Part shown: piece by piece, positions 1 through 64,000 of the stretch
Layout: each line of letters opens with the position of its first letter
How positions within the stretch are numbered: the first letter of the stretch is position 1
NCBI RefSeq assembly: GCF_000308295.2
Contig: NZ_HG326655.1
Coordinates: 176,763-240,762, forward strand
Source of the DNA: Afipia birgiae 34632
GTDB lineage: Bacteria; Pseudomonadota; Alphaproteobacteria; Rhizobiales; Xanthobacteraceae
DNA: 64,000 nucleotides
Direction of reading: 5' to 3'
Position numbers and translations under genes: made by a program
Notes under the pieces: generated by a model
What the model was told of the DNA's origin: nothing
The model's database searches: none
The model's input: the letters and a program-made list of their open reading frames with translations, nothing else

Positions 1-1038
1 GGCCCCGGTCGACTTTTCTCACCCGGCGCTATCGCTCTTCGTGCCGAACACCGAGGTCATCGCAGCTGCTCCGGCAAGGGCCGAGATACTCTCACGCGAG
101 GCCGCGAACGCTATCACGACAGCCGACGAGGCCAGGAAGACTGCTGCGACAGCGGCCCGCGAGTCGGCACCGCTCGCAGCGTCTCTGCGCAAGCTGGAGC
201 GGCTCAAGGCCCGGGCCGACGCCGAGCTCGTATCCGCAGACAAGGCGGTGGCCGCCGCCAAGACCGACCAAGCCAGGGCGAAAGCCGAGGACCGTAAGCA
301 AAAGGCCGCTGCCATGGCAGCGGAGCTGAAGACTCGATACGACGCCGCCAAGGCGGACGCGTCATCAAAGCTCGACGCAGCCAGCGCCGCAAAGGAAGCG
401 GCCAAGACGGCTCAGCAAAAAAGGCCGACACCGCCAAGGCGGCACTCGACGCGAAGCTCGCGCTCGAGCCGGTCTCGATCTACATCAGCCGCGCGACGCG
501 GACGCTTTACGTCCGGCGCAACACGCGTAAGCCGGCGCCGGACGGCGGCGGCGAGGTGTTCGATGCGACCATCGAGGTCCCGGTCGCGATTCGCGATCCC
601 GGCAAACCACTCGGCACGCACGTGTTCACCGCAGTGGCACGCACCGCCACGGGCCTGCGCTGGACCGCCGTCACGATCGAAAATGGGAATGACGCCAAAA
701 ACGCGCTCGACCGCATCACCATCCCGAAGGAAGTCCTTGATCGCATCGCGCCGACCGCATCGCCGCGATCCTCGATCATCGTCTCAGACGAGCCCCTGAG
801 CGAGGAGACCAACTATCGCACCGAGTTTGTTGCGGTGCTGAGCGACCAGCCCCAGGGCGGCTTCATCACGCGCAAGCCGAGCGAGGTTCTCATGGCGGAC
901 GACGACAGCTGGGGCAACGGCAACCGACAGAGCGACGACGGCTTCGGCTTCCTTTTCCAGCGCAATCCGAATCCCCAACCGAGCAATATGCGCCGGGGCG
1001 GCGGTCAGTTCTTTCCTCCGGTGCAACGAGGGTGGTGA
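1..1038 (+). pseudogene. Coiled-coil protein with L,D-transpeptidase-like C-terminus, frameshifted, 5' partial
   Basis: The gene enters the window already open: the frame beginning at base 2 has no stop back to the edge. It encodes an Ala/Lys/Glu-rich, probably coiled-coil stretch up to about base 418. From about 421 the coding sense continues in another frame as a folded domain (VSIYISRATRTLYVRR, then FDATIEVPVAIRDPGKPLGTHVF) to the TGA at 1036-1038. That domain resembles the L,D-transpeptidase-like region of proteins common in Bradyrhizobium; I see no Cys in the visible part, so it is probably not catalytic. The switch falls at a run of six A (417-422) and needs a -1 shift. One missing base would explain it: restoring a G gives AKK in phase. 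It may be a sequencing error, a real mutation, or slippage. Product name is by resemblance only. Confidence 0.55.
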
Positions 1039-1263
1039 TACGATGCAGCACGCCGCGCGTTGCCCTGCATGTCTGCTTCGGGTCATTGGCGGACCTTCGA
1101 TCGCGGCACCTCGACAATACGCTCCTGCCGCCGCTTGGCGCGCGCAAGATCCATTGAGTTGCGTAACGTGAAGGTAGCGGACGGACGCCGCCCCCATACT
1201 CTCAAAGATGCTTGCCGGAAGCCAAGCGTCGCAGCAGTCCCATTATCGTGCGTTGCGCGTCGG
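1039..1263. other. Intergenic region, nothing recognised
   Basis: This stretch separates two convergent genes. I see no convincing reading frame, RNA gene, repeat or terminator with a T-run. Confidence 0.4.
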
Positions 1264-3261
1264 TTACAAACTGCGCGTCGGCCAGTGCCGCTCGTGGAAC
1301 CAGGTGCGATACTCCGACGACATCTTGGCGCGCTGTGCCTGCGGCGCATGCCGCTTGCACGTCGCGACCTCATCGGTATTTTCCCGCGCCGCCCAACGTA
1401 ATTCGGCGCAGTCGTTCGGGTTGTAGGCCATCTCGAAATCCGACATCCGATCAATCACGTCCTTCAGCGACAGCGTCCACTGCGAACCATCGCTTCGGGT
1501 ATAGGATATTTTGCGCGAGGCAAGTTCGGAGGCGAGCACGCCCTGCAATTCGCTTTTCACTGCTTCAACGCTCTTGCCGGTCGGCACCGCGTAGCGCGCT
1601 GCCCGTCGTACGAAGCGATCCGGAAATCCCCGCACGACATCGATCGCAATCAGCAGACGGAAATCGCGCGCCGGCGTGGAGTAATCCTCCCAGGCTCCTG
1701 TCGTCTGGAAGATCGCAGGGCCGTTCGGCATCGCAATCTCGCCGGGCTTTTTCTCCTGATATTTTCGCCCGTTTTCCACCGAGGTGACGCGCGTCTTCAC
1801 CTGCTCGTGGAGACTCGCGATGGCGTCCGCCATCGCTTTCACCGGATCGAGCGGATCGGGCGACATCACGTCATCCATGCGATCGTAAAAATCTTCGACA
1901 CTCATCTGCGACTGGTCCAGCGAAAAATCTCCGTAACTTGGATTCTTGGCAATCTCGGCATTGGCCAGCCGCCGCAGTGCGCCGCTTCTGTCCCGCACGA
2001 TCGGCCGGAAGTGCTTGAAGCCGGAACTGCCGAGCGCAGGATCGTGAGCGAACAGAAAATTGCCGCGCCAGAACCGCTTTCGCGTGATCGATCCATCAGG
2101 CTCGGCGTCGATGGCAAGGAAGACGCCGGGCTTGCCATTCAGTTCCGGCACACGATGCACCAGCATCAGCACATGGCCGTAGGGATCGGCGTACACCGTA
2201 CCCGGGCGCAACGCCTGCTGTGTCAGCGCGACCGTATAGAAATCGGTGTTGTCGTCGGCACCCGCCACGCGCACCGCGCCGGTATGCACGACGTCGCCAA
2301 CGTCCCTTAGATACTCGCCGAACGTCGTCGGTCGCTTCGGCACCAGTGGCGTGGCAGGGAGCGGCGCAGGCATCTCGGCTGGCTGTGACGCGGCGAACAA
2401 CCCCGCAGGCGCGGCCGCGCCCGGTGTGGTGGATGCAGTCGATGCGCTGTTCGGTTCGGGCGGTGGCGGCGGACGCGTGACCTCGGGATGCTCGATATCG
2501 AACCACTGGTAGCACTTGGGCGGCTTGCCGCCAGTACCGCGCGAGCAATTCGAATAGCCAAACGGCAGACCCATTTTGTAAGCGAAATATGCGCGCAAGA
2601 AATACACGAAGTCCGCGCAATCAGGGCGAAGGCCCGACCGCGCATTGTCTTCACCCCGACCAAGATGATTGAACAGGAAATTGCGCGATCGATCATGCAG
2701 CACTTCATGCCACACCTTCCACGACAGATCCTGATCCGGCGGCGCGTCGAACAGCTTCTCGATCCACGCCGAAAACAGTGTTTCTGTGGTGTTGTTCCAA
2801 CCGCCGCGCACCTGCCAGAAACTTCCCGGCAGTATCGGCACGGGCGCGGGTTTGCGCGCGCTCACCACAATGTCACGAGTGATCGTGCGGCATTCCATCG
2901 GCCCTTGATTGAGCACCAGCGTCGCATGCCAGGTGCCTGCGGCCGGTACAGCGATCTCGGCGAGCCAGAAATAGGGCGACCCGCCGTGACGGTCGGCCGA
3001 TTTGGCCGCAACACTTCCATCGGGCGCGATCAGCGACAGCATGCCTTCGACCGGTTTCTCGGTCACGACCATGACACGCAGCGGTGCGCCCTTCCACGGC
3101 GAAAGCGGCGAAGGCAATACCCTAAGCTCAGTTGCATCCTTACAGACGCCGGCTGGGGTTTGGGCCCGAGACTCCACCGCTGAGAAGAGCAGAATGAAAA
3201 ATGCACCTGCGATCAGCAACCGTGCCGTCGCAGCAACAGTAAACCGGCGTGCGAGAAGCAT
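1264..3261 (-). CDS. Large secreted protein, possible Cys/His (NlpC/P60-like) hydrolase
   Basis: A 665-residue protein with an N-terminal signal peptide (hydrophobic stretch about residues 10-31, AQA-like cleavage before TPAG). An immunoglobulin-like beta region follows, then a Pro-rich linker (about 265-310) that splits the domain. Before the linker lies LRPDCADFVYFLRAYFAYK, a buried Cys followed by a helix. After it lies VYADPYGHVLMLVHRV, a His in a beta strand. That order (Cys at a helix start, then His in a strand) is what papain-like NlpC/P60 or CHAP amidases show, so cell-wall or peptide amide hydrolysis is possible. I know similar Bradyrhizobiaceae proteins only as hypothetical. Transcribed alone; coding composition is normal for the window. 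Confidence 0.7.
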   Translation of the reverse strand: MLLARRFTVAATARLLIAGAFFILLFSAVESRAQTPAGVCKDATELRVLPSPLSPWKGAPLRVMVVTEKPVEGMLSLIAPDGSVAAKSADRHGGSPYFWLAEIAVPAAGTWHATLVLNQGPMECRTITRDIVVSARKPAPVPILPGSFWQVRGGWNNTTETLFSAWIEKLFDAPPDQDLSWKVWHEVLHDRSRNFLFNHLGRGEDNARSGLRPDCADFVYFLRAYFAYKMGLPFGYSNCSRGTGGKPPKCYQWFDIEHPEVTRPPPPPEPNSASTASTTPGAAAPAGLFAASQPAEMPAPLPATPLVPKRPTTFGEYLRDVGDVVHTGAVRVAGADDNTDFYTVALTQQALRPGTVYADPYGHVLMLVHRVPELNGKPGVFLAIDAEPDGSITRKRFWRGNFLFAHDPALGSSGFKHFRPIVRDRSGALRRLANAEIAKNPSYGDFSLDQSQMSVEDFYDRMDDVMSPDPLDPVKAMADAIASLHEQVKTRVTSVENGRKYQEKKPGEIAMPNGPAIFQTTGAWEDYSTPARDFRLLIAIDVVRGFPDRFVRRAARYAVPTGKSVEAVKSELQGVLASELASRKISYTRSDGSQWTLSLKDVIDRMSDFEMAYNPNDCAELRWAARENTDEVATCKRHAPQAQRAKMSSEYRTWFHERHWPTRSL

Positions 3262-3413
3262 TTGAATATCACCTTGCTGGAACGCCCCCGAACAGCATTC
3301 GGCACCCTAAGCAGGCTGGAATTCCAGACTACGAATAAGGCGAGCATGAGTCAGCCAGTTTATCGACTATTTTGCGATCCGCTGATCGTTCGCCATGCCG
3401 CTGACGTCCGCTT

Positions 3414-3704
3414 TTACTGCTTCTGAAGTTTCGTGATCGTTTTGATTCCACCCGTTTCCGTAGAAAAATAGGTGACTTTATCACCGGCATGCACAGCATC
3501 TAACGACGAGCGGTCCTGCGCTTTGAACTCTTCCGCAGCGCCGCCGGTGTTCGCTCCAGTGGTCCCGCTTTGCTCACGTTGAATCGCGATCGTACCGTTG
3601 ATCCGGTCAATTTTGGTAATCGTTCCTGTAAGACCTTGTTGGGCCAAAGCCGCCGAGTTGATGAGGGTGAGGACCGCAGCCAAAACGATGTTGGCGATTT
3701 TCAT
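3414..3704 (-). CDS. Small periplasmic protein, CusF-like fold suspected
   Basis: A 96-residue protein with a clean signal peptide (MKIANIVLAAVLTLINSAALA, cut after ALA). The mature part of about 75 residues has the strand pattern of a small beta barrel: TGTITKIDRINGTIAIQRE, then AGDKVTYFSTETGGIKTITKL. Small secreted CusF/DUF5666-type proteins look like this, but the Met, His and Trp residues that bind copper in CusF are missing, so copper binding is not supported. It stands alone, with no efflux genes nearby. Function unknown. Confidence 0.6.
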   Translation of the reverse strand: MKIANIVLAAVLTLINSAALAQQGLTGTITKIDRINGTIAIQREQSGTTGANTGGAAEEFKAQDRSSLDAVHAGDKVTYFSTETGGIKTITKLQKQ

Positions 3705-4112
3705 GGCAGTCTCCGGTTTTTTTGGAACATGCCCGACAAGCTGCGGCGGCCCTTATTGGTTCCTCGGGAGGACGCGATACAAATCGTCGCTGTCGGTCAC
3801 TGCTCGCGGACGTCAGAAATCGCACCAGGCCCGAGACATGCCGCACATCCCGATGCCGTGCCGTGAACGTGATAAACGGCCGGTTGGAGCGATGCCCGCT
3901 GGTATCCGCGCTTTCCAATTCAGCGGAACCTCGTTAGACTTTGCATGATTGTGAGGCTGATTTTGGAAGTCATTGCGAACATTGTGATCGCGCTTGTCGT
4001 GATTGCGAATGCCGTGATCGCGGACATCTTGGCCAGAAAATTTAAATGATTCTCCCGCGCGCATTCAAAGCGCGCAGCGGATTTTTACTTGTTGATTTTC
4101 GGGGCACTGGGA
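3705..4112. other. Intergenic region upstream of the autotransporter
   Basis: About 400 bases between divergent genes. It must hold the promoters of the small periplasmic protein (minus) and the autotransporter (plus). A short hydrophobic reading frame lies at 3945-4049 (listed separately). A GC palindrome, GCGCGC-attcaaa-GCGCGC, lies near 4058-4076 before the autotransporter start and could shape its leader. No clear -35/-10 pair was found. Confidence 0.35.
3945..4049 (+). CDS. Possible 34-residue hydrophobic peptide
   Basis: An ATG frame gives MIVRLILEVIANIVIALVVI followed by a short tail ending LARKFK. It would be one transmembrane helix with positive ends, as in small membrane proteins or toxin peptides. 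There is no strong ribosome binding site and no known family. It lies 64 bases before the autotransporter start on the same strand, so it may be only a chance frame in the leader. Confidence 0.22.
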   Translation: MIVRLILEVIANIVIALVVIANAVIADILARKFK

Positions 4113-7010
4113 ATGACCGGCGGGAATGCGACCGCGGCGAAGCTCTCGCCTGCGCTGCGGAAGGGGCTTTTGGCCTCCGGGCTTTTGATTTCAACGGCTG
4201 TTGCGGCTTTGCTAATGGGCAGCGCAGCGGCCCGCGCCGCCTGCGATCCCGCCGCCGCCGACAACGTCACCGCGATCTGCACCGGCACCACCATCAATCA
4301 GGGCACGGGCGCTCCCGGCACCAGCCTTGACGTCAACGGTTACGGCAGCGTCCTCGTCGGCAATCTCAATGTCACGATCGTGCCCGGGGCGACGGTCGCC
4401 GGAGCCAATGCCGGTATCAATGCTGACTCGGCCACTGTCGCCAACTCCGGCACCGTCACCGGGGACTCCGCGGGCATCTCTGCGAACACAGTTGCTGTGA
4501 CCAATTCCGGCACCATCACCGGCGGCGATTACGGCATCCGTGCCAGCACAGCCACCGTCACCAATTCCGGCACCGTCACCGGGGGCGCCTACGGCATAGA
4601 TGCCGTCAATACTGCCAGTGTAACCAACTCAGGCAGCATCACCGGCGGCAACTACGGTATCGTTGCCAACACAGCCAATGTGACCAACTCCGGCTCCATC
4701 ACGGGAGCAGCCTTCTCCGGCGTCTATACCGACAACACAGCCACCGTGACCAACTCCGGCTCCATCACCGGCAGCGACTACGGCATCCGGGCCAGCACAG
4801 CCAATGTAACCAATTCCGGCACTATCATCGGGGGTGGCCGCGGCATCAGTGCCGACACGGCCACCGTCGCCAATTCCGGCAACATCAGCGGGGGCTTCTA
4901 CGGCATCTATGCCACCACCATCACCGTGACCAATTCTGGCACCATCACAGGAGCAAGCCTCTACGGCATCGCTACCAGCACAGCCAATGTGACCAACTCC
5001 GGCACCATTACCGGCGGCGATTACGGCATCCGGGCAAGCACAGCCAATGTGATCAATTCCGGCACTATCACGGGAGCAGACTTCGCCGGCATCCATGTCA
5101 ACAATACAGCCACCGTGACCAATTCTGGCTTCATCACCGGAGGCGACAACGGCATCCGGGCCAGCACAGTTGATGTGATCAATTCCGGCACCATCACGGG
5201 GACAGATTTCTACGGCGTTTATGCCATCAACACAGCCACCGTGACCAACTCCGGCCTCATCACCGGCGGCGACTACGGCATCTCGGCCAGCACAGCCAAT
5301 GTGAACAATTCCGGCACCGTCACCGGGGGCACCCGCGGCATAAATGCCCTTGTCACAGCCAATGTAATCAACTCAGGCAGCATCACCGGCGGCAACTACG
5401 GTATCGTTGCCAACACAGCCAATGTGACCAACTCCGGCTCCATCACGGGAGCAGCCTTCTCCGGCGTCTATACCGACAACACAGCCACCGTGACCAACTC
5501 CGGCTCCATCACCGGCAGCGACTACGGCATCCGGGCCAGCACAGCCAATGTAACCAATTCCGGCACTATCATCGGGGGTGGCCGCGGCATCAGTGCCGAC
5601 ACGGCCACCGTCGCCAATTCCGGCAACATCAGCGGGGGCATCGACGGTGTCAGTCTCATCACCACCGGCAACATCATCAATTCCGGCACCATCGTCGGCA
5701 CAAACGGTACGGCAATCCGCTTCAACGCCAACGGCACAGCCGCCTCCGACAGCCTCAGTATTTTGCCCGGCGCGCGGTTCGGCGGACTGGTGAACTTTGG
5801 CGGCGGCGCAGACAAAGTGAGTTTCGGACCTGGAAGCTGGATTCTCGACACCGCGAATTTCAACGCCGCACTCTCCACTGTCACCACGTCCGGCAATGCT
5901 TATGTCGTGACACCAATCCGGATCATCGTCGCCGACCTCTCCGGCTTCGGCACCATGAATCGCGCCGTGATGGACATCACCGGCTGGATCGCGTCGGTGT
6001 TGCCCGACACGCCGGTGTTCGAGCCCGTGCGAAACAGCGCCAATGCTTTCGCCGCCATCGAAAGCGCAGCACCTCGTTTTGACCACGCCTTTGGCACCGT
6101 ATCCGAAGCCATGGTCGTTGGAGCGATGGCGTTCGCGCCGACAATACCGGTGTTCAAGGGCGGCGCGGTCTCCGACCGCAACGGCAACAGTGTCTGGGCC
6201 AAGGGATTTGGCGGACGGCGCGAACAGACGACCGACGGCAACTTCATCGGCGGCGTGACGCTCGGCTACGGCGGCGCCATCGGCTATGACCGGCAGATCA
6301 CCCCCGATACAAAGCTGGGCGGCTTCATCGGCGGCAGCACCAATGAGACCGCACTCGACCTCAATGCCGGCCGCTTCGACACCGACACGCTGTTCGGCGG
6401 ACTATATGCCCGCAACTCGTTCGGCGCGACGTTCCTCGATCTGGCACTGATCGGCGGCAAGCTGAACAACGAGTCGAAGCGCAACATCGGCAGCGGGCTC
6501 ACCTTCGAGACCGCCAGCGCCTCCTACGATGGCTGGTTCGTCAATCCCTCGCTCGCGCTCGGCCATCGCTTCGCGTTCGATCACGGCGTCACAGTCACGC
6601 CTGCGCTGAAAGTGCGCTACGTCGCCGCGCAGTTCGACGGCTACACCGAGACCGGCTCCAGCGCCAATCTTACGGTCGGCGACCGCAACATGCAGGCGTT
6701 CGAGGAACGTGCGGAGATCACGCTGGCCAACACCCATGCCTTCAACAATGGCAGTCGTCTTGGCATCCGCGTGACCGGCGGCGTGCTGGCGCAGCAGCGC
6801 ACCGGCGACGCCTCCGTCAACATCGCGCTGGTCGGGCAGAACTTCATCGCCGCAACACCGGACAAGCAGAACGTGTTCGGCGTTTACGGCGGTGCGGGTC
6901 TGGACTGGCAGTTCGAGCGCATGACGCTGTTCGCCGCCGGCGAAGTCACCGGCATGAACGACAACGTCACCACCTTCACCGGCAAGGGCGGCGTGCGCAT
7001 GGTGTGGTAA
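4113..7010 (+). CDS. Autotransporter (type Va secretion) with repetitive beta-helix passenger
   Basis: About 965 residues from the ATG at 4113; a TTG at 4089 would add eight. The signal peptide is long (residues 1-42, ending AAARA). The passenger, roughly residues 43-690, is built from repeats of about 20 residues with the core VTNSGTITGGDYGIRASTA, the pattern of a right-handed beta helix with an Asn/Ser/Gly turn in each rung. From about residue 694 (VWAKGFGGRRE) to the C-terminus (GVRMVW, final aromatic residue) is a 12-strand outer-membrane barrel of the autotransporter type. It is likely a surface adhesin or biofilm protein. The passenger holds a perfect 271-base duplication (see repeats). 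No protease or catalytic motif is visible, and no partner gene is adjacent. Confidence 0.88.
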   Translation: MTGGNATAAKLSPALRKGLLASGLLISTAVAALLMGSAAARAACDPAAADNVTAICTGTTINQGTGAPGTSLDVNGYGSVLVGNLNVTIVPGATVAGANAGINADSATVANSGTVTGDSAGISANTVAVTNSGTITGGDYGIRASTATVTNSGTVTGGAYGIDAVNTASVTNSGSITGGNYGIVANTANVTNSGSITGAAFSGVYTDNTATVTNSGSITGSDYGIRASTANVTNSGTIIGGGRGISADTATVANSGNISGGFYGIYATTITVTNSGTITGASLYGIATSTANVTNSGTITGGDYGIRASTANVINSGTITGADFAGIHVNNTATVTNSGFITGGDNGIRASTVDVINSGTITGTDFYGVYAINTATVTNSGLITGGDYGISASTANVNNSGTVTGGTRGINALVTANVINSGSITGGNYGIVANTANVTNSGSITGAAFSGVYTDNTATVTNSGSITGSDYGIRASTANVTNSGTIIGGGRGISADTATVANSGNISGGIDGVSLITTGNIINSGTIVGTNGTAIRFNANGTAASDSLSILPGARFGGLVNFGGGADKVSFGPGSWILDTANFNAALSTVTTSGNAYVVTPIRIIVADLSGFGTMNRAVMDITGWIASVLPDTPVFEPVRNSANAFAAIESAAPRFDHAFGTVSEAMVVGAMAFAPTIPVFKGGAVSDRNGNSVWAKGFGGRREQTTDGNFIGGVTLGYGGAIGYDRQITPDTKLGGFIGGSTNETALDLNAGRFDTDTLFGGLYARNSFGATFLDLALIGGKLNNESKRNIGSGLTFETASASYDGWFVNPSLALGHRFAFDHGVTVTPALKVRYVAAQFDGYTETGSSANLTVGDRNMQAFEERAEITLANTHAFNNGSRLGIRVTGGVLAQQRTGDASVNIALVGQNFIAATPDKQNVFGVYGGAGLDWQFERMTLFAAGEVTGMNDNVTTFTGKGGVRMVW
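4625..4895 (+). repeat. Direct repeat copy 1 inside the autotransporter passenger
   Basis: A 271-base segment, identical by eye to 5369-5639. It encodes about 90 residues, from NSGSITGGNYGIV to NSGNISGG. The two starts are 744 bases (248 codons) apart, so recombination between copies keeps the frame. Confidence 0.92.
5369..5639 (+). repeat. Direct repeat copy 2 inside the autotransporter passenger
   Basis: Identical to 4625-4895 over 271 bases; the flanks diverge to the ordinary, imperfect passenger repeats. The absence even of silent changes points to a recent duplication or ongoing gene conversion. Confidence 0.92.
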
Positions 7011-7175
7011 GTGCCACGCGCCCGCGCGGACGCGGGCCGCTGCCGCCGCAAATACCCGCAAAATCAATTAGGTGCATAACGCCGACACGACTGGTCCCGC
7101 CGCACTGTATTCGCCGGCCATCCCCGGCTAGGATGACAGCCCTTTCGTTGACGTCAGACTTGTAGGGCTGTTGCT

Positions 7176-8981
7176 TTGATCCGTCTTTATGTTCGCGTGC
7201 TTGAACTGCTCGGCAAGGAAGCCCGGCTCGGCTGGTTCCTCGCCGGCGCCAACCTGTTGCTTGCGGTGGCGCAATTTGCCGAACCGGTCCTGTTCGGCCG
7301 CATCATCGACGTTCTGTCCGGCAAGCCGATGACCGATACGCTGTTCGGTACCGCGATCTCATCGCCATGGCCGCTGCTCGGCGCATGGGTCGCATTCGGA
7401 CTCTTCACGATTGTCTGCAGCGCGTTCGTTGCCCTGCAGGCGGATCGCCTCGCGCATCGCCAGCGTCAGGCCGTGCTTACCGGTTACTTCGAGCACATCA
7501 TGCAGTTGCCGCTCACCTTCCACACCGGCACGCATTCCGGTCGTCTGATGAAGGTGATGCTTCAGGGCACCGATGCGCTGTGGCGGCTCTGGCTGAGTTT
7601 CTTCCGCGAGCATTTCGCGTCGATCGTTTCGCTGGTCGTGCTGCTGCCGCTGTCGCTGTACATCAACTGGCGGCTCGCGAGCCTGCTGTTCGTCCTGTGC
7701 ATCGTTTTCACGATCCTGACCACGCTGGTGGTGCGCAAGACCTACGGCCTGCAGATGGAGGTCGAGGAGCATTACGGCGACCTCGCGGCCCGCGCATCCG
7801 ACGCGCTCGGCAACGTCGCGCTGGTGCAGAGCTTCGTCCGCGTCGATGCCGAGGTGCAGGGCCTGCGCGGCGTCGCCGACAAGCTGCTGTCGGCGCAGTT
7901 GCCGGTGCTGTCGTGGTGGGCGCTCGTGGCCGTGATGACCCGCGCCTCCACTACCATCACGATTCTGGCGATCTTTGTGGTCGGCATCATCCTGAACAGC
8001 CAGGGACAGGCCAGCGTCGGCGAGATCGTGATGTTTGTCTCTTTCGCCACCATGCTGATCCAGAAGCTCGAGCAGGTCGTCAGCTTCATCAACAATGTCT
8101 TCATGGAAGCGCCGCGGCTGCGGGAGTTCTTCGACGTGCTCGATGCGGTGCCCGCGGTGCGCGACCGGCCCGACGCCATCGATCCCGGCCGCCTCACCGG
8201 CCTCGTGGAATTCAACGACGTCTCGTTCTCCTACGACGGCAAGCGGCCCGCTGTCGAAGATATCTCGTTCACCGCATTGCCGGGACAGACCATCGCACTG
8301 GTCGGCGAGACCGGTGCCGGCAAATCCACCGCCATTGCGCTGCTGCATCGCGCGTTTGATCCGCAATCCGGCTTCATCAAGATCGACGGCATGGATGTGC
8401 GCGGCATGACGCTTTCGGCGCTGCGCCGGAACATCGGCGTGGTGTTTCAGGAAGCGCTGCTGTTCAACCGCTCGATCGCCGAGAACCTGCGGGTCGGCAA
8501 GCCCGACGCCACTGACGAGGAATTGCGCGTGGCCGCCGAGGGCGCACAGGCGCTCGACTTCATCGAGCGCAGCGATCTGAAATTCGACACCAACGCCGGC
8601 GAGCGCGGACGCATGCTGTCGGGCGGCGAGCGCCAGCGCCTGTCGATTGCCCGCGCGTTGCTGAAAAATCCGCCAATCCTGATCCTCGATGAGGCGACCA
8701 GCGCGCTCGACGCGGTCACCGAAGCCAAGGTCAACGCCGCCCTCGACACCGTGATGAAGGGCCGCACCACCTTCGTGATCGCCCACCGGCTCTCGACCAT
8801 CCGAAATGCAACCCGCATTCTGGTGTTCGACAAGGGCAAGGTGATCGAAAGCGGAACGTTCGATGAACTCGTCGCGAGCGGCGGCTATTTCGCCAAGCTC
8901 GCGAAAGCGCAATTCATGGTTCAGGACGAGACCCGCGCCCATTCGCCCGCACTGACGGCGGCCACGGCCTCAAAGGCGTAG
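7176..8981 (+). CDS. ndvA: Cyclic beta-glucan exporter-type ABC transporter, fused permease and ATPase
   Basis: A 601-residue half-transporter from a TTG start. The N-terminal half is a six-helix ABC exporter membrane domain (residues about 20-310). The C-terminal half is the nucleotide-binding domain: Walker [10 protein letters not shown] at 377-385, signature LSGGERQ at 481-487, Walker B ILILDEA with Asp505/Glu506, and H-loop VIAHRLST. Overall sequence and length match the NdvA/ChvA family, which exports cyclic beta-1,2-glucan to the periplasm as a homodimer. No glucan synthase (ndvB) is in view, so the substrate is inferred from family resemblance. It follows the autotransporter but is probably a separate unit. 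Confidence 0.82.
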
Positions 8982-9235
8982 CTCCATCAGGAACCGGGGT
9001 CGTGGAGAAGTGTGGGCATCGTCGAATTTTGGCCCATTTCGTGCTTGATTGAGTCTCAAAGCCCCTGTTCGGAACCGCTCGCTCCGGTATAAGTATTGAG
9101 CCTCATCTGATTTGACGATCCGGATTGCTTTCGAACCCGCATGCAACACGCCGAGGAGGCCATGGTTTCATTCGCCGCAGGCGTGCTTACAACCGTCGGA
9201 CTCCGGTAGTGGTGCGGGTCGCTGCCCCGTTCCGG

Positions 9236-10738
9236 ATGTCGTCGCTGCGACCGCTCGCGCTTTTGGCGGCGGTGTTGCTTGCGGCGATCACGCCGCGCAC
9301 GGCGCAGGCCGAGGCGCTGCTGGTGATCGAGGCCGACACCGGCAAGGTTCTTCAGGCTGAGAACGCGACCTATCCCTGGTATCCGGCGTCCGTCACCAAG
9401 ATCATGACGGCCTACGTGACCCTGAAGGCGGTGAAGGAAGGCCGCATCACGCTCGACACGCTGTTCACCGTGTCGCCGACAGCGGCCGCGCAGCAGCCCT
9501 CGAAGATGGGCTTCAAGCCGGGCACGCAGATCACCGTCGACAACGCGCTGAAGATGATGATGGTGAAGTCGGCGAACGACATCGCGGTCGTGCTGGCGGA
9601 AGGCGTCTCGGGCTCCGTCGATAATTTCTCGGCGGAAATGAACAAGACCGCGCAGCGGCTCGGCATGACGCAGACCAGCTACGTCAATCCGAACGGCTTG
9701 CCGGCGGAAGGACAGATTACGTCGGCCCGCGATCTCGGACTTTTGGCGCGCGCGATCATCCGCGATCTGCCGGAGTACGAGTATTTCATGCACATTTCGG
9801 CCATCAAGTTCGGCCGCCGGGTGACCGCGAACTTCAACAAGCTGATCGGCCGCTATCCCGGCGCAGACGGCATGAAGACCGGCTTCATCTGCGCCTCGGG
9901 ATTCAATCTCGTCGCCACCGCGACGCGCAACAACAAGCGGCTGATCGCGGTCGTGCTCGGTGCGCAATCGTCATCGCAGCGCGCGCTGAAGGCGGCGCAA
10001 TTGCTCGAACGCGGCTTCGGCGGCAACAAGCTCTCCTGGCTCAAGCCGTCACTCGGCACCGTCGATGCGCTGGCGCCGATCGACGCCTCGCCGCCGAACT
10101 TGCGCGACGAGATGTGCGGACCGAAACGCAAGCGGCCCGCCGCAGAGAACGAAGAAGACGATCCCGATATCCAGGCGGACAGCAACGACGCCGGGGTCTC
10201 GATGTTCGCGGCCGGCCTTCAGGCGCCGACCATGAAGGTGTCGGACCTGCTGGCGATGCCTGCCGCCGCCGCAACGCCCGTGATTGTCTATACCGGCCCG
10301 GCCCGCACCGGCGCGGCCATTCTCGAAGCCGATGCTGCCGAAGCCGCCAACCAGGCGGCATCCGTCGCCAAGCGGAAGGGCGCGAAGCCGAAGGTTGCCG
10401 CCAAGCCGGACACCGACGCAAAGCCCGAGAAGAAGAAGGACGAAAAGATCGCGGCGAAGCCCGACGCCAAGCCGGCGGCATCGCCTCTGAAGCCGAAGAC
10501 CGCGGCTGTAGCAGCCGCGGCAGCCAAACCCGCCGGCGCGCCGAAAACCGACAAGAAGCCGGATGCCGCCGCCAAGCCCGCAGCGAAGCCTGAGGCTAAA
10601 CCGGCGGCGGCGGCGAAACCCGCTGCCGCCAAACCTGCCGCTGCCAGCTCTGCGGCCAAACCTGCTGCTGCCCCGGCCGCGAAACCGGCGGCCAAACCTG
10701 CCGCCCAGCAGAAGCCCGACGCCGCCCCGCGCGGCTAA
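9236..10738 (+). CDS. D-alanyl-D-alanine carboxypeptidase (low-mass penicillin-binding protein) with Ala/Lys/Pro tail
   Basis: A serine D,D-peptidase that trims the terminal D-Ala from peptidoglycan stem peptides in the periplasm. The frame is open from 9125 (TTG), but the ATG at 9236 starts directly at a good signal peptide (SLRPLALLAAVLLAAI, cut after AQA), giving 500 residues. The three active-site motifs are present from that start: SVTK with Ser52 and Lys55, SAN at 112-114, and KTG at 214-216. After about residue 350 the protein is a low-complexity tail of Ala, Lys and Pro (KPAAKPE types) to the end, in place of the usual PBP5 C-terminal beta domain and membrane anchor. The tail resembles TolA or histone-H1-like stretches and may bind cell wall or span the periplasm. 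Confidence 0.88.
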   Translation: MSSLRPLALLAAVLLAAITPRTAQAEALLVIEADTGKVLQAENATYPWYPASVTKIMTAYVTLKAVKEGRITLDTLFTVSPTAAAQQPSKMGFKPGTQITVDNALKMMMVKSANDIAVVLAEGVSGSVDNFSAEMNKTAQRLGMTQTSYVNPNGLPAEGQITSARDLGLLARAIIRDLPEYEYFMHISAIKFGRRVTANFNKLIGRYPGADGMKTGFICASGFNLVATATRNNKRLIAVVLGAQSSSQRALKAAQLLERGFGGNKLSWLKPSLGTVDALAPIDASPPNLRDEMCGPKRKRPAAENEEDDPDIQADSNDAGVSMFAAGLQAPTMKVSDLLAMPAAAATPVIVYTGPARTGAAILEADAAEAANQAASVAKRKGAKPKVAAKPDTDAKPEKKKDEKIAAKPDAKPAASPLKPKTAAVAAAAAKPAGAPKTDKKPDAAAKPAAKPEAKPAAAAKPAAAKPAAASSAAKPAAAPAAKPAAKPAAQQKPDAAPRG

Positions 10739-10945
10739 CTCACTCTCGCGGCTGTGATTGTGCTCTGCGGAATCCACGTGCGTGAACGCCCGCAAGCCTG
10801 CGTACAAGGCTTCTAAAGTGCGTCGTTACCACGCACAGGCTTGCTATGGCCTGCCGCTTCGCTCAATACTTATTTCAATACTTGAGAGCATAGCCCGTGC
10901 ACCCCGCCACAAGACGGGGGCCGTCTGGAAAACAGCTGAGGGGAA
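10739..10945. other. Intergenic region before fadD
   Basis: It contains a perfect 9-base inverted repeat, GCAAGCCTG (10792-10800) and CAGGCTTGC (10836-10844). A nested 6-base stem AAGCCT/AGGCTT also lies there. It could be a hairpin ending the carboxypeptidase transcript or an operator for fadD; the sequence does not decide. Confidence 0.35.
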
Positions 10946-12646
10946 ATGACCATGGAACGTATCTGGCTCAAGCAATATCCGGCCGGCGTGCCAGCCGACA
11001 TAGACGTCAATCTGTATCCGTCGCTGGTGGAACTGCTCGAGGAAAGCTTCAAGAAATTCGCCGACCGCAAGTCCTTCATCTGCATGGACAAGTCGATCAC
11101 CTATCGCGAGCTCGACGAAATGTCGGCGGCGATGGGCGCCTATCTGCAAAGCAAGGGCCTGCAGAAGGGCGCGCGTGTCGCCATCATGATGCCCAACGTG
11201 CTGCAGAATCCGGTCGCCTCAAGCGCGATCCTGCGCGCCGGCTACACCGTGGTGAACGTCAATCCGCTCTACACGCCGCGCGAGCTTGAGCACCAGCTCA
11301 AGGACTCCGGTGCGGAAGCGATCCTGCTGCTTGAGAACTTCGCCAGCACCCTTGAGAAGGTTATCGCCAAGACCAACGTCAAGCACGTCATCATGGGTTC
11401 GATGGGCGATCTGCTCGGCTTCAAGGGCGTGATCGTCAATTTCGTCGTCCGCAAGGTCAAGAAAATGGTGCCGGCGTATTCGATTCCGAGCGCCGTTCCG
11501 TTCAATGAAGCGCTCGCGGCCGGACGCAAACTGAAACTGAACAAGCCGACGCTGACCGGCGACGACGTTGCATTCCTGCAATACACCGGCGGCACCACCG
11601 GCGTGTCGAAGGGCGCAACGCTGCTCCACCGCAACATTCTCGCCAACGTGCTGCAGAACGATGCGTGGCTGCAGCCCGCACTGAAGAAGCCGCCGCATGT
11701 CGACCAGATCTTTATCGTCTGCGCGCTGCCGCTCTACCATATCTTCGCGCTGACCGCGTGCTTCCTGCTCGCGGTGCGCGCCGGCGGCGTGAACCTTCTG
11801 ATCCCGAACCCGCGCGACATGGCGGGTTTCGTCAAGGAGCTGTCAAAGTATCAGGTCAACAGCTTCCCGGCGGTGAACACACTCTACAACGGCCTGCTCA
11901 ACACGCCCGGCTTCGACAAACTCGACTTCTCGAAGCTGAAGAGCTGCTTCGGCGGCGGCATGGCCGTGCAGAAGCCGGTCGCCGACAAGTGGACGCAGGT
12001 GACCGGTGTGGCGCTGTCGGAAGGTTACGGCCTGTCCGAGACCTCGCCGACGCTGACGTGTAACCCGGCGGACACCGACAAGTTCTCCGGCTCGATCGGC
12101 ATTCCGGTGCCCTCGACATATCTGTCGATCCGCGACGACGACGGCAACGAAGTGCCGCTCGGCGAGCCCGGCGAAATCTGCGCCAAGGGTCCGCAGGTGA
12201 TGGCGGGCTACTGGAACCGCCCGGAAGAAACCGCAAAGGTGATGACCGCCGACGGCTTCTTCCGCACCGGCGACATCGGCATCATGTCGCCCGACGGCTA
12301 CACCAAGATCGTGGACCGCAAGAAGGACATGATCCTGGTCTCGGGCTTCAACGTCTATCCAAACGAAGTCGAGGAAGTGATCGCCAGCCATCCGGGCGTG
12401 CTCGAATGCGCGGTGATCGGCGTTCCCGACGCGAAGTCGACCGAAGCCGTGAAGGCCTTCGTGGTGAAGAAGGACCCGAACCTCACGGCGCAGGACATCA
12501 TCAAGTTCGCGTCGACCGAACTGACAGGATACAAGGTGCCCAAGCACGTCGAGTTCCGGACGGAATTGCCGAAGACCAACGTCGGCAAGATCCTGCGCCG
12601 CGAACTGCGCGACGAAAAGCCGAAAGCCGCTGCTGCGGCAAGCTGA
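10946..12646 (+). CDS. fadD: Long-chain-fatty-acid--CoA ligase
   Basis: A 566-residue acyl-CoA synthetase of the ANL superfamily that activates fatty acids through an acyl-adenylate before beta-oxidation or lipid synthesis. Visible motifs in order: the P-loop-like YTGGTTGVSKGA (about 211), the adenine region GYGLSETSP, the GEICAKGPQVMAGYW segment, the hinge TGDIGIMSPDGYTKIVDRKKD, and the C-terminal Lys region TNVGKILRR. The FadD signature VSGFNVYPNEVEEV is present. Length matches FadD. The start ATG follows the purine-rich GAGGGG. No other beta-oxidation gene is nearby. Confidence 0.92.
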   Translation: MTMERIWLKQYPAGVPADIDVNLYPSLVELLEESFKKFADRKSFICMDKSITYRELDEMSAAMGAYLQSKGLQKGARVAIMMPNVLQNPVASSAILRAGYTVVNVNPLYTPRELEHQLKDSGAEAILLLENFASTLEKVIAKTNVKHVIMGSMGDLLGFKGVIVNFVVRKVKKMVPAYSIPSAVPFNEALAAGRKLKLNKPTLTGDDVAFLQYTGGTTGVSKGATLLHRNILANVLQNDAWLQPALKKPPHVDQIFIVCALPLYHIFALTACFLLAVRAGGVNLLIPNPRDMAGFVKELSKYQVNSFPAVNTLYNGLLNTPGFDKLDFSKLKSCFGGGMAVQKPVADKWTQVTGVALSEGYGLSETSPTLTCNPADTDKFSGSIGIPVPSTYLSIRDDDGNEVPLGEPGEICAKGPQVMAGYWNRPEETAKVMTADGFFRTGDIGIMSPDGYTKIVDRKKDMILVSGFNVYPNEVEEVIASHPGVLECAVIGVPDAKSTEAVKAFVVKKDPNLTAQDIIKFASTELTGYKVPKHVEFRTELPKTNVGKILRRELRDEKPKAAAAAS

Positions 12647-12671
12647 TCGTCTCGTTTCTCATCAACGAACG

Positions 12672-12698
12672 CAACGGCCGGGCTTGTCCCGGCCGTTG
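12672..12698 (+). terminator. Hairpin after fadD
   Basis: Perfect stem CAACGGCCGGG / CCCGGCCGTTG with a 5-base loop lies 25 bases after the fadD stop. Only a weak T-run follows (GTCTTTAG), so termination may be partial; the next gene starts 27 bases later. Confidence 0.45.
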
Positions 12699-12724
12699 AC
12701 GTCTTTAGGACCACAGCAAGCACC

Positions 12725-13282
12725 ATGAACTCCGAAGTTACGCCCTCAATCGCCCCCCAAGACATCGTCATGTTCTGGCGCAACGCCGGATACGAGCGCT
12801 GGTACACCAAGGACGACGCGTTCGATCAGACGCTGCGCGACCGCTTCATGGGCGTGTGGAAGGCGGCGCGCGAGGGCAAGCTGAGCGCGTGGCAGGACAC
12901 CGACGACGGCACGCTGGCGCTGCTGATCGTGCTCGACCAGTTTCCGCGCAACATGTTCCGCAACGATGCGCGCGCCTTCTCCACAGACGCACTCGCCCGC
13001 GCCGTTGCCGCGCGCGCCATTGCCGAAGGCCGCGACCTGCGCACCGATCCGGCGATGCGCAGCTTTATGTACCTGCCATTCGAGCATTCCGAGGACATGG
13101 CGGATCAGGAACGCAGCGTGGCGCTGTTCGAACAGCTCGACGCGGACAGTCTGAAATGGGCGGTGCTGCATGCCGACATCATCCGCAAGTTCGGCCGGTT
13201 TCCTCACCGCAACGCCGTGCTGGGGAGAACCACAACACCGGGAGAAGCCGCGTTTCTGAAGGACGGCGGCTTTTCTGGCTGA
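12725..13282 (+). CDS. DUF924 family protein
   Basis: A 185-residue soluble all-helical protein with the family's hallmark segments: VLDQFPRNMFR (about 59-69), YLPFEHSED (about 118-126) and FGRFPHRNAVLGR near the end. Full length for the family. The biochemical role is unknown; the fold recalls TPR-like helical bundles. It lies 78 bases after fadD, with a hairpin between, so co-transcription is uncertain. Confidence 0.88.
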   Translation: MNSEVTPSIAPQDIVMFWRNAGYERWYTKDDAFDQTLRDRFMGVWKAAREGKLSAWQDTDDGTLALLIVLDQFPRNMFRNDARAFSTDALARAVAARAIAEGRDLRTDPAMRSFMYLPFEHSEDMADQERSVALFEQLDADSLKWAVLHADIIRKFGRFPHRNAVLGRTTTPGEAAFLKDGGFSG

Positions 13283-13368
13283 TCATCTGGTTACCCGATC
13301 CAACCAAATCTTAACGAATCCTTGCTAAGGCGCATCCTGCCCCACGAGCGGGATCAGGATCGAGTACC

Positions 13369-14751
13369 GTGACCGTCATGCCTGCTGATAGCGCGTCTGA
13401 AGCGAAGCCCACGGGCTTGATCGCGCGGCTGCGCAGTGTGCTGACCGGCACCAGTGAAGCCTCGCTGACCAAGCGGCTCGCCGGAACCGTCTTCCTCATT
13501 CGCGTGCTCAGCGCGGGCCTCGCCTACTTCTCGCAGGTGCTGCTGGCGCGATGGATGGGCGGCTCGGACTACGGCGTCTATGTCTATGTCTGGACCTGGG
13601 TGCTGCTGCTGGGCAGCATGCTGGACTTCGGCGTCGCCGTATCCGCACAGAAAATCATTCCCGAATACCGCGCCGACGGACAGCTTTCGATGCTGCGCGG
13701 GTTTCTCTCCGGCAGCCGCTGGATGACGCTGGCGGCCTCGACCGCAGTCGCGCTGTTGCTGGCCGCACTTGTGACGGCCCTGTCGCCGTGGATCGACGCG
13801 CACACCATTATGCCGCTCTATATCGGCTGCCTCACCCTCCCCGCTTTCGTGGTTGCCAACACGCAGGACGGTCTCGCGCGCTCCCATGACTGGATGCGCC
13901 TCGGTCTGATGCCGCAATTCATCGTGCGGCAGACACTGATCATCGGATTCACCACCGGCGCAGTCGTGCTCGGCATGAACCTCGGCGCAACGGCTGCGAT
14001 GATTGCCAGCGCCGCTGCGGTGTGGATCGCGATGCTTGGCCAATTGATCGTTCTCAACCGCCGCCTGCGCGAGAGCGTCGATCCCGGTCCGAAGACCTAC
14101 GATTTCCGGAACTGGCTGAAGGTGTCGCTCCCGATCATGATGGTCGAAGGCTTCTATCTGCTGCTGTCCTACACCGACGTGCTGGTGCTGCAGCAATTCC
14201 GCTCATCCGAAGAGGTCGGCGTCTACTTCGCCGTGGTGAAGACACTCGCTCTGGTGTCGTTCATTCACTACGCGATGTCGGCCACCACCGCGCATCGCTT
14301 CAGCGAGTATCACGCATCCGGCGACAAGGAACGCCTCTCGGCGTATATCGCCCACGCGATCAAGTGGACATTCTGGCCGTCGGTCGCAGCCACCGCGGTG
14401 CTGCTGGCGCTGGGCAAGCCGTTGCTCTGGCTGTTCGGCCCGCAGTTCACCGCCGGTTACGGCATCATGTTCGTCGCGGCGATCGGCCTGATCGTGCGCT
14501 CCGCCATCGGTCCGGTAGAACGGCTGCTTAACATGCTGGGTCACCAGAACATGTGCGCGCTGGCTTACGCGCTGGCATTTCTGGTCAACCTCGTGCTGTG
14601 CGTGCTGCTGGTGCCGCGCTTCGGCGGCTACGGCGCTGCTGCCGCAACCTCCATCGCGCTGGTGTTCGAAACGATCCTGCTGTTCTGGATCACCCGTTCG
14701 CGCCTCGGCTTTCACGTTCTGGCGTTCGGGAAGAAAGTATCCTCAACATAA
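13369..14751 (+). CDS. Polysaccharide flippase / oligosaccharide export membrane protein (MOP superfamily)
   Basis: A 460-residue inner-membrane protein with about 12-14 hydrophobic helices and the N-terminal pattern typical of Wzx/RfbX proteins (RLAGTVFLIRVLSAGLAYFS, then WMGGSDYGVYVYVWTW). Such proteins flip lipid-linked sugars to the periplasmic face. No glycosyltransferase or polymerase gene is adjacent, so the substrate cannot be named. The start follows a 17-residue cytoplasmic segment; a GTG at 13369 begins the frame and an ATG at 13378 is the more usual choice. Confidence 0.82.
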   Translation: MTVMPADSASEAKPTGLIARLRSVLTGTSEASLTKRLAGTVFLIRVLSAGLAYFSQVLLARWMGGSDYGVYVYVWTWVLLLGSMLDFGVAVSAQKIIPEYRADGQLSMLRGFLSGSRWMTLAASTAVALLLAALVTALSPWIDAHTIMPLYIGCLTLPAFVVANTQDGLARSHDWMRLGLMPQFIVRQTLIIGFTTGAVVLGMNLGATAAMIASAAAVWIAMLGQLIVLNRRLRESVDPGPKTYDFRNWLKVSLPIMMVEGFYLLLSYTDVLVLQQFRSSEEVGVYFAVVKTLALVSFIHYAMSATTAHRFSEYHASGDKERLSAYIAHAIKWTFWPSVAATAVLLALGKPLLWLFGPQFTAGYGIMFVAAIGLIVRSAIGPVERLLNMLGHQNMCALAYALAFLVNLVLCVLLVPRFGGYGAAAATSIALVFETILLFWITRSRLGFHVLAFGKKVSST

Positions 14752-14866
14752 CCGTCATTCCGGGACGCGCTCTTCGCGCAGGCCCGGAATCTCGATCAGT
14801 TGACATCAGAACTTATAACATCTGGATTCCGGGCTCGCTCGCTATGCTCGCGCCCCGGAATGACGG
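14752..14866. repeat. Dispersed palindromic intergenic repeat
   Basis: The outer arms CCGTCATTCCGGG (left) and CCCCGGAATGACGG (right) form an inverted repeat over about 115 bases. Smaller internal hairpins lie around GCGCTCTTCGCGC and GCTCGCTATGCTCGC. This is a widespread intergenic element of Bradyrhizobiaceae genomes. Here it lies between convergent genes and probably acts as a two-way terminator. Confidence 0.8.
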
Positions 14867-14873
14867 AGAACTG

Positions 14874-15665
14874 TTACTCCGCCGTCCAGCCGCCGTCGAT
14901 CGACAGGTTCGCACCGGTGATCTGCGCCGCGTCGTCACCGCACAGAAACAGCGCCAGCGCCGCGACCTGATCGACGGTGACGAACTCCTTGGTCGGCTGC
15001 GCGTCGAGCAGAACGTCGTTGATGACCTGCTCCTTGGTCAACCCGCGCGCCTTCATGGTATCGGGAATCTGCTTTTCCACCAGCGGCGTCCAGACATAGC
15101 CCGGCGAGATACAATTGGCCGTGATCTTGTGGGTCGCCAGCTCCAGCGCCACGGTCTTGGTCAGCCCAACGATGCCGTGCTTGGCAGAGACATAGGCCGA
15201 CTTGAACGGTGAAGCGACCAGCGAATGCGCCGACGCGGTGTTGATGATGCGGCCCCAGCCGCGCTTCTTCATGCCGGGCACCGCGGCGCGGATGCCGTGA
15301 AACGCCGAGGTCAGGTTGATTGCGATGATCATGTCCCACTTTTCAATGGGAAATTCCTCGATCGGCGAAACGAACTGCACGCCTGCGTTGTTCACAAGAA
15401 CGTCCACCGAGCCGTAGGTCCGTTCGCCGAGCGCAATCATTTCAGCGATTTCCGCGGGCTTGGTCATGTCGGCGGGCGAATGAACCGCCTTGACGCCAAA
15501 ATCCTTCTCGATGGCCGAGCGCTCTTTCTCGATGTCGGCCGGCGTGCCGAAGCCGTTGATCACGACATTGGCGCCTGCGCTCGCAAAAGCCCGCGCATAG
15601 GCCAGACCGATGCCGCTGGTCGAGCCGGTCACCACTGCCGTCTTGCCGGAAAGAGTACCCATCAT
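14874..15665 (-). CDS. bdhA: 3-hydroxybutyrate dehydrogenase (SDR family)
   Basis: A 263-residue short-chain dehydrogenase that interconverts 3-hydroxybutyrate and acetoacetate with NAD. Cofactor motif TGSTSGIG at residues 14-21, NNAG structural motif, catalytic Ser in the SAHSLVAS segment and YVSAK as the Tyr-x3-Lys pair, C-terminal SIDGGWTAE. The segments FGVKAVHSPADM and LLDAQPTKEFV match the 3-hydroxybutyrate dehydrogenase subgroup. It lies 16 bases downstream of a patatin-like lipase gene on the same strand, an arrangement that fits turnover of polyhydroxybutyrate or lipid-derived hydroxy acids. Confidence 0.88.
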   Translation of the reverse strand: MMGTLSGKTAVVTGSTSGIGLAYARAFASAGANVVINGFGTPADIEKERSAIEKDFGVKAVHSPADMTKPAEIAEMIALGERTYGSVDVLVNNAGVQFVSPIEEFPIEKWDMIIAINLTSAFHGIRAAVPGMKKRGWGRIINTASAHSLVASPFKSAYVSAKHGIVGLTKTVALELATHKITANCISPGYVWTPLVEKQIPDTMKARGLTKEQVINDVLLDAQPTKEFVTVDQVAALALFLCGDDAAQITGANLSIDGGWTAE

Positions 15666-15681
15666 TCGCTCCTGTTTTCAC

Positions 15682-16857
15682 TCACTTGATTTTTTCCGAT
15701 CCCGCTTGGCAAAGATCGTAGGTCACCATGCTCTCGCCAGATTGCGGCCGGTTCAGCCACTCCGGATGCCTCATGGAGGCATACACATCGCGCTCGCCCG
15801 CGGCCCAGTGCTCGGTCATGCCAAGCCGGGAGAAGTCGTAATCTTTCGACGATGTCTCATGCAGCTTGCTGCGATAGATCAGGTGCACAATCGTGACCGT
15901 ATTTTCCTTCGCCGCTTGATTGAGCGTCGCGACCAGCGGGTCATCCTTGAAACTCGGCGGCAGCTTGGCGATCAGTTCGCGCACTGCTTTCTTGGCGTCG
16001 TGGATCTTCTTGTTCATGTCGGTGTTCATGCGGGTGCGGCTGGAATAGCGGATGTCCTTTTCCCGCTCCGCCGCTTCCAGCACCGTGGCCGGAACCTCGC
16101 CCCGCGCGCTGAACAGGTCGACCTGGAAAATCAGAAGGTCGTTGTCCCGGTCATGCTCAAGCACGTAGTCGAGCGGCGTGTTGGAGACGATGCCACCGTC
16201 CCAGTAAAATTCGCCCTCGATTTCGACCGGCGGGAAGCCCGGCGGCAACGCGCCGGACGCCATGATGTGTTCGGGTCCAATCTTCTTGCCAAGCTTCTTG
16301 AACTTGTGATTGTCGAAATACTCGAAATTCCCGGTCTTGATATTGACCGCGCCGACACTGAGGCGGACACCGTCATTGTTGATGCGGTCGAAATCCACCA
16401 ACCGCTCCAGCGTCGCGCGCAGCGGTGTGGTGTCGTAGTAACTTTGCGACTGCGGACTTCCCGCAGGCCAGACCGGCGCCGGCGGAAAGCGCGGCGTGAA
16501 AAATCCCGGCACACCAAAGGTTGCGATCAGCGCGGCGCTGGTTTCGTTGAAGACCGAGCGCGCGTGGTCGCCCTGAACGAACGGAGCCCAAGGCATCGGC
16601 GAGGCCGACGACACCGTCTCCCAGAATTCCTTCAGCTTTCCGATGCGCTTTTCTCGGGGATTCCCGGCGATAATCGCCGCATTGATCGCACCAATCGAAA
16701 TGCCCGCGATCCATTTCGGCTCGAAATCGTGATGACAGAGCGCTTGATAAGCACCGGCCTGATAGGAGCCGAGCGCGCCGCCGCCTTGTAGCACCAGTAC
16801 ACGCTGCGCCTGTGCGGGATTCGTTGCGGCCGGTTTGTCGGGAGAACGTTGATCCAT
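15682..16857 (-). CDS. Patatin-like phospholipase / esterase
   Basis: A 391-residue lipase of the patatin fold with a Ser-Asp dyad. The oxyanion motif is QGGGALGSYQAG (about 25-36), the nucleophile elbow GISIGAINA (about 53-61), and the catalytic Asp lies in YWDGGIVSNTPL (about 218). A C-terminal region of about 120 residues, as in DUF3734-bearing patatins, follows. No signal peptide, so cytoplasmic or membrane-associated. It heads a two-gene unit with bdhA. Upstream lie two large inverted repeats that flank a perfect TATAAT (see below), suggesting tight control. Confidence 0.85.
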   Translation of the reverse strand: MDQRSPDKPAATNPAQAQRVLVLQGGGALGSYQAGAYQALCHHDFEPKWIAGISIGAINAAIIAGNPREKRIGKLKEFWETVSSASPMPWAPFVQGDHARSVFNETSAALIATFGVPGFFTPRFPPAPVWPAGSPQSQSYYDTTPLRATLERLVDFDRINNDGVRLSVGAVNIKTGNFEYFDNHKFKKLGKKIGPEHIMASGALPPGFPPVEIEGEFYWDGGIVSNTPLDYVLEHDRDNDLLIFQVDLFSARGEVPATVLEAAEREKDIRYSSRTRMNTDMNKKIHDAKKAVRELIAKLPPSFKDDPLVATLNQAAKENTVTIVHLIYRSKLHETSSKDYDFSRLGMTEHWAAGERDVYASMRHPEWLNRPQSGESMVTYDLCQAGSEKIK

Positions 16858-16880
16858 AAGCCATCACTGAACTCGTGTCC

Positions 16881-16934
16881 CGTATCCGAGGTTCGCCTCG
16901 CTTTGCAGCGCTATCCAAGCGAACCTCGGATACG
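16881..16934. promoter_or_regulatory. Inverted repeat 1 in the patatin leader
   Basis: Perfect 16-base arms CGTATCCGAGGTTCGC and GCGAACCTCGGATACG are separated by 22 bases. An outer GTGTCC/GGACAC pair (16875-16880, 16938-16943) extends it. It lies 24-77 bases upstream of the patatin start, so it is probably inside the mRNA leader. Confidence 0.7.
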
Positions 16935-16949
16935 AAAGGACACTAGCAA

Positions 16950-16955
16950 ATTATA
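16950..16955 (-). promoter_or_regulatory. TATAAT -10 candidate for the patatin-bdhA unit
   Basis: A perfect TATAAT reads on the minus strand, in an AT-rich gap between the two inverted repeats. A -35 at the usual spacing would fall inside inverted repeat 2 and does not match TTGACA, so an activator or an alternative contact is likely. Confidence 0.4.
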
Positions 16956-16971
16956 ATTCTAGTAATCCTCT

Positions 16972-17025
16972 GGTTCTGACATTCGTAAAAGCGCCTGCGA
17001 AGGATATGATACGAATGTCAGAACC
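16972..17025. promoter_or_regulatory. Inverted repeat 2 upstream of patatin
   Basis: Perfect 16-base arms GGTTCTGACATTCGTA and TACGAATGTCAGAACC again have a 22-base spacer, the same geometry as inverted repeat 1. It overlaps the expected -35 position. Confidence 0.7.
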
Positions 17026-17122
17026 GGATCACCAGCACCGGCAGGGAACCGATGCTGCAGTACGGTGGCCTCAGTTCGCAGCCGCGTCAATTGCTGAAAG
17101 AGGGAGGCGTGTCACAGAAGGT

Positions 17123-17632
17123 TTATCTGGAATCCGGCGCGGCAAGGATCAGCGTCCAGAACACCTTGTATTTGGTGTTCGGCACATAGGTTGCGGCGAT
17201 GCCCATTTTTGTGACACCGCTCGCCAGCATGTTGGCCTTGTGGGGTGGCGAGTCCCTCCAGCCCGAGAATGCTTCCGCGAGAGTGTGATAGCCCGCCGAG
17301 ACGTTTTCGACCGCCTTGGTTGCGTCGAAGCCCGAAGCCTTGATGCGCTTGTCGAGCGGCCCGGCGACATTGTGATCGAGTTTATTGCGGGCCCCCATCG
17401 CCTGCGACTGGGTTTCCGCCGCCTTCATCAGCAGGGGGTCGACCTGGACCGCGCCAAGGCCGTTGTTCTGCCGGTAGCCGGAGATCATCGATGCCGCGAC
17501 ATTCGGATCGAGCTTCGCGCCGGCACTCGCCATGCTGAGATAGAATGCCGGCTGTTCGGTGGACGTGTCGCCGCCCGTCCCACAGCCGCTCAAGATCGCC
17601 AGCGCCAGAATGGCCCCCGCCGCACGCATCAT
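17123..17632 (-). CDS. CAP/SCP-domain lipoprotein
   Basis: About 169 residues from the Met of MRAAGAILALAILSGCG; the frame extends 14 residues further upstream, without a signal-like sequence. The lipobox LSGC predicts a lipid-modified periplasmic or outer-membrane protein. The rest is a short CAP (cysteine-rich secretory/PR-1) domain: HNVAGPLDKRIKASGF, ENVSAGYHTLAEAFSGW and HKANMLASGVTKMGIA carry the conserved His, Glu and His of the family cavity. Bacterial CAP proteins have no settled function. Single gene, with dispersed repeats upstream. Confidence 0.82.
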   Translation of the reverse strand: MMRAAGAILALAILSGCGTGGDTSTEQPAFYLSMASAGAKLDPNVAASMISGYRQNNGLGAVQVDPLLMKAAETQSQAMGARNKLDHNVAGPLDKRIKASGFDATKAVENVSAGYHTLAEAFSGWRDSPPHKANMLASGVTKMGIAATYVPNTKYKVFWTLILAAPDSR

Positions 17633-17869
17633 TTGCTTTCCCCACCCCGTCGATCGGCGTTTGTTGCACACCAACAGTGGCTGAAAGGTGAACGGCTTGA
17701 TTATTGGGAGGGAACCGAACAGCTGAGCGATGCGCTCCCTCTCCCCGCCTGCGGGGAGAGGGTTGGGGTGAGGGCTAGCTGGATGCGTTCTGCTTGAAGT
17801 ATGCCCCTCACCCGGATCGCAAAGGAGCGATCCGACCTCTCCCCGTCAGAACGGGGAGAGGTGAAGAAC
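17633..17869. repeat. Cluster of dispersed GC-rich palindromes
   Basis: CCCTCTCCCCGC-ct-GCGGGGAGAGGG lies at 17737-17762. CGGATCGC/GCGATCCG lies at about 17813-17834. ACCTCTCCCCGT-caga-ACGGGGAGAGGT lies at 17835-17862. These are common intergenic elements of this bacterial group. The last sits directly after cysA and can serve as its terminator. Confidence 0.72.
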
Positions 17870-18919
17870 TCACGACTGCGCCGGAAACAGCCGGTAGCGC
17901 CGGGGCTGCAGGCTGACCACGTCGCCCGGCTTGAGATCGCGGTCGCGCGGCGCGTCGATTTCAATGAGGGTCTCGTTGGCGCCGTTGTGCAGCACCACGT
18001 CGGCGCGCTGGGTCGGGCCGAATGCGCGCACATGCTTGACGTCGCCCTCGAAGATACCGCTGCCGTTCGGCACGATCGAAACGTCGTGACGGCGGATGAA
18101 CAGGTTCGATGGTCCCGACACCGCGTCGCGCGGCTCGAGGTTCAGCACCTTGTCGCCGAGCCGGACCTTGCCGTCCGCCACCTGCACCGGCAGCACGATG
18201 GATTCGCCGATGAAGCCGTGAACGAACGCGGTCGCCGGATTGTCGTAAACGTCACCCGGCGTGCCGATCTGCTCGATCTTGCCCTTGTCCATCACCACCA
18301 CGCGGTTAGCGACTTCAAGTGCTTCTTCCTGATCGTGGGTGACGAAAATCGATGTGACGTGGATCTCGTCATGAAGCTGGCGCAGCCAGCGGCGCAGTTC
18401 CTTGCGCACCTTGGCATCGAGCGCGCCGAACGGCTCGTCCAGCAGCAGGATGCGCGGTTCGATGGCGAGCGCGCGGGCGAGCGCGATGCGCTGGCGCTGG
18501 CCGCCGGACAACTGGCTCGGATAGCGATCCGCGAGCCAGTCAAGCTGCACCAGATCGAGCAATTCCTTCACGCGCTTCCTGATGTGTGCCTCGTCCTTGC
18601 GGACGGCGCGCGGCTGCACCCGCAGGCCGAAGGCGACGTTCTCGAACACGCTCATGTGGCGGAACAGCGCGTAGTGCTGGAACACGAAGCCGACGTGACG
18701 CTCGCCGGCGCCGCGAGAAAGCGCATCCTCACCATCGAAAATCACCGAGCCTTCATCGGGCCAATCGAGGCCGGCGATGATCCGCAGCAATGAGGTCTTG
18801 CCCGAACCCGACGGGCCGAGCAGCGCCACCAGTTCGCCGGTTGCCACCTTGAGATCGACATGATCGAGCGCGGCAAAGGTGCCGAACTTCTTCACGATGT
18901 TGCGGACTTCAATCGTCAC
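17870..18919 (-). CDS. cysA: Sulfate/thiosulfate ABC transporter ATPase
   Basis: A 349-residue importer ATPase that powers sulfate uptake through CysT-CysW. Walker [10 protein letters not shown] (about 36-44), signature LSGGQRQR, Walker [16 protein letters not shown], His loop [11 protein letters not shown]-terminal regulatory TOBE-like domain follows after about residue 240. The start overlaps the 3' end of cysW by 11 bases, so translation is coupled. It is the only cysA in the window although two cysT-cysW pairs are present. Confidence 0.93.
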
Positions 18920-19775
18920 TTTCGGTCTGTCCTTCTTCGAGATGGCTTTCGAGGATCGTTTTCACGATCAGCGTGACGAGCGCCAGGAATGCGAGCAGCG
19001 ACGCGATCGCGAACGACGCCACAAACTGGTACTCATTGTACAGGATTTCGACGAGGAGCGGCATGGTGTTGGTTTCGCCGCGAATATGCCCGGAGACCAC
19101 GGAAACCGCGCCGAATTCGCCCATGGCGCGGGCGTTGCACAGCAGCACGCCATAGAGAATACCCCATTTGATGTTGGGGATGGTCACGCGCAGGAAGGTG
19201 CGCAGGCCGGACGCGCCGAGCGAAATCGCCGCCTCCTCCTCCTGGGTGCCCTGTTCCTGCATCAGCGGGATCAGTTCGCGCGCCACGAACGGGAACGTCA
19301 CAAACGTCGTCGCCAGCGCGATGCCGGGCACCGCGAACAGGATCTGCACGCCATGTTCCATCAGCCACGCGCCGAAATAGCCCTGCGCGCCGAACAGCAG
19401 CACGAATACCAGACCGGAAATCACCGGACTGACAGAGAACGGCAGATCGATCAGCGTGATCAGGAACACCTTGCCGCGAAACTCGAACTTCGCGATCGCC
19501 CAGGCCGCGATCACACCGAACACCAGATTGAGCCCCACCGAAATGGCGGCAACGGTCAGCGTCAGCCTGATCGCGGAGAGCGCTTCCGGGTCCGACAGCG
19601 CCGCGAGATAGGCGCCGACGCCTTTCGAGAAGGCCTCGGTGAACACCACGACCAGCGGCAACACTACGAAGATCGTCAGGAACGTGATCGCAATGGCGAT
19701 GAGGGTCCATCGCACCAAAAACGGCTCGGTGCGGATTTCGTGCGCGGAGGGACTTGCAGGCCGGTTGATCACCAT
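18909..19775 (-). CDS. cysW: Sulfate ABC transporter permease CysW
   Basis: A 288-residue inner-membrane protein with six predicted helices and the importer EAA loop ([26 protein letters not shown]) that contacts CysA. N-terminal segment [20 protein letters not shown] matches CysW. It lies between cysT (8-base gap) and cysA (11-base overlap) in one operon. Confidence 0.93.
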
Positions 19776-19783
19776 GACCGGGC

Positions 19784-20626
19784 TCAGACCTGAACCGCAA
19801 CGCCGCGCGTCTGCGCCCAGCGTTGAATGCGGTTGATGGTGAAAATGATCAGGAACGAGACGATCAGCATGATCACGGCAATCGCGGTGGCATCCGCGTA
19901 ACGAAATTCCGACAGCCGGATCACGATCAGCAACGGCGCGATCTCGGACACGTTCGGCAGGTTACCGGCGATGAAGATCACCGAACCGTATTCGCCGACG
20001 GCACGGGCAAACGCCAGCGCGAATCCGGTCAGGATCGCAGGCGTCAGGCTCGGCAGGATCACACGCCGGATGATGTCCCAGCGCGACGCGCCGAGCGAGG
20101 CCGCCGCCTCCTCCACCTCGATTTCGAGGTCGATCAGCACCGGCTGCACCGTGCGCACTACGAACGGAAATCCGATGAAGATCATCGCCACGAAAATGCC
20201 GATTGGCGTGAACGCAACTTTGATGCCCCATTCCGCGAGCGGCGCGCCGAGCCAGCCTTTCTGCGCGAACAGCGCCGTCAGAGCGACACCCGCAACCGCC
20301 GTCGGCAGCGCGAAGGGGATATCGACGATGGCGTCAAAGATACGGCGTCCGGGGAAACGGTAACGCACCAGCACCCACACGATCACCATGCCCATCACCA
20401 GATTGACGATGGCGGCCAGGAACGCGAGGCCGAAGGAAATCTTCAACGCATTGAGGGTGCGGCGGGCGGTGAGAATGTCCCAGAACTGAAGGAGACTGAG
20501 TTCAGAGGTCCTGAGGAAAAGGCCCGCGAGCGGAATAAGGACGATAATGGAGAGCCACGTCAGCGTCAGCCCCATGGTGAGGCCAAAACCCGGCAATGCC
20601 CGTCGTCGTCCCGTTCCTCCGCTCAC
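19784..20626 (-). CDS. cysT: Sulfate ABC transporter permease CysT (CysU)
   Basis: A 280-residue inner-membrane permease, partner of CysW. Six helices, the IPFALPTAVAGVALTALFA segment typical of CysT, and the EAA loop VEEAAASLGASRWDIIRRVI. GTG start. It lies 26 bases downstream of the sulfate-binding protein gene and 8 bases before cysW. Confidence 0.93.
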   Translation of the reverse strand: MSGGTGRRRALPGFGLTMGLTLTWLSIIVLIPLAGLFLRTSELSLLQFWDILTARRTLNALKISFGLAFLAAIVNLVMGMVIVWVLVRYRFPGRRIFDAIVDIPFALPTAVAGVALTALFAQKGWLGAPLAEWGIKVAFTPIGIFVAMIFIGFPFVVRTVQPVLIDLEIEVEEAAASLGASRWDIIRRVILPSLTPAILTGFALAFARAVGEYGSVIFIAGNLPNVSEIAPLLIVIRLSEFRYADATAIAVIMLIVSFLIIFTINRIQRWAQTRGVAVQV

Positions 20627-20652
20627 GATGCCCCCACCATTCCGCGATCAGA

Positions 20653-21657
20653 TCAGTTCTTGTAGATCTGATCGAAAACGCCGCCTTCACCGAAGTGTTC
20701 CTTTTGCGCCTTGATCCAGCCGCCGAACACATCGTCGATGGTAAAAAGGTCAACCTTTGCAAAGGAGTCCGCATACTTTTCACCGACCGCAGCGTCGCGC
20801 GGGCGATAGAAATTCCGCGCCGCGATTTCCTGACCTTCCTTGGTGTACCAGTATTTCAGGTAGGCTTCAGCAGCGGCGCGGGTGCCTTTCTTGTCGGCCA
20901 CCGTGTCCACCACCGCAATCGGCGGCTCGGCCAGGATCGACAGCGGCGGCGCCACGATTTCGAACTTGTCCTTGCCGAATTCCTTCACCGCGAGGAAGGC
21001 TTCGTTCTCCCAGGCGAGCAGGACGTCGCCGACGCCGCGCTCAACGAAGGTTACCGTTGAGCCGCGCGCACCGGTGTCCAGCACGGGCACGTTCTTGAAG
21101 ATGTCGCCGATGAAGGTCTTGGCCTTGTCTGCGGAGCCGAACTTCTTCAGGCCATAGCCCCATGCCGCGAGGTAATTCCAGCGCGCGCCGCCCGACGTCT
21201 TGGGATTCGGCGTGATGACCTGAACGTTCTTCTTGATGAGATCGTCCCAGTCCTTGATGCTCTTCGGATTACCCTTACGCACGAGGAAGACGATGGTCGA
21301 GGTGTAAGGCGATGCATTTTGCGGCAGCTTGGCCTGCCAGTCCTTCGCGATCAGGTTCTTGCCCGCAATCGCGTCGATGTCGTAGGCCAGCGCGAGCGTC
21401 ACCACATCGGCCTGCAAGCCGTCGATCACCGAGCGAGCCTGCGAACCCGATCCGCCGTGCGACTGCTTGATCTCGATGCTCTTGCCGGTGTCCTTCTGAT
21501 AAGCGGCAGCGAACGCCTTGTTGAAATCGCCATACAACTCTCGCGTCGGATCGTACGAGACGTTCAGCAACGTGACATCCGCAGCAAGCGCCGAGCTTGC
21601 CCAGATCAAACTTCCAATCACGAGAAGCCGGCCGATAAGAGGCTTGGGGCGAACCAT
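20653..21657 (-). CDS. sbp: Periplasmic sulfate-binding protein
   Basis: About 334 residues from the ATG at 21657; the open frame extends 26 residues further but the signal peptide begins here ([16 protein letters not shown], cut before ADV). The mature protein carries family segments [30 protein letters not shown] and [20 protein letters not shown], whose backbone amides and Ser bind the sulfate dianion. First gene of sbp-cysT-cysW-cysA. A homologue with about the same order of motifs lies at 29574-30578. Confidence 0.93.
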
Positions 21658-21810
21658 TTCAAACTCCATTCGAACTGACGACATCATTGCCATCAGGGAA
21701 GGCGTGAAACTCTGGAAATCACGTGGTTCTGTCAACGAAACCGGATTTCATTCTTAGCAAGATTGCGGTGCAAACGTTCCAAGAAATACCGAGTTTCAAG
21801 AAGGCAAAAT

Positions 21811-22560
21811 TTAGGAGGTTTTTGTGACGTGAATACCGCATTCCGTCTTGCCCCTGTCGCGCCAGCGGCCCGCACGCGGATCCTCGCCCGGTAGCGTGCG
21901 GCTGGTGCAAGGCATACACCCGATCGAAGTGAAGCCGGATGCGACCAATGGATGCGGCGGCAGCTTCATGGCGGCGTACAATGCCTTCAAGTCGTCCTGC
22001 GCGACATTCGCCAGCGGATTGAATTTCAGCCGCGCGCCGTCGGCTTCAACGACGGGAATCGCGGCGCGATCGCCGCCCTGAAAACGCTTGCGGCCATTGA
22101 TCCAGCCGTCGAACGACGACAGCGCGCGCGCCAGCGGTTCCACCTTGCGAATGAAGCAGCACTGATCCGGATTCGAAAACCACAGGTCGCGGTCCTTGTC
22201 CTCGCGCGCGAGTGTATCGCCCAGCGGATGAATGGTGCGCACATCGGTCAGCCCGAGCAGCTTCGTCAGCGTGTCGCGATAGGCCAGCGTTTCTTCGAAC
22301 AGCCAGCCGGTATCGAGAAACACCACCGGAATCGCCGGATCGACATCTGCCGCAATCTTCAGAAGCGCTGCGGACTCGGTACCGAACGATGACACCACAG
22401 CGAGCCTGTCACGGCCGACCTGCCGCACGGCAGCCGCGATGATCTCCGCAGGCGACGCCTTGGCCAGCGCGCGATCCAGTTCAGCGGCTTCCGCAACGGT
22501 GAGCGACGACGAAGGGGTCGCAGGAACCTGCGACAGGAACGATGGTGCAGCGGCCGTCAT
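21811..22560 (-). CDS. cysH: Adenylylsulfate (APS)-type reductase CysH
   Basis: A 249-residue thioredoxin-dependent reductase that releases sulfite from an activated sulfate. The two Cys pairs of the [4Fe-4S] type are present (QCCFIRK and GCMPC), plus the C-terminal catalytic ECGIH. Enzymes with these pairs prefer APS, whereas enteric PAPS reductases lack them. P-loop-like SSFGTESA and DTGWLFEET are also typical. Last gene of cysG-DUF2849-cysI-DUF934-cysH; overlaps the DUF934 gene by 4 bases (ATGA). Confidence 0.92.
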   Translation of the reverse strand: MTAAAPSFLSQVPATPSSSLTVAEAAELDRALAKASPAEIIAAAVRQVGRDRLAVVSSFGTESAALLKIAADVDPAIPVVFLDTGWLFEETLAYRDTLTKLLGLTDVRTIHPLGDTLAREDKDRDLWFSNPDQCCFIRKVEPLARALSSFDGWINGRKRFQGGDRAAIPVVEADGARLKFNPLANVAQDDLKALYAAMKLPPHPLVASGFTSIGCMPCTSRTLPGEDPRAGRWRDRGKTECGIHVTKTS

Positions 22561-23069
22561 GAACGCACTCCTTCCGGCAGGTGCATCAGCCGGCGGTGAA
22601 ATGCGGTGATGCGACCGTCTCCAGTCGGCTGATAGAACACCGAATAGCGTTTCGCGACATTGGCGAAGGCATCGGCATCGCTCTGCTTCTTGACCTCAAA
22701 TGCATCGAACCCGGCGCGTAGCATGAACACGAACTGATCACGCAGCACCTGGCCGGTGGCGCGCAGTTCGCCGCGAAACCTGAAGCGCTCGCGCAGCAGG
22801 CGCGCCTGGGTGTAAGCGCGGCCATCCCGGAACACCGGAAACACAAGCGCCACCGCCGCCAATCGATCGAGATATGGCAACAGATCATCAATGTCGCGAT
22901 TGTTCGGCCAGATCACGCCCGTCTTGGCCTTGCGCGACAGCGCCGCCTCGGGATCGGCAAGAAACCGCTCGGCCGAGACCAGCACCGCGCCGTCGACGGG
23001 GAGTTCTGCATCGTCGGCCAGATGCACGTATTCGTCAGCGACGACGGTATTGCCCTTAACGAGTGGCAT
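22557..23069 (-). CDS. DUF934 protein of sulfite reduction
   Basis: About 170 residues from the ATG at 23069 (MPLVKGNTVV); the frame runs 10 residues further upstream but this start is the family one. Segments GVIWPNNRDIDDLLPYLDRL and RFRGELRATGQVLRDQ mark DUF934, a small soluble family found next to cysI and cysH in proteobacteria. Its role is not established; it may help electron delivery or assembly for the sulfite reductase. Overlaps cysI by 14 bases and cysH by 4. Confidence 0.88.
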   Translation of the reverse strand: MPLVKGNTVVADEYVHLADDAELPVDGAVLVSAERFLADPEAALSRKAKTGVIWPNNRDIDDLLPYLDRLAAVALVFPVFRDGRAYTQARLLRERFRFRGELRATGQVLRDQFVFMLRAGFDAFEVKKQSDADAFANVAKRYSVFYQPTGDGRITAFHRRLMHLPEGVRS

Positions 23070-24711
23070 AGACCCGCTCCTTGAAAGGCTCGACGCCAAG
23101 GCGCTTCACCGCATCGACGAACAGTTCGTCGGGGCGCTGGCGCAGCGCCAGATAGGCCTCGACGATGTCCTCAATGACATCGGCCACCTGATCGAACGGC
23201 ACCGCAGGCCCCACGAGATGGCCAAGAATGGCGTTCTCGTCGGCGCGGCCGCCGATGGTGATCTGGTAAAATTCCTCGCCGTTCTTCTCGACACCGAGAA
23301 TTCCGATATGGCCGACGTGATGATGGCCGCAGGCGTTGATGCAGCCTGAAATATTGATGTGCAGCCGGCCGATCAGGTTCGCGGTATCCGGATTCGCAAA
23401 CCGCCGCGTGATTTCCTGCGCGATCGGGATCGAGCGCGCGTTGGCGAGCGAGCAGTAGTCGAGGCCCGGGCAGGCGATGATATCGGTCACAAGATTCACG
23501 TTCGGCGTCGCGACGCCGATCTTGTCGAGCGCACGCCACAGCGCGGGCAGATCGCGCTTGGCAACATGCGGCAGCGCCAGATTCTGCTCGTGCCCAACGC
23601 GGATTTCGCCGAACGAATATTTATCCGCGAGATCGGCGATCTCGTCCATCTGTTCGGCCGTGGCGTCGCCCGGAGGCCCGCCGACCGGCTTCAGGGACAG
23701 CGTGACAATCCCGTAGCCCGACGCCTTGTGCGCGGCGACGGAATTCTTGTACCAGGCCTCGAAATTCGGATTCTGCACCTCCTTCTTCAGCTCGTCTGGC
23801 GTGTCCGAGAGCTTCTCGTACTTCGGATAGAGGAAACGCGAGCGGATGTCCTCGACTTCAGCGGCGTCGAGCGCCAGCGCGCCGTCGCGCATTTGCACCC
23901 ACTCTTCCTCGACCTCCTGCTTGAACTTCTCGATGCCAAGCTCGTGCACCAGGATCTTGATGCGCGCCTTATAGATATTGTCGCGGCGGCCGTACTGGTT
24001 GTAGACGCGCAGGATCGCCTCAACGTAACTCAGAATGTCGCGGTGGCTGACAAATTCGTTGATGGTTTTGGCAATGAAAGGCGTGCGGCCGAGGCCACCG
24101 CCGACCAGCACTTCAAAACCCGCCTCACCCGCAGCGTTCCTGTGAATGCGCAGGCCGATATCGTGAACCTTGATGGCGGCGCGGTCATGCTCGCTTGCCG
24201 TGATCGCGAACTTGAACTTGCGCGGCAGGAACGAGAATTCCGGGTGCAGCGTGGAATACTGGCGCAGGATTTCCGCCCAGATGCGCGGGTCTTCGACTTC
24301 GCCCGGCGCCACACCTGCCCACTGATCGGAGGTGACGTTGCGGATGCAGTTGCCGGAGGTCTGCATGCCGTGAATGCCGACCTTGGCAAGGTCCGCCAGC
24401 GCGTCGGGCAATTCGGCCAGCTTGATCCAGTTGTACTGGATGTTCTGCCGGGTGGTGAAATGGCCGTAGCCGCGGTCATACTTGCGTGCGACATGCGCCA
24501 ACGCCCGCAACTGCTTCGACGACAGCGTGCCGTAAGGGATGGCGATCCGCAGCATATAGGCATGCAGTTGCAGATAGACGCCGTTCATCAGCCGCAGGGT
24601 CTTGAATTCGTCCTCGGTCAGTTCGCCGGACAACCGGCGCGCGACCTGATCGCGAAACTCCGAGACACGTTCATTGACGATGGTCCGGTCGAGTTCGTCG
24701 TAAGCGTACAT
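23056..24711 (-). CDS. cysI: Sulfite reductase, siroheme/[4Fe-4S] hemoprotein (nitrite/sulfite reductase family)
   Basis: A 551-residue enzyme reducing sulfite to sulfide with six electrons. The cluster-siroheme Cys motif is present: CPGLDYC and, about 38 residues later, SGCINACGHH, the C-x5-C and C-x3-C pattern. Two duplicated ferredoxin-like and nitrite/sulfite reductase halves are seen, first HFTTRQNIQYNWI and TSGNCIRN. Context (cysG, cysH, DUF934) says assimilatory sulfite rather than nitrite reduction. No flavoprotein subunit (cysJ) is present, so electrons probably come from ferredoxin. Confidence 0.9.
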   Translation of the reverse strand: MYAYDELDRTIVNERVSEFRDQVARRLSGELTEDEFKTLRLMNGVYLQLHAYMLRIAIPYGTLSSKQLRALAHVARKYDRGYGHFTTRQNIQYNWIKLAELPDALADLAKVGIHGMQTSGNCIRNVTSDQWAGVAPGEVEDPRIWAEILRQYSTLHPEFSFLPRKFKFAITASEHDRAAIKVHDIGLRIHRNAAGEAGFEVLVGGGLGRTPFIAKTINEFVSHRDILSYVEAILRVYNQYGRRDNIYKARIKILVHELGIEKFKQEVEEEWVQMRDGALALDAAEVEDIRSRFLYPKYEKLSDTPDELKKEVQNPNFEAWYKNSVAAHKASGYGIVTLSLKPVGGPPGDATAEQMDEIADLADKYSFGEIRVGHEQNLALPHVAKRDLPALWRALDKIGVATPNVNLVTDIIACPGLDYCSLANARSIPIAQEITRRFANPDTANLIGRLHINISGCINACGHHHVGHIGILGVEKNGEEFYQITIGGRADENAILGHLVGPAVPFDQVADVIEDIVEAYLALRQRPDELFVDAVKRLGVEPFKERVYATR

Positions 24712-24738
24712 AACACTTTGCCTTAAAGGTATCGCGGC

Positions 24739-25050
24739 TCAGGCCGAGACGAGAAGATCGATGGTGACGCCCTGCTGGCGGATCTTTTCGCGCAGGTTGC
24801 CGGGCTGGATGCCATCCTCGCCGATTGCCACCGGTGCGATGTAAGCGCCAATTGCGCCGACGTCGTCGGCAATCGACTCCGCAAGCAGAGCGCGCGCGTC
24901 GTCCGCGGTCCTTACGACGGCGGCATCGGACAATCTGTCCGACCATCGGTGCGAAACCGTCCGGTAAATCACCGCGCCGTCGCCGGTGCGGTTGGCCGTG
25001 ACAATGGAGGGACCGGTGATCTTGATTTTCTGTTGCAGAGGTGAGGTCAT
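24739..25050 (-). CDS. DUF2849 protein
   Basis: A 103-residue soluble protein (ITGPSIVTANRTGDGAVIYR, then WSDRLSDAAVVRTADDARAL) of DUF2849, a family found between cysG and cysI in alphaproteobacteria. Function unknown; the position suggests an accessory role in sulfite reductase or siroheme supply. It overlaps cysG by 4 bases and lies 27 bases before cysI. Confidence 0.88.
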   Translation of the reverse strand: MTSPLQQKIKITGPSIVTANRTGDGAVIYRTVSHRWSDRLSDAAVVRTADDARALLAESIADDVGAIGAYIAPVAIGEDGIQPGNLREKIRQQGVTIDLLVSA

Positions 25051-26483
25051 TCGGCAGCCATTAAAAGGTCAGAGATGAGGTCATCGGGGTTTGCTTGGAG
25101 TTGTCCGTTCCGCCACGGGGCAGAACGGGACACGACGTCGCCAATGATCAGGATCGCAGGACCGGCCTTCACCTGATCGGCAAGCGAAGGCAGATCGCGA
25201 AGCGTTCCGACCACGGCCTGGGAATCGGGCCGCGTCACACGCGCGAACACACCGACCGGCGTGTCCGGCGAACGTCCAGCGGCGAGCAGGCCTTCGCGGA
25301 TGGTCGGTGCGGCCGTCATGCCCATATAGACAACGACGGTCATCTTGGTGTCGGTCAGCGCGGACCAGTCGACATTGCCGGCATCTTCCGCCTTGTGCGC
25401 GGTGAGGAATGTAATGCGCAGCGCCTCTTGCCGGTAAGTCAGCGGCACTTCGGATTCAGCGGCGGCGCCTAATCCCGCGGTGATACCGGGGATCACGGCA
25501 TAGGCGACGCCCGCCGCGCGCAGTGCCGCGATTTCCTCGCCGCCGCGCCCGAAGATGAAGGGATCTCCGCCCTTGAGCCGCACGGCACGCTTGCCCGCCT
25601 GCGCAGCCTCGATCAGAAGGCGATGAATCTTGTCCTGGCCGATGCCGGGCTTGCCGACGCGGCGGCCGACCGGCACCCGCGCAGCGTCACGGCGCGCGCG
25701 GTCGAGAATTTCGGGCGACACCAGATCGTCGTAGAACACCACGTCGGCATCCTGCAGCGCGCGCAGCGCCTTGACCGTCAACAGATCCGGATCGCCCGGC
25801 CCTGCGCCGACCAACGTGACAATGCCGTCACCACCGCTCGCTGCGAAAGCCACCGGATCATGGATCGATGTGAGCTTGCGCTCGGCGTCGTCAACGCGTC
25901 CGGCGAGAACATCTGCGCCAATCGGGCCGTCAATGACGCGCTCCCAGAACAGCCGCCGCATTGCCACCTCAGGAAGACGCGCTTTGATCGCATTGCGCCA
26001 GCGCCCGGCGAACGACGCGAGATCACCGATGCGCGCCGGCAACAGCGTCTCGATCCGCTCGCGCACGCGGCGCGCCACCACGGGCGATGCACCACCGGTG
26101 CCGACCGCCACGACCACGTCGCCGCGATCGACGATAGCCGGGAAAATGAAGGTCGAATGCGCGGCCTCGTCCATCACGTTGACGGGGATGCCCAGAGCGC
26201 GTGCGCGCGCCGCCACGGCATGACCGGTTTGGCCGGCACCCGCGCAAAGAATTGCAATCACATTGGAAAGGTCGGCGGTGAGCGGATCGCCAGCTGCGCG
26301 TTCAACGCGCCCGGCCGACTCCGCATCAAGCCGCGAGACATCATGATGGCCATCGGTTGAGAACCATCGCACGCGCGCATCCGCCGCCAGCAGCAGGCGC
26401 AATTTGGCCTGCGCAAGCTCGCCCTCGCCGACCAGAACGACCGGTCCAGCTTGCAGATCGAGGAATACCGGCAGAAACCGCAT
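25047..26483 (-). CDS. cysG: Siroheme synthase CysG (trifunctional)
   Basis: A 478-residue fusion. Residues 1-about 205 form the precorrin-2 dehydrogenase/ferrochelatase half (FLPVFLDLQAGPVVLVGEGE, later FIFPAIVDRGDVVVAVGTGG). Residues about 218-460 form the uroporphyrinogen III methyltransferase (VGAGPGDPDLLTVKALRAL, LKGGDPFIFGRGGEE, VVYMGM). It makes the siroheme needed by cysI and leads the operon. It is divergent from cysD across a 249-base AT-rich control region. Confidence 0.93.
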   Translation of the reverse strand: MRFLPVFLDLQAGPVVLVGEGELAQAKLRLLLAADARVRWFSTDGHHDVSRLDAESAGRVERAAGDPLTADLSNVIAILCAGAGQTGHAVAARARALGIPVNVMDEAAHSTFIFPAIVDRGDVVVAVGTGGASPVVARRVRERIETLLPARIGDLASFAGRWRNAIKARLPEVAMRRLFWERVIDGPIGADVLAGRVDDAERKLTSIHDPVAFAASGGDGIVTLVGAGPGDPDLLTVKALRALQDADVVFYDDLVSPEILDRARRDAARVPVGRRVGKPGIGQDKIHRLLIEAAQAGKRAVRLKGGDPFIFGRGGEEIAALRAAGVAYAVIPGITAGLGAAAESEVPLTYRQEALRITFLTAHKAEDAGNVDWSALTDTKMTVVVYMGMTAAPTIREGLLAAGRSPDTPVGVFARVTRPDSQAVVGTLRDLPSLADQVKAGPAILIIGDVVSRSAPWRNGQLQANPDDLISDLLMAAE

Positions 26484-26732
26484 GCGAAACTCCGCTTCCC
26501 CATTTACAGGGTTGACTGAAATTATTTTCTATTTATGTATCTTGCAAGCGGCTTAAAGAGAAAATTATTTCTTCTACGCTGCGATGCAAAATTGGAATTT
26601 GGTACCACAAACGCAGCGCAAAAGAGATGCTTCTTCTCGTGCCCCATCCGGATGGCCGAAAGCCCCGTCTGAGTGCCGCTGCATCTTTCGCAAGCAACGG
26701 CCTGCGGGCACAGCCCGCGACGGAGTAATTCC
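26484..26732. promoter_or_regulatory. Divergent cysG/cysD control region
   Basis: An AT-rich stretch in a GC-rich genome. Inverted half-sites GAAATTATTTTCT (26518-26530) and AGAAAATTATTTC (26559-26571) match with one mismatch, 28 bases apart. TTGACT at 26513-26518 with ATGTAT at 26535-26540 (16 bases) could be the plus-strand promoter. A LysR-type sulfur regulator is a natural candidate to bind here, by analogy only. Nearer cysD a small GCGGGCACAGCCCGC hairpin lies at about 26705-26718. Confidence 0.5.
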
Positions 26733-27608
26733 ATGTCGAATTCCTTGGCGAATTCTTTGGCGACCTCGCCCGCACCAAAGTCTGCTGCACCGTTGATATC
26801 GACCGTGCCGTCGATGGATCATCTCGACGAACTCGAAGCGCAGAGCATCTACATTTTCCGCGAAGCCTTCGCCCGGCTGAAGAAGCTCGCGCTGCTCTGG
26901 TCGCTCGGCAAAGATTCCAACGTGATGATCTGGCTGGCGCGCAAGGCATTCTTCGGCAAGGTGCCGTTCCCCGCGCTGCACGTCGACACCCAAAAGAAAT
27001 TTCCCGAGATGTACGCCTTCCGCGATCAGTACGCGAAGGAGTGGGGTCTCGATCTGAAAGTCGATTTCTGCCCGCCGATCGAAGAGATCGATCCGACGCT
27101 GCCGCCCGCCGCACGTTCGGCGGCGCGCAAGACGGAAGGCCTGAAGCTCGCACTCGCCAAGTACGGCTTCGACGGATTGATCGCCGGCATCCGCCGCGAC
27201 GAGGAAGCCACCCGCGCGAAAGAGCGCGTGTTCTCACCGCGCGGTCTTGAAGGCGGATGGGACGTCCGCGATCAGCCGCCGGAATTCTGGGATCACTTCA
27301 ACGCCTCGCCGCCGCAGGGCGCGCATTTGCGCATCCATCCGATCCTGCATTGGACCGAGGAAGACATCTGGGCCTACACCCAGCGCGAAAACATTCCGAT
27401 CATCCCGCTTTACCTGTCGAACAACGGCAAGCGTTACCGCTCGCTGGGCGATCAGGACATTACCAATCCTGTCGCGTCGGATGCCTCGAACATCGAGGAA
27501 ATCCTGACCGAGCTGAAGGCCACGAAAGTGCCGGAGCGCGCCGGACGCGCGCTCGACCACGAAACCGAAGATGCCTTCGAGCGGCTTCGTGTCGCCGGCT
27601 ACCTCTGA
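26733..27608 (+). CDS. cysD: Sulfate adenylyltransferase subunit 2
   Basis: About 291 residues from the ATG at 26733 (frame open from 26673). Catalytic subunit of ATP sulfurylase, forming APS from sulfate and ATP with CysN. PP-loop pyrophosphatase motif SLGKDSNVM, and family segments FGKVPFPALHVDTQKKFPEM, GIRRDEEATRAKERVFS and RSLGDQDITNPVAS. Heads cysD-cysNC-sbp-cysT-cysW; the gap to cysNC is 6 bases. The N-terminal 25 residues are a Ser/Ala-rich extension. Confidence 0.93.
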   Translation: MSNSLANSLATSPAPKSAAPLISTVPSMDHLDELEAQSIYIFREAFARLKKLALLWSLGKDSNVMIWLARKAFFGKVPFPALHVDTQKKFPEMYAFRDQYAKEWGLDLKVDFCPPIEEIDPTLPPAARSAARKTEGLKLALAKYGFDGLIAGIRRDEEATRAKERVFSPRGLEGGWDVRDQPPEFWDHFNASPPQGAHLRIHPILHWTEEDIWAYTQRENIPIIPLYLSNNGKRYRSLGDQDITNPVASDASNIEEILTELKATKVPERAGRALDHETEDAFERLRVAGYL

Positions 27609-27614
27609 CGCTGA

Positions 27615-29549
27615 ATGAGCGCCCTCATGAACATCGCTGTATCCCAGGCTTCCCTCGCACCCGCGCCGAACGGCGTGATCGCCCGCCCGCAGGTCCGCAT
27701 CGTCATCGTCGGCCATGTCGATCATGGCAAGTCGACGCTGGTCGGCCGCCTGCTGCATGAAACCGGCAGCCTCCCGGACGGCAAGCTGGAAATGCTGCAG
27801 GCCGTCAGCGCGCGGCGCGGCATGCCGTTCGAATGGTCGTTCCTGCTCGATGCGCTGCAGACCGAGCGCGACCAGGGCATCACCATCGACACCACGCAGA
27901 TCCGCTTCCGCACGCCGTCGCGCGACGTCGTTCTGATCGACGCGCCCGGCCATGCGGAGTTTCTGCGCAACATGATCACCGGCGCGTCGCAAGCCGACGG
28001 CGCGATCCTGATTATCGATGCGCTGGAAGGCGTGCGCGACCAGACCCGGCGTCACGGCTATCTGCTGCACCTGCTCGGCGTGAAGCAGGTCGCCGTCGTG
28101 GTCAACAAGATGGACCGCGTCGATTACAGCGCGACGCGTTTCAAGGAGATCAGCGACGAGATTTCGGCACATCTGATCGGCCTCGGTGTTACCCCGACCG
28201 CCATCGTTCCGATTTCCGCGCGCGATGGCGACGGCGTCACCGAACGCACGGCCAACATCAACTGGTACAGCGGCCCGACCGTGGTCGAGGCCATCGATGC
28301 ACTGACCCCGGCGCGTGCGCTAGACGAACTGGCGCTGCGACTGCCGGTGCAGGCGATCTACAAGTTCGACGACCGCCGCATCGTCGCGGGCCGCGTCGAA
28401 TCCGGCAACATCGGCACCGGCGATGAAATCGTGATCATGCCGACCGGCAAGGTGGCCAAGGTGAAGTCGGTCGAAAGCTGGCCACAAACACCGGTCTTCG
28501 GTCGGCAAGGCGCGGGCCGTTCGGTCGGCATCACGCTCGACCGCGAACTGTTTCTGGAACGCGGCGACATCATCGCCCACGTCAAGGCCGCGCCGCGCGA
28601 CACCCGCCGCCTTCGCGCCCGCATCTTCTGGCTGCACGACACGCCGTTGAAAGCCGGCGCATCGGTTCTGGTGCGGCTCGGCACCATGGAAACCCGCGCC
28701 TCGATCGTCGCCATCGACAAGGCGGTCGATCCCGGCGAGCTTGAAAGCGTCGCCACTGCTGCCATCGGGCGCAACCATGTCGGCGAAATCGACATTTCAC
28801 TGGCGAAACCTGTCGCTGCCGATCCCTATACCGACAATCCGCGCACCGGGCGTCTCGTCATCGAAGTCAACGGCCGGATCGCCGGCGGCGGTCTCGTGCT
28901 GAGCGTCGATTCAGGCCAGCGCGCCATTCCTATCGACATCGTCCCGGTCGAGTCCGCGCTGCGCTCGGACGAACGCTCGGCGCGTTACGGCCATGGCGGC
29001 GCCGTGGTCTGGCTGACCGGCCTGCCCGGCTCGGGAAAATCCACATTGGCGCGCGCGCTGGAGCGCAAGCTGTTTACGCGTGGCGGCTCGCCGCTGCTTC
29101 TTGATGGCGACACCCTGCGCGCCGGACTCAACGGCGATCTCGGCTTCTCACCGAAGGATCGCGCCGAAAATATCCGCCGTCTCGCCGAGATGGCGACGCA
29201 TCTCGCGCGCAATGGTCATATCGCCGTTGTCGCAGCTGTCTCACCGTCCAGCGACGACCGCGCGCAGGCCCGCCGGATCGCCGGTGATCTGTTCCGCGAA
29301 ATCTATGTGGCGACCCCCGCCGAGGTTTGCGAAAGCCGCGATCCGAAAGGCCATTACGCCAAGGCGCGCGCGGGAAATCTGCCGAGCTTCACCGGCATCG
29401 CCAACGACTATCAGCCGCCGGCCAATGCCGAGCTGACCATCGACACCTCGACGCGTTCGGTCGCCGATGGGGCCGACGAGATCGAGCGATTACTGGCTAC
29501 TACCGGCGTGCTGTTCGGCGAACTGAACGACCTCGCGGCCAACATCTAA
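27615..29549 (+). CDS. cysNC: Bifunctional sulfate adenylyltransferase subunit 1 / adenylylsulfate kinase
   Basis: A 644-residue fusion. The N-terminal GTPase of the EF-Tu type has GHVDHGKST (about 33-41), DAPGH and NKMD motifs; it drives APS formation with CysD. The C-terminal APS kinase domain starts near 455 ([19 protein letters not shown]), with [16 protein letters not shown] and ICRD-like loops, making PAPS. The CysN-CysC fusion is the NodQ architecture known from rhizobia. In this window cysH looks APS-specific, so the PAPS made here may serve sulfotransferases. Confidence 0.93.
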
Positions 29550-29573
29550 GTCCGAATCCACAGGAGAGATACC

Positions 29574-30578
29574 TTGCGCAAGATTCTCATCGCCCTCGCC
29601 GCCAGTGTTGGCATCGCCTCATCCGCGCAGGCGCAGACGCCGAACACGCTGCTCAACGTGTCCTACGACATCTCGCGCGAGCTCTATGCCGCGATCAATG
29701 TTGAGTTCGCCAAGCAGTGGAAGACCAAAACCGGCCAGGACGTCACCATCAACCAGTCGCACAATGGTTCGTCGCGTCAGGCGCGCTCCATCCTTGAAGG
29801 ACTCGAAGCCGACGTCGTGACCTTCAATCAGGTGACCGACGTGCAGGTGCTGGCCGACAAGGGCAGGCTGATCCCGGCCGACTGGCAAACGCGGCTGCCG
29901 AACAATTCCTCGCCGTACTATTCACTCCCCGCGTTCCTGGTTCGCGCGGGCAATCCGAAGAACATCAAGGACTGGGACGACCTGGTCCGTTCCGACGTGA
30001 AGGTGATCTTCCCGAACCCGAAGACCTCGGGCAACGCGCGCTACACTTATCTGGCGGCCTACGCTTACGCCAAGAGCAAGTATGACAGTACCGAGAAGGC
30101 CGACGAATTCGTAAAGAAGCTGTTCGCCAACGTGCCGGTGTTCGACACCGGCGGCCGCGCCGCGACCACGACCTTCGTGGAGCGTCAGACCGGCGACGTG
30201 CTGATCACCTTCGAGGCCGAGACCAACGGCATCCGGGACATTGCTGGCGCCGACAAGTATCAGGTCGTCGTGCCTTCGCAGAGCCTGCTGGCGGAATTCC
30301 CGGTGTCCGTGGTCGACAAATACGCCGACAAGCACGGCACGCAGGCGCTCGCCAAGGCCTATCTTGAGTATCTCTACTCGCCGGGGGGCCAGACCATCCT
30401 CGCGCAGCAGTACAACCGCGTGAATGACAAGGCCGTGGCCGAGAAGTTCAAGGACAAGTTCCCCGCGGTGAAGCTCGTGACTATCGAGAAGGAGTTCGGC
30501 GGCTGGGACAAGGTCAATGCCGAGCACCTCAATCCCGGTGCGAAGCTGGACCAGTTGTTCGGCGGCGCGAACAGGTAA
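29574..30578 (+). CDS. sbp2: Second periplasmic sulfate-binding protein
   Basis: 334 residues from a TTG start with a good ribosome site (CAGGAGAG) 9 bases before. Signal peptide to QAQ. Family segments LLNVSYDISRELY, NQSHNGSSRQARSILEGL and NPKTSGNARYTYLAAYAYA parallel those of the first copy at 20653-21657. It follows cysNC by 24 bases and is followed by its own cysT and cysW. Confidence 0.92.
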   Translation: MRKILIALAASVGIASSAQAQTPNTLLNVSYDISRELYAAINVEFAKQWKTKTGQDVTINQSHNGSSRQARSILEGLEADVVTFNQVTDVQVLADKGRLIPADWQTRLPNNSSPYYSLPAFLVRAGNPKNIKDWDDLVRSDVKVIFPNPKTSGNARYTYLAAYAYAKSKYDSTEKADEFVKKLFANVPVFDTGGRAATTTFVERQTGDVLITFEAETNGIRDIAGADKYQVVVPSQSLLAEFPVSVVDKYADKHGTQALAKAYLEYLYSPGGQTILAQQYNRVNDKAVAEKFKDKFPAVKLVTIEKEFGGWDKVNAEHLNPGAKLDQLFGGANR

Positions 30579-30589
30579 GGCGACCGTTT

Positions 30590-30703
30590 CGTCATTACGA
30601 GCCAACGGGTCCGCGCAAAGCGCGGCCCGATGACAGGCTCCGCGAAGCAATCCATTCTTGCAAAAAGTTGGATTGCTTCGTCGCTTCGCTCCTCGCAATG
30701 GCG
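30590..30703. repeat. Dispersed palindromic repeat between sbp2 and cysT2
   Basis: Left arm begins CGTCATTACGAGC, right arm ends TCCTCGCAATGGCG. Inside lie GCGCAAAGCGC and the pair GAAGCAATCCA / TGGATTGCTTC. It is a known type of intergenic element in this bacterial group. It covers the first ATG of the downstream frame. Confidence 0.75.
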
Positions 30704-31573
30704 AGGAAGGATCGCTCTCTCCATTCCAGAAGTGGACGTTTTGATTTGCGACGCCGGGTCATCCCAGGTTTCGGACTGGCACTGGGGACGACCGTCCTCT
30801 ATCTCGGCGCAATCGTGTTGTTGCCGCTCTGTGCACTGCTGCTGAAAGCATCGGGCATTGGCCTCACACAATTCTGGGACATTCTCTCTTCGCCGCGCAC
30901 GCTGTCGGCCATTCGCGTCACCCTGAGCACCGCGTTCGCAGCGACCCTCTTCAACGCCATCTATGGCCTGCTGCTGGCCTGGGTATTGGCGCGCTACAGT
31001 TTTCCCGGCAAACGCATTCTCGACGCGCTGGTCGATGTCCCGTTCGCGCTGCCGACTGCTGTGGCAGGCCTCGCGCTCACCGCGCTGTTCGCCAAGAACG
31101 GCTGGTTCGGCGCGCCGCTCGACAAGATCGGAATTGCGGTCGCCTACACGCCGCTCGGCATCGCCCTCGCCATGGCCTTCACCAGTATTCCCTTCGTGGT
31201 GCGGACCGTGCAACCCGTGATCGAGGATCTCGGCTCGGAGGTCGAGGAAGCCGGACGCTCGCTCGGCGCCAGCGATGTCCAGATCCTGTGGAAGATCATC
31301 TTTCCTGCGATCTTCCCGGCTTTCCTTGCGGGATGTTCACTGTCCTTCGCGCGCAACCTCGGCGAATTCGGCGCGGTGATCTTCATCGCCGGCAACCAGC
31401 CGATGAAAACCGAAATCGTCGCACTGCTGACCTATATCCGGCTCGAGGAATACAACTACGAGGCGGCAGCCGCGATTTCGGCGGTAATGCTGCTGATGGC
31501 ATTCGCGATGCTGATCGTCACCAATGCCGTGCAGACCTGGCACCTGCGTTACGTCGGCCGCGGAGAAGTATGA
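30698..31573 (+). CDS. cysT2: Second sulfate ABC permease CysT
   Basis: About 291 residues if the ATG at 30698 is used, but that ATG lies in the dispersed repeat and has no ribosome site. A TTG at 30746 (giving RRRVIPGFGLALGTT) matches the family start better. Six helices, VPFALPTAVAGLALTALFA, EAA loop VEEAGRSLGASDVQILWKII. It overlaps cysW2 by 4 bases (ATGA). Same transport role as the copy at 19784-20626. Confidence 0.9.
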   Translation: MARKDRSLHSRSGRFDLRRRVIPGFGLALGTTVLYLGAIVLLPLCALLLKASGIGLTQFWDILSSPRTLSAIRVTLSTAFAATLFNAIYGLLLAWVLARYSFPGKRILDALVDVPFALPTAVAGLALTALFAKNGWFGAPLDKIGIAVAYTPLGIALAMAFTSIPFVVRTVQPVIEDLGSEVEEAGRSLGASDVQILWKIIFPAIFPAFLAGCSLSFARNLGEFGAVIFIAGNQPMKTEIVALLTYIRLEEYNYEAAAAISAVMLLMAFAMLIVTNAVQTWHLRYVGRGEV

Positions 31574-32451
31574 TGTCCATTGCATCGGAGCGCGACAGCG
31601 AGCAGGCCGAATGGATGCACCATCCGGTCGGCGGCGGTATCGTCACCCGGCGGATCGTACTGTGGACCGTGCTGGTGCTAACCGCTCTGTTTCTGGTTGC
31701 ACCGCTGGTGCTGATCGTCACGTCGGGCCTGTCATCTGGCGTCGGCGTTTTCATGCGAAATCTCACCGAGCCCGCGACGCTGCACGCGATCTGGCTCACG
31801 CTGCTGACGGCGCTGGTGGTCGTGCCCATCAATATCCTGTTCGGATTGGCGGCTGCGTGGACGGTGACCAAGTTCGATTTCAGAGGCAGGACGCTGCTGA
31901 TCGCGCTGATCGAACTGCCCTATTCGATTTCACCGATCGTCGCCGGTGTCGCTTATCTGTTCGTCTACGGCTCGCAAGGCCTGTTCGGTCCGCTGCTCGA
32001 CACTCTCGGCATCAAGGTGATGTTCGCGCTGCCGGCGATTTTTCTCGCGAGCCTGTTCGTCACCGCGCCGTTCGTTGCCCGAGAGCTGATTCCGCTGATG
32101 CAGGTGCAGGGCACCGACGAGGAGGAAGCCGCAGTGACGCTCGGCGCGGGCGGCTTCACCACGTTCTGGCGGGTCACGCTGCCGAACGTGAAATGGGCCG
32201 TGGTCTACGGCGCAATTCTGTGCAACGCGCGCGTGATGGGCGAATTCGGTGCAGTATCGGTGGTGTCCGGGAACATCCGAGGCCAGACCACCACGCTGCC
32301 GCTGCAGATCGAACTGCTCTATCAGGACTACAATGTCGTCGGCGCCTTCGCCGCCGCGACGGTGCTGACCGCGGTCGCCCTGATCACGATCCTGATCAAG
32401 GTCACGCTCGAGCGATTTGGCGAAGTACCGCAGAGCGGAACTGGTCACTAG
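31570..32451 (+). CDS. cysW2: Second sulfate ABC permease CysW
   Basis: 293 residues from ATG 31570 (a second ATG follows at once, 31573). Six helices, with FDFRGRTLLIALIELPYSIS and the EAA loop EEEAAVTLGAGGFTTFWRV. The frame upstream of 31570 is open but lies inside cysT2 and is not used. No cysA follows: the next gene is malate synthase. This permease pair must borrow an ATPase, most simply CysA from 17870-18919. Confidence 0.92.
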   Translation: MMSIASERDSEQAEWMHHPVGGGIVTRRIVLWTVLVLTALFLVAPLVLIVTSGLSSGVGVFMRNLTEPATLHAIWLTLLTALVVVPINILFGLAAAWTVTKFDFRGRTLLIALIELPYSISPIVAGVAYLFVYGSQGLFGPLLDTLGIKVMFALPAIFLASLFVTAPFVARELIPLMQVQGTDEEEAAVTLGAGGFTTFWRVTLPNVKWAVVYGAILCNARVMGEFGAVSVVSGNIRGQTTTLPLQIELLYQDYNVVGAFAAATVLTAVALITILIKVTLERFGEVPQSGTGH

Positions 32452-32660
32452 CGGCGGCTGAATTATGCTGAGAAATCAGCCGTAGGATAGCCTCGGCAAG
32501 GGCGGTGGTATACGCCTTTCGGACCAGGGGAAGGGCCTTCTCATAGGCCTGACTTTGGCGCTAAAACCCCTCCGCACCAAAGCCGCTTCCAGCGGCAATC
32601 ACCATTCATCCTGAAGCCCTGAGACGGCGCCGTTTTTCGCTGTTTTCCGTGAGATTTATC

Positions 32661-34823
32661 ATGAAACGTATCGACGCCAGCGGTTTGAAGATCGCGCCTG
32701 TCCTGTTCGACTTTGTTGCCAAGGAAGCGACCGCTGGAACCGGCATCGCGCCCGACGCCTTCTGGGCGGACCTCGCCGCGATCGTCAAGGATCTCGCGCC
32801 GCGGACGCGCGACCTGCTCGCCACCCGCGATGCGCTGCAGGCCAAGATCGACGACTGGCACAAGGCGAACAAGGGCAACGCGTTCAACATGGACGCCTAC
32901 ACCGCATTCCTGAAGGAGATCGGCTACCTGCTACCGGAGCCTCCTGCCAAGGAAGTGCAGACCGCGAATGTCGACGAAGAACTCGCCAGCATGTTCGGGC
33001 CGCAGCTTGTTGTGCCGCTGACCAATGCGCGTTATTCGCTGAACGCAGCGAACGCGCGCTGGGGCAGCCTCTATGACGCGCTCTACGGCACCGATGCGAT
33101 TCCGCACGATCCGTCGGAAACCGGCAAGGGCTACAACAAGGCGCGCGGCGACAAGGTCATCGCCAAGGCCAAGACATTTCTGGATCAGGCTGTCCCGCTC
33201 GCAACCGGCAACCACAGCGACGTCACCGCCTATCACATCGAGTACGGCCAACTCGCTGCCAAGCTCAAGAGCGGCAACGCCACGGCTCTCAAGAGCAAGG
33301 CCCAGCTCGTTGGCTATCAGGGCGATGCCGCCTCTCCGACCTCGATCCTGCTGGTCAACAACGGCATGCACATCGATGTGCAGATCAATCGCAATAGCCC
33401 GATTGGCAAGGACGATCCTGCCGGCGTCGCCGACATGATCCTGGAATCCGCGGTCTCGACCATTCTCGACATGGAAGACTCGGTTGCCGCCGTCGACGCC
33501 GACGACAAGGTTCTGGTCTACCGCAACGTGCTCGGCCTGATGAACGGCACGCTGTCGGCAGATTTCGAGAAGGGCGGCAAGTCACTGACCCGCACGCTCA
33601 ACGCCGACCGCACCTACACGGCGGCGGACGAGAAGGGCAAGGTGACCCTGCACGGCCGCAGCATGATGCTGATCCGCAACGTCGGCCATCACATGTACAC
33701 CGACGCCGTGCTCGACAGCGAGGGCCAGGAAATTCCGGAAGGTATTCTCGATGCCGCCGTGACCGGTCTGCTCGCGCTTCACGACCTGCAGGGCAAGACC
33801 AAGTTCAAGAACAGCCGCGCCGGCTCGGTCTACATCGTCAAGCCGAAGATGCACGGCCCGGATGAAGTCGCTCTGACGGTCGACCTGTTCGGCCGCGTCG
33901 AGAAGATGCTGTCGATGGCCCCCAACACCATGAAGGTCGGCATTATGGACGAAGAGCGCCGCACCACGGTGAACCTCCAGGCCTGCATCCAGAATGCAGC
34001 TCAGCGCATCTGCTTCATCAACACGGGATTTTTGGATCGCACCGGCGACGAAATCCATACGTCGATGGAAGCGGGTCCGATGATCCGCAAGAACGACATG
34101 AAGGCGCAACCCTGGATCAAGGCCTACGAGGACTGGAACGTCGACATCGGTCTGGCCAACGGCCTGCCGGGTCACGCGCAGGTCGGCAAGGGCATGTGGG
34201 CGGCTCCCGACAAGATGGCCGACATGCTGGCGCAGAAGATCGCGCATCCGCAGGCCGGCGCATCCACCGCGTGGGTGCCCTCCCCGACCGCCGCGACGCT
34301 GCATGCGCTGCATTATCATCAGGTCGATGTCGGCGCGCGGCAGAAGGAACTGAAGATCCGCCCGAAGGCGAAGCTCTCGGACATTCTGACGGTCCCGGTG
34401 TCGCAGTCGAACTGGGCACCGGATGACGTCAAGCAGGAGATCGACAACAACTGCCAGGGCATTCTCGGCTACGTCGTGCGCTGGATCGATCAGGGCGTCG
34501 GCTGCTCCAAGGTGCCGGACATTCACGATGTCGGCCTGATGGAAGACCGCGCCACGCTGCGTATTTCGGCGCAGCATCTCGCCAATTGGTTGCATCAGGG
34601 CGTCGTTACCAACGATCAGGTGATGGAATCGCTGAAGCGCATGGCGGCGATCGTGGACAAGCAGAACGCTGGCGATGCGCTCTACAAGCCGATGGCGCCG
34701 AAGTTCGACGGCGTCGCGTTCAAGGCCGCCTGCGACCTGATCTTCAAGGGCCGCGAGCAGCCGAACGGTTACACCGAGTTCATCCTGCACGCCCGCCGCA
34801 AGGAAGCGAAACTCGCGGGCTGA
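32661..34823 (+). CDS. glcB: Malate synthase G
   Basis: About 720 residues from the ATG at 32661 (a GTG at 32649 would add four). Condenses glyoxylate with acetyl-CoA to malate, the second step of the glyoxylate bypass. Length and motifs fit isoform [16 protein letters not shown]-type acidic segment ([17 protein letters not shown]), [23 protein letters not shown] and [11 protein letters not shown]-like ([15 protein letters not shown]). No isocitrate lyase is adjacent. A strong terminator follows. Confidence 0.95.
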
Positions 34824-34844
34824 CAACACGACAGATTCGTGACG

Positions 34845-34872
34845 AAACCCCGGCGCTTGCGCCGGGGTTTTT
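34845..34872 (+). terminator. Rho-independent terminator after glcB
   Basis: AAACCCCGGCGC-ttgc-GCCGGGGTTTTT: an 8-base GC stem with preceding A and following T runs. Confidence 0.88.
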
Positions 34873-35000
34873 GTTTGAGCGGCATCCTCATGCCACGGCC
34901 TTTTAAGGTTTACGCCATCTTAACAGCGCGTCGTGAATGATCGATTCGGTGGCAGACCACGCGTCTGATCCACACTGATGATCCCGCCCTTCCTGCGCGA

Positions 35001-36704
35001 ATGCAGGTTTTCAAAACAAGGAAGAAGAAATCGATGCGTGCATCGCTTGCTACGAAGTTGTCTTCTATGGTCGCTATCGGATTGGCCGCAGTCACCGGCG
35101 CCAGTCTCTGGCTAGCCGACGCCAGCATTGAATCTGAACGCCAAGCGGTCGCGCGGCAGGCTGAATTCAAGCAGCTCGGCGACGATCTCGCCACCGGCTC
35201 CGACCTGCTGACCAACGAAGCGCGCCGATACACCATCTTCGGAGAGAAAAAGCATTACGACGCCTACTGGCGCGAGGTAAACCAAACCAAGACACGCGAT
35301 CGCGTCGTTCAGCGCCTGACCCAGCTCGGCGCTCCAAAGGCAGAACTGGATCTGATCGAAAAGGCCAAGGCCAGCTCGGACGCGCTCATCAAGATCGAAG
35401 AAGCGGCTATCGCTGCTGTGCAGAAAGGCGATCTCGAGCAGGCCCGCAAACTGATGTTCGACGCGAACTATGATCGCAACAAGGCTGTGATCTTGCAGCC
35501 GCTCGACGAATTCCAGAGCAAGATGAACACCCGCGCCCGGCTGGAGGCGGAAAGTGCGCAATCCCGCGCGCGCTGGATGGGTAACATCGCGGAGATGATG
35601 ACAATCCTGTCGGCCATCACCTTCATCGCGATTCTCTATTTCGTTTTCAGCCGTCGCGTGGTCGCCCCGTTGACGCAGCTCGGCGCAGTCGTAACGCGCC
35701 TTGCCGAGCAGGATTACAAGGCTGAGGTGCCGAATATCGACCGGCAGGACGAGATCGGCGACATGGCCCGCGCGGTGCAGATCTTCAAGCAGAACGGCAT
35801 CGAGCGTGAGAGGCTGGAAGCCGAACAGCTCAATGAACGCTCCGCCAAGGAACGTCGCGCTGCGCAGATGGAGCGACTGACTCTGGAATTCGAGACCAAG
35901 GTCGGCAATCTCGTTCAACTCCTGTCAACGGCGTCGAGCGACATGCAGATGACCGCCCAGTCGATGTCGGCGACGGCCGAAGAGACCAACCAGCAGTCGA
36001 CCGCCGTCGCCTCCGCTGCCGAAACGGCATCGCTGAACGTCGAGTCGGTTGCCGCAGCGGCGGAAGAGCTGTCGTCGTCGATCGGGGAAATCAGCCGTCA
36101 GGTCACCCAGTCGGCAACCATCGCAAGCACCGCGGTGGCTGACGCCAAGCGCACCGACCAGACCGTTCAGGCACTGGCCGAAGGCGCCCAGAAGATCGGA
36201 GAAGTGGTCACGCTGATCCAGACGATCGCATCTCAGACCAACCTGCTCGCACTCAACGCCACAATCGAAGCGGCACGCGCCGGTGACGCGGGACGCGGGT
36301 TTGCCGTTGTTGCAACCGAAGTGAAGAGCCTCGCCACCCAGACCGCCCAGGCAACAGAGGAGATTTCAGCGCTTGTGAACCAGATCCAGATCGCGACGCG
36401 CGATGCGGTCGCGGCAGTCCAGGGCATCGGCACGACGATTGACGACATCAGCAAAATCTCCGCCGCCATCGCTGCCGCTGTGGAGGAACAATCCGTCGCC
36501 ACCAAGGAAATTGCGCAGAACGTTCAACTCGCCTCCGCCGGCACCGCCGAAGTCACCGCCAACATCGGCGGCGTGCGACAGGCTGCAACCGACACCGGTT
36601 CTGCGGCCGAAAAGGTGCTCGGCGCAGCCGGACGATTGTCGCAGCAGTCGGATGAGTTGCAAACCGAAGTCCGCGTGTTCCTTGGCAACGTGAAGGCTGC
36701 CTAG
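35001..36704 (+). CDS. Methyl-accepting chemotaxis protein
   Basis: A 567-residue receptor. TM1 about residues 18-38, a periplasmic helical sensing region about 40-190, TM2 about 195-218 ([18 protein letters not shown]), then a HAMP linker and a long signalling coiled coil. The hairpin tip carries [20 protein letters not shown] and [13 protein letters not shown], which bind CheA/CheW. No pentapeptide tether at the C-terminus. An alternative start is the ATG at 35034. No che genes are nearby. Confidence 0.92.
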
Positions 36705-36707
36705 CAG

Positions 36708-36732
36708 GGAACGATCGCGGGGTCGCATCGTT
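36708..36732 (+). promoter_or_regulatory. EcfG-type promoter before csbD-like gene
   Basis: Perfect GGAAC-N16-CGTT, 30 bases before the start codon of the CsbD-like protein. Confidence 0.8.
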
Positions 36733-36761
36733 ATCGATCATTCTTACACAGGAGATGATCG

Positions 36762-36962
36762 ATGGATTGGAACCGCGTTGAAGGTAACTGGAAGCAGTTC
36801 AAGGGTGCTGCGAAGGAAAAATGGGGCAAGCTGACCGATGACGATCTCGATGTCATCGAAGGCCGCCGCGAGCAGCTCGAAGGCAAGCTCCAGCAGCGCT
36901 ACGGATTCGCCAAGGATCAGATCCACAAGGATGTGGACGACTGGTTCAAGACTCTGAAGTAA
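36762..36962 (+). CDS. CsbD family stress protein
   Basis: A 66-residue, charged, helical protein (MDWNRVEGNWKQFKGAAKEK, ending DVDDWFKTLK) matching the full CsbD family. CsbD of Bacillus subtilis belongs to the general stress regulon; the molecular function is unknown. Here the gene has a perfect EcfG promoter and its own terminator, so it is a one-gene stress unit. Confidence 0.93.
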   Translation: MDWNRVEGNWKQFKGAAKEKWGKLTDDDLDVIEGRREQLEGKLQQRYGFAKDQIHKDVDDWFKTLK

Positions 36963-36972
36963 CCGCTCAATG

Positions 36973-37000
36973 AAAAGCCCCGGCAACGCCGGGGCTTTTT
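36973..37000 (+). terminator. Rho-independent terminator after csbD-like gene
   Basis: AAAAGCCCCGGC-aac-GCCGGGGCTTTTT, stem of 12 paired bases with A/T flanks. Confidence 0.9.
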
Positions 37001-37037
37001 GTTTGTGGCGCCAACTCCCTCCCGAAGCGCGCCTGCG

Positions 37038-37199
37038 CTAGAACACTGCGAGATATTTCAGGATCGAAATGATGCCGATAATGATGACGATAGCGCGGAC
37101 GATCTGCTTCGCGCGGCCGTCGATCGGCAGCAGATTGACGAGATAGAGAACCAGAATAACGACGAGGAACGTAATCAGAACGCTGATAAGCAAAGACAT
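37038..37199 (-). CDS. Thivi_2564-type small membrane protein
   Basis: A 53-residue protein: MSLLISVLITFLVVILVLYL, then VNLLPIDGRAKQIVRAIVII and a last helix ending LKYLAVF. Two transmembrane helices flank a short PIDGRAKQI loop, the pattern of the Thivi_2564 family. The ribosome site GAGGGG lies 5 bases before the ATG, and a perfect EcfG promoter lies 62 bases upstream. Function unknown; a stress-induced inner-membrane protein is likely. Confidence 0.85.
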   Translation of the reverse strand: MSLLISVLITFLVVILVLYLVNLLPIDGRAKQIVRAIVIIIGIISILKYLAVF

Positions 37200-37260
37200 G
37201 GTGACCCCTCATGCAATCGAAAGCAGGGAGCGAGAAGCTCGTCCCGTATCCCTGCAGTCC

Positions 37261-37285
37261 AACGATCCCATGGGGGATTGGTTCC
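37261..37285 (-). promoter_or_regulatory. EcfG-type promoter before the Thivi_2564-type gene
   Basis: Minus strand GGAAC-N16-CGTT, perfect, ending 62 bases before the start codon at 37199. Confidence 0.78.
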
Positions 37286-37315
37286 CATCCGGGAACAGAG
37301 ATCACATCGCTCGTG

Positions 37316-37969
37316 TTACTGCGTCGCAATGACCGGGAGCCGCTCGAATTTCGCACGAACCGATTTCGGCGCTGGCGTGAAATTGAGCGCAGCGCTGCGG
37401 CGGCTGCTCCCCGCGATCATCAATCCATCCGCGCCGGCCACGATATCACCCTTGCGCAGGGTCGGATCGTCTTCAATCTTGACCGAGGCCAGGCCCGCCG
37501 GGTCCTTGCCATTGCAGGTGCAGCCGGCGATCAATTCCTTGCGGTAACGAAATGCATTCGGAAGATCCGAGTACGATTTTCCGGTATCGCTCGATGCGTC
37601 TTCGATCGAGCCGCCGTGAAAGATTTTCGTTTCGGTGGCCGGACAAAAGCTCTTGCAGGCCTCCGCCTTGGTCTGTCCATCCGATGCGACCACCGGGAAA
37701 TAGCGCCCGTCGCAGGTGCGCACGCAGTAAGTGGTCGAACCGCCGTAGCTGCCGCCATAGATGTTGACCCGCCTGTTCGGCGGCGGCGCATCACCGAAGT
37801 CAGTCGAGAACGGCATTGAGACGGCCGGCGCAGGCGCGCTTCCAAAGCTGCCGAAGAACGAGGAGAAGAAGTCGCGGGCATGCGCAGACGAAGCTCCGGC
37901 CGAAGCCGTGACAAGCGCGATCACGACGGCAACGGCCGTCGACCGGCGATACAACTTGAACTGACGCAT
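37316..37969 (-). CDS. DUF2865 periplasmic protein
   Basis: About 217 residues from the ATG at 37969 (frame open 8 residues further). Signal peptide to AHA. The core TYCVRTCDGRYFPVVASDGQ, ACKSFCPATETKIFHGGSIED and AGCTCNGKDPAGLA carries six conserved Cys, likely disulfides, and defines DUF2865, an alphaproteobacterial family of unknown role. No EcfG site is seen before it. Confidence 0.87.
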   Translation of the reverse strand: MRQFKLYRRSTAVAVVIALVTASAGASSAHARDFFSSFFGSFGSAPAPAVSMPFSTDFGDAPPPNRRVNIYGGSYGGSTTYCVRTCDGRYFPVVASDGQTKAEACKSFCPATETKIFHGGSIEDASSDTGKSYSDLPNAFRYRKELIAGCTCNGKDPAGLASVKIEDDPTLRKGDIVAGADGLMIAGSSRRSAALNFTPAPKSVRAKFERLPVIATQ

Positions 37970-38021
37970 GATGCCCTCTTCAACCTGGTTCATCCGCTAC
38001 ACAGCTCCTTCAAATTTTCAC

Positions 38022-38840
38022 TCAATTTAATCCGGACAATTTGACGTTTTGTGACGTACTGACGCGCAGCGGCTTGAGTGCACTGGCTCGCGGCGCCGCA
38101 CGTTCTCTGGCGGCGTCGGCCTCTATCCGTCCGCTCTTCGGCAACACTACAACCTTGGTGCCAATGGAGACCCGGCTTGCCAGATCCTGCACGTCGCCAT
38201 TGGTCAGGCGAATGCAGCCGCTGGAGACGAACTTGCCGATCGTGGACGGATCGTTGGTGCCGTGAATGCGGTAGGCGCTGGAGCCGAGATACATCGCCGC
38301 CGCGCCCAGCGGATTTCCCGGGCCGCCCGCAACGAACCGCGGCAGGTAAGGTTGGCGCGCGATCATCTCCGCCGGCGGATGCCAGTCAGGCCAGGCCGCC
38401 TTGCGCGAGACGGTCTGCACGCCGGACCAGGTGAAGCCCTCGCGGCCGACGCCAACGCCATAGCGGATCGCGCGGCCCTGGCCGAGCACGTAATAGAGCG
38501 TGGTATTGCCGGTATCGATCACGATGGTGCCGGGCGCTTCGCGCGTCTCGTAGGAGACGACCCTGCGTTGCAGCCGCTCGGGAAGGACAGCAGAACTGTC
38601 GCTATCATCCTCGGTCACGCGTGGCGAGGGCAGCGCTTGCCGGTCCGACCAGAACAAGCCCTGCGAATATCCATTTGAATATCCAGCGTATCCAAGCGTT
38701 TGCGACATCGCGGGCGTTGCCAGGACAATGGGGAATGCCATCGCCGCGATGGTGAAGCCGCGAGCGGATCGAAGGGACGTGGTGAAGATCCGGGAAATGG
38801 AATTTCGAGACACGGAATTCGCCTGCACCGAATGTGTCAT
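38022..38840 (-). CDS. L,D-transpeptidase (YkuD domain)
   Basis: 272 residues from the ATG at 38840. The frame stays open to 39434, but that extension is low-quality sequence across the opposite-strand DUF3309 gene. Signal sequence about residues 22-46. The catalytic domain has YRIHGTNDPSTIGKFVSSGC followed by IRL, the HGT and S-x-GC-x-R motif with the nucleophilic Cys. It makes 3-3 peptidoglycan cross-links or attaches proteins to the wall. A perfect EcfG promoter lies 51 bases upstream, so wall strengthening is part of the stress response. Confidence 0.9.
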   Translation of the reverse strand: MTHSVQANSVSRNSISRIFTTSLRSARGFTIAAMAFPIVLATPAMSQTLGYAGYSNGYSQGLFWSDRQALPSPRVTEDDSDSSAVLPERLQRRVVSYETREAPGTIVIDTGNTTLYYVLGQGRAIRYGVGVGREGFTWSGVQTVSRKAAWPDWHPPAEMIARQPYLPRFVAGGPGNPLGAAAMYLGSSAYRIHGTNDPSTIGKFVSSGCIRLTNGDVQDLASRVSIGTKVVVLPKSGRIEADAARERAAPRASALKPLRVSTSQNVKLSGLN

Positions 38841-38890
38841 GACCAGCCTCGGGGTTCTGCGATGGCATCGTGGGATGCGGATACAGATCG

Positions 38891-38916
38891 AACGCAGCGC
38901 CATGGCTTTTGGTTCC
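38891..38916 (-). promoter_or_regulatory. EcfG-type promoter before the L,D-transpeptidase gene
   Basis: Minus strand GGAAC-N17-CGTT, perfect. It supports the start at 38840 rather than the longer frame. Confidence 0.8.
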
Positions 38917-38980
38917 GGCGTCCCGCGCGCGACCAGCTGTTTGTATCCGTCGTTGCAAGGCCGGTTCACGCCACTGCAGC

Positions 38981-39005
38981 GGAACATTGGAAGCGCGAGA
39001 CGGTT
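38981..39005 (+). promoter_or_regulatory. Near-match EcfG-type promoter before the DUF3309 gene
   Basis: GGAAC-N16-GGTT, one mismatch in the -10, 58 bases before the ATG at 39063. Confidence 0.55.
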
Positions 39006-39062
39006 AGCGGTCCCTGAAGCCGTGCATGACAGTAGGCCCGGCACAAATTGAGGACTTTGATC

Positions 39063-39221
39063 ATGTCTCTTGGCACCATTCTGATCATTATTTTGATCCT
39101 TATCCTGCTCGGCGTCATTCCAAGCTGGGGCCACAGCGCAAACTGGGGTTACGGCCCGTCGGGGATCGTCGGTACCATCCTGGTAATCGTGGTGATCTTG
39201 CTGCTGCTCGGCAGAATCTGA
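39063..39221 (+). CDS. DUF3309 small membrane protein
   Basis: A 52-residue protein (MSLGTILIIILILILLGVIP, then SWGHSANWGYGPSGIVGTIL and a second helix ending LLLLGRI). Two hydrophobic helices around a Trp/Gly loop are the DUF3309 pattern. Small, abundant in alphaproteobacteria, function unknown. It ends one base before the AI-2E-type transporter gene, so the two are co-transcribed. Confidence 0.88.
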   Translation: MSLGTILIIILILILLGVIPSWGHSANWGYGPSGIVGTILVIVVILLLLGRI

Positions 39222-39222
39222 C

Positions 39223-40335
39223 ATGCCCGACGTGCGCCGGGAGGTGCGCGACAGGATTCGTCCGGCGAAGTCTTCGCCGGACGAGCAGGAAGACCAGCAG
39301 CCTCCAGCTATTGGACAGTCAGAGATCGTCGCCCTTTCTCTGGTCGCGCTGCTCATCATCAGCGTGGTCGCGGTGCTATATGTCGCGCGGGCTTTCTTCC
39401 TCCCGACGGTGACGGCGCTTGTGATCGGCACCATGCTGTCTCCGGCCGCAAAATTTTTCGAACGCTATGGGATTCCGCGTTCAGTCTCGGCGGTCCTGAT
39501 CGTCTCGGCGACCTGCGCCGGACTGGCGTTCATGGTGGCGCTGATTTCCGCGCCGGTGATGGAATGGACCACGCGGCTGCCGGAGCTTCAGTCGTCGCTC
39601 AAGGACAAATTCCACATCTTCGACCGGCCGATGGCGCTCTGGCATCAGATGCAGAGTCTGTTCGGCGGCACACCCGCAGAAACCGGCTTCCCCCTGCCGA
39701 AGATCGAATGGGTCCAGCCGACGCTCGAATTTTTGTCGCCGACATTCACGGAGATCCTGCTGTTCTTCGCCGTCCTCGTGCTCTTCATCGCAAGCTGGCC
39801 GGATCTGCGCCGTGCGCTCGTTCTGAACTTCACCGGACACGACTCGCGGCTGCGCGCCCTGCGCATCCTGAACGCAATCGAGAGCAATCTCGGCGGCTAT
39901 CTCCTGACGGTGACGCTGATCAATATGGGGCTCGGCGTCGCCACCGGATTGATCTGCGCCGCCACCGGAATGCCGAATCCCGCCGGCCTCGGCGCGCTTG
40001 CCGCGACCCTGAACTACATTCCGATTATCGGCCCCATTGTCACGTTCGTGGTGCTTGCGGCGGTTGGCATCGTCACGGCATCGACCCTCGGCGGAGGACT
40101 TGTTGCGGCGACCGGCTTTGCCATTGTGGCTTTCATCGAAGGCCACTTCATCACGCCGACGATCATCGGGCGGCGGCTCGCGCTGAATGCGCTCGCGGTG
40201 TTTGTCGCACTGGCTTTCTGGACATGGCTGTGGGGACCGATGGGCGCCTTTCTGTCATCGCCGATCCTGATTGTCGGCCTGGTCATCAAGGAGCACTTGA
40301 TGCCGGTCAAGGACACCCAGCTGCCCGCCGACTAA
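39223..40335 (+). CDS. AI-2E family (PerM/YhhT-type) membrane transporter
   Basis: A 370-residue inner-membrane protein with about eight helices. It has a charged N-terminal 30-residue tail and the family core: GTMLSPAAKFFERYGIPRSV, FIASWPDLR, NYIPIIGPIVTF and EGHFITPTIIGRRLALNALA. Family members export small molecules or act as permeases of unknown substrate; the AI-2 role applies to few. Operon with DUF3309. ATG start immediately after the upstream stop. Confidence 0.88.
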   Translation: MPDVRREVRDRIRPAKSSPDEQEDQQPPAIGQSEIVALSLVALLIISVVAVLYVARAFFLPTVTALVIGTMLSPAAKFFERYGIPRSVSAVLIVSATCAGLAFMVALISAPVMEWTTRLPELQSSLKDKFHIFDRPMALWHQMQSLFGGTPAETGFPLPKIEWVQPTLEFLSPTFTEILLFFAVLVLFIASWPDLRRALVLNFTGHDSRLRALRILNAIESNLGGYLLTVTLINMGLGVATGLICAATGMPNPAGLGALAATLNYIPIIGPIVTFVVLAAVGIVTASTLGGGLVAATGFAIVAFIEGHFITPTIIGRRLALNALAVFVALAFWTWLWGPMGAFLSSPILIVGLVIKEHLMPVKDTQLPAD

Positions 40336-40343
40336 TCAGCAAT

Positions 40344-40368
40344 GGAACCTTCGTCGGAACCGTGCGTT
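40344..40368 (+). promoter_or_regulatory. EcfG-type promoter before the DUF883 gene
   Basis: GGAAC-N16-CGTT, perfect, 37 bases before the ATG at 40405. Confidence 0.8.
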
Positions 40369-40404
40369 TTCGCACGGAGCAATGCGGCACTCGGGAGTTT
40401 TTAG

Positions 40405-40776
40405 ATGTCTAGCACCGATGGTGAAGACGCGATGAGAACCATGACGGATAAAGTCACATATGAACGCCTTCAGAAGGATGTAGACGCCGTGAAAAACGAT
40501 ATCTCAGCACTCGCAGACCAGATTTCGGATGTCATTGAGGCCTTCAAGGGTGACGCGCGTAAACAGGCCCGGCGAACCTACAAGCAGGCCCGCGCCAATG
40601 TGGACTCCATGATGTCCGACGCCGGCAAGCGCGGCAGCGAGGCGCTGGACGCCGCGCAGGACTATGCCGGGACGCTGGAGGAATCGCTCGAAGACGCCAT
40701 CACACAGCGTCCCCTCGCCGCTGTCGGCCTCGCCGTCGGGCTCGGCTTTCTGATTGGCGTGACCTGGCGCAGGTGA
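40405..40776 (+). CDS. DUF883 (YqjD/ElaB-type) membrane-anchored protein
   Basis: A 123-residue protein: a long charged amphipathic helix region (residues about 15-95), then one C-terminal helix LAAVGLAVGLGFLIGVTWRR. This is the tail-anchored layout of YqjD/ElaB, which bind ribosomes at the membrane in stationary phase in E. coli. Followed 79 bases later by an Act/YqjE-like membrane gene, paralleling the E. coli yqjCDE order. Confidence 0.85.
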   Translation: MSSTDGEDAMRTMTDKVTYERLQKDVDAVKNDISALADQISDVIEAFKGDARKQARRTYKQARANVDSMMSDAGKRGSEALDAAQDYAGTLEESLEDAITQRPLAAVGLAVGLGFLIGVTWRR

Positions 40777-40792
40777 CATGAATTTTCAGCGT

Positions 40793-40819
40793 CCCGCCGG
40801 CAATGCCGGTGGGGCTTTC
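40793..40819 (+). terminator. Weak hairpin after the DUF883 gene
   Basis: CCCGCCGGC-aat-GCCGGTGGGGC followed by TTTC; imperfect stem and short T-run, so read-through into the next gene is likely. Confidence 0.4.
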
Positions 40820-40855
40820 GCGCCATTTTGTTGACGGATACTGATCGGATTTTCG

Positions 40856-41287
40856 ATGCTTCAGAAGTTCATGGATGACTTTCGCGAAAGCACCGGGAGC
40901 GCGTTGCGGCTGACATCTCTGGCGATCGCCGTCGCGGTATTGCTGTTCATCACGACCTCGTTCGTGTGCGCCGCAGCCTTCGTTTTCGTGTTGCAGAAAT
41001 ACGGACTTCTGCAGGCCTGCCTCGCTGGTGCCGGCGTGTTCTTCGTGGCGACGATGCTGGCGGCGATCTCCTATGCCGTGCGAAAGCGGCAAATCCGCAA
41101 GAGGCCGGTTGAGGCGGCCAAATCCACCATGCAGACCGCCCTGAGCGATCCGATGGTGCTGGCCGCAGGGCTGCAGATCGTCCGGACGATCGGGCTAAAA
41201 CGCATCATTCCCCTGGTCGCCATCGGTGGCATTGCGCTGGGCTTGATGGCAAGCCGCCGCCAGACCGAAGAGGAGCCCGGAGAATAA
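40856..41287 (+). CDS. YqjE-like / holin-superfamily membrane protein
   Basis: A 143-residue protein with two N-terminal membrane helices (SLAIAVAVLLFITTSFVCAA and CLAGAGVFFVATMLAAISYA) and a third near the C-terminus (IIPLVAIGGIALGLMAS). The layout fits small YqjE-type proteins that neighbour DUF883 genes. Function unknown; probably expressed from the EcfG promoter of the previous gene. Confidence 0.68.
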   Translation: MLQKFMDDFRESTGSALRLTSLAIAVAVLLFITTSFVCAAAFVFVLQKYGLLQACLAGAGVFFVATMLAAISYAVRKRQIRKRPVEAAKSTMQTALSDPMVLAAGLQIVRTIGLKRIIPLVAIGGIALGLMASRRQTEEEPGE

Positions 41288-41316
41288 CGGCTTGTCGCCG
41301 ACCTGAATGCCGTCAA

Positions 41317-41347
41317 AAGGGAGCGCCAACTGGCGCTCTCTTTCTTT
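41317..41347 (+). terminator. Rho-independent terminator after the YqjE-like gene
   Basis: AAAAGGGAGCGCCA-ac-TGGCGCTCTCTTTCTTT; stem GAGCGCCA/TGGCGCTC with A and T/C flanks. Confidence 0.75.
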
Positions 41348-41362
41348 GATGGTCGAGAAGGA

Positions 41363-41794
41363 TCAGGTCACGCAGCGGCCCGGCGCCAGCTGCTTTGCTA
41401 CAGCCGTCAGAACGCTCACCACGGGCTCGCAAGCCACTGGACGTGCGCCTGCGGACGAACCCTTGCCGGTGCCGGTGGTCAATGCCGGTGCCTTACGCTG
41501 TGCGTCTGCGGCATCGCCCGACGGCAGCCGGACCATGACCGAGGAATCCGAGGATCCCGGCACCTTGAATGAAATCGTGACGCCGCCGGAAGGCGACACC
41601 GACAGTTCGCGATCACCCTTCGCCGAACGATCGACGTTGACTGCGATGGGTTCAACGCGCGCCGGACTTGTCATCGTCGCGTCACCACGAGCCGGACCGA
41701 GCAGGTCGTTTCCTGCCGATACTTCCAGATGCACGGCACCCAGTGCCAGCACCCCTGCCACCACTCCGAGAGTTCCAGAAGCCAGGTAGGACAT
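41363..41794 (-). CDS. Hypothetical secreted protein, EcfG-controlled
   Basis: A 143-residue protein with an N-terminal hydrophobic segment (YLASGTLGVVAGVLALGAV) as signal or anchor. The rest is polar, with a beta-like LSVSPSGGVTISFKVPG segment and two Cys (ACEP near 120 and RC near the end) that may pair. I do not recognise a family. A perfect EcfG promoter 50 bases upstream says it belongs to the stress regulon. Confidence 0.68.
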   Translation of the reverse strand: MSYLASGTLGVVAGVLALGAVHLEVSAGNDLLGPARGDATMTSPARVEPIAVNVDRSAKGDRELSVSPSGGVTISFKVPGSSDSSVMVRLPSGDAADAQRKAPALTTGTGKGSSAGARPVACEPVVSVLTAVAKQLAPGRCVT

Positions 41795-41843
41795 CTGCCG
41801 CCTCTACACGTTGCCATGCCGCATAATTGCGGCTCGGCAAAAC

Positions 41844-41869
41844 AACGTGACTCGCTCGGCTTTCGTTCC
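41844..41869 (-). promoter_or_regulatory. EcfG-type promoter before the hypothetical secreted protein
   Basis: Minus strand GGAAC-N17-CGTT, perfect, with the -10 50 bases before the start at 41794. Confidence 0.78.
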
Positions 41870-42055
41870 GGGCGGGAGGTAGCGAAGGCTGAAGAAAAAT
41901 TCGATTCGGCTGGGAACATTGTCGTGATGTGTGCGTCGTATCCAAAGCCGGTCAAATCCCCCTGCCCCTAATCGACCGGCTTATGGGGGTGTAGCCGTGG
42001 TGATGCCGGCTGCACCCCTTCTCTTTGTCTTCGCCTTGTCCTTGTACACGACGCA
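41870..42055. other. Intergenic remainder between phyR terminator and EcfG promoter
   Basis: Contains GGAAC-N16-CGTC on the plus strand at 41913-41937 (one mismatch) but no plus-strand gene follows. Nothing else recognised. Confidence 0.35.
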
Positions 42056-42096
42056 TGAAAAAGCCGGAGCGCGATCCTCGCACTCCGGCTTTGTTG
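42056..42096 (-). terminator. Terminator of phyR
   Basis: On the minus strand AAAGCCGGAG ... CTCCGGCTTTTTC: perfect 10-base stem with T-run, about 30 bases after the phyR stop. Confidence 0.85.
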
Positions 42097-42121
42097 TTGC
42101 ATCCCACGTGACGGCGCCCGC

Positions 42122-42925
42122 TCAGGACGCCGCGGCCCTTGGCCGGCTCTTGGAATTGCGCTGGAAGAACAGCGCCTGGCTTGCCACCGCCGACACCATG
42201 GCCGGCTGGAAAGGCTTCGATATCAGGAAGGCGGGTTCAGGACGCTCGCCGGTCAGGAACCGCTCGGGGTAGGCGGTGATGAACACCACCGGCACCTCGA
42301 ACGACTTGAGCAGTTCGTTCACGGCATCAAGACCCGAACTGCCATCCGCAAGCTGGATGTCCGCCAGGATCAGACCCGGCCTTTTCGACTTCGCCAAGGC
42401 TATCGCATCGGTGTGGGTCCGCGCCACGCCGATCACATTGTGACCGAGGTTTTTGACCAGACTTTCAAGATCCATCGCGATGAAGGTCTCGTCCTCGATG
42501 ATGAGAACATCGGTCGCGATCTCGGCGGCCAGTTCGCGTCCGGCGGTGTCCGCCAATTCACGAACATGTGTCACATCCGTATCCAGGATGTGAGCGACCT
42601 CGTCCTCCGAGAAGCCTTCAAGCGACAGCAGCAGGAACGCCTGACGCGCCAGTGCGGTCAGGCTCGACAGCCGTTGCTCGGACGCAACCGGTGCAGCCCC
42701 CTTATCGGTCGTCTCATTGAGAGACACCGAATTCCAGATTTGAGTGAAAAGCCTGAACAACCCCACGCGCGGCCCGTGCTTTTCCTCAAGCAGCGAGGGA
42801 TCTTGAAGCAAGGCTTCAAGCATGGCCGCCACATAGGCATCGCCCGATGCCTGACTTCCGGTGAGCGCGCGGGCATAGCGCCGCAACAGTGGCAGATGTT
42901 CAGCGACGAGCTGAGAACGAGACAT
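42122..42925 (-). CDS. phyR: General stress response regulator PhyR
   Basis: 267 residues from the ATG at 42925; the ATG at 42940 lies upstream of and includes the ribosome site GGAGGGGGT, so it is not used. Residues 1-about 130 form a sigma-factor mimic with region-2- and region-4-like helices. The C-terminal receiver has IIEDETFIAMD (acidic pocket), LILADIQLADG (phospho-acceptor Asp) and LISKPFQP (Lys). Phosphorylated PhyR binds the anti-sigma NepR and frees EcfG. It is divergent from nepR-ecfG; both sides have EcfG promoters, a positive loop. Confidence 0.96.
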   Translation of the reverse strand: MSRSQLVAEHLPLLRRYARALTGSQASGDAYVAAMLEALLQDPSLLEEKHGPRVGLFRLFTQIWNSVSLNETTDKGAAPVASEQRLSSLTALARQAFLLLSLEGFSEDEVAHILDTDVTHVRELADTAGRELAAEIATDVLIIEDETFIAMDLESLVKNLGHNVIGVARTHTDAIALAKSKRPGLILADIQLADGSSGLDAVNELLKSFEVPVVFITAYPERFLTGERPEPAFLISKPFQPAMVSAVASQALFFQRNSKSRPRAAAS

Positions 42926-42978
42926 ACCCCCTCCAATCAATCATCATTTGCTATGGACCGGATTTCCTTTGGACCGGT

Positions 42979-43004
42979 AACGCGACCCGGCGACCGCCGG
43001 TTCC
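42979..43004 (-). promoter_or_regulatory. EcfG-type promoter of phyR
   Basis: Minus strand GGAAC-N17-CGTT, perfect, 54 bases before the phyR start. Confidence 0.85.
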
Positions 43005-43052
43005 CCGCTTCGGATTATCTACGTCTTAACAGGGGAAAAGTTCCTTCCGGCT

Positions 43053-43077
43053 GGAACTTTAAGCCGCCGGCCCCGTT
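43053..43077 (+). promoter_or_regulatory. EcfG-type promoter of nepR-ecfG
   Basis: GGAAC-N16-CGTT, perfect, 72 bases before the nepR ATG at 43149; autoregulation of the sigma factor. Confidence 0.87.
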
Positions 43078-43148
43078 TACGACGTGATCAATGGGCTGAA
43101 AGGCTTCGGAAAGAACTAAAATTCCAGTGTTTCCAGCTAATTAGCTCC

Positions 43149-43400
43149 ATGGGGAAAAAACGGATCGGGCCAATGAAAGATTCAAAGCCTCCACAAAACA
43201 GGGCATCCACCGGCGCCGGCAAGCAAGGTGGCCTCAATGCCGAAATTCAATCCCGTATCGGGCACCAGTTGCGCGCGATGTACGACGATGTCGTGCGTCA
43301 GGGCGTGCCGGACCGTTTTGCCGATCTGATCCGCCAGCTTGATTCCCAGGAAGCGGCAGCCCAGATCGCTGGAGACCCGCCAAAAGACGGGAGGGACTAA
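43149..43400 (+). CDS. nepR: Anti-sigma factor NepR
   Basis: 83 residues. The conserved core IQSRIGHQLRAMYDDVVRQG followed by VPDRFADLIRQLD forms the two helices that clamp EcfG or, when PhyR is phosphorylated, PhyR. The ends are polar and disordered, as usual for the family. An alternative start is the ATG at 43173. It overlaps ecfG by one base, so the antagonists are made in a coupled ratio. Confidence 0.95.
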   Translation: MGKKRIGPMKDSKPPQNRASTGAGKQGGLNAEIQSRIGHQLRAMYDDVVRQGVPDRFADLIRQLDSQEAAAQIAGDPPKDGRD

Positions 43401-43948
43401 TGCCTCTCACCGACTCACTTCGCGACGACATTCTCGCGACCGTGCCAAGCCTGCGCGCGTTCGCTATCTCCCTTAGCGGCAATGCCGACCGCGCGGACGA
43501 TCTCGTGCAGGAAACGCTGTTGCGCGCGCTTGCGCACATCGATTCCTTCCAGCCGGGATCCAATCTGCCGGCGTGGCTGTTCACGATCCTGCGCAATCTC
43601 TTCCGCTCGGACTATCGCAAGCGGCGGCGGGAGGTTGAAGACGCCGATGGCAGCTACGCCAAGACGCTCAAGTCGCAGCCTGCCCAGAGCGCTCATCTCG
43701 AGTTCGAAGAGTTTCGAACCGCGCTCGACAAGCTGCCGCAGGATCAGCGCGAAGCGCTCATCCTCGTGGGTGCCTCGGGCTTCTCGTATGAAGATGCCGC
43801 GGCGATCTGCGGATGCGCGGTCGGCACCATCAAGAGCCGCGTCAATCGCGCACGGTCGAAATTGAGCGCCTTGCTCTATGTCGACGGTGCCGAAGACTTC
43901 GGACCGGATAACACAATCCGCGCCGTGATCGGCGGAGGTGGCGGCTAG
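43400..43948 (+). CDS. ecfG: ECF sigma factor EcfG (ECF15)
   Basis: 182 residues. Region 2 has RADDLVQETLLRALAHIDSF; region 4 has LPQDQREALILVGASGFSYE and CAVGTIKSRVNRARSKL, the helix-turn-helix for the -35 GGAAC. It directs the general stress regulon whose promoters cluster around it here. The start overlaps nepR's stop (ctaATG). Confidence 0.96.
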   Translation: MPLTDSLRDDILATVPSLRAFAISLSGNADRADDLVQETLLRALAHIDSFQPGSNLPAWLFTILRNLFRSDYRKRRREVEDADGSYAKTLKSQPAQSAHLEFEEFRTALDKLPQDQREALILVGASGFSYEDAAAICGCAVGTIKSRVNRARSKLSALLYVDGAEDFGPDNTIRAVIGGGGG

Positions 43949-44000
43949 GCCGCCATCTCTGAAACACGAACGAATCTCAGGACTTCCAGGCGCACGAAGA

Positions 44001-44034
44001 AACGCGGCCACTCGCAAGTGGTCGCGTTCTTCTG
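44001..44034 (+). terminator. Terminator of ecfG
   Basis: AACGCGGCCAC-tcgcaa-GTGGTCGCGTT followed by CTTCTGTT; one G-T pair in an 11-base stem. Confidence 0.7.
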
Positions 44035-44038
44035 TTGA

Positions 44039-44122
44039 TCAATTCAGGCCGCCGAAGGCCCAGATCAAAACCAAGACGGGAATGGGAATCCCGAGCAGCC
44101 ACACCAACAGATAGCGTCCCAT
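44039..44122 (-). CDS. 27-residue membrane peptide
   Basis: MGRYLLVWLLGIPIPVLVLI followed by WAFGGLN. One hydrophobic helix with a Pro-containing kink. I recall similar tiny proteins in Bradyrhizobiaceae but no name. A GGGAAAG ribosome-like site lies 9 bases before the ATG. It sits between ecfG and the HWE kinase gene and is read in the kinase's direction, so it may share that transcript. Confidence 0.5.
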   Translation of the reverse strand: MGRYLLVWLLGIPIPVLVLIWAFGGLN

Positions 44123-44199
44123 TATGATGACTTTCCCTTGCGTGACAGCATCTGCTGCTCAATTCATCGCCGGAAAGTTTGTTCCTCGATCTGCCCGGA

Positions 44200-45852
44200 T
44201 CAGCGCTTCTTGACCGGCGCACCGATTCGTTCGGTGCGATCCATTTCGGTCTCGTCCACCACCGTCGCCATCGGAGCCGTCAGTTCGTAGACGTAGCTAA
44301 CGTCGGTGAAATATCGCTTCGACGTGCCGCCCAGCGCTTCGGGAGCAACGCGATCCAGCAACACGATTCCGAATTCGCTGTCGGCCCGGCGGGTCGCCGC
44401 ACTGGTGTTGAATTCTTCCCAGCGGAAATGAAAAACGGCGTCCGGCTGTTCGCTCACGCTCCATTCCGCGACGATATGCGGGTGCTTGCCGACCAGCGAC
44501 AGGCCCTCATCGGCGTGAGACGCCAGCTCGAAAAACAGCAGCGACAGGCTCTGCGCCGCGCGCGCGCTGACAGTGACGTCAGGCCCGCTCAGCGCGATCC
44601 GGTCCGCGTGGGGAATCGCCCGCGGTTCGAACAGGCCCTTGAGCTTGACGCCCTGCCACTGGCTTTCGCTGAGCAGCGACACGACATGCGACATGGCATG
44701 AATACGGCCGATCAGGAGGTCGCGAGCGATGTCGATATCCGCGCCATGACGCATCGTCCGCGTCACGATCGACTGGATGACGGCCAGAATATTCTTCACG
44801 CGATGATTGAGTTCGTCGATGACGGCGGTCAGCCGGCGCTCGAAATCGATACGGGTCTGGATTTCGCGGCTGAGGCGAATGTTGTTGTAGGACACATATC
44901 CGAACAGGCCGCAGAGAATGAGGGTCAGCGCCACACCGATCAGCGTCACGATGCCGGCGATCTCCTGCGCCCGTGCTGCGGGGTTGGTCTTGGCGTAATA
45001 AATCAGCGTCCAGTCCCGTGCGCCGAATGAAACGACGCGCAACAGCGGCGGATTGTCAGCGTCCAGCAGCAGCGGAACGGATGTCACGTTGCCTTCGGCA
45101 TCGGAGGTCAGGTTATCCGATGCGTTGCGCGGATCGCGCAGCGCCACCGAGAACAGTGACAGATCGTCATTGGTGAGCATCAAGGGCGCCAACCGGTAGG
45201 AAATCGTCAGAAAGCCCGCCACGCTGGCGCCGGTGTCCGTCCGCACCGGCGACGCCAGCACGATGCCCATGGGGCCGCCGACACGCAGCAGCACGAAGGG
45301 GTCGGACGACACCGGCCTGCCCTCCTCCACCGCACGATTGAGCATGGGCATGATTACCGGGTGATTGTTCAGCACGCGGCCGACGAACGCCCTGGTTTCA
45401 TCGTTCTGCGGCTCGACATCCATTATGGCCGTCACCGGATCAGGCACCGCAGCCGGATTCAACGGCGTATCATCGACGTTCCGGAGCACCGGATTGGGGA
45501 AACCGGCAACCTTCAGCTCGTTCTGCGCACGACCGAAATCGGCGCGCGGAACGCGAGCCACCCAGCTTGCGACGAGAAAATCGGTCTTGAAGGCATAGAT
45601 CGACGACCGCAACGGCTGCAGTGCATTGGCCATGTTGACCGAGGGCGAGCGAAACAACCCGACCGCGACCCGGGCCAGCAGTTCACGCTCGCTCAGCCGC
45701 TCCTGAACCAGACTGGCATGAGTGTCGACCGAGCGCGCCAGATCGATCCGGGCGATCGATAGTTCCTGATCGTAGACCTTCATGGCCGCAAGACCGGAGA
45801 CCAGCACTCCGATGATCGCCATCAGCCCGATGATGAGACCCAGCCGGAGCAC
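44200..45852 (-). CDS. HWE/HisKA_2-type sensor kinase with CHASE-like periplasmic domain, candidate PhyR partner
   Basis: About 550 residues from a GTG. TM1 is at the N-terminus, a periplasmic CHASE-like region spans about 25-300, TM2 lies near 305-328 (IVTLIGVALTLILCGLFGYV), then DELNHRVKNILAVIQSIV with the phospho-acceptor His. WEE and EFGIVLLDRVAPEALGG remain from the HWE ATPase. The N box, normally ELATNAxKYGAL, reads ELASHADEGLSLVG here: the Mg-binding Asn is replaced. The frame is open upstream to about 45951 without ATG/GTG/TTG, and ARVHFHPLSLSSK there looks coding, so the true start is uncertain. Beside phyR, it is a likely input to the cascade. Confidence 0.85.
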   Translation of the reverse strand: MLRLGLIIGLMAIIGVLVSGLAAMKVYDQELSIARIDLARSVDTHASLVQERLSERELLARVAVGLFRSPSVNMANALQPLRSSIYAFKTDFLVASWVARVPRADFGRAQNELKVAGFPNPVLRNVDDTPLNPAAVPDPVTAIMDVEPQNDETRAFVGRVLNNHPVIMPMLNRAVEEGRPVSSDPFVLLRVGGPMGIVLASPVRTDTGASVAGFLTISYRLAPLMLTNDDLSLFSVALRDPRNASDNLTSDAEGNVTSVPLLLDADNPPLLRVVSFGARDWTLIYYAKTNPAARAQEIAGIVTLIGVALTLILCGLFGYVSYNNIRLSREIQTRIDFERRLTAVIDELNHRVKNILAVIQSIVTRTMRHGADIDIARDLLIGRIHAMSHVVSLLSESQWQGVKLKGLFEPRAIPHADRIALSGPDVTVSARAAQSLSLLFFELASHADEGLSLVGKHPHIVAEWSVSEQPDAVFHFRWEEFNTSAATRRADSEFGIVLLDRVAPEALGGTSKRYFTDVSYVYELTAPMATVVDETEMDRTERIGAPVKKR

Positions 45853-46127
45853 GCACTTACTCGAAAGCGATAGGGGATGAAAATGAACTCGGGCCAGTGA
45901 GGCTGGCCCGGCGGAAATGGTTGTCGTACGCGGATACCGAACTGGTCGTCATGAATACTCTGCTGCTGCCGGATCGCCGGTCAACCCGCCGGCACGGCCC
46001 GAGAATGTGTCGCGAATGGATTAATGTAAGTGCTGCCAGATGGTTCCAGCGACCGGAAAATATACCTGTCGGCCGTCATGGTAAATCCGGCGCCACCTCC
46101 CCGCGTATCGCCGCGTCGACAGGCCGG
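45853..46127. other. Intergenic region upstream of the HWE kinase
   Basis: It holds the kinase promoter, and possibly its true start codon (see the kinase entry). No EcfG site or other known element was found. Confidence 0.35.
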
Positions 46128-46238
46128 CTAGGCCACCATGACCAGACCGAGGACCACCACGACGATCCCAATCAGAATCGCGCCAAGAAAGACGCCGCTA
46201 TAGTCTCTGCCGGGGGCTATGACGAGTGACCGTTTCAT
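46128..46238 (-). CDS. 36-residue membrane peptide
   Basis: MKRSLVIAPGRDYSGVFLGA followed by ILIGIVVVVLGLVMVA. Short basic N-terminus and a single Gly/Val-rich helix. No Shine-Dalgarno is seen. A near EcfG match, GGAAC-N17-TGTT at 46247-46272, ends only 8 bases before the ATG, which would make a leaderless mRNA. Unnamed; moderate doubt whether it is real. Confidence 0.4.
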   Translation of the reverse strand: MKRSLVIAPGRDYSGVFLGAILIGIVVVVLGLVMVA

Positions 46239-46246
46239 GCAGGGCT

Positions 46247-46272
46247 AACACCCCTGCCCCCACGAGCGTTCC
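46247..46272 (-). promoter_or_regulatory. Near-match EcfG-type promoter before the 36-residue frame
   Basis: Minus strand GGAAC-N17-TGTT, one mismatch in the -10. It also lies just after ureG, in the same direction. Confidence 0.35.
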
Positions 46273-46327
46273 TGACAATATCAATGCAGCATGACGTAGC
46301 GGCTGTGCAGGAACGCCGGGTGTTCCT

Positions 46328-46969
46328 TTAGTTAACCCTCTCCGGAACCGATGCCTGAAGGCCACCCTTCGCCTCAATGAAGCGGATAATCCGATCGAGC
46401 CCCTCACTCTTCTTCAGGTTGGTCATGACGAATGGCCGCTCGCCGCGCATCCGCTTCGCATCGGTGTCCATTTTTTCGAGCGATGCCCCCACATACGGCG
46501 CCAGATCGATCTTGTTGATCACCAGCAGATCTGACCGCGTAATGCCGGGCCCGCCCTTGGAGGGGATCTTGTCGCCGGCTGCGACGTCGATCACGTAGAT
46601 TGTCAGATCCGCCAGTTCCGGCGAGAAGGTCGCCGCCAGATTGTCACCGCCGGATTCGATCAGCACCAGATCGAGATCGGGAAACTTGACCCGCATGTCG
46701 GCCACCGCCGCGAGATTCATCGAGGCATCCTCGCGGATCGCCGTGTGCGGGCAACCGCCCGTCTCCACACCCGCAATGCGATCCGGCGTCAGCGAACCCG
46801 AACGGACCAGAAACTCCGCATCCCATTTTGTGTAGATGTCGTTGGTGATGGCCGCGATCTCGTAGCGTTCGCGCATCGACTTGCAGAGCAGATCCATCAG
46901 GGCCGTCTTGCCGGACCCGACCGGACCGCCGATGCCGACGCGAAGCGGGCCGTTCATGCTGGTGCTCAT
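46328..46969 (-). CDS. ureG: Urease accessory GTPase UreG
   Basis: About 213 residues from the ATG at 46969; the frame runs 36 residues further, into ureF. P-loop [30 protein letters not shown] with the nickel-binding Cys-Pro-His, [11 protein letters not shown] and [11 protein letters not shown] of the SIMIBI GTPases. It couples GTP hydrolysis to nickel delivery with UreE and UreD-UreF. Last urease gene of the operon, 13 bases after ureF. Confidence 0.95.
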
Positions 46970-46982
46970 GGCAGAACCTCTC

Positions 46983-47714
46983 TCAAGACCGAAACAGCCG
47001 GGTGTACTGCGCTTCATGACGCATGCTGGCGATATCGGCGCGAAACGTCGCGCTCGCCAGATCATCCAGCGATGCATCGAACGATTTTTCGGCCGTCGCC
47101 GCGATCACGGACTCAAGGGCGGCCAGCACGCGCTGGCTGTCGGTCTGTCCCAGCGGAATGAGCCGCACGCTGGCCGAAATCCAGTTCGATGTCGTCGCGT
47201 GCAGAAAGGCATGGAGCGTCAGGGCAGGTGGAATGCGATGCCCCGCCGCGAGCACGCCGACGGCGACGGGATAGGCAACCGGCCCGGCGACATGCGATGC
47301 TAGGAGGTCGAGCGCCTCGCAATTCCAGGCTGAGCGGGCGATTTCGACAAAGGCACGGCCCTGCGCGGTGGTTTCGAGATGCCGCTCGCGCGACGGCACG
47401 AACGCCGCCGCGAGTTCGGCGACATCGTTCAGCATCGGCCCGTCCATCGCGGACGCAGCCCGGTAGGCGTGGCAAAGCAATATGCCGTCGCAGAAGCCCG
47501 CGCCCTCCAACAACATGGCCGCTAGCCATTGCTGTAACGTCGTCATGTCGGCGATGTCACCGGCCTCGACGGCCCACTCGATGCCGCTGGAATAGGAGAA
47601 CGAGCCGACCGGAAACGACGGCGACAGCCACGTCATCAGCCGAAACAGCGCAGCCGATTCTTCTGCCTCGGACGCAAGGCCGCCCTGACCGTGATCATTT
47701 GTGCTCAAGAGCAT
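46983..47714 (-). CDS. ureF: Urease accessory protein UreF
   Basis: About 243 residues from the ATG at 47714. The upstream open frame (Thr/Ile/Met-rich) is the shifted reading of the His-rich ureE tail and is rejected. Family motifs [20 protein letters not shown], the conserved [12 protein letters not shown], and [17 protein letters not shown] are present. Helical protein that bridges UreG to UreD on apo-urease. The start overlaps the end of ureE by 20 bases. Confidence 0.93.
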
Positions 47715-48312
47715 GGGAATGACCGTGATGATGATCGTGGTCGTGCTTGCCGTGATCATGCGCATGATCGTGATGCTTGTGATCGTGACCGTGCTCGGTG
47801 TGACCATGATCATGTTTGCCATGATCGTGGTCGCCGTGCTTGTGACTGCCATGATCGTCGTGATCATGCGCGGCATGGCCGCCGCCAGCGTAGGCGCCGC
47901 CCTCGGGATCGAACGGGGCTTCGATGACGATCACGCGTGCGCCGAGGCCGCGCACCATGTCTTCGATCACATGATCGCGGCGGATGCGAAGACCCTTGCC
48001 GACGATCTGCGTCGGCAGATGCCGGTTGCCGAGGTGCCAGGCGATCCGCACGAGATGGTGCGGATCGGTGCCGCGAATTTCCACCAGCGGTTCGGGCGCA
48101 GCGACCACCTCGATCAGCCGCCCGTCTTCCAACACCAGCGCATCGCCGCCGCGGAGCGCGACGGCCTCCTGCAAGTCGAGCAGGAATTCCAGCCCGTGCG
48201 TGCCGGTCATCGCCATCCGCCGCCGGTGCCGGTCGTCGAAGCCGAGGACCACCGTATCGGCGGCGGCCTCGGTCCAGCGAACCTGCGGGAACACCTGCGT
48301 CGCGCGGATCAT
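47695..48312 (-). CDS. ureE: Urease nickel metallochaperone UreE with His-rich tail
   Basis: About 205 residues from the ATG at 48312. N-terminal peptide-binding domain, central metal domain [19 protein letters not shown] with the conserved His, then a C-terminal tail in which I count 27 His in the last 60 residues (DHGKHDHGH types), expected to store several Ni ions. The start overlaps the stop of the monooxygenase-fold gene by 4 bases (ATGA). The repetitive His codons make the opposite strand and other frames look open. Confidence 0.94.
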
Positions 48313-48614
48313 GACGTGAGCTTCTGCACTTCGCCGCCAATAATGACTTCGATATTGGTCGGCGATGCCTTGAACGATCCCGAGAGCGTGCGCCACGCTT
48401 TCAGGTGCGGCGTGAGACGATGCGCCGCGAGGTGATCATGACTTTCCCACCGTTCGACAAACACAAACGTATCGGGGTCGGACACGCTGCCGTGAAGATC
48501 ATAGGCAATACAGCCCGGCTCCTTGCGCGTCTCGGCGATGCAGTCCTTTGCACCGGCGACATAGGCGGCACGGTGTTCAGGCTTCACCTTGGTGGTGGCG
48601 ACGACGTAGATCAT
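48309..48614 (-). CDS. Antibiotic biosynthesis monooxygenase (ABM)-fold protein, copy 2
   Basis: 101 residues from the ATG at 48614. A ferredoxin-like dimeric alpha/beta protein: [20 protein letters not shown], then [20 protein letters not shown] and [11 protein letters not shown] with the usual His near the end of the fold. It pairs with a paralogue directly upstream, overlapping by 4 bases. ABM proteins include quinone-forming oxygenases and heme enzymes, but many are uncharacterised. Why it sits before ureE is unknown. Confidence 0.83.
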
Positions 48615-48910
48615 CGGACCTCCACATTCGCCGGCGTGATAACCTCGATCTTCGGCGGCGCGGCGAGGCAATTCACAACGACACGCCCGAACGTCTTCAT
48701 GTGCTCGGCCTTGCGGTGCGGCACGAGCGCTTCGGCGTTTTCCCACTGCTCGACGAACACCAGCTTGGTGGGGTCGGTCACGCTCTCATGCAGATCGTAA
48801 GCGATGTTTCCAGTTTCCTTGCGGGTCTCGGCGATGCAGGCTTTCGCCGCGGCAATCATGTCCGCACGCGTCTCAGGCTTGATGGTCAAAGTCGCAACAA
48901 CGTAAATCAA
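48611..48910 (-). CDS. Antibiotic biosynthesis monooxygenase (ABM)-fold protein, copy 1
   Basis: 99 residues, MIYVVATLTIKPETRADMIA, then NIAYDLHESVTDPTKLVFVE and QWENAEALVPHRKAEHMK. By eye it shares roughly half its residues with copy 2, so a tandem duplication. Follows ureC by 38 bases. Predicted cytoplasmic. Substrate unknown. Confidence 0.84.
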   Translation of the reverse strand: MIYVVATLTIKPETRADMIAAAKACIAETRKETGNIAYDLHESVTDPTKLVFVEQWENAEALVPHRKAEHMKTFGRVVVNCLAAPPKIEVITPANVEVR

Positions 48911-48948
48911 GGCATCCTCCCAGCGTTTTTCTTGATGTCGGGTGGACC

Positions 48949-50664
<1,716 letters not shown>

Positions 50665-50689
50665 GACTAATCTTTCGGTGACTGATCTT

Positions 50690-51043
50690 TCAGTATGACT
50701 TGCCGTCGAATTTCTTCACGCTCAGGGAATCGATATCGACGTCGTCGAGACAACGGACGTTGACCGCGACCATCTCGGCTCCATTCGGGGCCTTGCCGTT
50801 TGCGAAGGACTCGACCCCGCACGTCGCACAAAAGCGATGCTGAATGACGCCCTTGTTGAATTTGTACAGGGTCGTCGCATCTTCACCCGACAGCAGCTTG
50901 AAGTTCTCCGCCGGAACGAAGGTCAGGAGCGTTCCCAGTTTGCCGCAACGCGAGCAGTTGCACGCGATGACATCGCCAATCTCGCCGGACATCTCATAAC
51001 GGACCTTGCCGCATTGGCAGCCACCGACATACGTCTGCATCAT
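50690..51043 (-). CDS. GFA family (glutathione-dependent formaldehyde-activating type) protein
   Basis: 117 residues with the zinc-binding Cys set of the family: [22 protein letters not shown] and [13 protein letters not shown]. Members such as Gfa and CENP-V-like proteins bind Zn and sometimes glutathione; true formaldehyde activity is rarely shown. Inserted between ureB (4-base overlap) and ureC (25-base gap), so translated with the urease subunits. Its link to urease is unclear. Confidence 0.88.
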
Positions 51044-51345
51044 AGTTTTCCCATCACGTCGCCGCGAAACCCATAGATCGTGCGCTTGCCTGCCACCGCA
51101 ACAAGGTTGACCTCGCGCGTCTGTCCCGGCTCGAAGCGCACCGCGGTGCCGGCAGCAATGTCGAGCCGCATGCCGCGTGCTTTCTTCCGTTCAAACTTCA
51201 GCGCCGGATTGGTTTCAAAGAAATGATAGTGTGAACCGACCTGAATGGGCCGATCGCCGGTATTCGCCACCGTCAGGGTCACGGTCTTGCGACCCTTGTT
51301 GAGTTCAATATCGCCGTCCTTGATGAAGAGTTCACCGGGGATCAT
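51040..51345 (-). CDS. ureB: Urease subunit beta
   Basis: 101 residues. [20 protein letters not shown], then [20 protein letters not shown] and the C-terminal [11 protein letters not shown] are diagnostic. Structural subunit of the urease trimer. Overlaps the DMP19-like gene before it and the GFA gene after it by 4 bases each. Confidence 0.96.
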
Positions 51346-51755
51346 GGTTTGTCCTCACTGCCGGGATCATCCTCGGCCTCGTTCAATTTCAATTCGTAGT
51401 CTTCGATCAGCTTCCAAAGGCGATCACTATCGATCTTTCCACTAAGATCCCAAAGCGGCGCTGCGAGCGGATGAGTTTGATATTCGATCAACGCTGCATG
51501 TCCCTGGTTCTGCCATTCGCTCGACGGCCCCATCAATGCAATAGCAGACCTGACGACGCTCGCAGCCTCCGGCGCACCTATAATCACCAACGCTTCCGGA
51601 ACGAGTTGAGCGTCACCGGGAAACCAGTTCGAGAAGAATTGGGACAAGCCACCGTTGTACCATTCATTGTAAAAGTGCTCTGCAGTCGCCAATACATCGT
51701 CGGGGCTTTCAAGACCGAACATCACCGGATCGTCGATGGCTTTTTTCATGCCCAC
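51342..51755 (-). CDS. DMP19-like (DUF4375) protein within the urease operon
   Basis: 137 residues, with [20 protein letters not shown] near residue 35. The NGGxxQFF segment and helical layout resemble DMP19/DUF4375 proteins. DMP19 of Neisseria is a DNA-mimic that titrates a regulator; most relatives are uncharacterised. The acidic C-terminus ([10 protein letters not shown]) fits but does not prove such mimicry. Sits between ureA (6-base gap) and ureB (4-base overlap). Starts at ATG 51755 or 51749. Confidence 0.72.
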
Positions 51756-51761
51756 ACCCGT

Positions 51762-52064
51762 TCATCTGATCGGCTCATGCACTGTCACCAGCTTCGTCCC
51801 GTCGGGAAATGTCGCCTCGACCTGAATGTCGTGGATCATCTCGGCGATGCCATCCATGCACTGCTCACGCGTGATGACTTCCGCGCTGGCCTTCATCAGC
51901 TCGGCCACGGTGCGGCCGTCGCGCGCGCCTTCAACGATGAAATCCGAGATGATCGCGATAGCTTCCGGGTGATTGAGCTTGACGCCGCGCTCGAGACGAC
52001 GCCGCGCGACGATCGCCGCCATCGAAACGAGGAGCTTATCTTTTTCACGGGGGGACAAATTCAT
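51762..52064 (-). CDS. ureA: Urease subunit gamma
   Basis: 100 residues. [40 protein letters not shown] and the C-terminal [20 protein letters not shown] are diagnostic. Smallest urease subunit. Follows ureD by 29 bases. Confidence 0.97.
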
Positions 52065-52093
52065 GCGTTCAGTACCCGATCAGCAAGTTGAGC

Positions 52094-52930
52094 TTAGTTG
52101 AGCCAGAGTCTCGGAAAGCCCGAGAGACTCACACATCCGAGAACTTTCATCATATCGGCGCGGAGCTTTGCTGCATCTTGTGCGCAGAAGCGCGCCATTG
52201 CAAATCCGTTCCATGCCGAGACACCGACCTCCGCACCAAATGCACCGGACATCTCGCGTATGCGCTCAACGATGGATTCGTCACCCGGCACAATCAGCGC
52301 CGTGCCGATGGCGACGCCACCGTTCGCCACTGCGCGGCTGGCGAGCTTCGCGGCAATGTCGCCATTGAGCCGAATGGTTTCGGCAAAGGCGAGCTTGCCG
52401 CCGATCCGGAGGCGCCAGCGGTCGACAAAGCTTCCGCGGGTCATCCGTTCGCCCATCGCCGCGCGCCCGAACACAACGATTTCGCACAGCAAAAGCGCGG
52501 CATCCTGCGCAAGATCGATATCAATCTTCCGCGCCACGCGGGCCTGATCGAACAGGATGGTTTCCTGCGGCAGCCAGGCAAGCCGCGCTTCGGCGCCAGC
52601 GCGCAGCGCAATATTGACCCAGGCATCGGGCCCATGGGAGCGATAAACCTTCTCAGCAGCGGCCGTGGTCACGGTCAGATGCGCGCCTGCGTCCGCCGCG
52701 ATATCGATGTCGAAGCGGTCGCCGCCTGCGATGCCGCCGGCGGTATTGACGAAGACGGCGGAAAGTCCCTGCTGCTCCGGCGAAGGAAACCGCACGCGCA
52801 AGGAGCCGGCTTCATGCAGTCCACGCCGCCGCGTCGCGCCGTCCTTCACATGCACATCAAATTTGACTGCACCAACCGCCCGGTTGGCCGCGAAAATCTC
52901 CGCCGGCGACGATATGGTTCTGCTCTGCAT
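52094..52930 (-). CDS. ureD: Urease accessory protein UreD
   Basis: 278 residues. Scaffold that binds apo-urease and receives nickel from UreF-UreG. Family segments HEAGSLRVRFPSPEQQGLSA, NTAGGIAGGDRFDIDI, LRAGAEARLAWLPQETILFD and MTRGSFVDRWRLRIGGKLAF. Follows the urea transporter gene urtE by 35 bases, linking uptake with hydrolysis. Confidence 0.95.
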   Translation of the reverse strand: MQSRTISSPAEIFAANRAVGAVKFDVHVKDGATRRRGLHEAGSLRVRFPSPEQQGLSAVFVNTAGGIAGGDRFDIDIAADAGAHLTVTTAAAEKVYRSHGPDAWVNIALRAGAEARLAWLPQETILFDQARVARKIDIDLAQDAALLLCEIVVFGRAAMGERMTRGSFVDRWRLRIGGKLAFAETIRLNGDIAAKLASRAVANGGVAIGTALIVPGDESIVERIREMSGAFGAEVGVSAWNGFAMARFCAQDAAKLRADMMKVLGCVSLSGFPRLWLN

Positions 52931-52965
52931 CAGCCTGCCAGTTCAGTTCAGACCATTCGATCCCG

Positions 52966-53661
52966 TCACAGCGCCATCTGGCGGCTGATCTCCGCGGGAT
53001 CGAGATTGCTGCGGTCGCAAGTGTATTTAACCGCCCCGCGATCCATGACCGCAAAATTGTCGCCGAGCTCGCAGGCGAAGTCGAGATACTGTTCGACCAG
53101 AACGATGGCCATGGTGCCCAAGCTGCGCAGATAGGAAATGGCGCGGCCGATATCCTTGATGATGGACGGCTGGATTCCCTCGGTCGGCTCGTCCAGCAGC
53201 AGGAGCTTCGGCCGCATCACCAGGGCACGGCCAATGGCGAGCTGCTGTTGCTGCCCGCCGGACAGGTCGCCGCCACGGCGCCCGAGCATTGTCTGCAGAA
53301 CAGGAAACAGCGAAAAGACATCGTCGGGAATGGTCCGGTCGTCGCGCTTCAGCGGTGCAAAGCCGGTCTTGAGGTTTTCCTCGACCGTCAGCAATGGAAA
53401 GATCTCGCGGCCCTGAGGAACGAGCGAGATGCCCTTGCGCGCACGCTCATAAGGCTTCAGGCCTCCGATGTCGGCTCCGTCGAACGTAATCGAACCGTCT
53501 TTGATCGGATACTGCCCGACCATGGCGCGCAACAAACTGGTTTTTCCGACTCCGTTACGCCCCAGCACGCAGGTGACCTTGCCGGGTTCGGCCCCCAGCG
53601 AGACGCCGCGCAGCGCCTGCGCCGCGCCGTAATAGAGTGTGATGTTTTTTACATCCAGCAT
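52966..53661 (-). CDS. urtE: Urea ABC transporter ATPase UrtE
   Basis: 231 residues. LivF-type ATPase: LGRNGVGKTSLLRAMVGQYP (Walker A), LSGGQQQQLAIGRALVMRPK (signature), LLLLDEPTEGIQPSIIKDIG (Walker B). Works with UrtD on the UrtB-UrtC channel. The IQPSII after Walker B is the UrtE-type signature. A dispersed palindrome separates it from urtD. Confidence 0.95.
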   Translation of the reverse strand: MLDVKNITLYYGAAQALRGVSLGAEPGKVTCVLGRNGVGKTSLLRAMVGQYPIKDGSITFDGADIGGLKPYERARKGISLVPQGREIFPLLTVEENLKTGFAPLKRDDRTIPDDVFSLFPVLQTMLGRRGGDLSGGQQQQLAIGRALVMRPKLLLLDEPTEGIQPSIIKDIGRAISYLRSLGTMAIVLVEQYLDFACELGDNFAVMDRGAVKYTCDRSNLDPAEISRQMAL

Positions 53662-53675
53662 TTGTCTTACTTTCT

Positions 53676-53724
53676 GCGCATGATCTCGCCCGAAAACCGG
53701 CGATCACCTTTCGGGATCATGCGC
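53676..53724. repeat. Dispersed GCGCATGATC palindrome between urtE and urtD
   Basis: Perfect outer arms GCGCATGATC and GATCATGCGC, inner CCGAAAA/TTTCGGG-like pairs, 49 bases in all. It is a repeat type widespread in Bradyrhizobiaceae intergenic DNA. Its last base is part of the urtD stop codon. It may act on mRNA stability within the operon. Confidence 0.8.
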
Positions 53725-54485
53725 TAACGTCCCAAATACACTTCGATGACACGCTCATTGGACGACACCTGATCGAGCGTGCCCTCCGCGAGAACCGAAC
53801 CTTCATGCAGGCATGTGACGCGGACGCCCAGTTCGCGCACGAACGTCATGTCGTGTTCAACGACGACCACCGTCTTCTCCTTGTTGATCTCCTTCAGAAG
53901 TTCAGCGGTCTGATGCGTCTCGACATCGGTCATGCCAGCCACCGGTTCGTCGACCAGCAGCAGCTTCGGGTCCTGCGCCAGCAGCATGCCGATTTCGAGC
54001 CATTGCTTCTGTCCGTGCGACAGCGCGCCAGCGAGACGATAGCGTGAATCCTTCAGACGGATCGTCTCCAGCACCTGCTCAATGCGCTCGCTCTCGTCCG
54101 GTGTCTCGCGCCAGAACAGCGTACCGCGCACGCGATGATCCACATTCAGCGCCAGCAGCAGGTTGTCTTCGACGGTCTGGCTCTCGAACACCGTCGGCTT
54201 CTGGAATTTGCGACCGATGCCGAGTTCGGCGATCTGGGTTTCATCGAGCCGTGTCAGATCGACAATGCCGTCGAACAGCACATCGCCCTCGTCCGGCTTG
54301 GTCTTGCCGGTGATGATGTCCATCATTGTGGTCTTGCCTGCGCCGTTAGGGCCGATGATGGCGCGCATCTCGCCCGGCGCGATGGTCAGCGACAGGTTGT
54401 TGATGGCGTGGAAGCCGTCGAATGACACATGCACACCGTCGAGATAGAGCATGGCCGAAGTGGCGCGGGTATCCATGACATTCAT
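53724..54485 (-). CDS. urtD: Urea ABC transporter ATPase UrtD
   Basis: 253 residues. LivG-type ATPase: GPNGAGKTTMMDIITGKTKP (Walker A), LSHGQKQWLEIGMLLAQDPK (signature variant LSHGQ), LLLVDEPVAGMTDVETHQTA (Walker B). MTDVET is typical for UrtD. Follows urtC by 5 bases. Confidence 0.95.
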   Translation of the reverse strand: MNVMDTRATSAMLYLDGVHVSFDGFHAINNLSLTIAPGEMRAIIGPNGAGKTTMMDIITGKTKPDEGDVLFDGIVDLTRLDETQIAELGIGRKFQKPTVFESQTVEDNLLLALNVDHRVRGTLFWRETPDESERIEQVLETIRLKDSRYRLAGALSHGQKQWLEIGMLLAQDPKLLLVDEPVAGMTDVETHQTAELLKEINKEKTVVVVEHDMTFVRELGVRVTCLHEGSVLAEGTLDQVSSNERVIEVYLGR

Positions 54486-54490
54486 GTGCC

Positions 54491-55669
54491 TTACTCCGCG
54501 GGACCTGGTTTGAGGCCGGGCTTGGTGACGCCGTCTTCCGCCGCCGCACTCGCCTCATCCGCCGCAAGCTGCTCCTGCCGGCCAGCCCACCAATCCTTGA
54601 CGGTGCCGACGATGCCCTTGGGCAGCAGCAGCGTCACCAGAATGAACAGTGCGCCCAACATAAACAGCCAGTACGGCGCGAGGACGCCGGACGTGAACAC
54701 GGTCTTGGCGTAGTTGACGACGATGGCGCCGAGTGCCGCGCCGATCAGCGTACCGCGTCCACCGACCGCGACCCAGATCACCGCCTCGATGGAATTGGCC
54801 GGCGCGAATTCACCGGGATTGATAATGCCGACCTGCGGGACATACAGCGCACCGGCCACGCCCGCCATACAGGCCGACAGCGTAAACACAAACAGCTTGT
54901 AGTTCTCGACGCGGTAGCCAAGGAACCGCGTGCGGGACTCCGCATCGCGGATCGCGATCAGCACCTTGCCGAGCTTCGAGGTCACGATGGCGCGGCAGAT
55001 CAGGAACGCCACAGCCAGCGCGAGGCATGACAGGACAAACAGCGCTGCGCGCGTCCCCTGCGCCTGCACATTGAAGCCGAGAATATCCTTGAAGTCGGTC
55101 AGGCCGTTGTTGCCGCCAAAGCCGAAGTCGTTGCGGAAAAAAGCCAGCAGCAGCGCATAGGTCATCGCCTGCGTGATGATGGAGAGGTACACGCCGGTGA
55201 CGCGGGAGCGGAATGCGAGCCAGCCAAAGCAGAAGGCCAAGAGTCCCGGCACCAGCAGCACCATCAGCGCCGCGAACCAGAACATGTCGAAGCCGTACCA
55301 GTACCACGGCAGCGCCTTGTAGTTCAGGAACACCATGAAGTCCGGTAGCACCGGATTGCCATAGACTCCGCGCGAGCCGATCTGCCGCATCAGATACATG
55401 CCCATGGCGTAACCGCCGAGCGCGAAGAACGCGCCGTGGCCGAGCGAGAGAATACCGCAATAGCCCCAGATCAGATCGATCGAAAGCGCGAGAATGGCGT
55501 AGCAGAGATACTTGCCGAACAGCGCCATCAGGTAGGTCGGCACCTGCAACGGCGACGCGGCTGGCAGCAGCAGGTTGGACAACGGCACGAGAACGCCGAC
55601 CGCCGCAACGATCAGCAGGAAGATCGTCGCGCTCTTGTTGAGCGAGCGGGTGAGAACATACGGCGTCAT
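54491..55669 (-). CDS. urtC: Urea ABC transporter permease UrtC
   Basis: 392 residues, LivM-type inner-membrane protein with about ten helices; IWGYCGILSLGHGAFFALGG and WVAVGGRGTLIGAALGAI are characteristic. A polar Ala/Glu-rich C-terminal tail follows the last helix. Overlaps urtB by 4 bases. Confidence 0.95.
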   Translation of the reverse strand: MTPYVLTRSLNKSATIFLLIVAAVGVLVPLSNLLLPAASPLQVPTYLMALFGKYLCYAILALSIDLIWGYCGILSLGHGAFFALGGYAMGMYLMRQIGSRGVYGNPVLPDFMVFLNYKALPWYWYGFDMFWFAALMVLLVPGLLAFCFGWLAFRSRVTGVYLSIITQAMTYALLLAFFRNDFGFGGNNGLTDFKDILGFNVQAQGTRAALFVLSCLALAVAFLICRAIVTSKLGKVLIAIRDAESRTRFLGYRVENYKLFVFTLSACMAGVAGALYVPQVGIINPGEFAPANSIEAVIWVAVGGRGTLIGAALGAIVVNYAKTVFTSGVLAPYWLFMLGALFILVTLLLPKGIVGTVKDWWAGRQEQLAADEASAAAEDGVTKPGLKPGPAE

Positions 55670-57276
55670 GCTTCCACCGACCGGCCCTTGAGCGCGAACA
55701 GACCGCGCGGCCGCTTCTGGATAAACAGGATGATCAGCACCAGAATGGCGATCTTACCAAGCACCGCACCCGCGACAGGCTCGAGGAACTTGTTCGCCAT
55801 GCCGAGTGTCAGCGCGCCGACCAGCGTGCCCCAGAGATTTCCGACGCCGCCGAACACCACCACCATGAACGAGTCGATGATGTAGCTTTGGCCGAGATTG
55901 GGGCTGACGTTATCGATCTGCGACAGCGCCACGCCCGCAATGCCCGCGATGCCGGAGCCGAGACCGAAGGTCAGCGCATCGACCCGCGAGGTCGCGATGC
56001 CCATCGACGCCGCCATGCGGCGGTTCTGGGTGACGGCGCGCATCTCAAGCCCGAGGCTGGTGAAGCGCAGCATGCCGAGCAGAATGAAGAACACCGCGAT
56101 GGTGAACACGACGATCCAGAGCCGATTGTAGGTGATCGTCATCTGGCCGATCTCGAACGCGCCGCTCATCCAGGACGGATTGCCGACTTCGCGATTGGTC
56201 GGCCCGAACATGGTCCGCACCGCCTGCTGAAGAACCAGCGACAGTCCCCATGTCGCGAGCAGGGTCTCCAACGGTCGGCCGTAAAGAAACCGGATGATGG
56301 TGCGCTCGATGATGACGCCGATAATCCCCGCCACGAGGAAAGCCAGCGGCACCGCGATCAGCAGCGAGTAGTCGAACAGGCCCGGATAACTTGTGCGGAT
56401 CACTTCCTGCACCACGAAGGTGACGTAAGCGCCGATCATCACCATCTCGCCATGCGCCATGTTGATGACGCCCATCACACCGAAGGTAATGGCAAGGCCG
56501 ATCGCGGCCAGCAGCAGCACCGAGCCGAGAGACAGGCCGTACCATGCGTTCTGCGCAGTCGCCCAGATCGCAAGCTTGCTCTGAATCGAACTGATCGCGG
56601 CGGCAGAGGTGCGCCCAAGCGCCGACGACGGATCGAACGACAAGCCGGTTAGCAGGGCCAGCGCTTCCTGATCGCCGCGCTCGCGGATCACCGAGATCGC
56701 GTCAAGTTTGTCGGCTTCGGAGGCCTTCGCGTCGAACAGCACAATCGCAGCTTTGGCTTCGGCAAATGCGCGCCTTGCTCCGCTGTTGGTCTCCTTCTGC
56801 AAGGCGCCTTCGATCACCGGCAGGAACGCCGTATCGTGGCTTTTGAAAACCGATTGCGCGGCCTGAATGCGCCTGGCGGGGTCCGGCGACAACAGCGTCA
56901 GTCCGCCGAGTGCGGCCTCAACCGTGCGACGCAGGCGATTGTTGAGGCGCACGGCGACCGCACCGGACGGCGCAGTCGCAGCCTCGCCAGTCGCGGCGTC
57001 GGTGATCCTGCCACTCTTGTCCTTGACAAAGACCTTCTTGCTTTGCGGATCGGCCAACAGACGGCCCTCCTGAAGGGCGTCGATGATCGGAAACGCCAGC
57101 GGATTGCCGCTTGTCGCGAGCGCTCCGACAGCGGCCTCGGTATCGGAAAATGAATCGTTGGCGAATTGCGTGACGGCGTCTTCAAAGGGACCAGCCAGCA
57201 CTGGCACGCCCGAGACGATAGTGAATATTAGCGCAATAGCCGCCGCACGGCAGCGACAAAGGAATAAGGAAAACAC
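55666..57276 (-). CDS. urtB: Urea ABC transporter permease UrtB with N-terminal periplasmic domain
   Basis: 536 residues. Residues 1-28 are a signal sequence. About 30-235 form a helical, HEAT-like periplasmic domain seen in many proteobacterial UrtB proteins. About 240-530 form the LivH-type permease (GLAITFGVMGVINMAHGEMV, GIAGVALSQIDNVSPNLGQS). Without the extra domain the family has about 300 residues. Follows urtA by 107 bases containing a hairpin. Confidence 0.94.
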   Translation of the reverse strand: MFSLFLCRCRAAAIALIFTIVSGVPVLAGPFEDAVTQFANDSFSDTEAAVGALATSGNPLAFPIIDALQEGRLLADPQSKKVFVKDKSGRITDAATGEAATAPSGAVAVRLNNRLRRTVEAALGGLTLLSPDPARRIQAAQSVFKSHDTAFLPVIEGALQKETNSGARRAFAEAKAAIVLFDAKASEADKLDAISVIRERGDQEALALLTGLSFDPSSALGRTSAAAISSIQSKLAIWATAQNAWYGLSLGSVLLLAAIGLAITFGVMGVINMAHGEMVMIGAYVTFVVQEVIRTSYPGLFDYSLLIAVPLAFLVAGIIGVIIERTIIRFLYGRPLETLLATWGLSLVLQQAVRTMFGPTNREVGNPSWMSGAFEIGQMTITYNRLWIVVFTIAVFFILLGMLRFTSLGLEMRAVTQNRRMAASMGIATSRVDALTFGLGSGIAGIAGVALSQIDNVSPNLGQSYIIDSFMVVVFGGVGNLWGTLVGALTLGMANKFLEPVAGAVLGKIAILVLIILFIQKRPRGLFALKGRSVEA

Positions 57277-57300
57277 GTGACAACCCCGGCAGAGGTAAGA

Positions 57301-57327
57301 GGAAGGCGGCGACTGCCGCCGCCTTCC
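57301..57327 (-). terminator. Intercistronic hairpin between urtA and urtB
   Basis: Stem GGAAGGCGGCG/CGCCGCCTTCC with a 5-base loop. It has no strong T-run, so it more likely protects or partly ends the urtA message, giving more binding protein than permease. Confidence 0.55.
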
Positions 57328-57383
57328 GATCGTTTCAGGTCAGAGCGTGGTGCATCCTGGATGCGTCACGCCGCGTGACAAGG

Positions 57384-58703
57384 TCAGGATCCCTGACCGC
57401 CGCACTTGTTGGTCTTGGTGTTAAAGTTGCCGCACTTCTTGCCGACCCAGTCACCAATCAGGTCCTTGGAGCCATCAAGCTCCTTCGACCAGGCATCGCC
57501 TGCAACGAGGCCAGGCGTCTTCCACACCACGTCGAACTGGCCATCGCCTTTGATTTCGCCGATGAACACAGGCTTGGTGATGTGATGGTTCGGAAGCATT
57601 TCCGATACGCCGCCTGTGAGGTTCTTGGCCTTGGTGCCGGGAAGAGCATCGATCACCTTGTCGGCGTCAACCGCACCGGCCTTCTCGACAGCCTTCACCC
57701 ACATGTCGAAGCCGATCACGTGCGCTTCCATAGGATCGTTGGTCACGCGCTTCGGATTCTTGGTGTAGGCCTGCCAGGCCTTGATGAAAGCATCGTTCTC
57801 GGGCGTCTTGATCGACTGGAAGTAGTTCCAGGCGGCGAGATGGCCGAGCAGCGGCTTGGTGTCGATGCCGGCGAGTTCTTCTTCGCCGACCGAGAACGCA
57901 ACGACCGGAATGTCGGTCGCCTTGATGCCCTGGTTGCCAAGCTCCTTGTAGAACGGAACGTTGGCGTCGCCGTTGATGGTCGAGACCACCGCCGTCTTCT
58001 TGCCAGCCGAACCGAACTTCTTGATGTCGGCCACGATCGTTTGCCAGTCACTATGACCAAACGGCGTGTAGTTGATCATGATATCTTCGGCCTTGACGCC
58101 CTTCGACTTCAGATAGGCTTCAAGTATTTTGTTGGTGGTGCGCGGATAGACGTAGTCGGTGCCGGCCAGAACCCAGCGCTGCACCTTCTCTTCCTTGGCG
58201 AGATAGTCGACCGCAGGAATCGCCTGCTGGTTCGGCGCCGCACCCGTGTAGAACACGTTGCGCTCGCTCTCTTCACCCTCGTACTGCACCGGGTAGAACA
58301 GGATCGAGTTCAGTTCCTTGAACACCGGGAGCACGGACTTGCGCGACACCGAGGTCCAGCAGCCGAACACCACGGAGACCTTGTCCTTGGTGATCAGTTC
58401 GCGGGCCTTTTCCGCGAACAGCGGCCAGTTCGACGCCGGATCGACAACGACGGCCTCGAGCTTCTTGCCGAGAACGCCGCCCTTCTTGTTTTGCTCATCG
58501 ATAAGGAAAAGCACCGTATCCTTCAGCGTGGTTTCGCTGATGGCCATTGTTCCGGAAAGCGAATGAAGGACGCCGACCTTGATGGTCTCCTGCGCCTTTG
58601 CCCCGCCGACCGTGGCGAGACCCAAAAAAAGACCTGCAGTTGCGGCCAGCCATTTACGGCGGCTGAACGGTGCAACTGCAACGCTGCTGAAATGCGTAGT
58701 CAT
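57384..58703 (-). CDS. urtA: Urea-binding periplasmic protein UrtA
   Basis: 439 residues. The N-terminus has a twin-arginine-like signal (SRRKWLAATAGLFLG, cut after KAQ). The mature type-1 binding protein starts ETIKVGVLHSLSGTMAISET and carries YPVQYEGEESERNVFYTGAA and TDYVYPRTTNKILEAYLKSK. Family members bind urea (FmdD/UrtA). First gene of urtABCDE-ureDABC-EFG. A sigma-54 promoter candidate lies 72 bases upstream. Confidence 0.95.
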   Translation of the reverse strand: MTTHFSSVAVAPFSRRKWLAATAGLFLGLATVGGAKAQETIKVGVLHSLSGTMAISETTLKDTVLFLIDEQNKKGGVLGKKLEAVVVDPASNWPLFAEKARELITKDKVSVVFGCWTSVSRKSVLPVFKELNSILFYPVQYEGEESERNVFYTGAAPNQQAIPAVDYLAKEEKVQRWVLAGTDYVYPRTTNKILEAYLKSKGVKAEDIMINYTPFGHSDWQTIVADIKKFGSAGKKTAVVSTINGDANVPFYKELGNQGIKATDIPVVAFSVGEEELAGIDTKPLLGHLAAWNYFQSIKTPENDAFIKAWQAYTKNPKRVTNDPMEAHVIGFDMWVKAVEKAGAVDADKVIDALPGTKAKNLTGGVSEMLPNHHITKPVFIGEIKGDGQFDVVWKTPGLVAGDAWSKELDGSKDLIGDWVGKKCGNFNTKTNKCGGQGS

Positions 58704-58774
58704 GCGATGTCATCTCCCTGACGCAGACGTGAAACGCTCTGCGACGGCCCACCGGCCGCCGGCGTTAAGGGAAT

Positions 58775-58790
58775 CGCAAGAACTATGCCA
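58775..58790 (-). promoter_or_regulatory. Sigma-54 promoter candidate of the urt-ure operon
   Basis: The minus strand reads TGGCATAGTTCTTGCG, i.e. GG-N10-GC with TGGC at -24 and TTGC at -12, against the TGGCAC-N5-TTGCA consensus. It lies 72 bases before urtA. Nitrogen-limitation control through NtrC would fit urea use. Confidence 0.7.
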
Positions 58791-59162
58791 TGGCGCTAAA
58801 TTACGTAACTATCTGATATCAAATAAGAAAATTACAATGACCCTTAAAGTGTATTTTCGCTGCCTCGCAGTTAAGCAGCCAAGCTGATGCTCTCTTTGGC
58901 ATTTGCACAAAAAGTGAGCACAAAATATTGGCTGGCTAAAATTGATGCATGTCTGCGAGATCAGAATCCACCGGCCCGCCGTGGCCTCGCGACCTGTCCG
59001 TGGTTCATCCAAACGGATTTCACCTTGAAAGCGCCGTGTTCCTGTTCCATACGGTGCGCACGACCTTGAGAATCATCGGGTCTCTGCGAGCCGCGTGTAC
59101 TGATCCCGTCAAACGGTTTCTGGCTTGCCCCTTCAGCTAACCAAAACCGACGCCCCAGACAC

Positions 59163-59204
59163 GCGGGTGTCTCCGACACCCGCCCGCACCCGACCTTTGT
59201 CGGG
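59163..59204 (+). promoter_or_regulatory. Two tandem hairpins in the rhlE leader
   Basis: GCGGGTGTC-tcc-GACACCCGC (59163-59183) and CCCGAC-cttt-GTCGGG (59189-59204). They end 31 bases before the TTG start. Possible helicase autoregulation or transcription end of an upstream leader. Confidence 0.5.
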
Positions 59205-59235
59205 CGCGCGCCATGACTCATAGAAAGATACCCTT

Positions 59236-60666
59236 TTGACCTCCTTCCAGGATTTCGGCCTTGCCGATCCAATCTCGCGTGCTCTTAAAGAAGAAAATTA
59301 CGTCACGCCCACCCCCATCCAGGCTCAAACCATTCCCATCGCGATCACCGGCCGTGACGTGATCGGCATTGCGCAAACCGGAACCGGCAAGACCGCGTCG
59401 TTCGCGCTTCCGATCCTGCATCGCCTGATGGAAAACCGCATCAAGCCGCAGCCGAAAACCTGCCGCGTGCTGGTGCTGAGCCCAACCCGCGAACTGTCCG
59501 GCCAAATCCTCGAAAGCTTCAATGCCTACGGCCGGCACATCCGCCTGACCTCGGCGCTGGCGATCGGCGGCGTCCCGATGGGCCGTCAGGTCCGTTCCGT
59601 CATGCAGGGCATTGATGTCATGGTGGCGACACCCGGACGTCTGCTCGACATGGTCCAGGGCAATGCCCTGAAACTCGGACAGGTCGAATTTCTGGTGCTC
59701 GACGAAGCCGACCGCATGCTCGACATGGGTTTCATCAACGACATCCGCAAAATCGTCGCCAAGCTTCCGGCGAAGCGTCAGACCCTGTTCTTCTCGGCCA
59801 CCATGCCGAAGGACATCGCCGACCTCGCCGAACAGATGCTGCATAACCCCGCCCGCGTTGCGGTGACGCCGGTGGCCTCCACGGTGGAGCGCATCACCCA
59901 GAAAGTGCTGCAGGTCGACCACTCGGCGAAGCCCGCCATTCTGGCGCAGATTCTCAAGTCCGAACCCGTCAATCGCGCCCTCGTCTTCACCCGCACCAAG
60001 CATGGCGCCGACAAGGTCGTGAAGGGTCTGGTCAAGGCAGGCATCCCCGCCGAAGCCATTCACGGCAACAAGTCCCAGAACCACCGCGAGCGCGTGCTGG
60101 CGGCGTTCCGCACCGGCGACATCCGCACGCTGGTGGCCACCGACATCGCCGCCCGTGGCATCGACGTCGACGGCATCAGCCATGTCATCAACTTCGACCT
60201 GACCAATGTTCCGGAAACCTACGTCCACCGCATCGGCCGCACCGCGCGCGCCGGGGCGGACGGCACCGCGATTTCGCTGGTGGCCGGCGGCGAGGAGCTT
60301 GGCTATCTGCGCGACATCGAAAAGCTGATCCGCGTTACCCTGCCGAAGGAGGATCGCCGCACGCCGGGACATCAGCAACGCCCTGCCGCGGCCGCTCCCG
60401 CCCAGCATCGTCAGGCTCGTTCCGGAGGCCATGGGCATAACCCGCGTTCGAACGACGGGGCGCCCGGATCGCAGGGTCCGCGCCGCCGCCGCCGTCCCGG
60501 CGGGGGCATGCCGCAGTCCGACCGGCACGAAGCTGGCCGTCATGAGCAATCTCGGCCATCGCAAAATGCCAAGGGTGAGGGTATTCAGGGGGTCGCTTTC
60601 CTGCACCGTGAAAGCCGCCCGGCGCAGAACCAACCCAAGCGCAACCAGCGCCCACAGCGCTCGTAG
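59236..60666 (+). CDS. rhlE: DEAD-box RNA helicase, RhlE type
   Basis: 476 residues from a TTG. Q-motif region NYVTPTPIQAQTIPIAITG, motif I AQTGTGKT, PTREL, TPGRLLDM, DEAD (VLDEADRMLDMGF), SAT (FFSATMP), ARGIDVDGISHVINFD, and HRIGRTARAG. After about residue 370 comes a basic, low-complexity C-terminal tail rich in Arg, Gln, Pro and Gly for RNA contact. It unwinds RNA in ribosome assembly and decay, often at low temperature. Followed 41 bases later by infA. Confidence 0.94.
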   Translation: MTSFQDFGLADPISRALKEENYVTPTPIQAQTIPIAITGRDVIGIAQTGTGKTASFALPILHRLMENRIKPQPKTCRVLVLSPTRELSGQILESFNAYGRHIRLTSALAIGGVPMGRQVRSVMQGIDVMVATPGRLLDMVQGNALKLGQVEFLVLDEADRMLDMGFINDIRKIVAKLPAKRQTLFFSATMPKDIADLAEQMLHNPARVAVTPVASTVERITQKVLQVDHSAKPAILAQILKSEPVNRALVFTRTKHGADKVVKGLVKAGIPAEAIHGNKSQNHRERVLAAFRTGDIRTLVATDIAARGIDVDGISHVINFDLTNVPETYVHRIGRTARAGADGTAISLVAGGEELGYLRDIEKLIRVTLPKEDRRTPGHQQRPAAAAPAQHRQARSGGHGHNPRSNDGAPGSQGPRRRRRPGGGMPQSDRHEAGRHEQSRPSQNAKGEGIQGVAFLHRESRPAQNQPKRNQRPQRS

Positions 60667-60707
60667 TCGGATTATTGGATACGTAATTAGAGGACTTGGA
60701 GACCCCT

Positions 60708-60989
60708 ATGGCCAAAGAAGAGTTGATCCAGTTCGAAGGGCTGGTGACCGAAATTCTTCCCGATGCGCGTTATCGCGTCCAGCTTGATGCCGGACACGAA
60801 ATCGTCGCCTACACCGCCGGGAAGATGAAGAAAAACCGCATCAAGACATTGGCGGGTGACCGGGTGACCATCGAAATGTCACCCTACGATCTCGAAAAGG
60901 GCCGCCTGATTTTCCGGCACAAGGACGAGCGCGCCGGCAGCGGTCCTCCCCGCGGGACCCCGCCGCGCGGCCAATTCCGCCGCAGGTAA
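60708..60989 (+). CDS. infA: Translation initiation factor IF-1
   Basis: About 93 residues from ATG 60708 ([20 protein letters not shown]); a start at 60696 would add four. OB-fold S1-like domain: [40 protein letters not shown], then a basic Gly/Pro/Arg tail of about 20 residues beyond the usual 72. Binds the 30S A site. Placed after the RNA helicase gene, an arrangement seen in this group. A second infA may exist elsewhere. Confidence 0.93.
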
Positions 60990-61255
60990 CAGCCTCCCCA
61001 CATCACGGGATCGCGCACGTCATGCGCGATCCTGCTCACATTCGGCACGTCGCGCGGGTATCAAAAATCCGCGCACGTCAGGATTGTTTTAGGGGCCATT
61101 TTCACTTAATATCCGCTGATCGATCTTCGGCCGGACGACATAGCTATCCACCGGTACAGCCGGTTTAGACGCTGACGACCTCATCCAAATTTCGATCTCA
61201 CCAGCCCATTTAGACGTGGGCTTTGACTATATCTATCTTGAGAAGGACTACCTGC
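60990..61255. other. infA 3' end and cold-shock gene leader
   Basis: A hairpin GGATCGCGCA-cgtca-TGCGCGATCC lies at 61008-61032, downstream of infA. The rest, about 220 bases before the cold-shock start, may be a long 5' leader as in cspA genes. It is moderately AT-rich, with a GCCCA/TGGGC pair near 61203-61216. No promoter is assigned. Confidence 0.4.
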
Positions 61256-61468
61256 GTGAGCATGGGAACAGTGAAGTGGTTCAACGCGACTAAGGGTTAC
61301 GGTTTCATTCAGCCTGACGACGGCGGCAACGACGTATTCGTTCACATCAGCGCCGTCGAGCGCGCTGGTCTGGGAACGCTGCGCGAAGGCCAGAAGATCA
61401 GCTACGAAATCGTCGCCGATCGCCGTTCGGGCAAGTCGTCGGCCGACAATCTCCGCGCCGCCGGTTAA
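61256..61468 (+). CDS. cspA: Cold-shock protein (CspA family)
   Basis: About 70 residues from the GTG at 61256 ([20 protein letters not shown]); the ATG at 61262 would drop two. RNP1 KGYGFIQP and RNP2 DVFVHISAV are intact. Single-stranded RNA/DNA-binding OB fold, an RNA chaperone. The ribosome site GAAGGA lies 10 bases before. Followed by a strong terminator; a single-gene unit next to rhlE-infA. Confidence 0.94.
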
Positions 61469-61523
61469 CTGAAATTTTCGCAGCTCACGCTGCAAGGAAT
61501 TTCAAGGACCGACTTAAAAAATC

Positions 61524-61557
61524 AAAAGGCCGTGCGGATCGCACGGCCTTTTTTTGT
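61524..61557 (+). terminator. Rho-independent terminator after the cold-shock gene
   Basis: AAAAGGCCGTGCG-gat-CGCACGGCCTTTTTTT: 13-base stem with long T-run. Confidence 0.92.
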
Positions 61558-61616
61558 TACACGCTTATATTTTGACGCCAGATGTCGAGCGAAGAGCCGA
61601 CCAGGCAATCCGGCGA

Positions 61617-62234
61617 TCAACTGGTGTAGTCGACCTTGGCGGATTGGCGAGGTCGCGTGAAAGTTTGCTCAGACAGCGGGATGACGGCCGTACCCATGAC
61701 ATAACCGGTGATTGGTGTGAAGTTGTAGGTGACCTCGCTCCAGATCAACTGCGTGTTCGCGACAAGAAGATTGGGCGGAATCCGCGACGTGACAACCATA
61801 TCCGTGGGAGTATCCGTATCATCGGCGACGTTGGCAACGCCGCTGGTCACGCTGGCTACTTTACTCCAGGCAACCTTTGCCTTCTGCGTTGCATCGATGT
61901 TGACCGCAGTAATTTTCTGCTTCAGCGTCGTCGACGTAACGGTGTAAGGCGTCATGACAACAGCGCCCAGCGCGAAGTAATTTTCGAGGTCCGCATCCTT
62001 CACCTGCGTCGCTTGCGAGACAAGATCGGATATCGTGCGCGCGGCAATTGTCACCTTGCGGTCGACTGCTACAGCGCTCGACGTATCGATCATCCCGAAC
62101 AGAAGCACCAGCATCAGCGGCACGATGAACGCGAATTCCACCGCTGCCACACCCCGTTTATCTCGCACAAAGCGAGCAACGAACTGCCGGCTGCGATACA
62201 CGATCCGTGATGTCCTGATCATTTTATGAGCCAT
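61617..62234 (-). CDS. tadG: TadE/TadG-like pseudopilin
   Basis: About 205 residues from the ATG at 62234; the frame runs 77 residues further into the previous gene and is not used. The prepilin-like N-terminus has KRGVAAVEFAFIVPLMLVLL (Glu after the hydrophobic start), typical for TadE/TadG proteins cut by a prepilin peptidase such as TadV. The rest is an extracytoplasmic beta-rich domain. Follows the second pseudopilin with an 11-base overlap. Part of the Flp/Tad pilus. Confidence 0.87.
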   Translation of the reverse strand: MAHKMIRTSRIVYRSRQFVARFVRDKRGVAAVEFAFIVPLMLVLLFGMIDTSSAVAVDRKVTIAARTISDLVSQATQVKDADLENYFALGAVVMTPYTVTSTTLKQKITAVNIDATQKAKVAWSKVASVTSGVANVADDTDTPTDMVVTSRIPPNLLVANTQLIWSEVTYNFTPITGYVMGTAVIPLSEQTFTRPRQSAKVDYTS

Positions 62235-62811
62235 TTGGTTCGACACGGAACGCGGCCGACGCCGCCAACAACCGTTGCTGGTTCGATCCACCAGATCCAA
62301 AAAGATTTGCGATGTTGTAGCCAAGTCCGGTGACGAACAGCGGCCATTGATAGAACGTGCGAACCAAAACGGTATCACCAGGGTTCGGCATCGCATATGC
62401 GGACTTGCCGGTGAAAACTCCCCCTGCGATGGGCACAGCAAGATCAGCCGGTGGAATTGCGGCACCCGGAGCGTAAGCCTTCACAACAATCGTAAGGTTT
62501 GGGCTTCCAGACGACGCGCCGCAGGTGAACAGCACTTTGACACGGTTGCAGACGTCCGTCTCGAACTGAGACTGCGTCATGCCAGCGTTCAGGGCCTGGT
62601 TTGTGTACATCAATCGCGCGGAATCATGGGTACCCGTTTCCAGAACCTGGGATGCGAAAAAAACCAGCGCCGTTTCCATGATCGCAAACAGTAGGACGAA
62701 GAAAAGCGGAGCGATGAATGCGAACTCGACGGCCGCCGATCCTCGCCGGTCACGGCGAAACTGGCGCAGTGCCTTGTTGAGCGCGGTCAAGGACGTCGCG
62801 GACGGACGCAT
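62224..62811 (-). CDS. tadE: TadE-like pseudopilin
   Basis: 195 residues. Basic N-terminus, then RRGSAAVEFAFIAPLFFVLL, the TadE membrane segment with the conserved Glu. The extracytoplasmic part has two Cys (VCNRV and FTCGAS), probably a disulfide. Together with the following gene it gives the usual TadE-TadG pair of Tad pili, minor pilins needed for pilus assembly. Confidence 0.88.
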   Translation of the reverse strand: MRPSATSLTALNKALRQFRRDRRGSAAVEFAFIAPLFFVLLFAIMETALVFFASQVLETGTHDSARLMYTNQALNAGMTQSQFETDVCNRVKVLFTCGASSGSPNLTIVVKAYAPGAAIPPADLAVPIAGGVFTGKSAYAMPNPGDTVLVRTFYQWPLFVTGLGYNIANLFGSGGSNQQRLLAASAAFRVEPNGS

Positions 62812-62964
62812 GGGGGTATCCTCGGGAGACAGCGGAAGTAACTACCGCCGAGAATAGACGACAGAGATTGTCGAATGCTTGCGCCGGATACGAACAACAT
62901 ACGAGCCGGCATTAACCGGATGTTAACCGAATCGAGCTTGGAGACCGCATCTCCGCAATCGCGA
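62812..62964. other. Gap between cpaB and the tadE-tadG pair
   Basis: 153 bases. The sequence GCATTAACCGGATGTTAACCG near 62909-62930 carries a repeated TTAACCG. The pair's own promoter may lie here; none can be pinned down. Confidence 0.3.
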
Positions 62965-63762
62965 TCAGTTACAGCTCGGCGAGCAGCTTATCGTATCGCG
63001 ATTGGTTCCACGGTAGATGGTCACGACCTTGTCAGCCTCATCATCTTTGGCCGACTTCGCACCGGGACGAGCGTCCACAAGGCTGCGGAGGGCAAGCGAC
63101 AATGTTCCGCTCTGGCGGGCTTGCGCCAACGCTTCCGTCTGCCGGGGTTTCAACTCGAGCGTAGCCGTCTTGCCCACGACAACTTTCTGGCCGCCCTTTT
63201 CCTCGACGGTTTGATCGATCGCCAGAACGCGTACATCGCTCAGGATGGCCGCCGAATTGAAAATGTCTGCTCCCGCGCCATCGGGGTTTTTCATGCGGCG
63301 CGAAAGAATGACATCGACCCTGTCATTCGGAAGGATAAAGCCGCCCGCACCGGTTTCCGGTGAGATTTCGGTCGAAACCGCGCGCATTCCGCTCGGCAGG
63401 ATCGCTGCCATGAAGCCGGACCCGTTGCTCTTGACCAGTTTTGTCTCGCGGATCGGTTCTCCGGTCAGCATCGGCGAACGCGCGATCGAGCCTGCAAGCT
63501 GGGACGCCGCATCAGCGCGATCGCTGCGGCGGATAAAGCTGGAACTTGCCGTAGTCGCTGGCCAGGTTTGCCACTGCAAGTCATCCGCCGTGATTTGCTG
63601 GCCAAGGCCGATATCGCTGCGCGCAACCAGGACGTCCGTGGTCTCCATCTGGACAACCTGCGCAGCAGGGGGCAGCGCAGAATTCGAACCACTGGCCAGG
63701 TAGGCGGCAGCGCCACCCGCTACGACGGCGATCGCCAATACGACAACTCGCGCCCTATTCAT
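62965..63762 (-). CDS. cpaB: Flp pilus assembly protein CpaB (RcpC)
   Basis: About 265 residues from the ATG at 63762 (frame open 13 residues further). N-terminal membrane anchor RARVVVLAIAVVAGGAAAYL. A SAF domain follows (VLVARSDIGLGQQITADDLQ), then the RcpC/CpaB core (STEISPETGAGGFILPNDRV, VDVILSRRM). Periplasmic partner of the CpaC secretin. Unusually for cpa operons it is followed directly by tadE-tadG, not by cpaC; other genes may be further upstream or elsewhere. Confidence 0.92.
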   Translation of the reverse strand: MNRARVVVLAIAVVAGGAAAYLASGSNSALPPAAQVVQMETTDVLVARSDIGLGQQITADDLQWQTWPATTASSSFIRRSDRADAASQLAGSIARSPMLTGEPIRETKLVKSNGSGFMAAILPSGMRAVSTEISPETGAGGFILPNDRVDVILSRRMKNPDGAGADIFNSAAILSDVRVLAIDQTVEEKGGQKVVVGKTATLELKPRQTEALAQARQSGTLSLALRSLVDARPGAKSAKDDEADKVVTIYRGTNRDTISCSPSCN

Positions 63763-64000
63763 AAATTTACTCTCATACGCAACACACTCGGCGCCGAACA
63801 CAACCGGCGCGACATGGCAAATCTGACGTTAATTGATGAATGAACTGCAAACGGGCCCGGATCTTCAGCCGGCGATCGGACAGTACGGTCCGGGTTCCAC
63901 ACAATTTGCGGTATCTCGTTAGGCAGGAACTTACCCGTCGACGAGACACGGACAATGCCCCTGATTTTATTCAATCAAATTAACTACCTCAAATTACATT
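63763..64000. other. Region upstream of cpaB to the window edge
   Basis: 238 bases; probably holds the cpaB promoter. The final 40 bases are AT-rich. No Flp pilin gene or other frame is supported. Confidence 0.35.

Follow-up and report, generated by a model that had tools for sequence, protein, structure and literature searches.

A conserved cluster of predicted EcfG-type promoters around phyR-nepR-ecfG in Afipia birgiae, and its retention apart from the regulator in Bradyrhizobium

The partner switch of the alphaproteobacterial general stress response and its two autoregulated transcription units are well described. In the available portions of the accounts of the phyR/nepR-ecfG (ECF15) loci of Bradyrhizobium diazoefficiens, Sphingopyxis and Rhizobium etli, PhyR, NepR and EcfG are encoded together, with a divergent phyR, an overlapping nepR-ecfG operon, EcfG-type promoters before both units, and an adjoining HWE kinase; only regulators and kinases are given there as conserved context. 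The available part of PMC4814048 presents EcfG-controlled, divergent phyR and nepR-ecfG as the norm and a consensus that permits C/GGTT at -10. Of two further reports, excerpts of one count csbD and the phyR-adjacent HWE kinase among the EcfG regulon of Sphingopyxis and describe a flexible -10 box (PMC7083833), and excerpts of the other give putative sites ending in TGTT, GGTT, CATT and GTA for EcfG-dependent genes of Sphingomonas (PMC6599016). A paper on start sites in Bradyrhizobium (PMC4842269) uses the term EcfG, in its available text, only in the reference list, and no EcfG target list was found in that of PMC3420878. Local ECF regulons, consisting of an autoregulated operon and its neighbors, also have a sigma factor adjoining the promoters that it reads, and over-represented motifs at autoregulated ECF genes serve to predict ECF promoters (PMC8103513, available section). 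The chromosomal distance from a regulator gene to its targets is the concern of PMC8674286, which, in its available portion, treats a whole transcription network.

We analyzed a 64-kb stretch of contig NZ_HG326655.1 of A. birgiae 34632 (hereafter the window). Its phyR-nepR-ecfG locus resembles the ECF15 loci above in gene content, arrangement, autoregulatory promoters, and adjoining kinase. Unlike them, it adds seven conserved effector EcfG-type promoters, no more than 7 kb away in one direction and 3 kb in the opposite one. The locus also resembles local ECF regulons; however, EcfG is a global regulator, and around it in Afipia lie numerous independent transcription units, encoded on either strand, which several genera have inherited and which stayed behind when the sigma factor moved. 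Compared with the network-wide treatment, this is the case of one regulator with a natural separation. No description of an order-wide locus acting as a hub of effector promoters was found in the available portions of the open-access literature searched. We consider it highly probable that this is a canonical PhyR-NepR-EcfG and CHASE-HWE kinase locus inside an ancestral, vertically inherited neighborhood of its own target promoters. The features are as follows (footprint, motif agreement with other Afipia loci).

36708-36732, plus strand: predicted EcfG-type promoter of the CsbD-like gene; perfect, as in 13/15 loci (those with a match and at least 150 nt upstream); footprint 41/44
36762-36962, plus: CsbD-like protein, 66 aa (Pfam PF05532, 80.6 bits, cut-off 40)
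37038-37199, minus: Thivi_2564-family membrane protein, 53 aa (NCBIfam NF041949, 57.5 bits, cut-off 33)
37261-37285, minus: predicted EcfG-type promoter of the Thivi_2564-family gene; perfect; 8/17 loci perfect, 15/17 with at most one mismatch; footprint 50/54
37316-37993, minus: DUF2865 protein (Pfam PF11064), no EcfG-type site proposed
38022-38840, minus: L,D-transpeptidase (YkuD; Pfam PF03734, 85.2 bits)
38891-38916, minus: predicted EcfG-type promoter of the L,D-transpeptidase gene; perfect; 17/18 loci perfect; footprint 45/45
38981-39005, plus: predicted EcfG-type promoter (-10 GGTT) of DUF3309; one mismatch; footprint 36/36
39048-39221, plus: DUF3309 small membrane protein (Pfam PF11752, 78.8 bits)
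39223-40335, plus: AI-2E-family transporter/permease, directly 3' of DUF3309 (Pfam PF01594)
40344-40368, plus: predicted EcfG-type promoter of DUF883; perfect in 21/21 loci
40405-40776, plus: DUF883 (ElaB/YqjD-like) protein (Pfam PF05957, 25.2 bits, slightly below the cut-off of 25.4)
40856-41287, plus: 143-aa protein 3' of DUF883, without its own site; membrane protein by eye, no match in Pfam or NCBIfam
41363-41794, minus: secreted protein (VNR-KGDR ... CEPVVSVLT-VAKQL-PGRC); tblastn match in 69/81 loci, no family match in Pfam or NCBIfam
41844-41869, minus: predicted EcfG-type promoter of the secreted-protein gene; perfect; 10/69 loci perfect, 55/69 with at most one mismatch; footprint 54/54
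42122-42925, minus: PhyR, response regulator/anti-anti-sigma factor (NCBIfam NF006623, 370 bits, cut-off 240)
42979-43004, minus: perfect site before phyR; lineage-specific, accessory, or chance; footprint 45/54, the lowest of all sites
43020-43044, minus: probable conserved EcfG-type phyR promoter (GGAACTTT...CGTA); one-off site; footprint 54/54
43053-43077, plus: predicted EcfG-type promoter of nepR-ecfG (autoregulation); perfect
43149-43400, plus: NepR anti-sigma factor (Pfam PF18557, 62.9 bits, cut-off 25.7; NCBIfam NF051865, 33 bits, below the cut-off of 100)
43400-43948, plus: EcfG sigma factor, start overlapping the nepR stop (Pfam sigma70_r2 and r4_2)
44200-45852, minus: CHASE-HWE histidine kinase (Pfam PF07536, PF03924)
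46023-46047, minus: candidate EcfG-type promoter (-10 CATT) of the kinase gene; one mismatch
46128-46238, minus: 36-aa single-span membrane peptide (span by eye); homologues in 8 other loci
46247-46272, minus: predicted EcfG-type promoter (-10 TGTT) of the 36-aa peptide; one mismatch, ATG 8 nt downstream; footprint 45/45

A preliminary description of this DNA had listed seven perfect GGAAC-N16/17-CGTT sites, and we found all seven in place and on the strands given, every one intergenic and correctly oriented. The interval from the -10 end to the start codon is 29 nt for CsbD, 61 for Thivi_2564, 50 for the L,D-transpeptidase, 36 for DUF883, 49 for the secreted protein, 38 (TTG) or 53 (ATG) for phyR, and 71 for nepR, close to the range of 30-75 bases put forward earlier. 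The near matches noted before DUF3309 and the 36-residue frame proved to be conserved, lying within one mismatch in 7/7 and 9/9 loci, respectively, with one perfect instance each; the former may also serve the downstream AI-2E gene. We treat DUF2865 as a non-target, though a perfect site precedes the gene in 3 of 21 related loci (0/11 islands not beside ecfG). Upstream of the 143-aa gene, none of 22 loci has a perfect site and one comes within a single mismatch.

PhyR combines a sigma-like domain with a receiver (Pfam PF22029, PF22233, PF00072). The sigma factor was classed by sequence as ECF15/EcfG type, on its sigma70 domains and its 92-99% identity to genes that neighbor phyR and nepR in Afipia, Bradyrhizobium, Rhodopseudomonas and Tardiphaga; an EcfG-like protein (90-99% identity) occurs in 27/28 same-genus genomes. 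Under stress, HWE-type kinases would become active, with the neighboring CHASE-HWE kinase as the obvious candidate and the likely PhyR kinase. Phosphorylated PhyR would then remove NepR from EcfG, and EcfG-RNA polymerase would bind and initiate at GGAAC-N16/17-CGTT-like promoters. Nine conserved promoters in 10 kb (CsbD, Thivi_2564, L,D-transpeptidase, DUF3309-AI2E, DUF883, secreted protein, phyR, nepR-ecfG, and 36-aa peptide) could be served in this way, probably together with a tenth upstream of the kinase, as could one accessory site. Those of the regulatory genes would provide positive feedback, and the others would drive small membrane and envelope proteins, whose role as stress targets we infer; the earlier account had also placed EcfG-type promoters mostly before such proteins.

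The sites stand out as a conservation footprint. Across ten sites in six other Afipia loci, agreement was 474/490 in the motif, 617/879 in the spacer, and 5603/6787 in the flanks, which are partly coding. The kinase site aligned in 5/6 of these loci (motif 45/45, spacer 66/80). By this pattern the sites look like promoters under purifying selection before genes. As internal controls, ureG upstream regions held a perfect site in 0/39 cases (1 within one mismatch), and the reversed motif gave no perfect upstream match in any gene class. At one mismatch, however, the reversed motif also matched upstream regions of phyR (8/81), nepR (3/81), the secreted protein (3/69) and DUF883 (3/21), so one-mismatch matches alone are weak evidence. 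Several loci in these cross-genome counts end at contig ends.

One assignment in the preliminary description was probably wrong. The perfect site it had chosen for phyR (42979-43004) is found in only 5/28 genomes of the genus, whereas the adjacent GGAACTTT...TA is present in 28/28 (our own genome plus 27 of 28 same-genus genomes; G023, without a close EcfG match, was left out). We therefore rejected the former as the main phyR promoter, and the one-off site at 43020-43044 is most likely the promoter, judging from its conservation. In 27/28 genus genomes the -10 of the nepR-ecfG site matches one of seven permitted variants, with CGTT in 13/28; these variants were picked after surveying the sites upstream of each gene across loci. 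The -10 element is variable at both genes, and the nepR site is perfect in 7/81 loci and the phyR site in 4/81.

Could a GC-rich region with many GGAAC and CGTT words produce such a cluster by chance? Over the whole genome the perfect motif shows no enrichment (99 matches vs 121 for the reversed-motif control), and one-mismatch sites in the window were not above shuffles at either spacing (21 vs 16.6 and 13 vs 16.2), so a single match is weak evidence; the case is built on the clustering, position, and conservation of the sites. Of eight perfect matches in the window, seven fall between 36708 and 43077 and the eighth (20677-20701, minus strand) is intragenic, and 0/100 dinucleotide shuffles of the window attained eight (mean 1.02, maximum 3). 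The genome holds 99 sites in 5,334,146 bases, or 0.19 per 10 kb; the 0.15 calculated beforehand for chance is arithmetically correct. The genome scan found seven per 6.4 kb in the island, at most two in any other 6.4 kb, and at most three in any other 20 kb. When 99 points were placed uniformly in 20,000 draws, at least four fell within 6.4 kb in 2.2% of draws, at least five in 0.075%, and at least six never; on this test we rejected chance clustering. With the reversed motif also at 0 in 20.5 kb around ecfG, and given the orientation and footprint of the sites, we regard chance or composition as a negligible explanation. Recognition by another ECF-type sigma factor is improbable. The Afipia genome has 13 further EcfG matches at E<=0.001 that might share the motif, and similar -35 boxes are read by other ECF factors, e.g., GGAACTT by E. 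coli RpoE (PMC8103513, available section). Nevertheless, the EcfG motif published for Sphingopyxis, R. etli and others, in the parts of those reports available, is GGAAC-N16-CGTT or close to it. The sites are also found before phyR and nepR-ecfG, and their clustering with ecfG recurs in different families.

The earlier reading of a dense, oriented EcfG-type promoter set is supported, and its view of how the set arose and how much of the regulon it covers is not. The claim that the sigma factor is linked to much of its regulon was overstated: the island accounts for 7 of ~38 promoter-like perfect sites, the 31 others having been sorted with a gene caller on perfect sites only. The same caller, trained on the 64-kb window alone and also applied to genomes of other families, placed 37/91 perfect sites of the genome at large inside genes. 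The proposal that regulator and regulon were acquired and move together by horizontal transfer would fit their contiguity and the variable linkage within Bradyrhizobium, but it is very improbable. G+C is even (0.59-0.64 across 30-50 kb), no tRNA lies in the 64-kb window, no integrase was found among the 17 window proteins run against Pfam, and the same glcB and urease flanks are common to Afipia, Rhodopseudomonas and linked Bradyrhizobium; deviant composition, a tRNA or integrase border (integrase judged from those 17 proteins), and patchy presence were thus not seen. On flanks, composition, and the lack of a tRNA, we rejected a horizontal island. Moreover, five Bradyrhizobium genomes have the two parts well apart: the target cluster and its sites remain between glcB and kinase-ureGF, and phyR-nepR-ecfG lies elsewhere. 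Dispersal of the targets was rejected, since the target block is found together elsewhere; the regulator block is what moved. The cluster is best read as old and common to relatives, not as a mobile island. With its own promoter for each target group, regulation should not require linkage, and after the departure of ecfG most sites are still in place. In 11 islands not beside ecfG (a count that excludes the linked genome L208), perfect sites are kept before DUF883 in 11/11 and Thivi_2564 in 9/11; the L,D-transpeptidase site is perfect in 5/11 and within one mismatch in 10/11. That island and ecfG share one contig in G063, G068, G069 and G071 is judged from their contigs being of the same length. 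The gene names OpgC and TetR were Pfam-tested in one of the five genomes, and SnoaL in L084 only; the others were assigned by eye from like sequence.

Vertical inheritance of the neighborhood has its most serious competitor in selection for proximity, whereby a scarce, stress-released sigma factor acts faster on nearby promoters or the region forms one topological domain; we hold this to be possible but doubtful. Outside the genus, 18 genomes of the order have 96 sites near ecfG/phyR vs 5.2 expected (reversed control, 7 vs 6.3), and 20 genomes of other orders have 53 vs 5.3, with the reversed motif at background. Density is raised in 14/18 and 7/20 of these genomes, respectively (uncorrected p<0.01; expected counts used rounded genome sizes), only 8/149 of the sites near ecfG/phyR are intragenic, and the same families (DUF1328, CsbD, DUF883, PRC) recur in different orders. 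The order set comprises 18 of 32 genomes (G029-G060; best ecfG match E 3e-48 or better, 14 left out), with two extra paralogue loci (L143, L160) kept out of the comparison; PhyR occurs in 24/144 genomes of the other set including our own, and 20 of the other 23 were used after dropping three second family members. Site density near ecfG/phyR is therefore a trait wider than Afipia. Against proximity, 13/20 other-order genomes have at most two such sites, the Bradyrhizobium module has departed from the cluster (on the tree, at least two changes are needed for the kinase link and five for the island link), and sites persisted without linkage. In its new position the module is flanked by few perfect sites (L084 has one, at -9958, and L111 has one, at -5109). 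Simple inheritance of the gene order may also account for the arrangement. A broader version, to which we give the same low credence, is that in Hyphomicrobiales and some other alphaproteobacteria selection keeps the general stress sigma factor in a target-dense neighborhood, since proximity would speed or strengthen the first response wave. The neighborhood would have been assembled again and again from one stock of small stress proteins (CsbD, DUF1328, DUF883, PRC-barrel, DUF3309), and japonicum-type Bradyrhizobium would be a natural uncoupling experiment.

Linked and unlinked sister genomes make the role of closeness between a global sigma factor gene and its targets testable in bacteria. 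The locus also offers an inexpensive means of nominating probable direct EcfG targets where a species has no transcriptome, and its conserved unknowns, namely the KGDR/CEP secreted family, the 36-aa peptide, DUF1328 and DUF3309, are candidate core stress proteins. In part of Bradyrhizobium, the best site before the secreted-protein gene reads AGAAC, not GGAAC.

The island carries seven perfect GGAAC-N16/17-CGTT sites, as the preliminary description had claimed, at 36708-43077 (eight in the whole window), and they are oriented towards start codons as described, with 29-71 nt between the -10 element and the start. We scanned the 5.33-Mb assembly, in which the window lies on contig 4, and found 99 perfect words genome-wide compared with 121 for the reversed word used as a control, indicating that the word in itself is at background level; being rarer than its control, a lone match in this genome is not to be read as a promoter. 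The proposed clustering was borne out by the same scan, with seven perfect words in 6.4 kb at the island and at most two in every other 6.4 kb. When 99 points were placed at random, six fell within 6.4 kb in 0 of 20,000 draws. All seven island sites are intergenic. Outside the window we counted 91 distinct perfect sites: 37 fall inside genes, 31 are intergenic and have a start at most 150 nt away, and 23 are intergenic without a start within 150 nt (gene starts were taken from a simple codon-usage gene caller, which missed nepR; its start was set separately). The claim that the sigma factor is linked to much of its regulon was too strong, since the island accounts for only 7 of about 38 promoter-like perfect sites. 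The others are scattered, with ferritin-type, DUF892, another CsbD-like and Nramp-type among their genes.

To assess the sites as promoters, we compared ten of them with six other Afipia loci (L061-L066). Motif bases were identical in 474/490 comparisons, spacer bases in 617/879 and flanks, which are partly coding, in 5603/6787. Among named records, the EcfG genes closest to that of the window come from Afipia, at 97-99% identity. We also surveyed 81 ecfG loci (the window and 80 others), counting a gene where a tblastn match and 150 nt of upstream sequence were present. A perfect site was found upstream of DUF883 in 21/21 loci, L,D-transpeptidase in 17/18, CsbD in 13/15 and Thivi_2564 in 8/17. 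Genes for which no site had been proposed gave 0/22 (the 143-aa gene), 0/39 (ureG) and 3/21 (DUF2865). The reversed word was absent in perfect form from the surveyed upstream regions, and at one mismatch it occurred in up to 8/81 of them (phyR highest).

The site that had been assigned to phyR is probably not its main promoter; a second site upstream of that gene was conserved in all genus genomes compared. Both near matches named in the preliminary description were conserved. The sites concerned are as follows.

42979-43004, perfect site previously assigned to phyR: present in only 5/28 genus genomes (its own included); footprint 45/54 in the six Afipia loci, the lowest of the scored sites
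43020-43044, GGAACTTT...TA before phyR: present in 28/28 genus genomes; footprint 54/54
Near match before DUF3309: -10 GGTT; footprint 36/36
Near match before the 36-aa frame: -10 TGTT; footprint 45/45
46023-46047, candidate site 171 nt upstream of the start of the CHASE-HWE histidine kinase gene: -10 CATT

The candidate kinase site aligns in 5/6 Afipia loci (motif 45/45, spacer 66/80). A perfect site lies 145 nt upstream of the kinase in the Rhodopseudomonas locus L091 and at the corresponding position in L085, and L070 and L087 have one-mismatch sites upstream of the kinase. In the portions consulted of two reports, EcfG-dependent genes of Sphingopyxis and Sphingomonas carry variant -10 boxes (PMC7083833, PMC6599016). 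Judged by sequence, the island comprises nine conserved predicted promoters and one accessory site, and the kinase site is probably a tenth island promoter. The ATG of the 36-aa peptide (46128-46272, minus strand) lies exactly 8 nt past the -10 element in 8/8 loci (the window, L061-L066 and L136), and its mRNA is predicted to be leaderless; in L068 the start, as placed by tblastn, lies 16 nt past the -10.

We also counted perfect sites in other genomes within about 10 kb on each side of ecfG or phyR (less at contig ends), with the rest of each genome as expectation. Eighteen genomes from other genera of the order, which by the kinship of the window is Hyphomicrobiales, together had 96 perfect sites versus 5.2 expected (reversed control, 7 versus 6.3), and 14/18 reached uncorrected p<0.01. 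Seven of the eighteen share the family of the window, and 11 belong to other families. Twenty genomes of other orders, from 18 families, gave 53 versus 5.3 (reversed control, 7 versus 7.4); here 7/20 reached uncorrected p<0.01 and 13/20 had at most two sites, one of them zero. Of these 149 sites, 45 lie upstream of phyR, nepR or ecfG, 79 upstream of other called genes, 17 lack a called start and 8 fall inside genes. Non-regulator targets occurred in 15/18 genomes of the order and 9/20 of other orders, and Pfam analysis of 76 non-regulator proteins returned DUF1328 (8), CsbD (7), DUF883_C (7), PRC (6) and HWE kinases (4). Four loci of the order (L145, L150, L155 and L157) are denser than the island described here, with 9-11 perfect sites in 13-20 kb; their targets include trehalose-phosphatase, KGG-repeat and Crp-type genes (assigned to loci by eye).

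The gene order glcB-CsbD-Thivi_2564-DUF2865-L,D-transpeptidase-DUF3309-AI-2E-DUF883-143 aa-secreted protein-phyR-nepR-ecfG-kinase-ure is shared, with gains and losses, by Afipia, Rhodopseudomonas and some Bradyrhizobium. In 25/81 loci the sequence examined contained both the kinase and an island gene; 43/81 had no island gene despite at least 8 kb upstream, and in 13/81 the stretch was too short to score the island link. A PhyR+EcfG tree of the 81 loci, built by a quick method that left 36/75 inner branches open, requires at least five changes for the island link and at least two for the kinase link. We searched 12 whole genomes, one a linked control (R. palustris). DUF883 and L,D-transpeptidase lay about 2.5 kb apart or less in 11/11 genomes with a DUF883 match. 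In five Bradyrhizobium genomes (G061, G062, G065, G069 and G070) the target block has the same flanks as its linked counterparts, glcB and kinase-ureGF, and OpgC-type and TetR-type genes (identified by Pfam in L203 and by eye in the other four) fill the regulator position:

L202 (G061), 6176-8011
L203 (G062), 5932-7790
L206 (G065), 11831-13683, with one extra gene
L210 (G069), 5509-7345
L211 (G070), 6291-8130

No phyR, nepR or ecfG was detected by tblastn in 20 kb of these five loci. In G069 the regulators lie about 1.94 Mb from the block, apparently on the same contig. The regulators of L084 are arranged as secreted protein-SnoaL-phyR-nepR-ecfG, flanked by htpG and a nitroreductase gene; L130 and L076, of the same clade, retain the arrangement intact, SnoaL-like gene included. 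The suggestion that the regulon travels with its regulator is not supported, since these five genomes keep the target block in place with the regulators elsewhere; most simply, the sigma module departed and the regulon remained. Separation of another or unassigned kind was seen in G063, G068 and G071, where roughly 10-26 kb lie between the two parts on what equal lengths suggest is one contig, and on different contigs in G064, G066 and G072.

Across the 11 islands absent from the 10 kb beside ecfG, the perfect site was kept upstream of DUF883 in 11/11, Thivi_2564 in 9/11 and CsbD in 3/3 found; L,D-transpeptidase was perfect in 5/11 and within one mismatch in 10/11. Sites thus persist apart from the regulators, suggesting that linkage to ecfG is not required. 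It is doubtful that selection favours the linkage, which may be merely an old gene order. Very probably, the locus combines the known PhyR-NepR-EcfG partner switch, which would feed back positively on its own units, with an inherited local target cluster, in which a separate EcfG-type promoter would serve each transcription unit; we infer the EcfG dependence of the sites, the kinase pairing and the effector functions. The regulator arrangement and autoregulation have been described, in the parts consulted of two papers (PMC4814048, PMC7083833). In the open-access literature searched, in the portions available to us, we found neither the target neighbourhood nor the Bradyrhizobium uncoupling described (PMC7083833, PMC8103513, PMC6599016, PMC3892343, PMC4814048, PMC8092242, PMC3420878, PMC4842269).

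The secreted protein (41363-41794, minus strand) has no Pfam or NCBIfam match, and tblastn matches occur in the sequence examined around ecfG in 69/81 loci. Its family carries VNR-K(G/A/S)DR mid-protein and CEPxVSxLTxVAKxLxPGRC at the end, and proteins with KGDR lie downstream of EcfG-type sites in L144 and L145 (by eye). The gene moved together with phyR-ecfG in L084 and L111, and the family is a candidate periplasmic partner of the response. An Rfam 5_ureB_sRNA match (RF02514; 50223-50508, plus strand) is antisense within the urease alpha-subunit frame and may reflect mere protein-coding conservation. At 48309-48910 (minus strand), flanked by urease-type genes, two similar neighbouring ORFs (MIYVVAT...KPE...), monooxygenase-like by eye, look like a tandem duplication.
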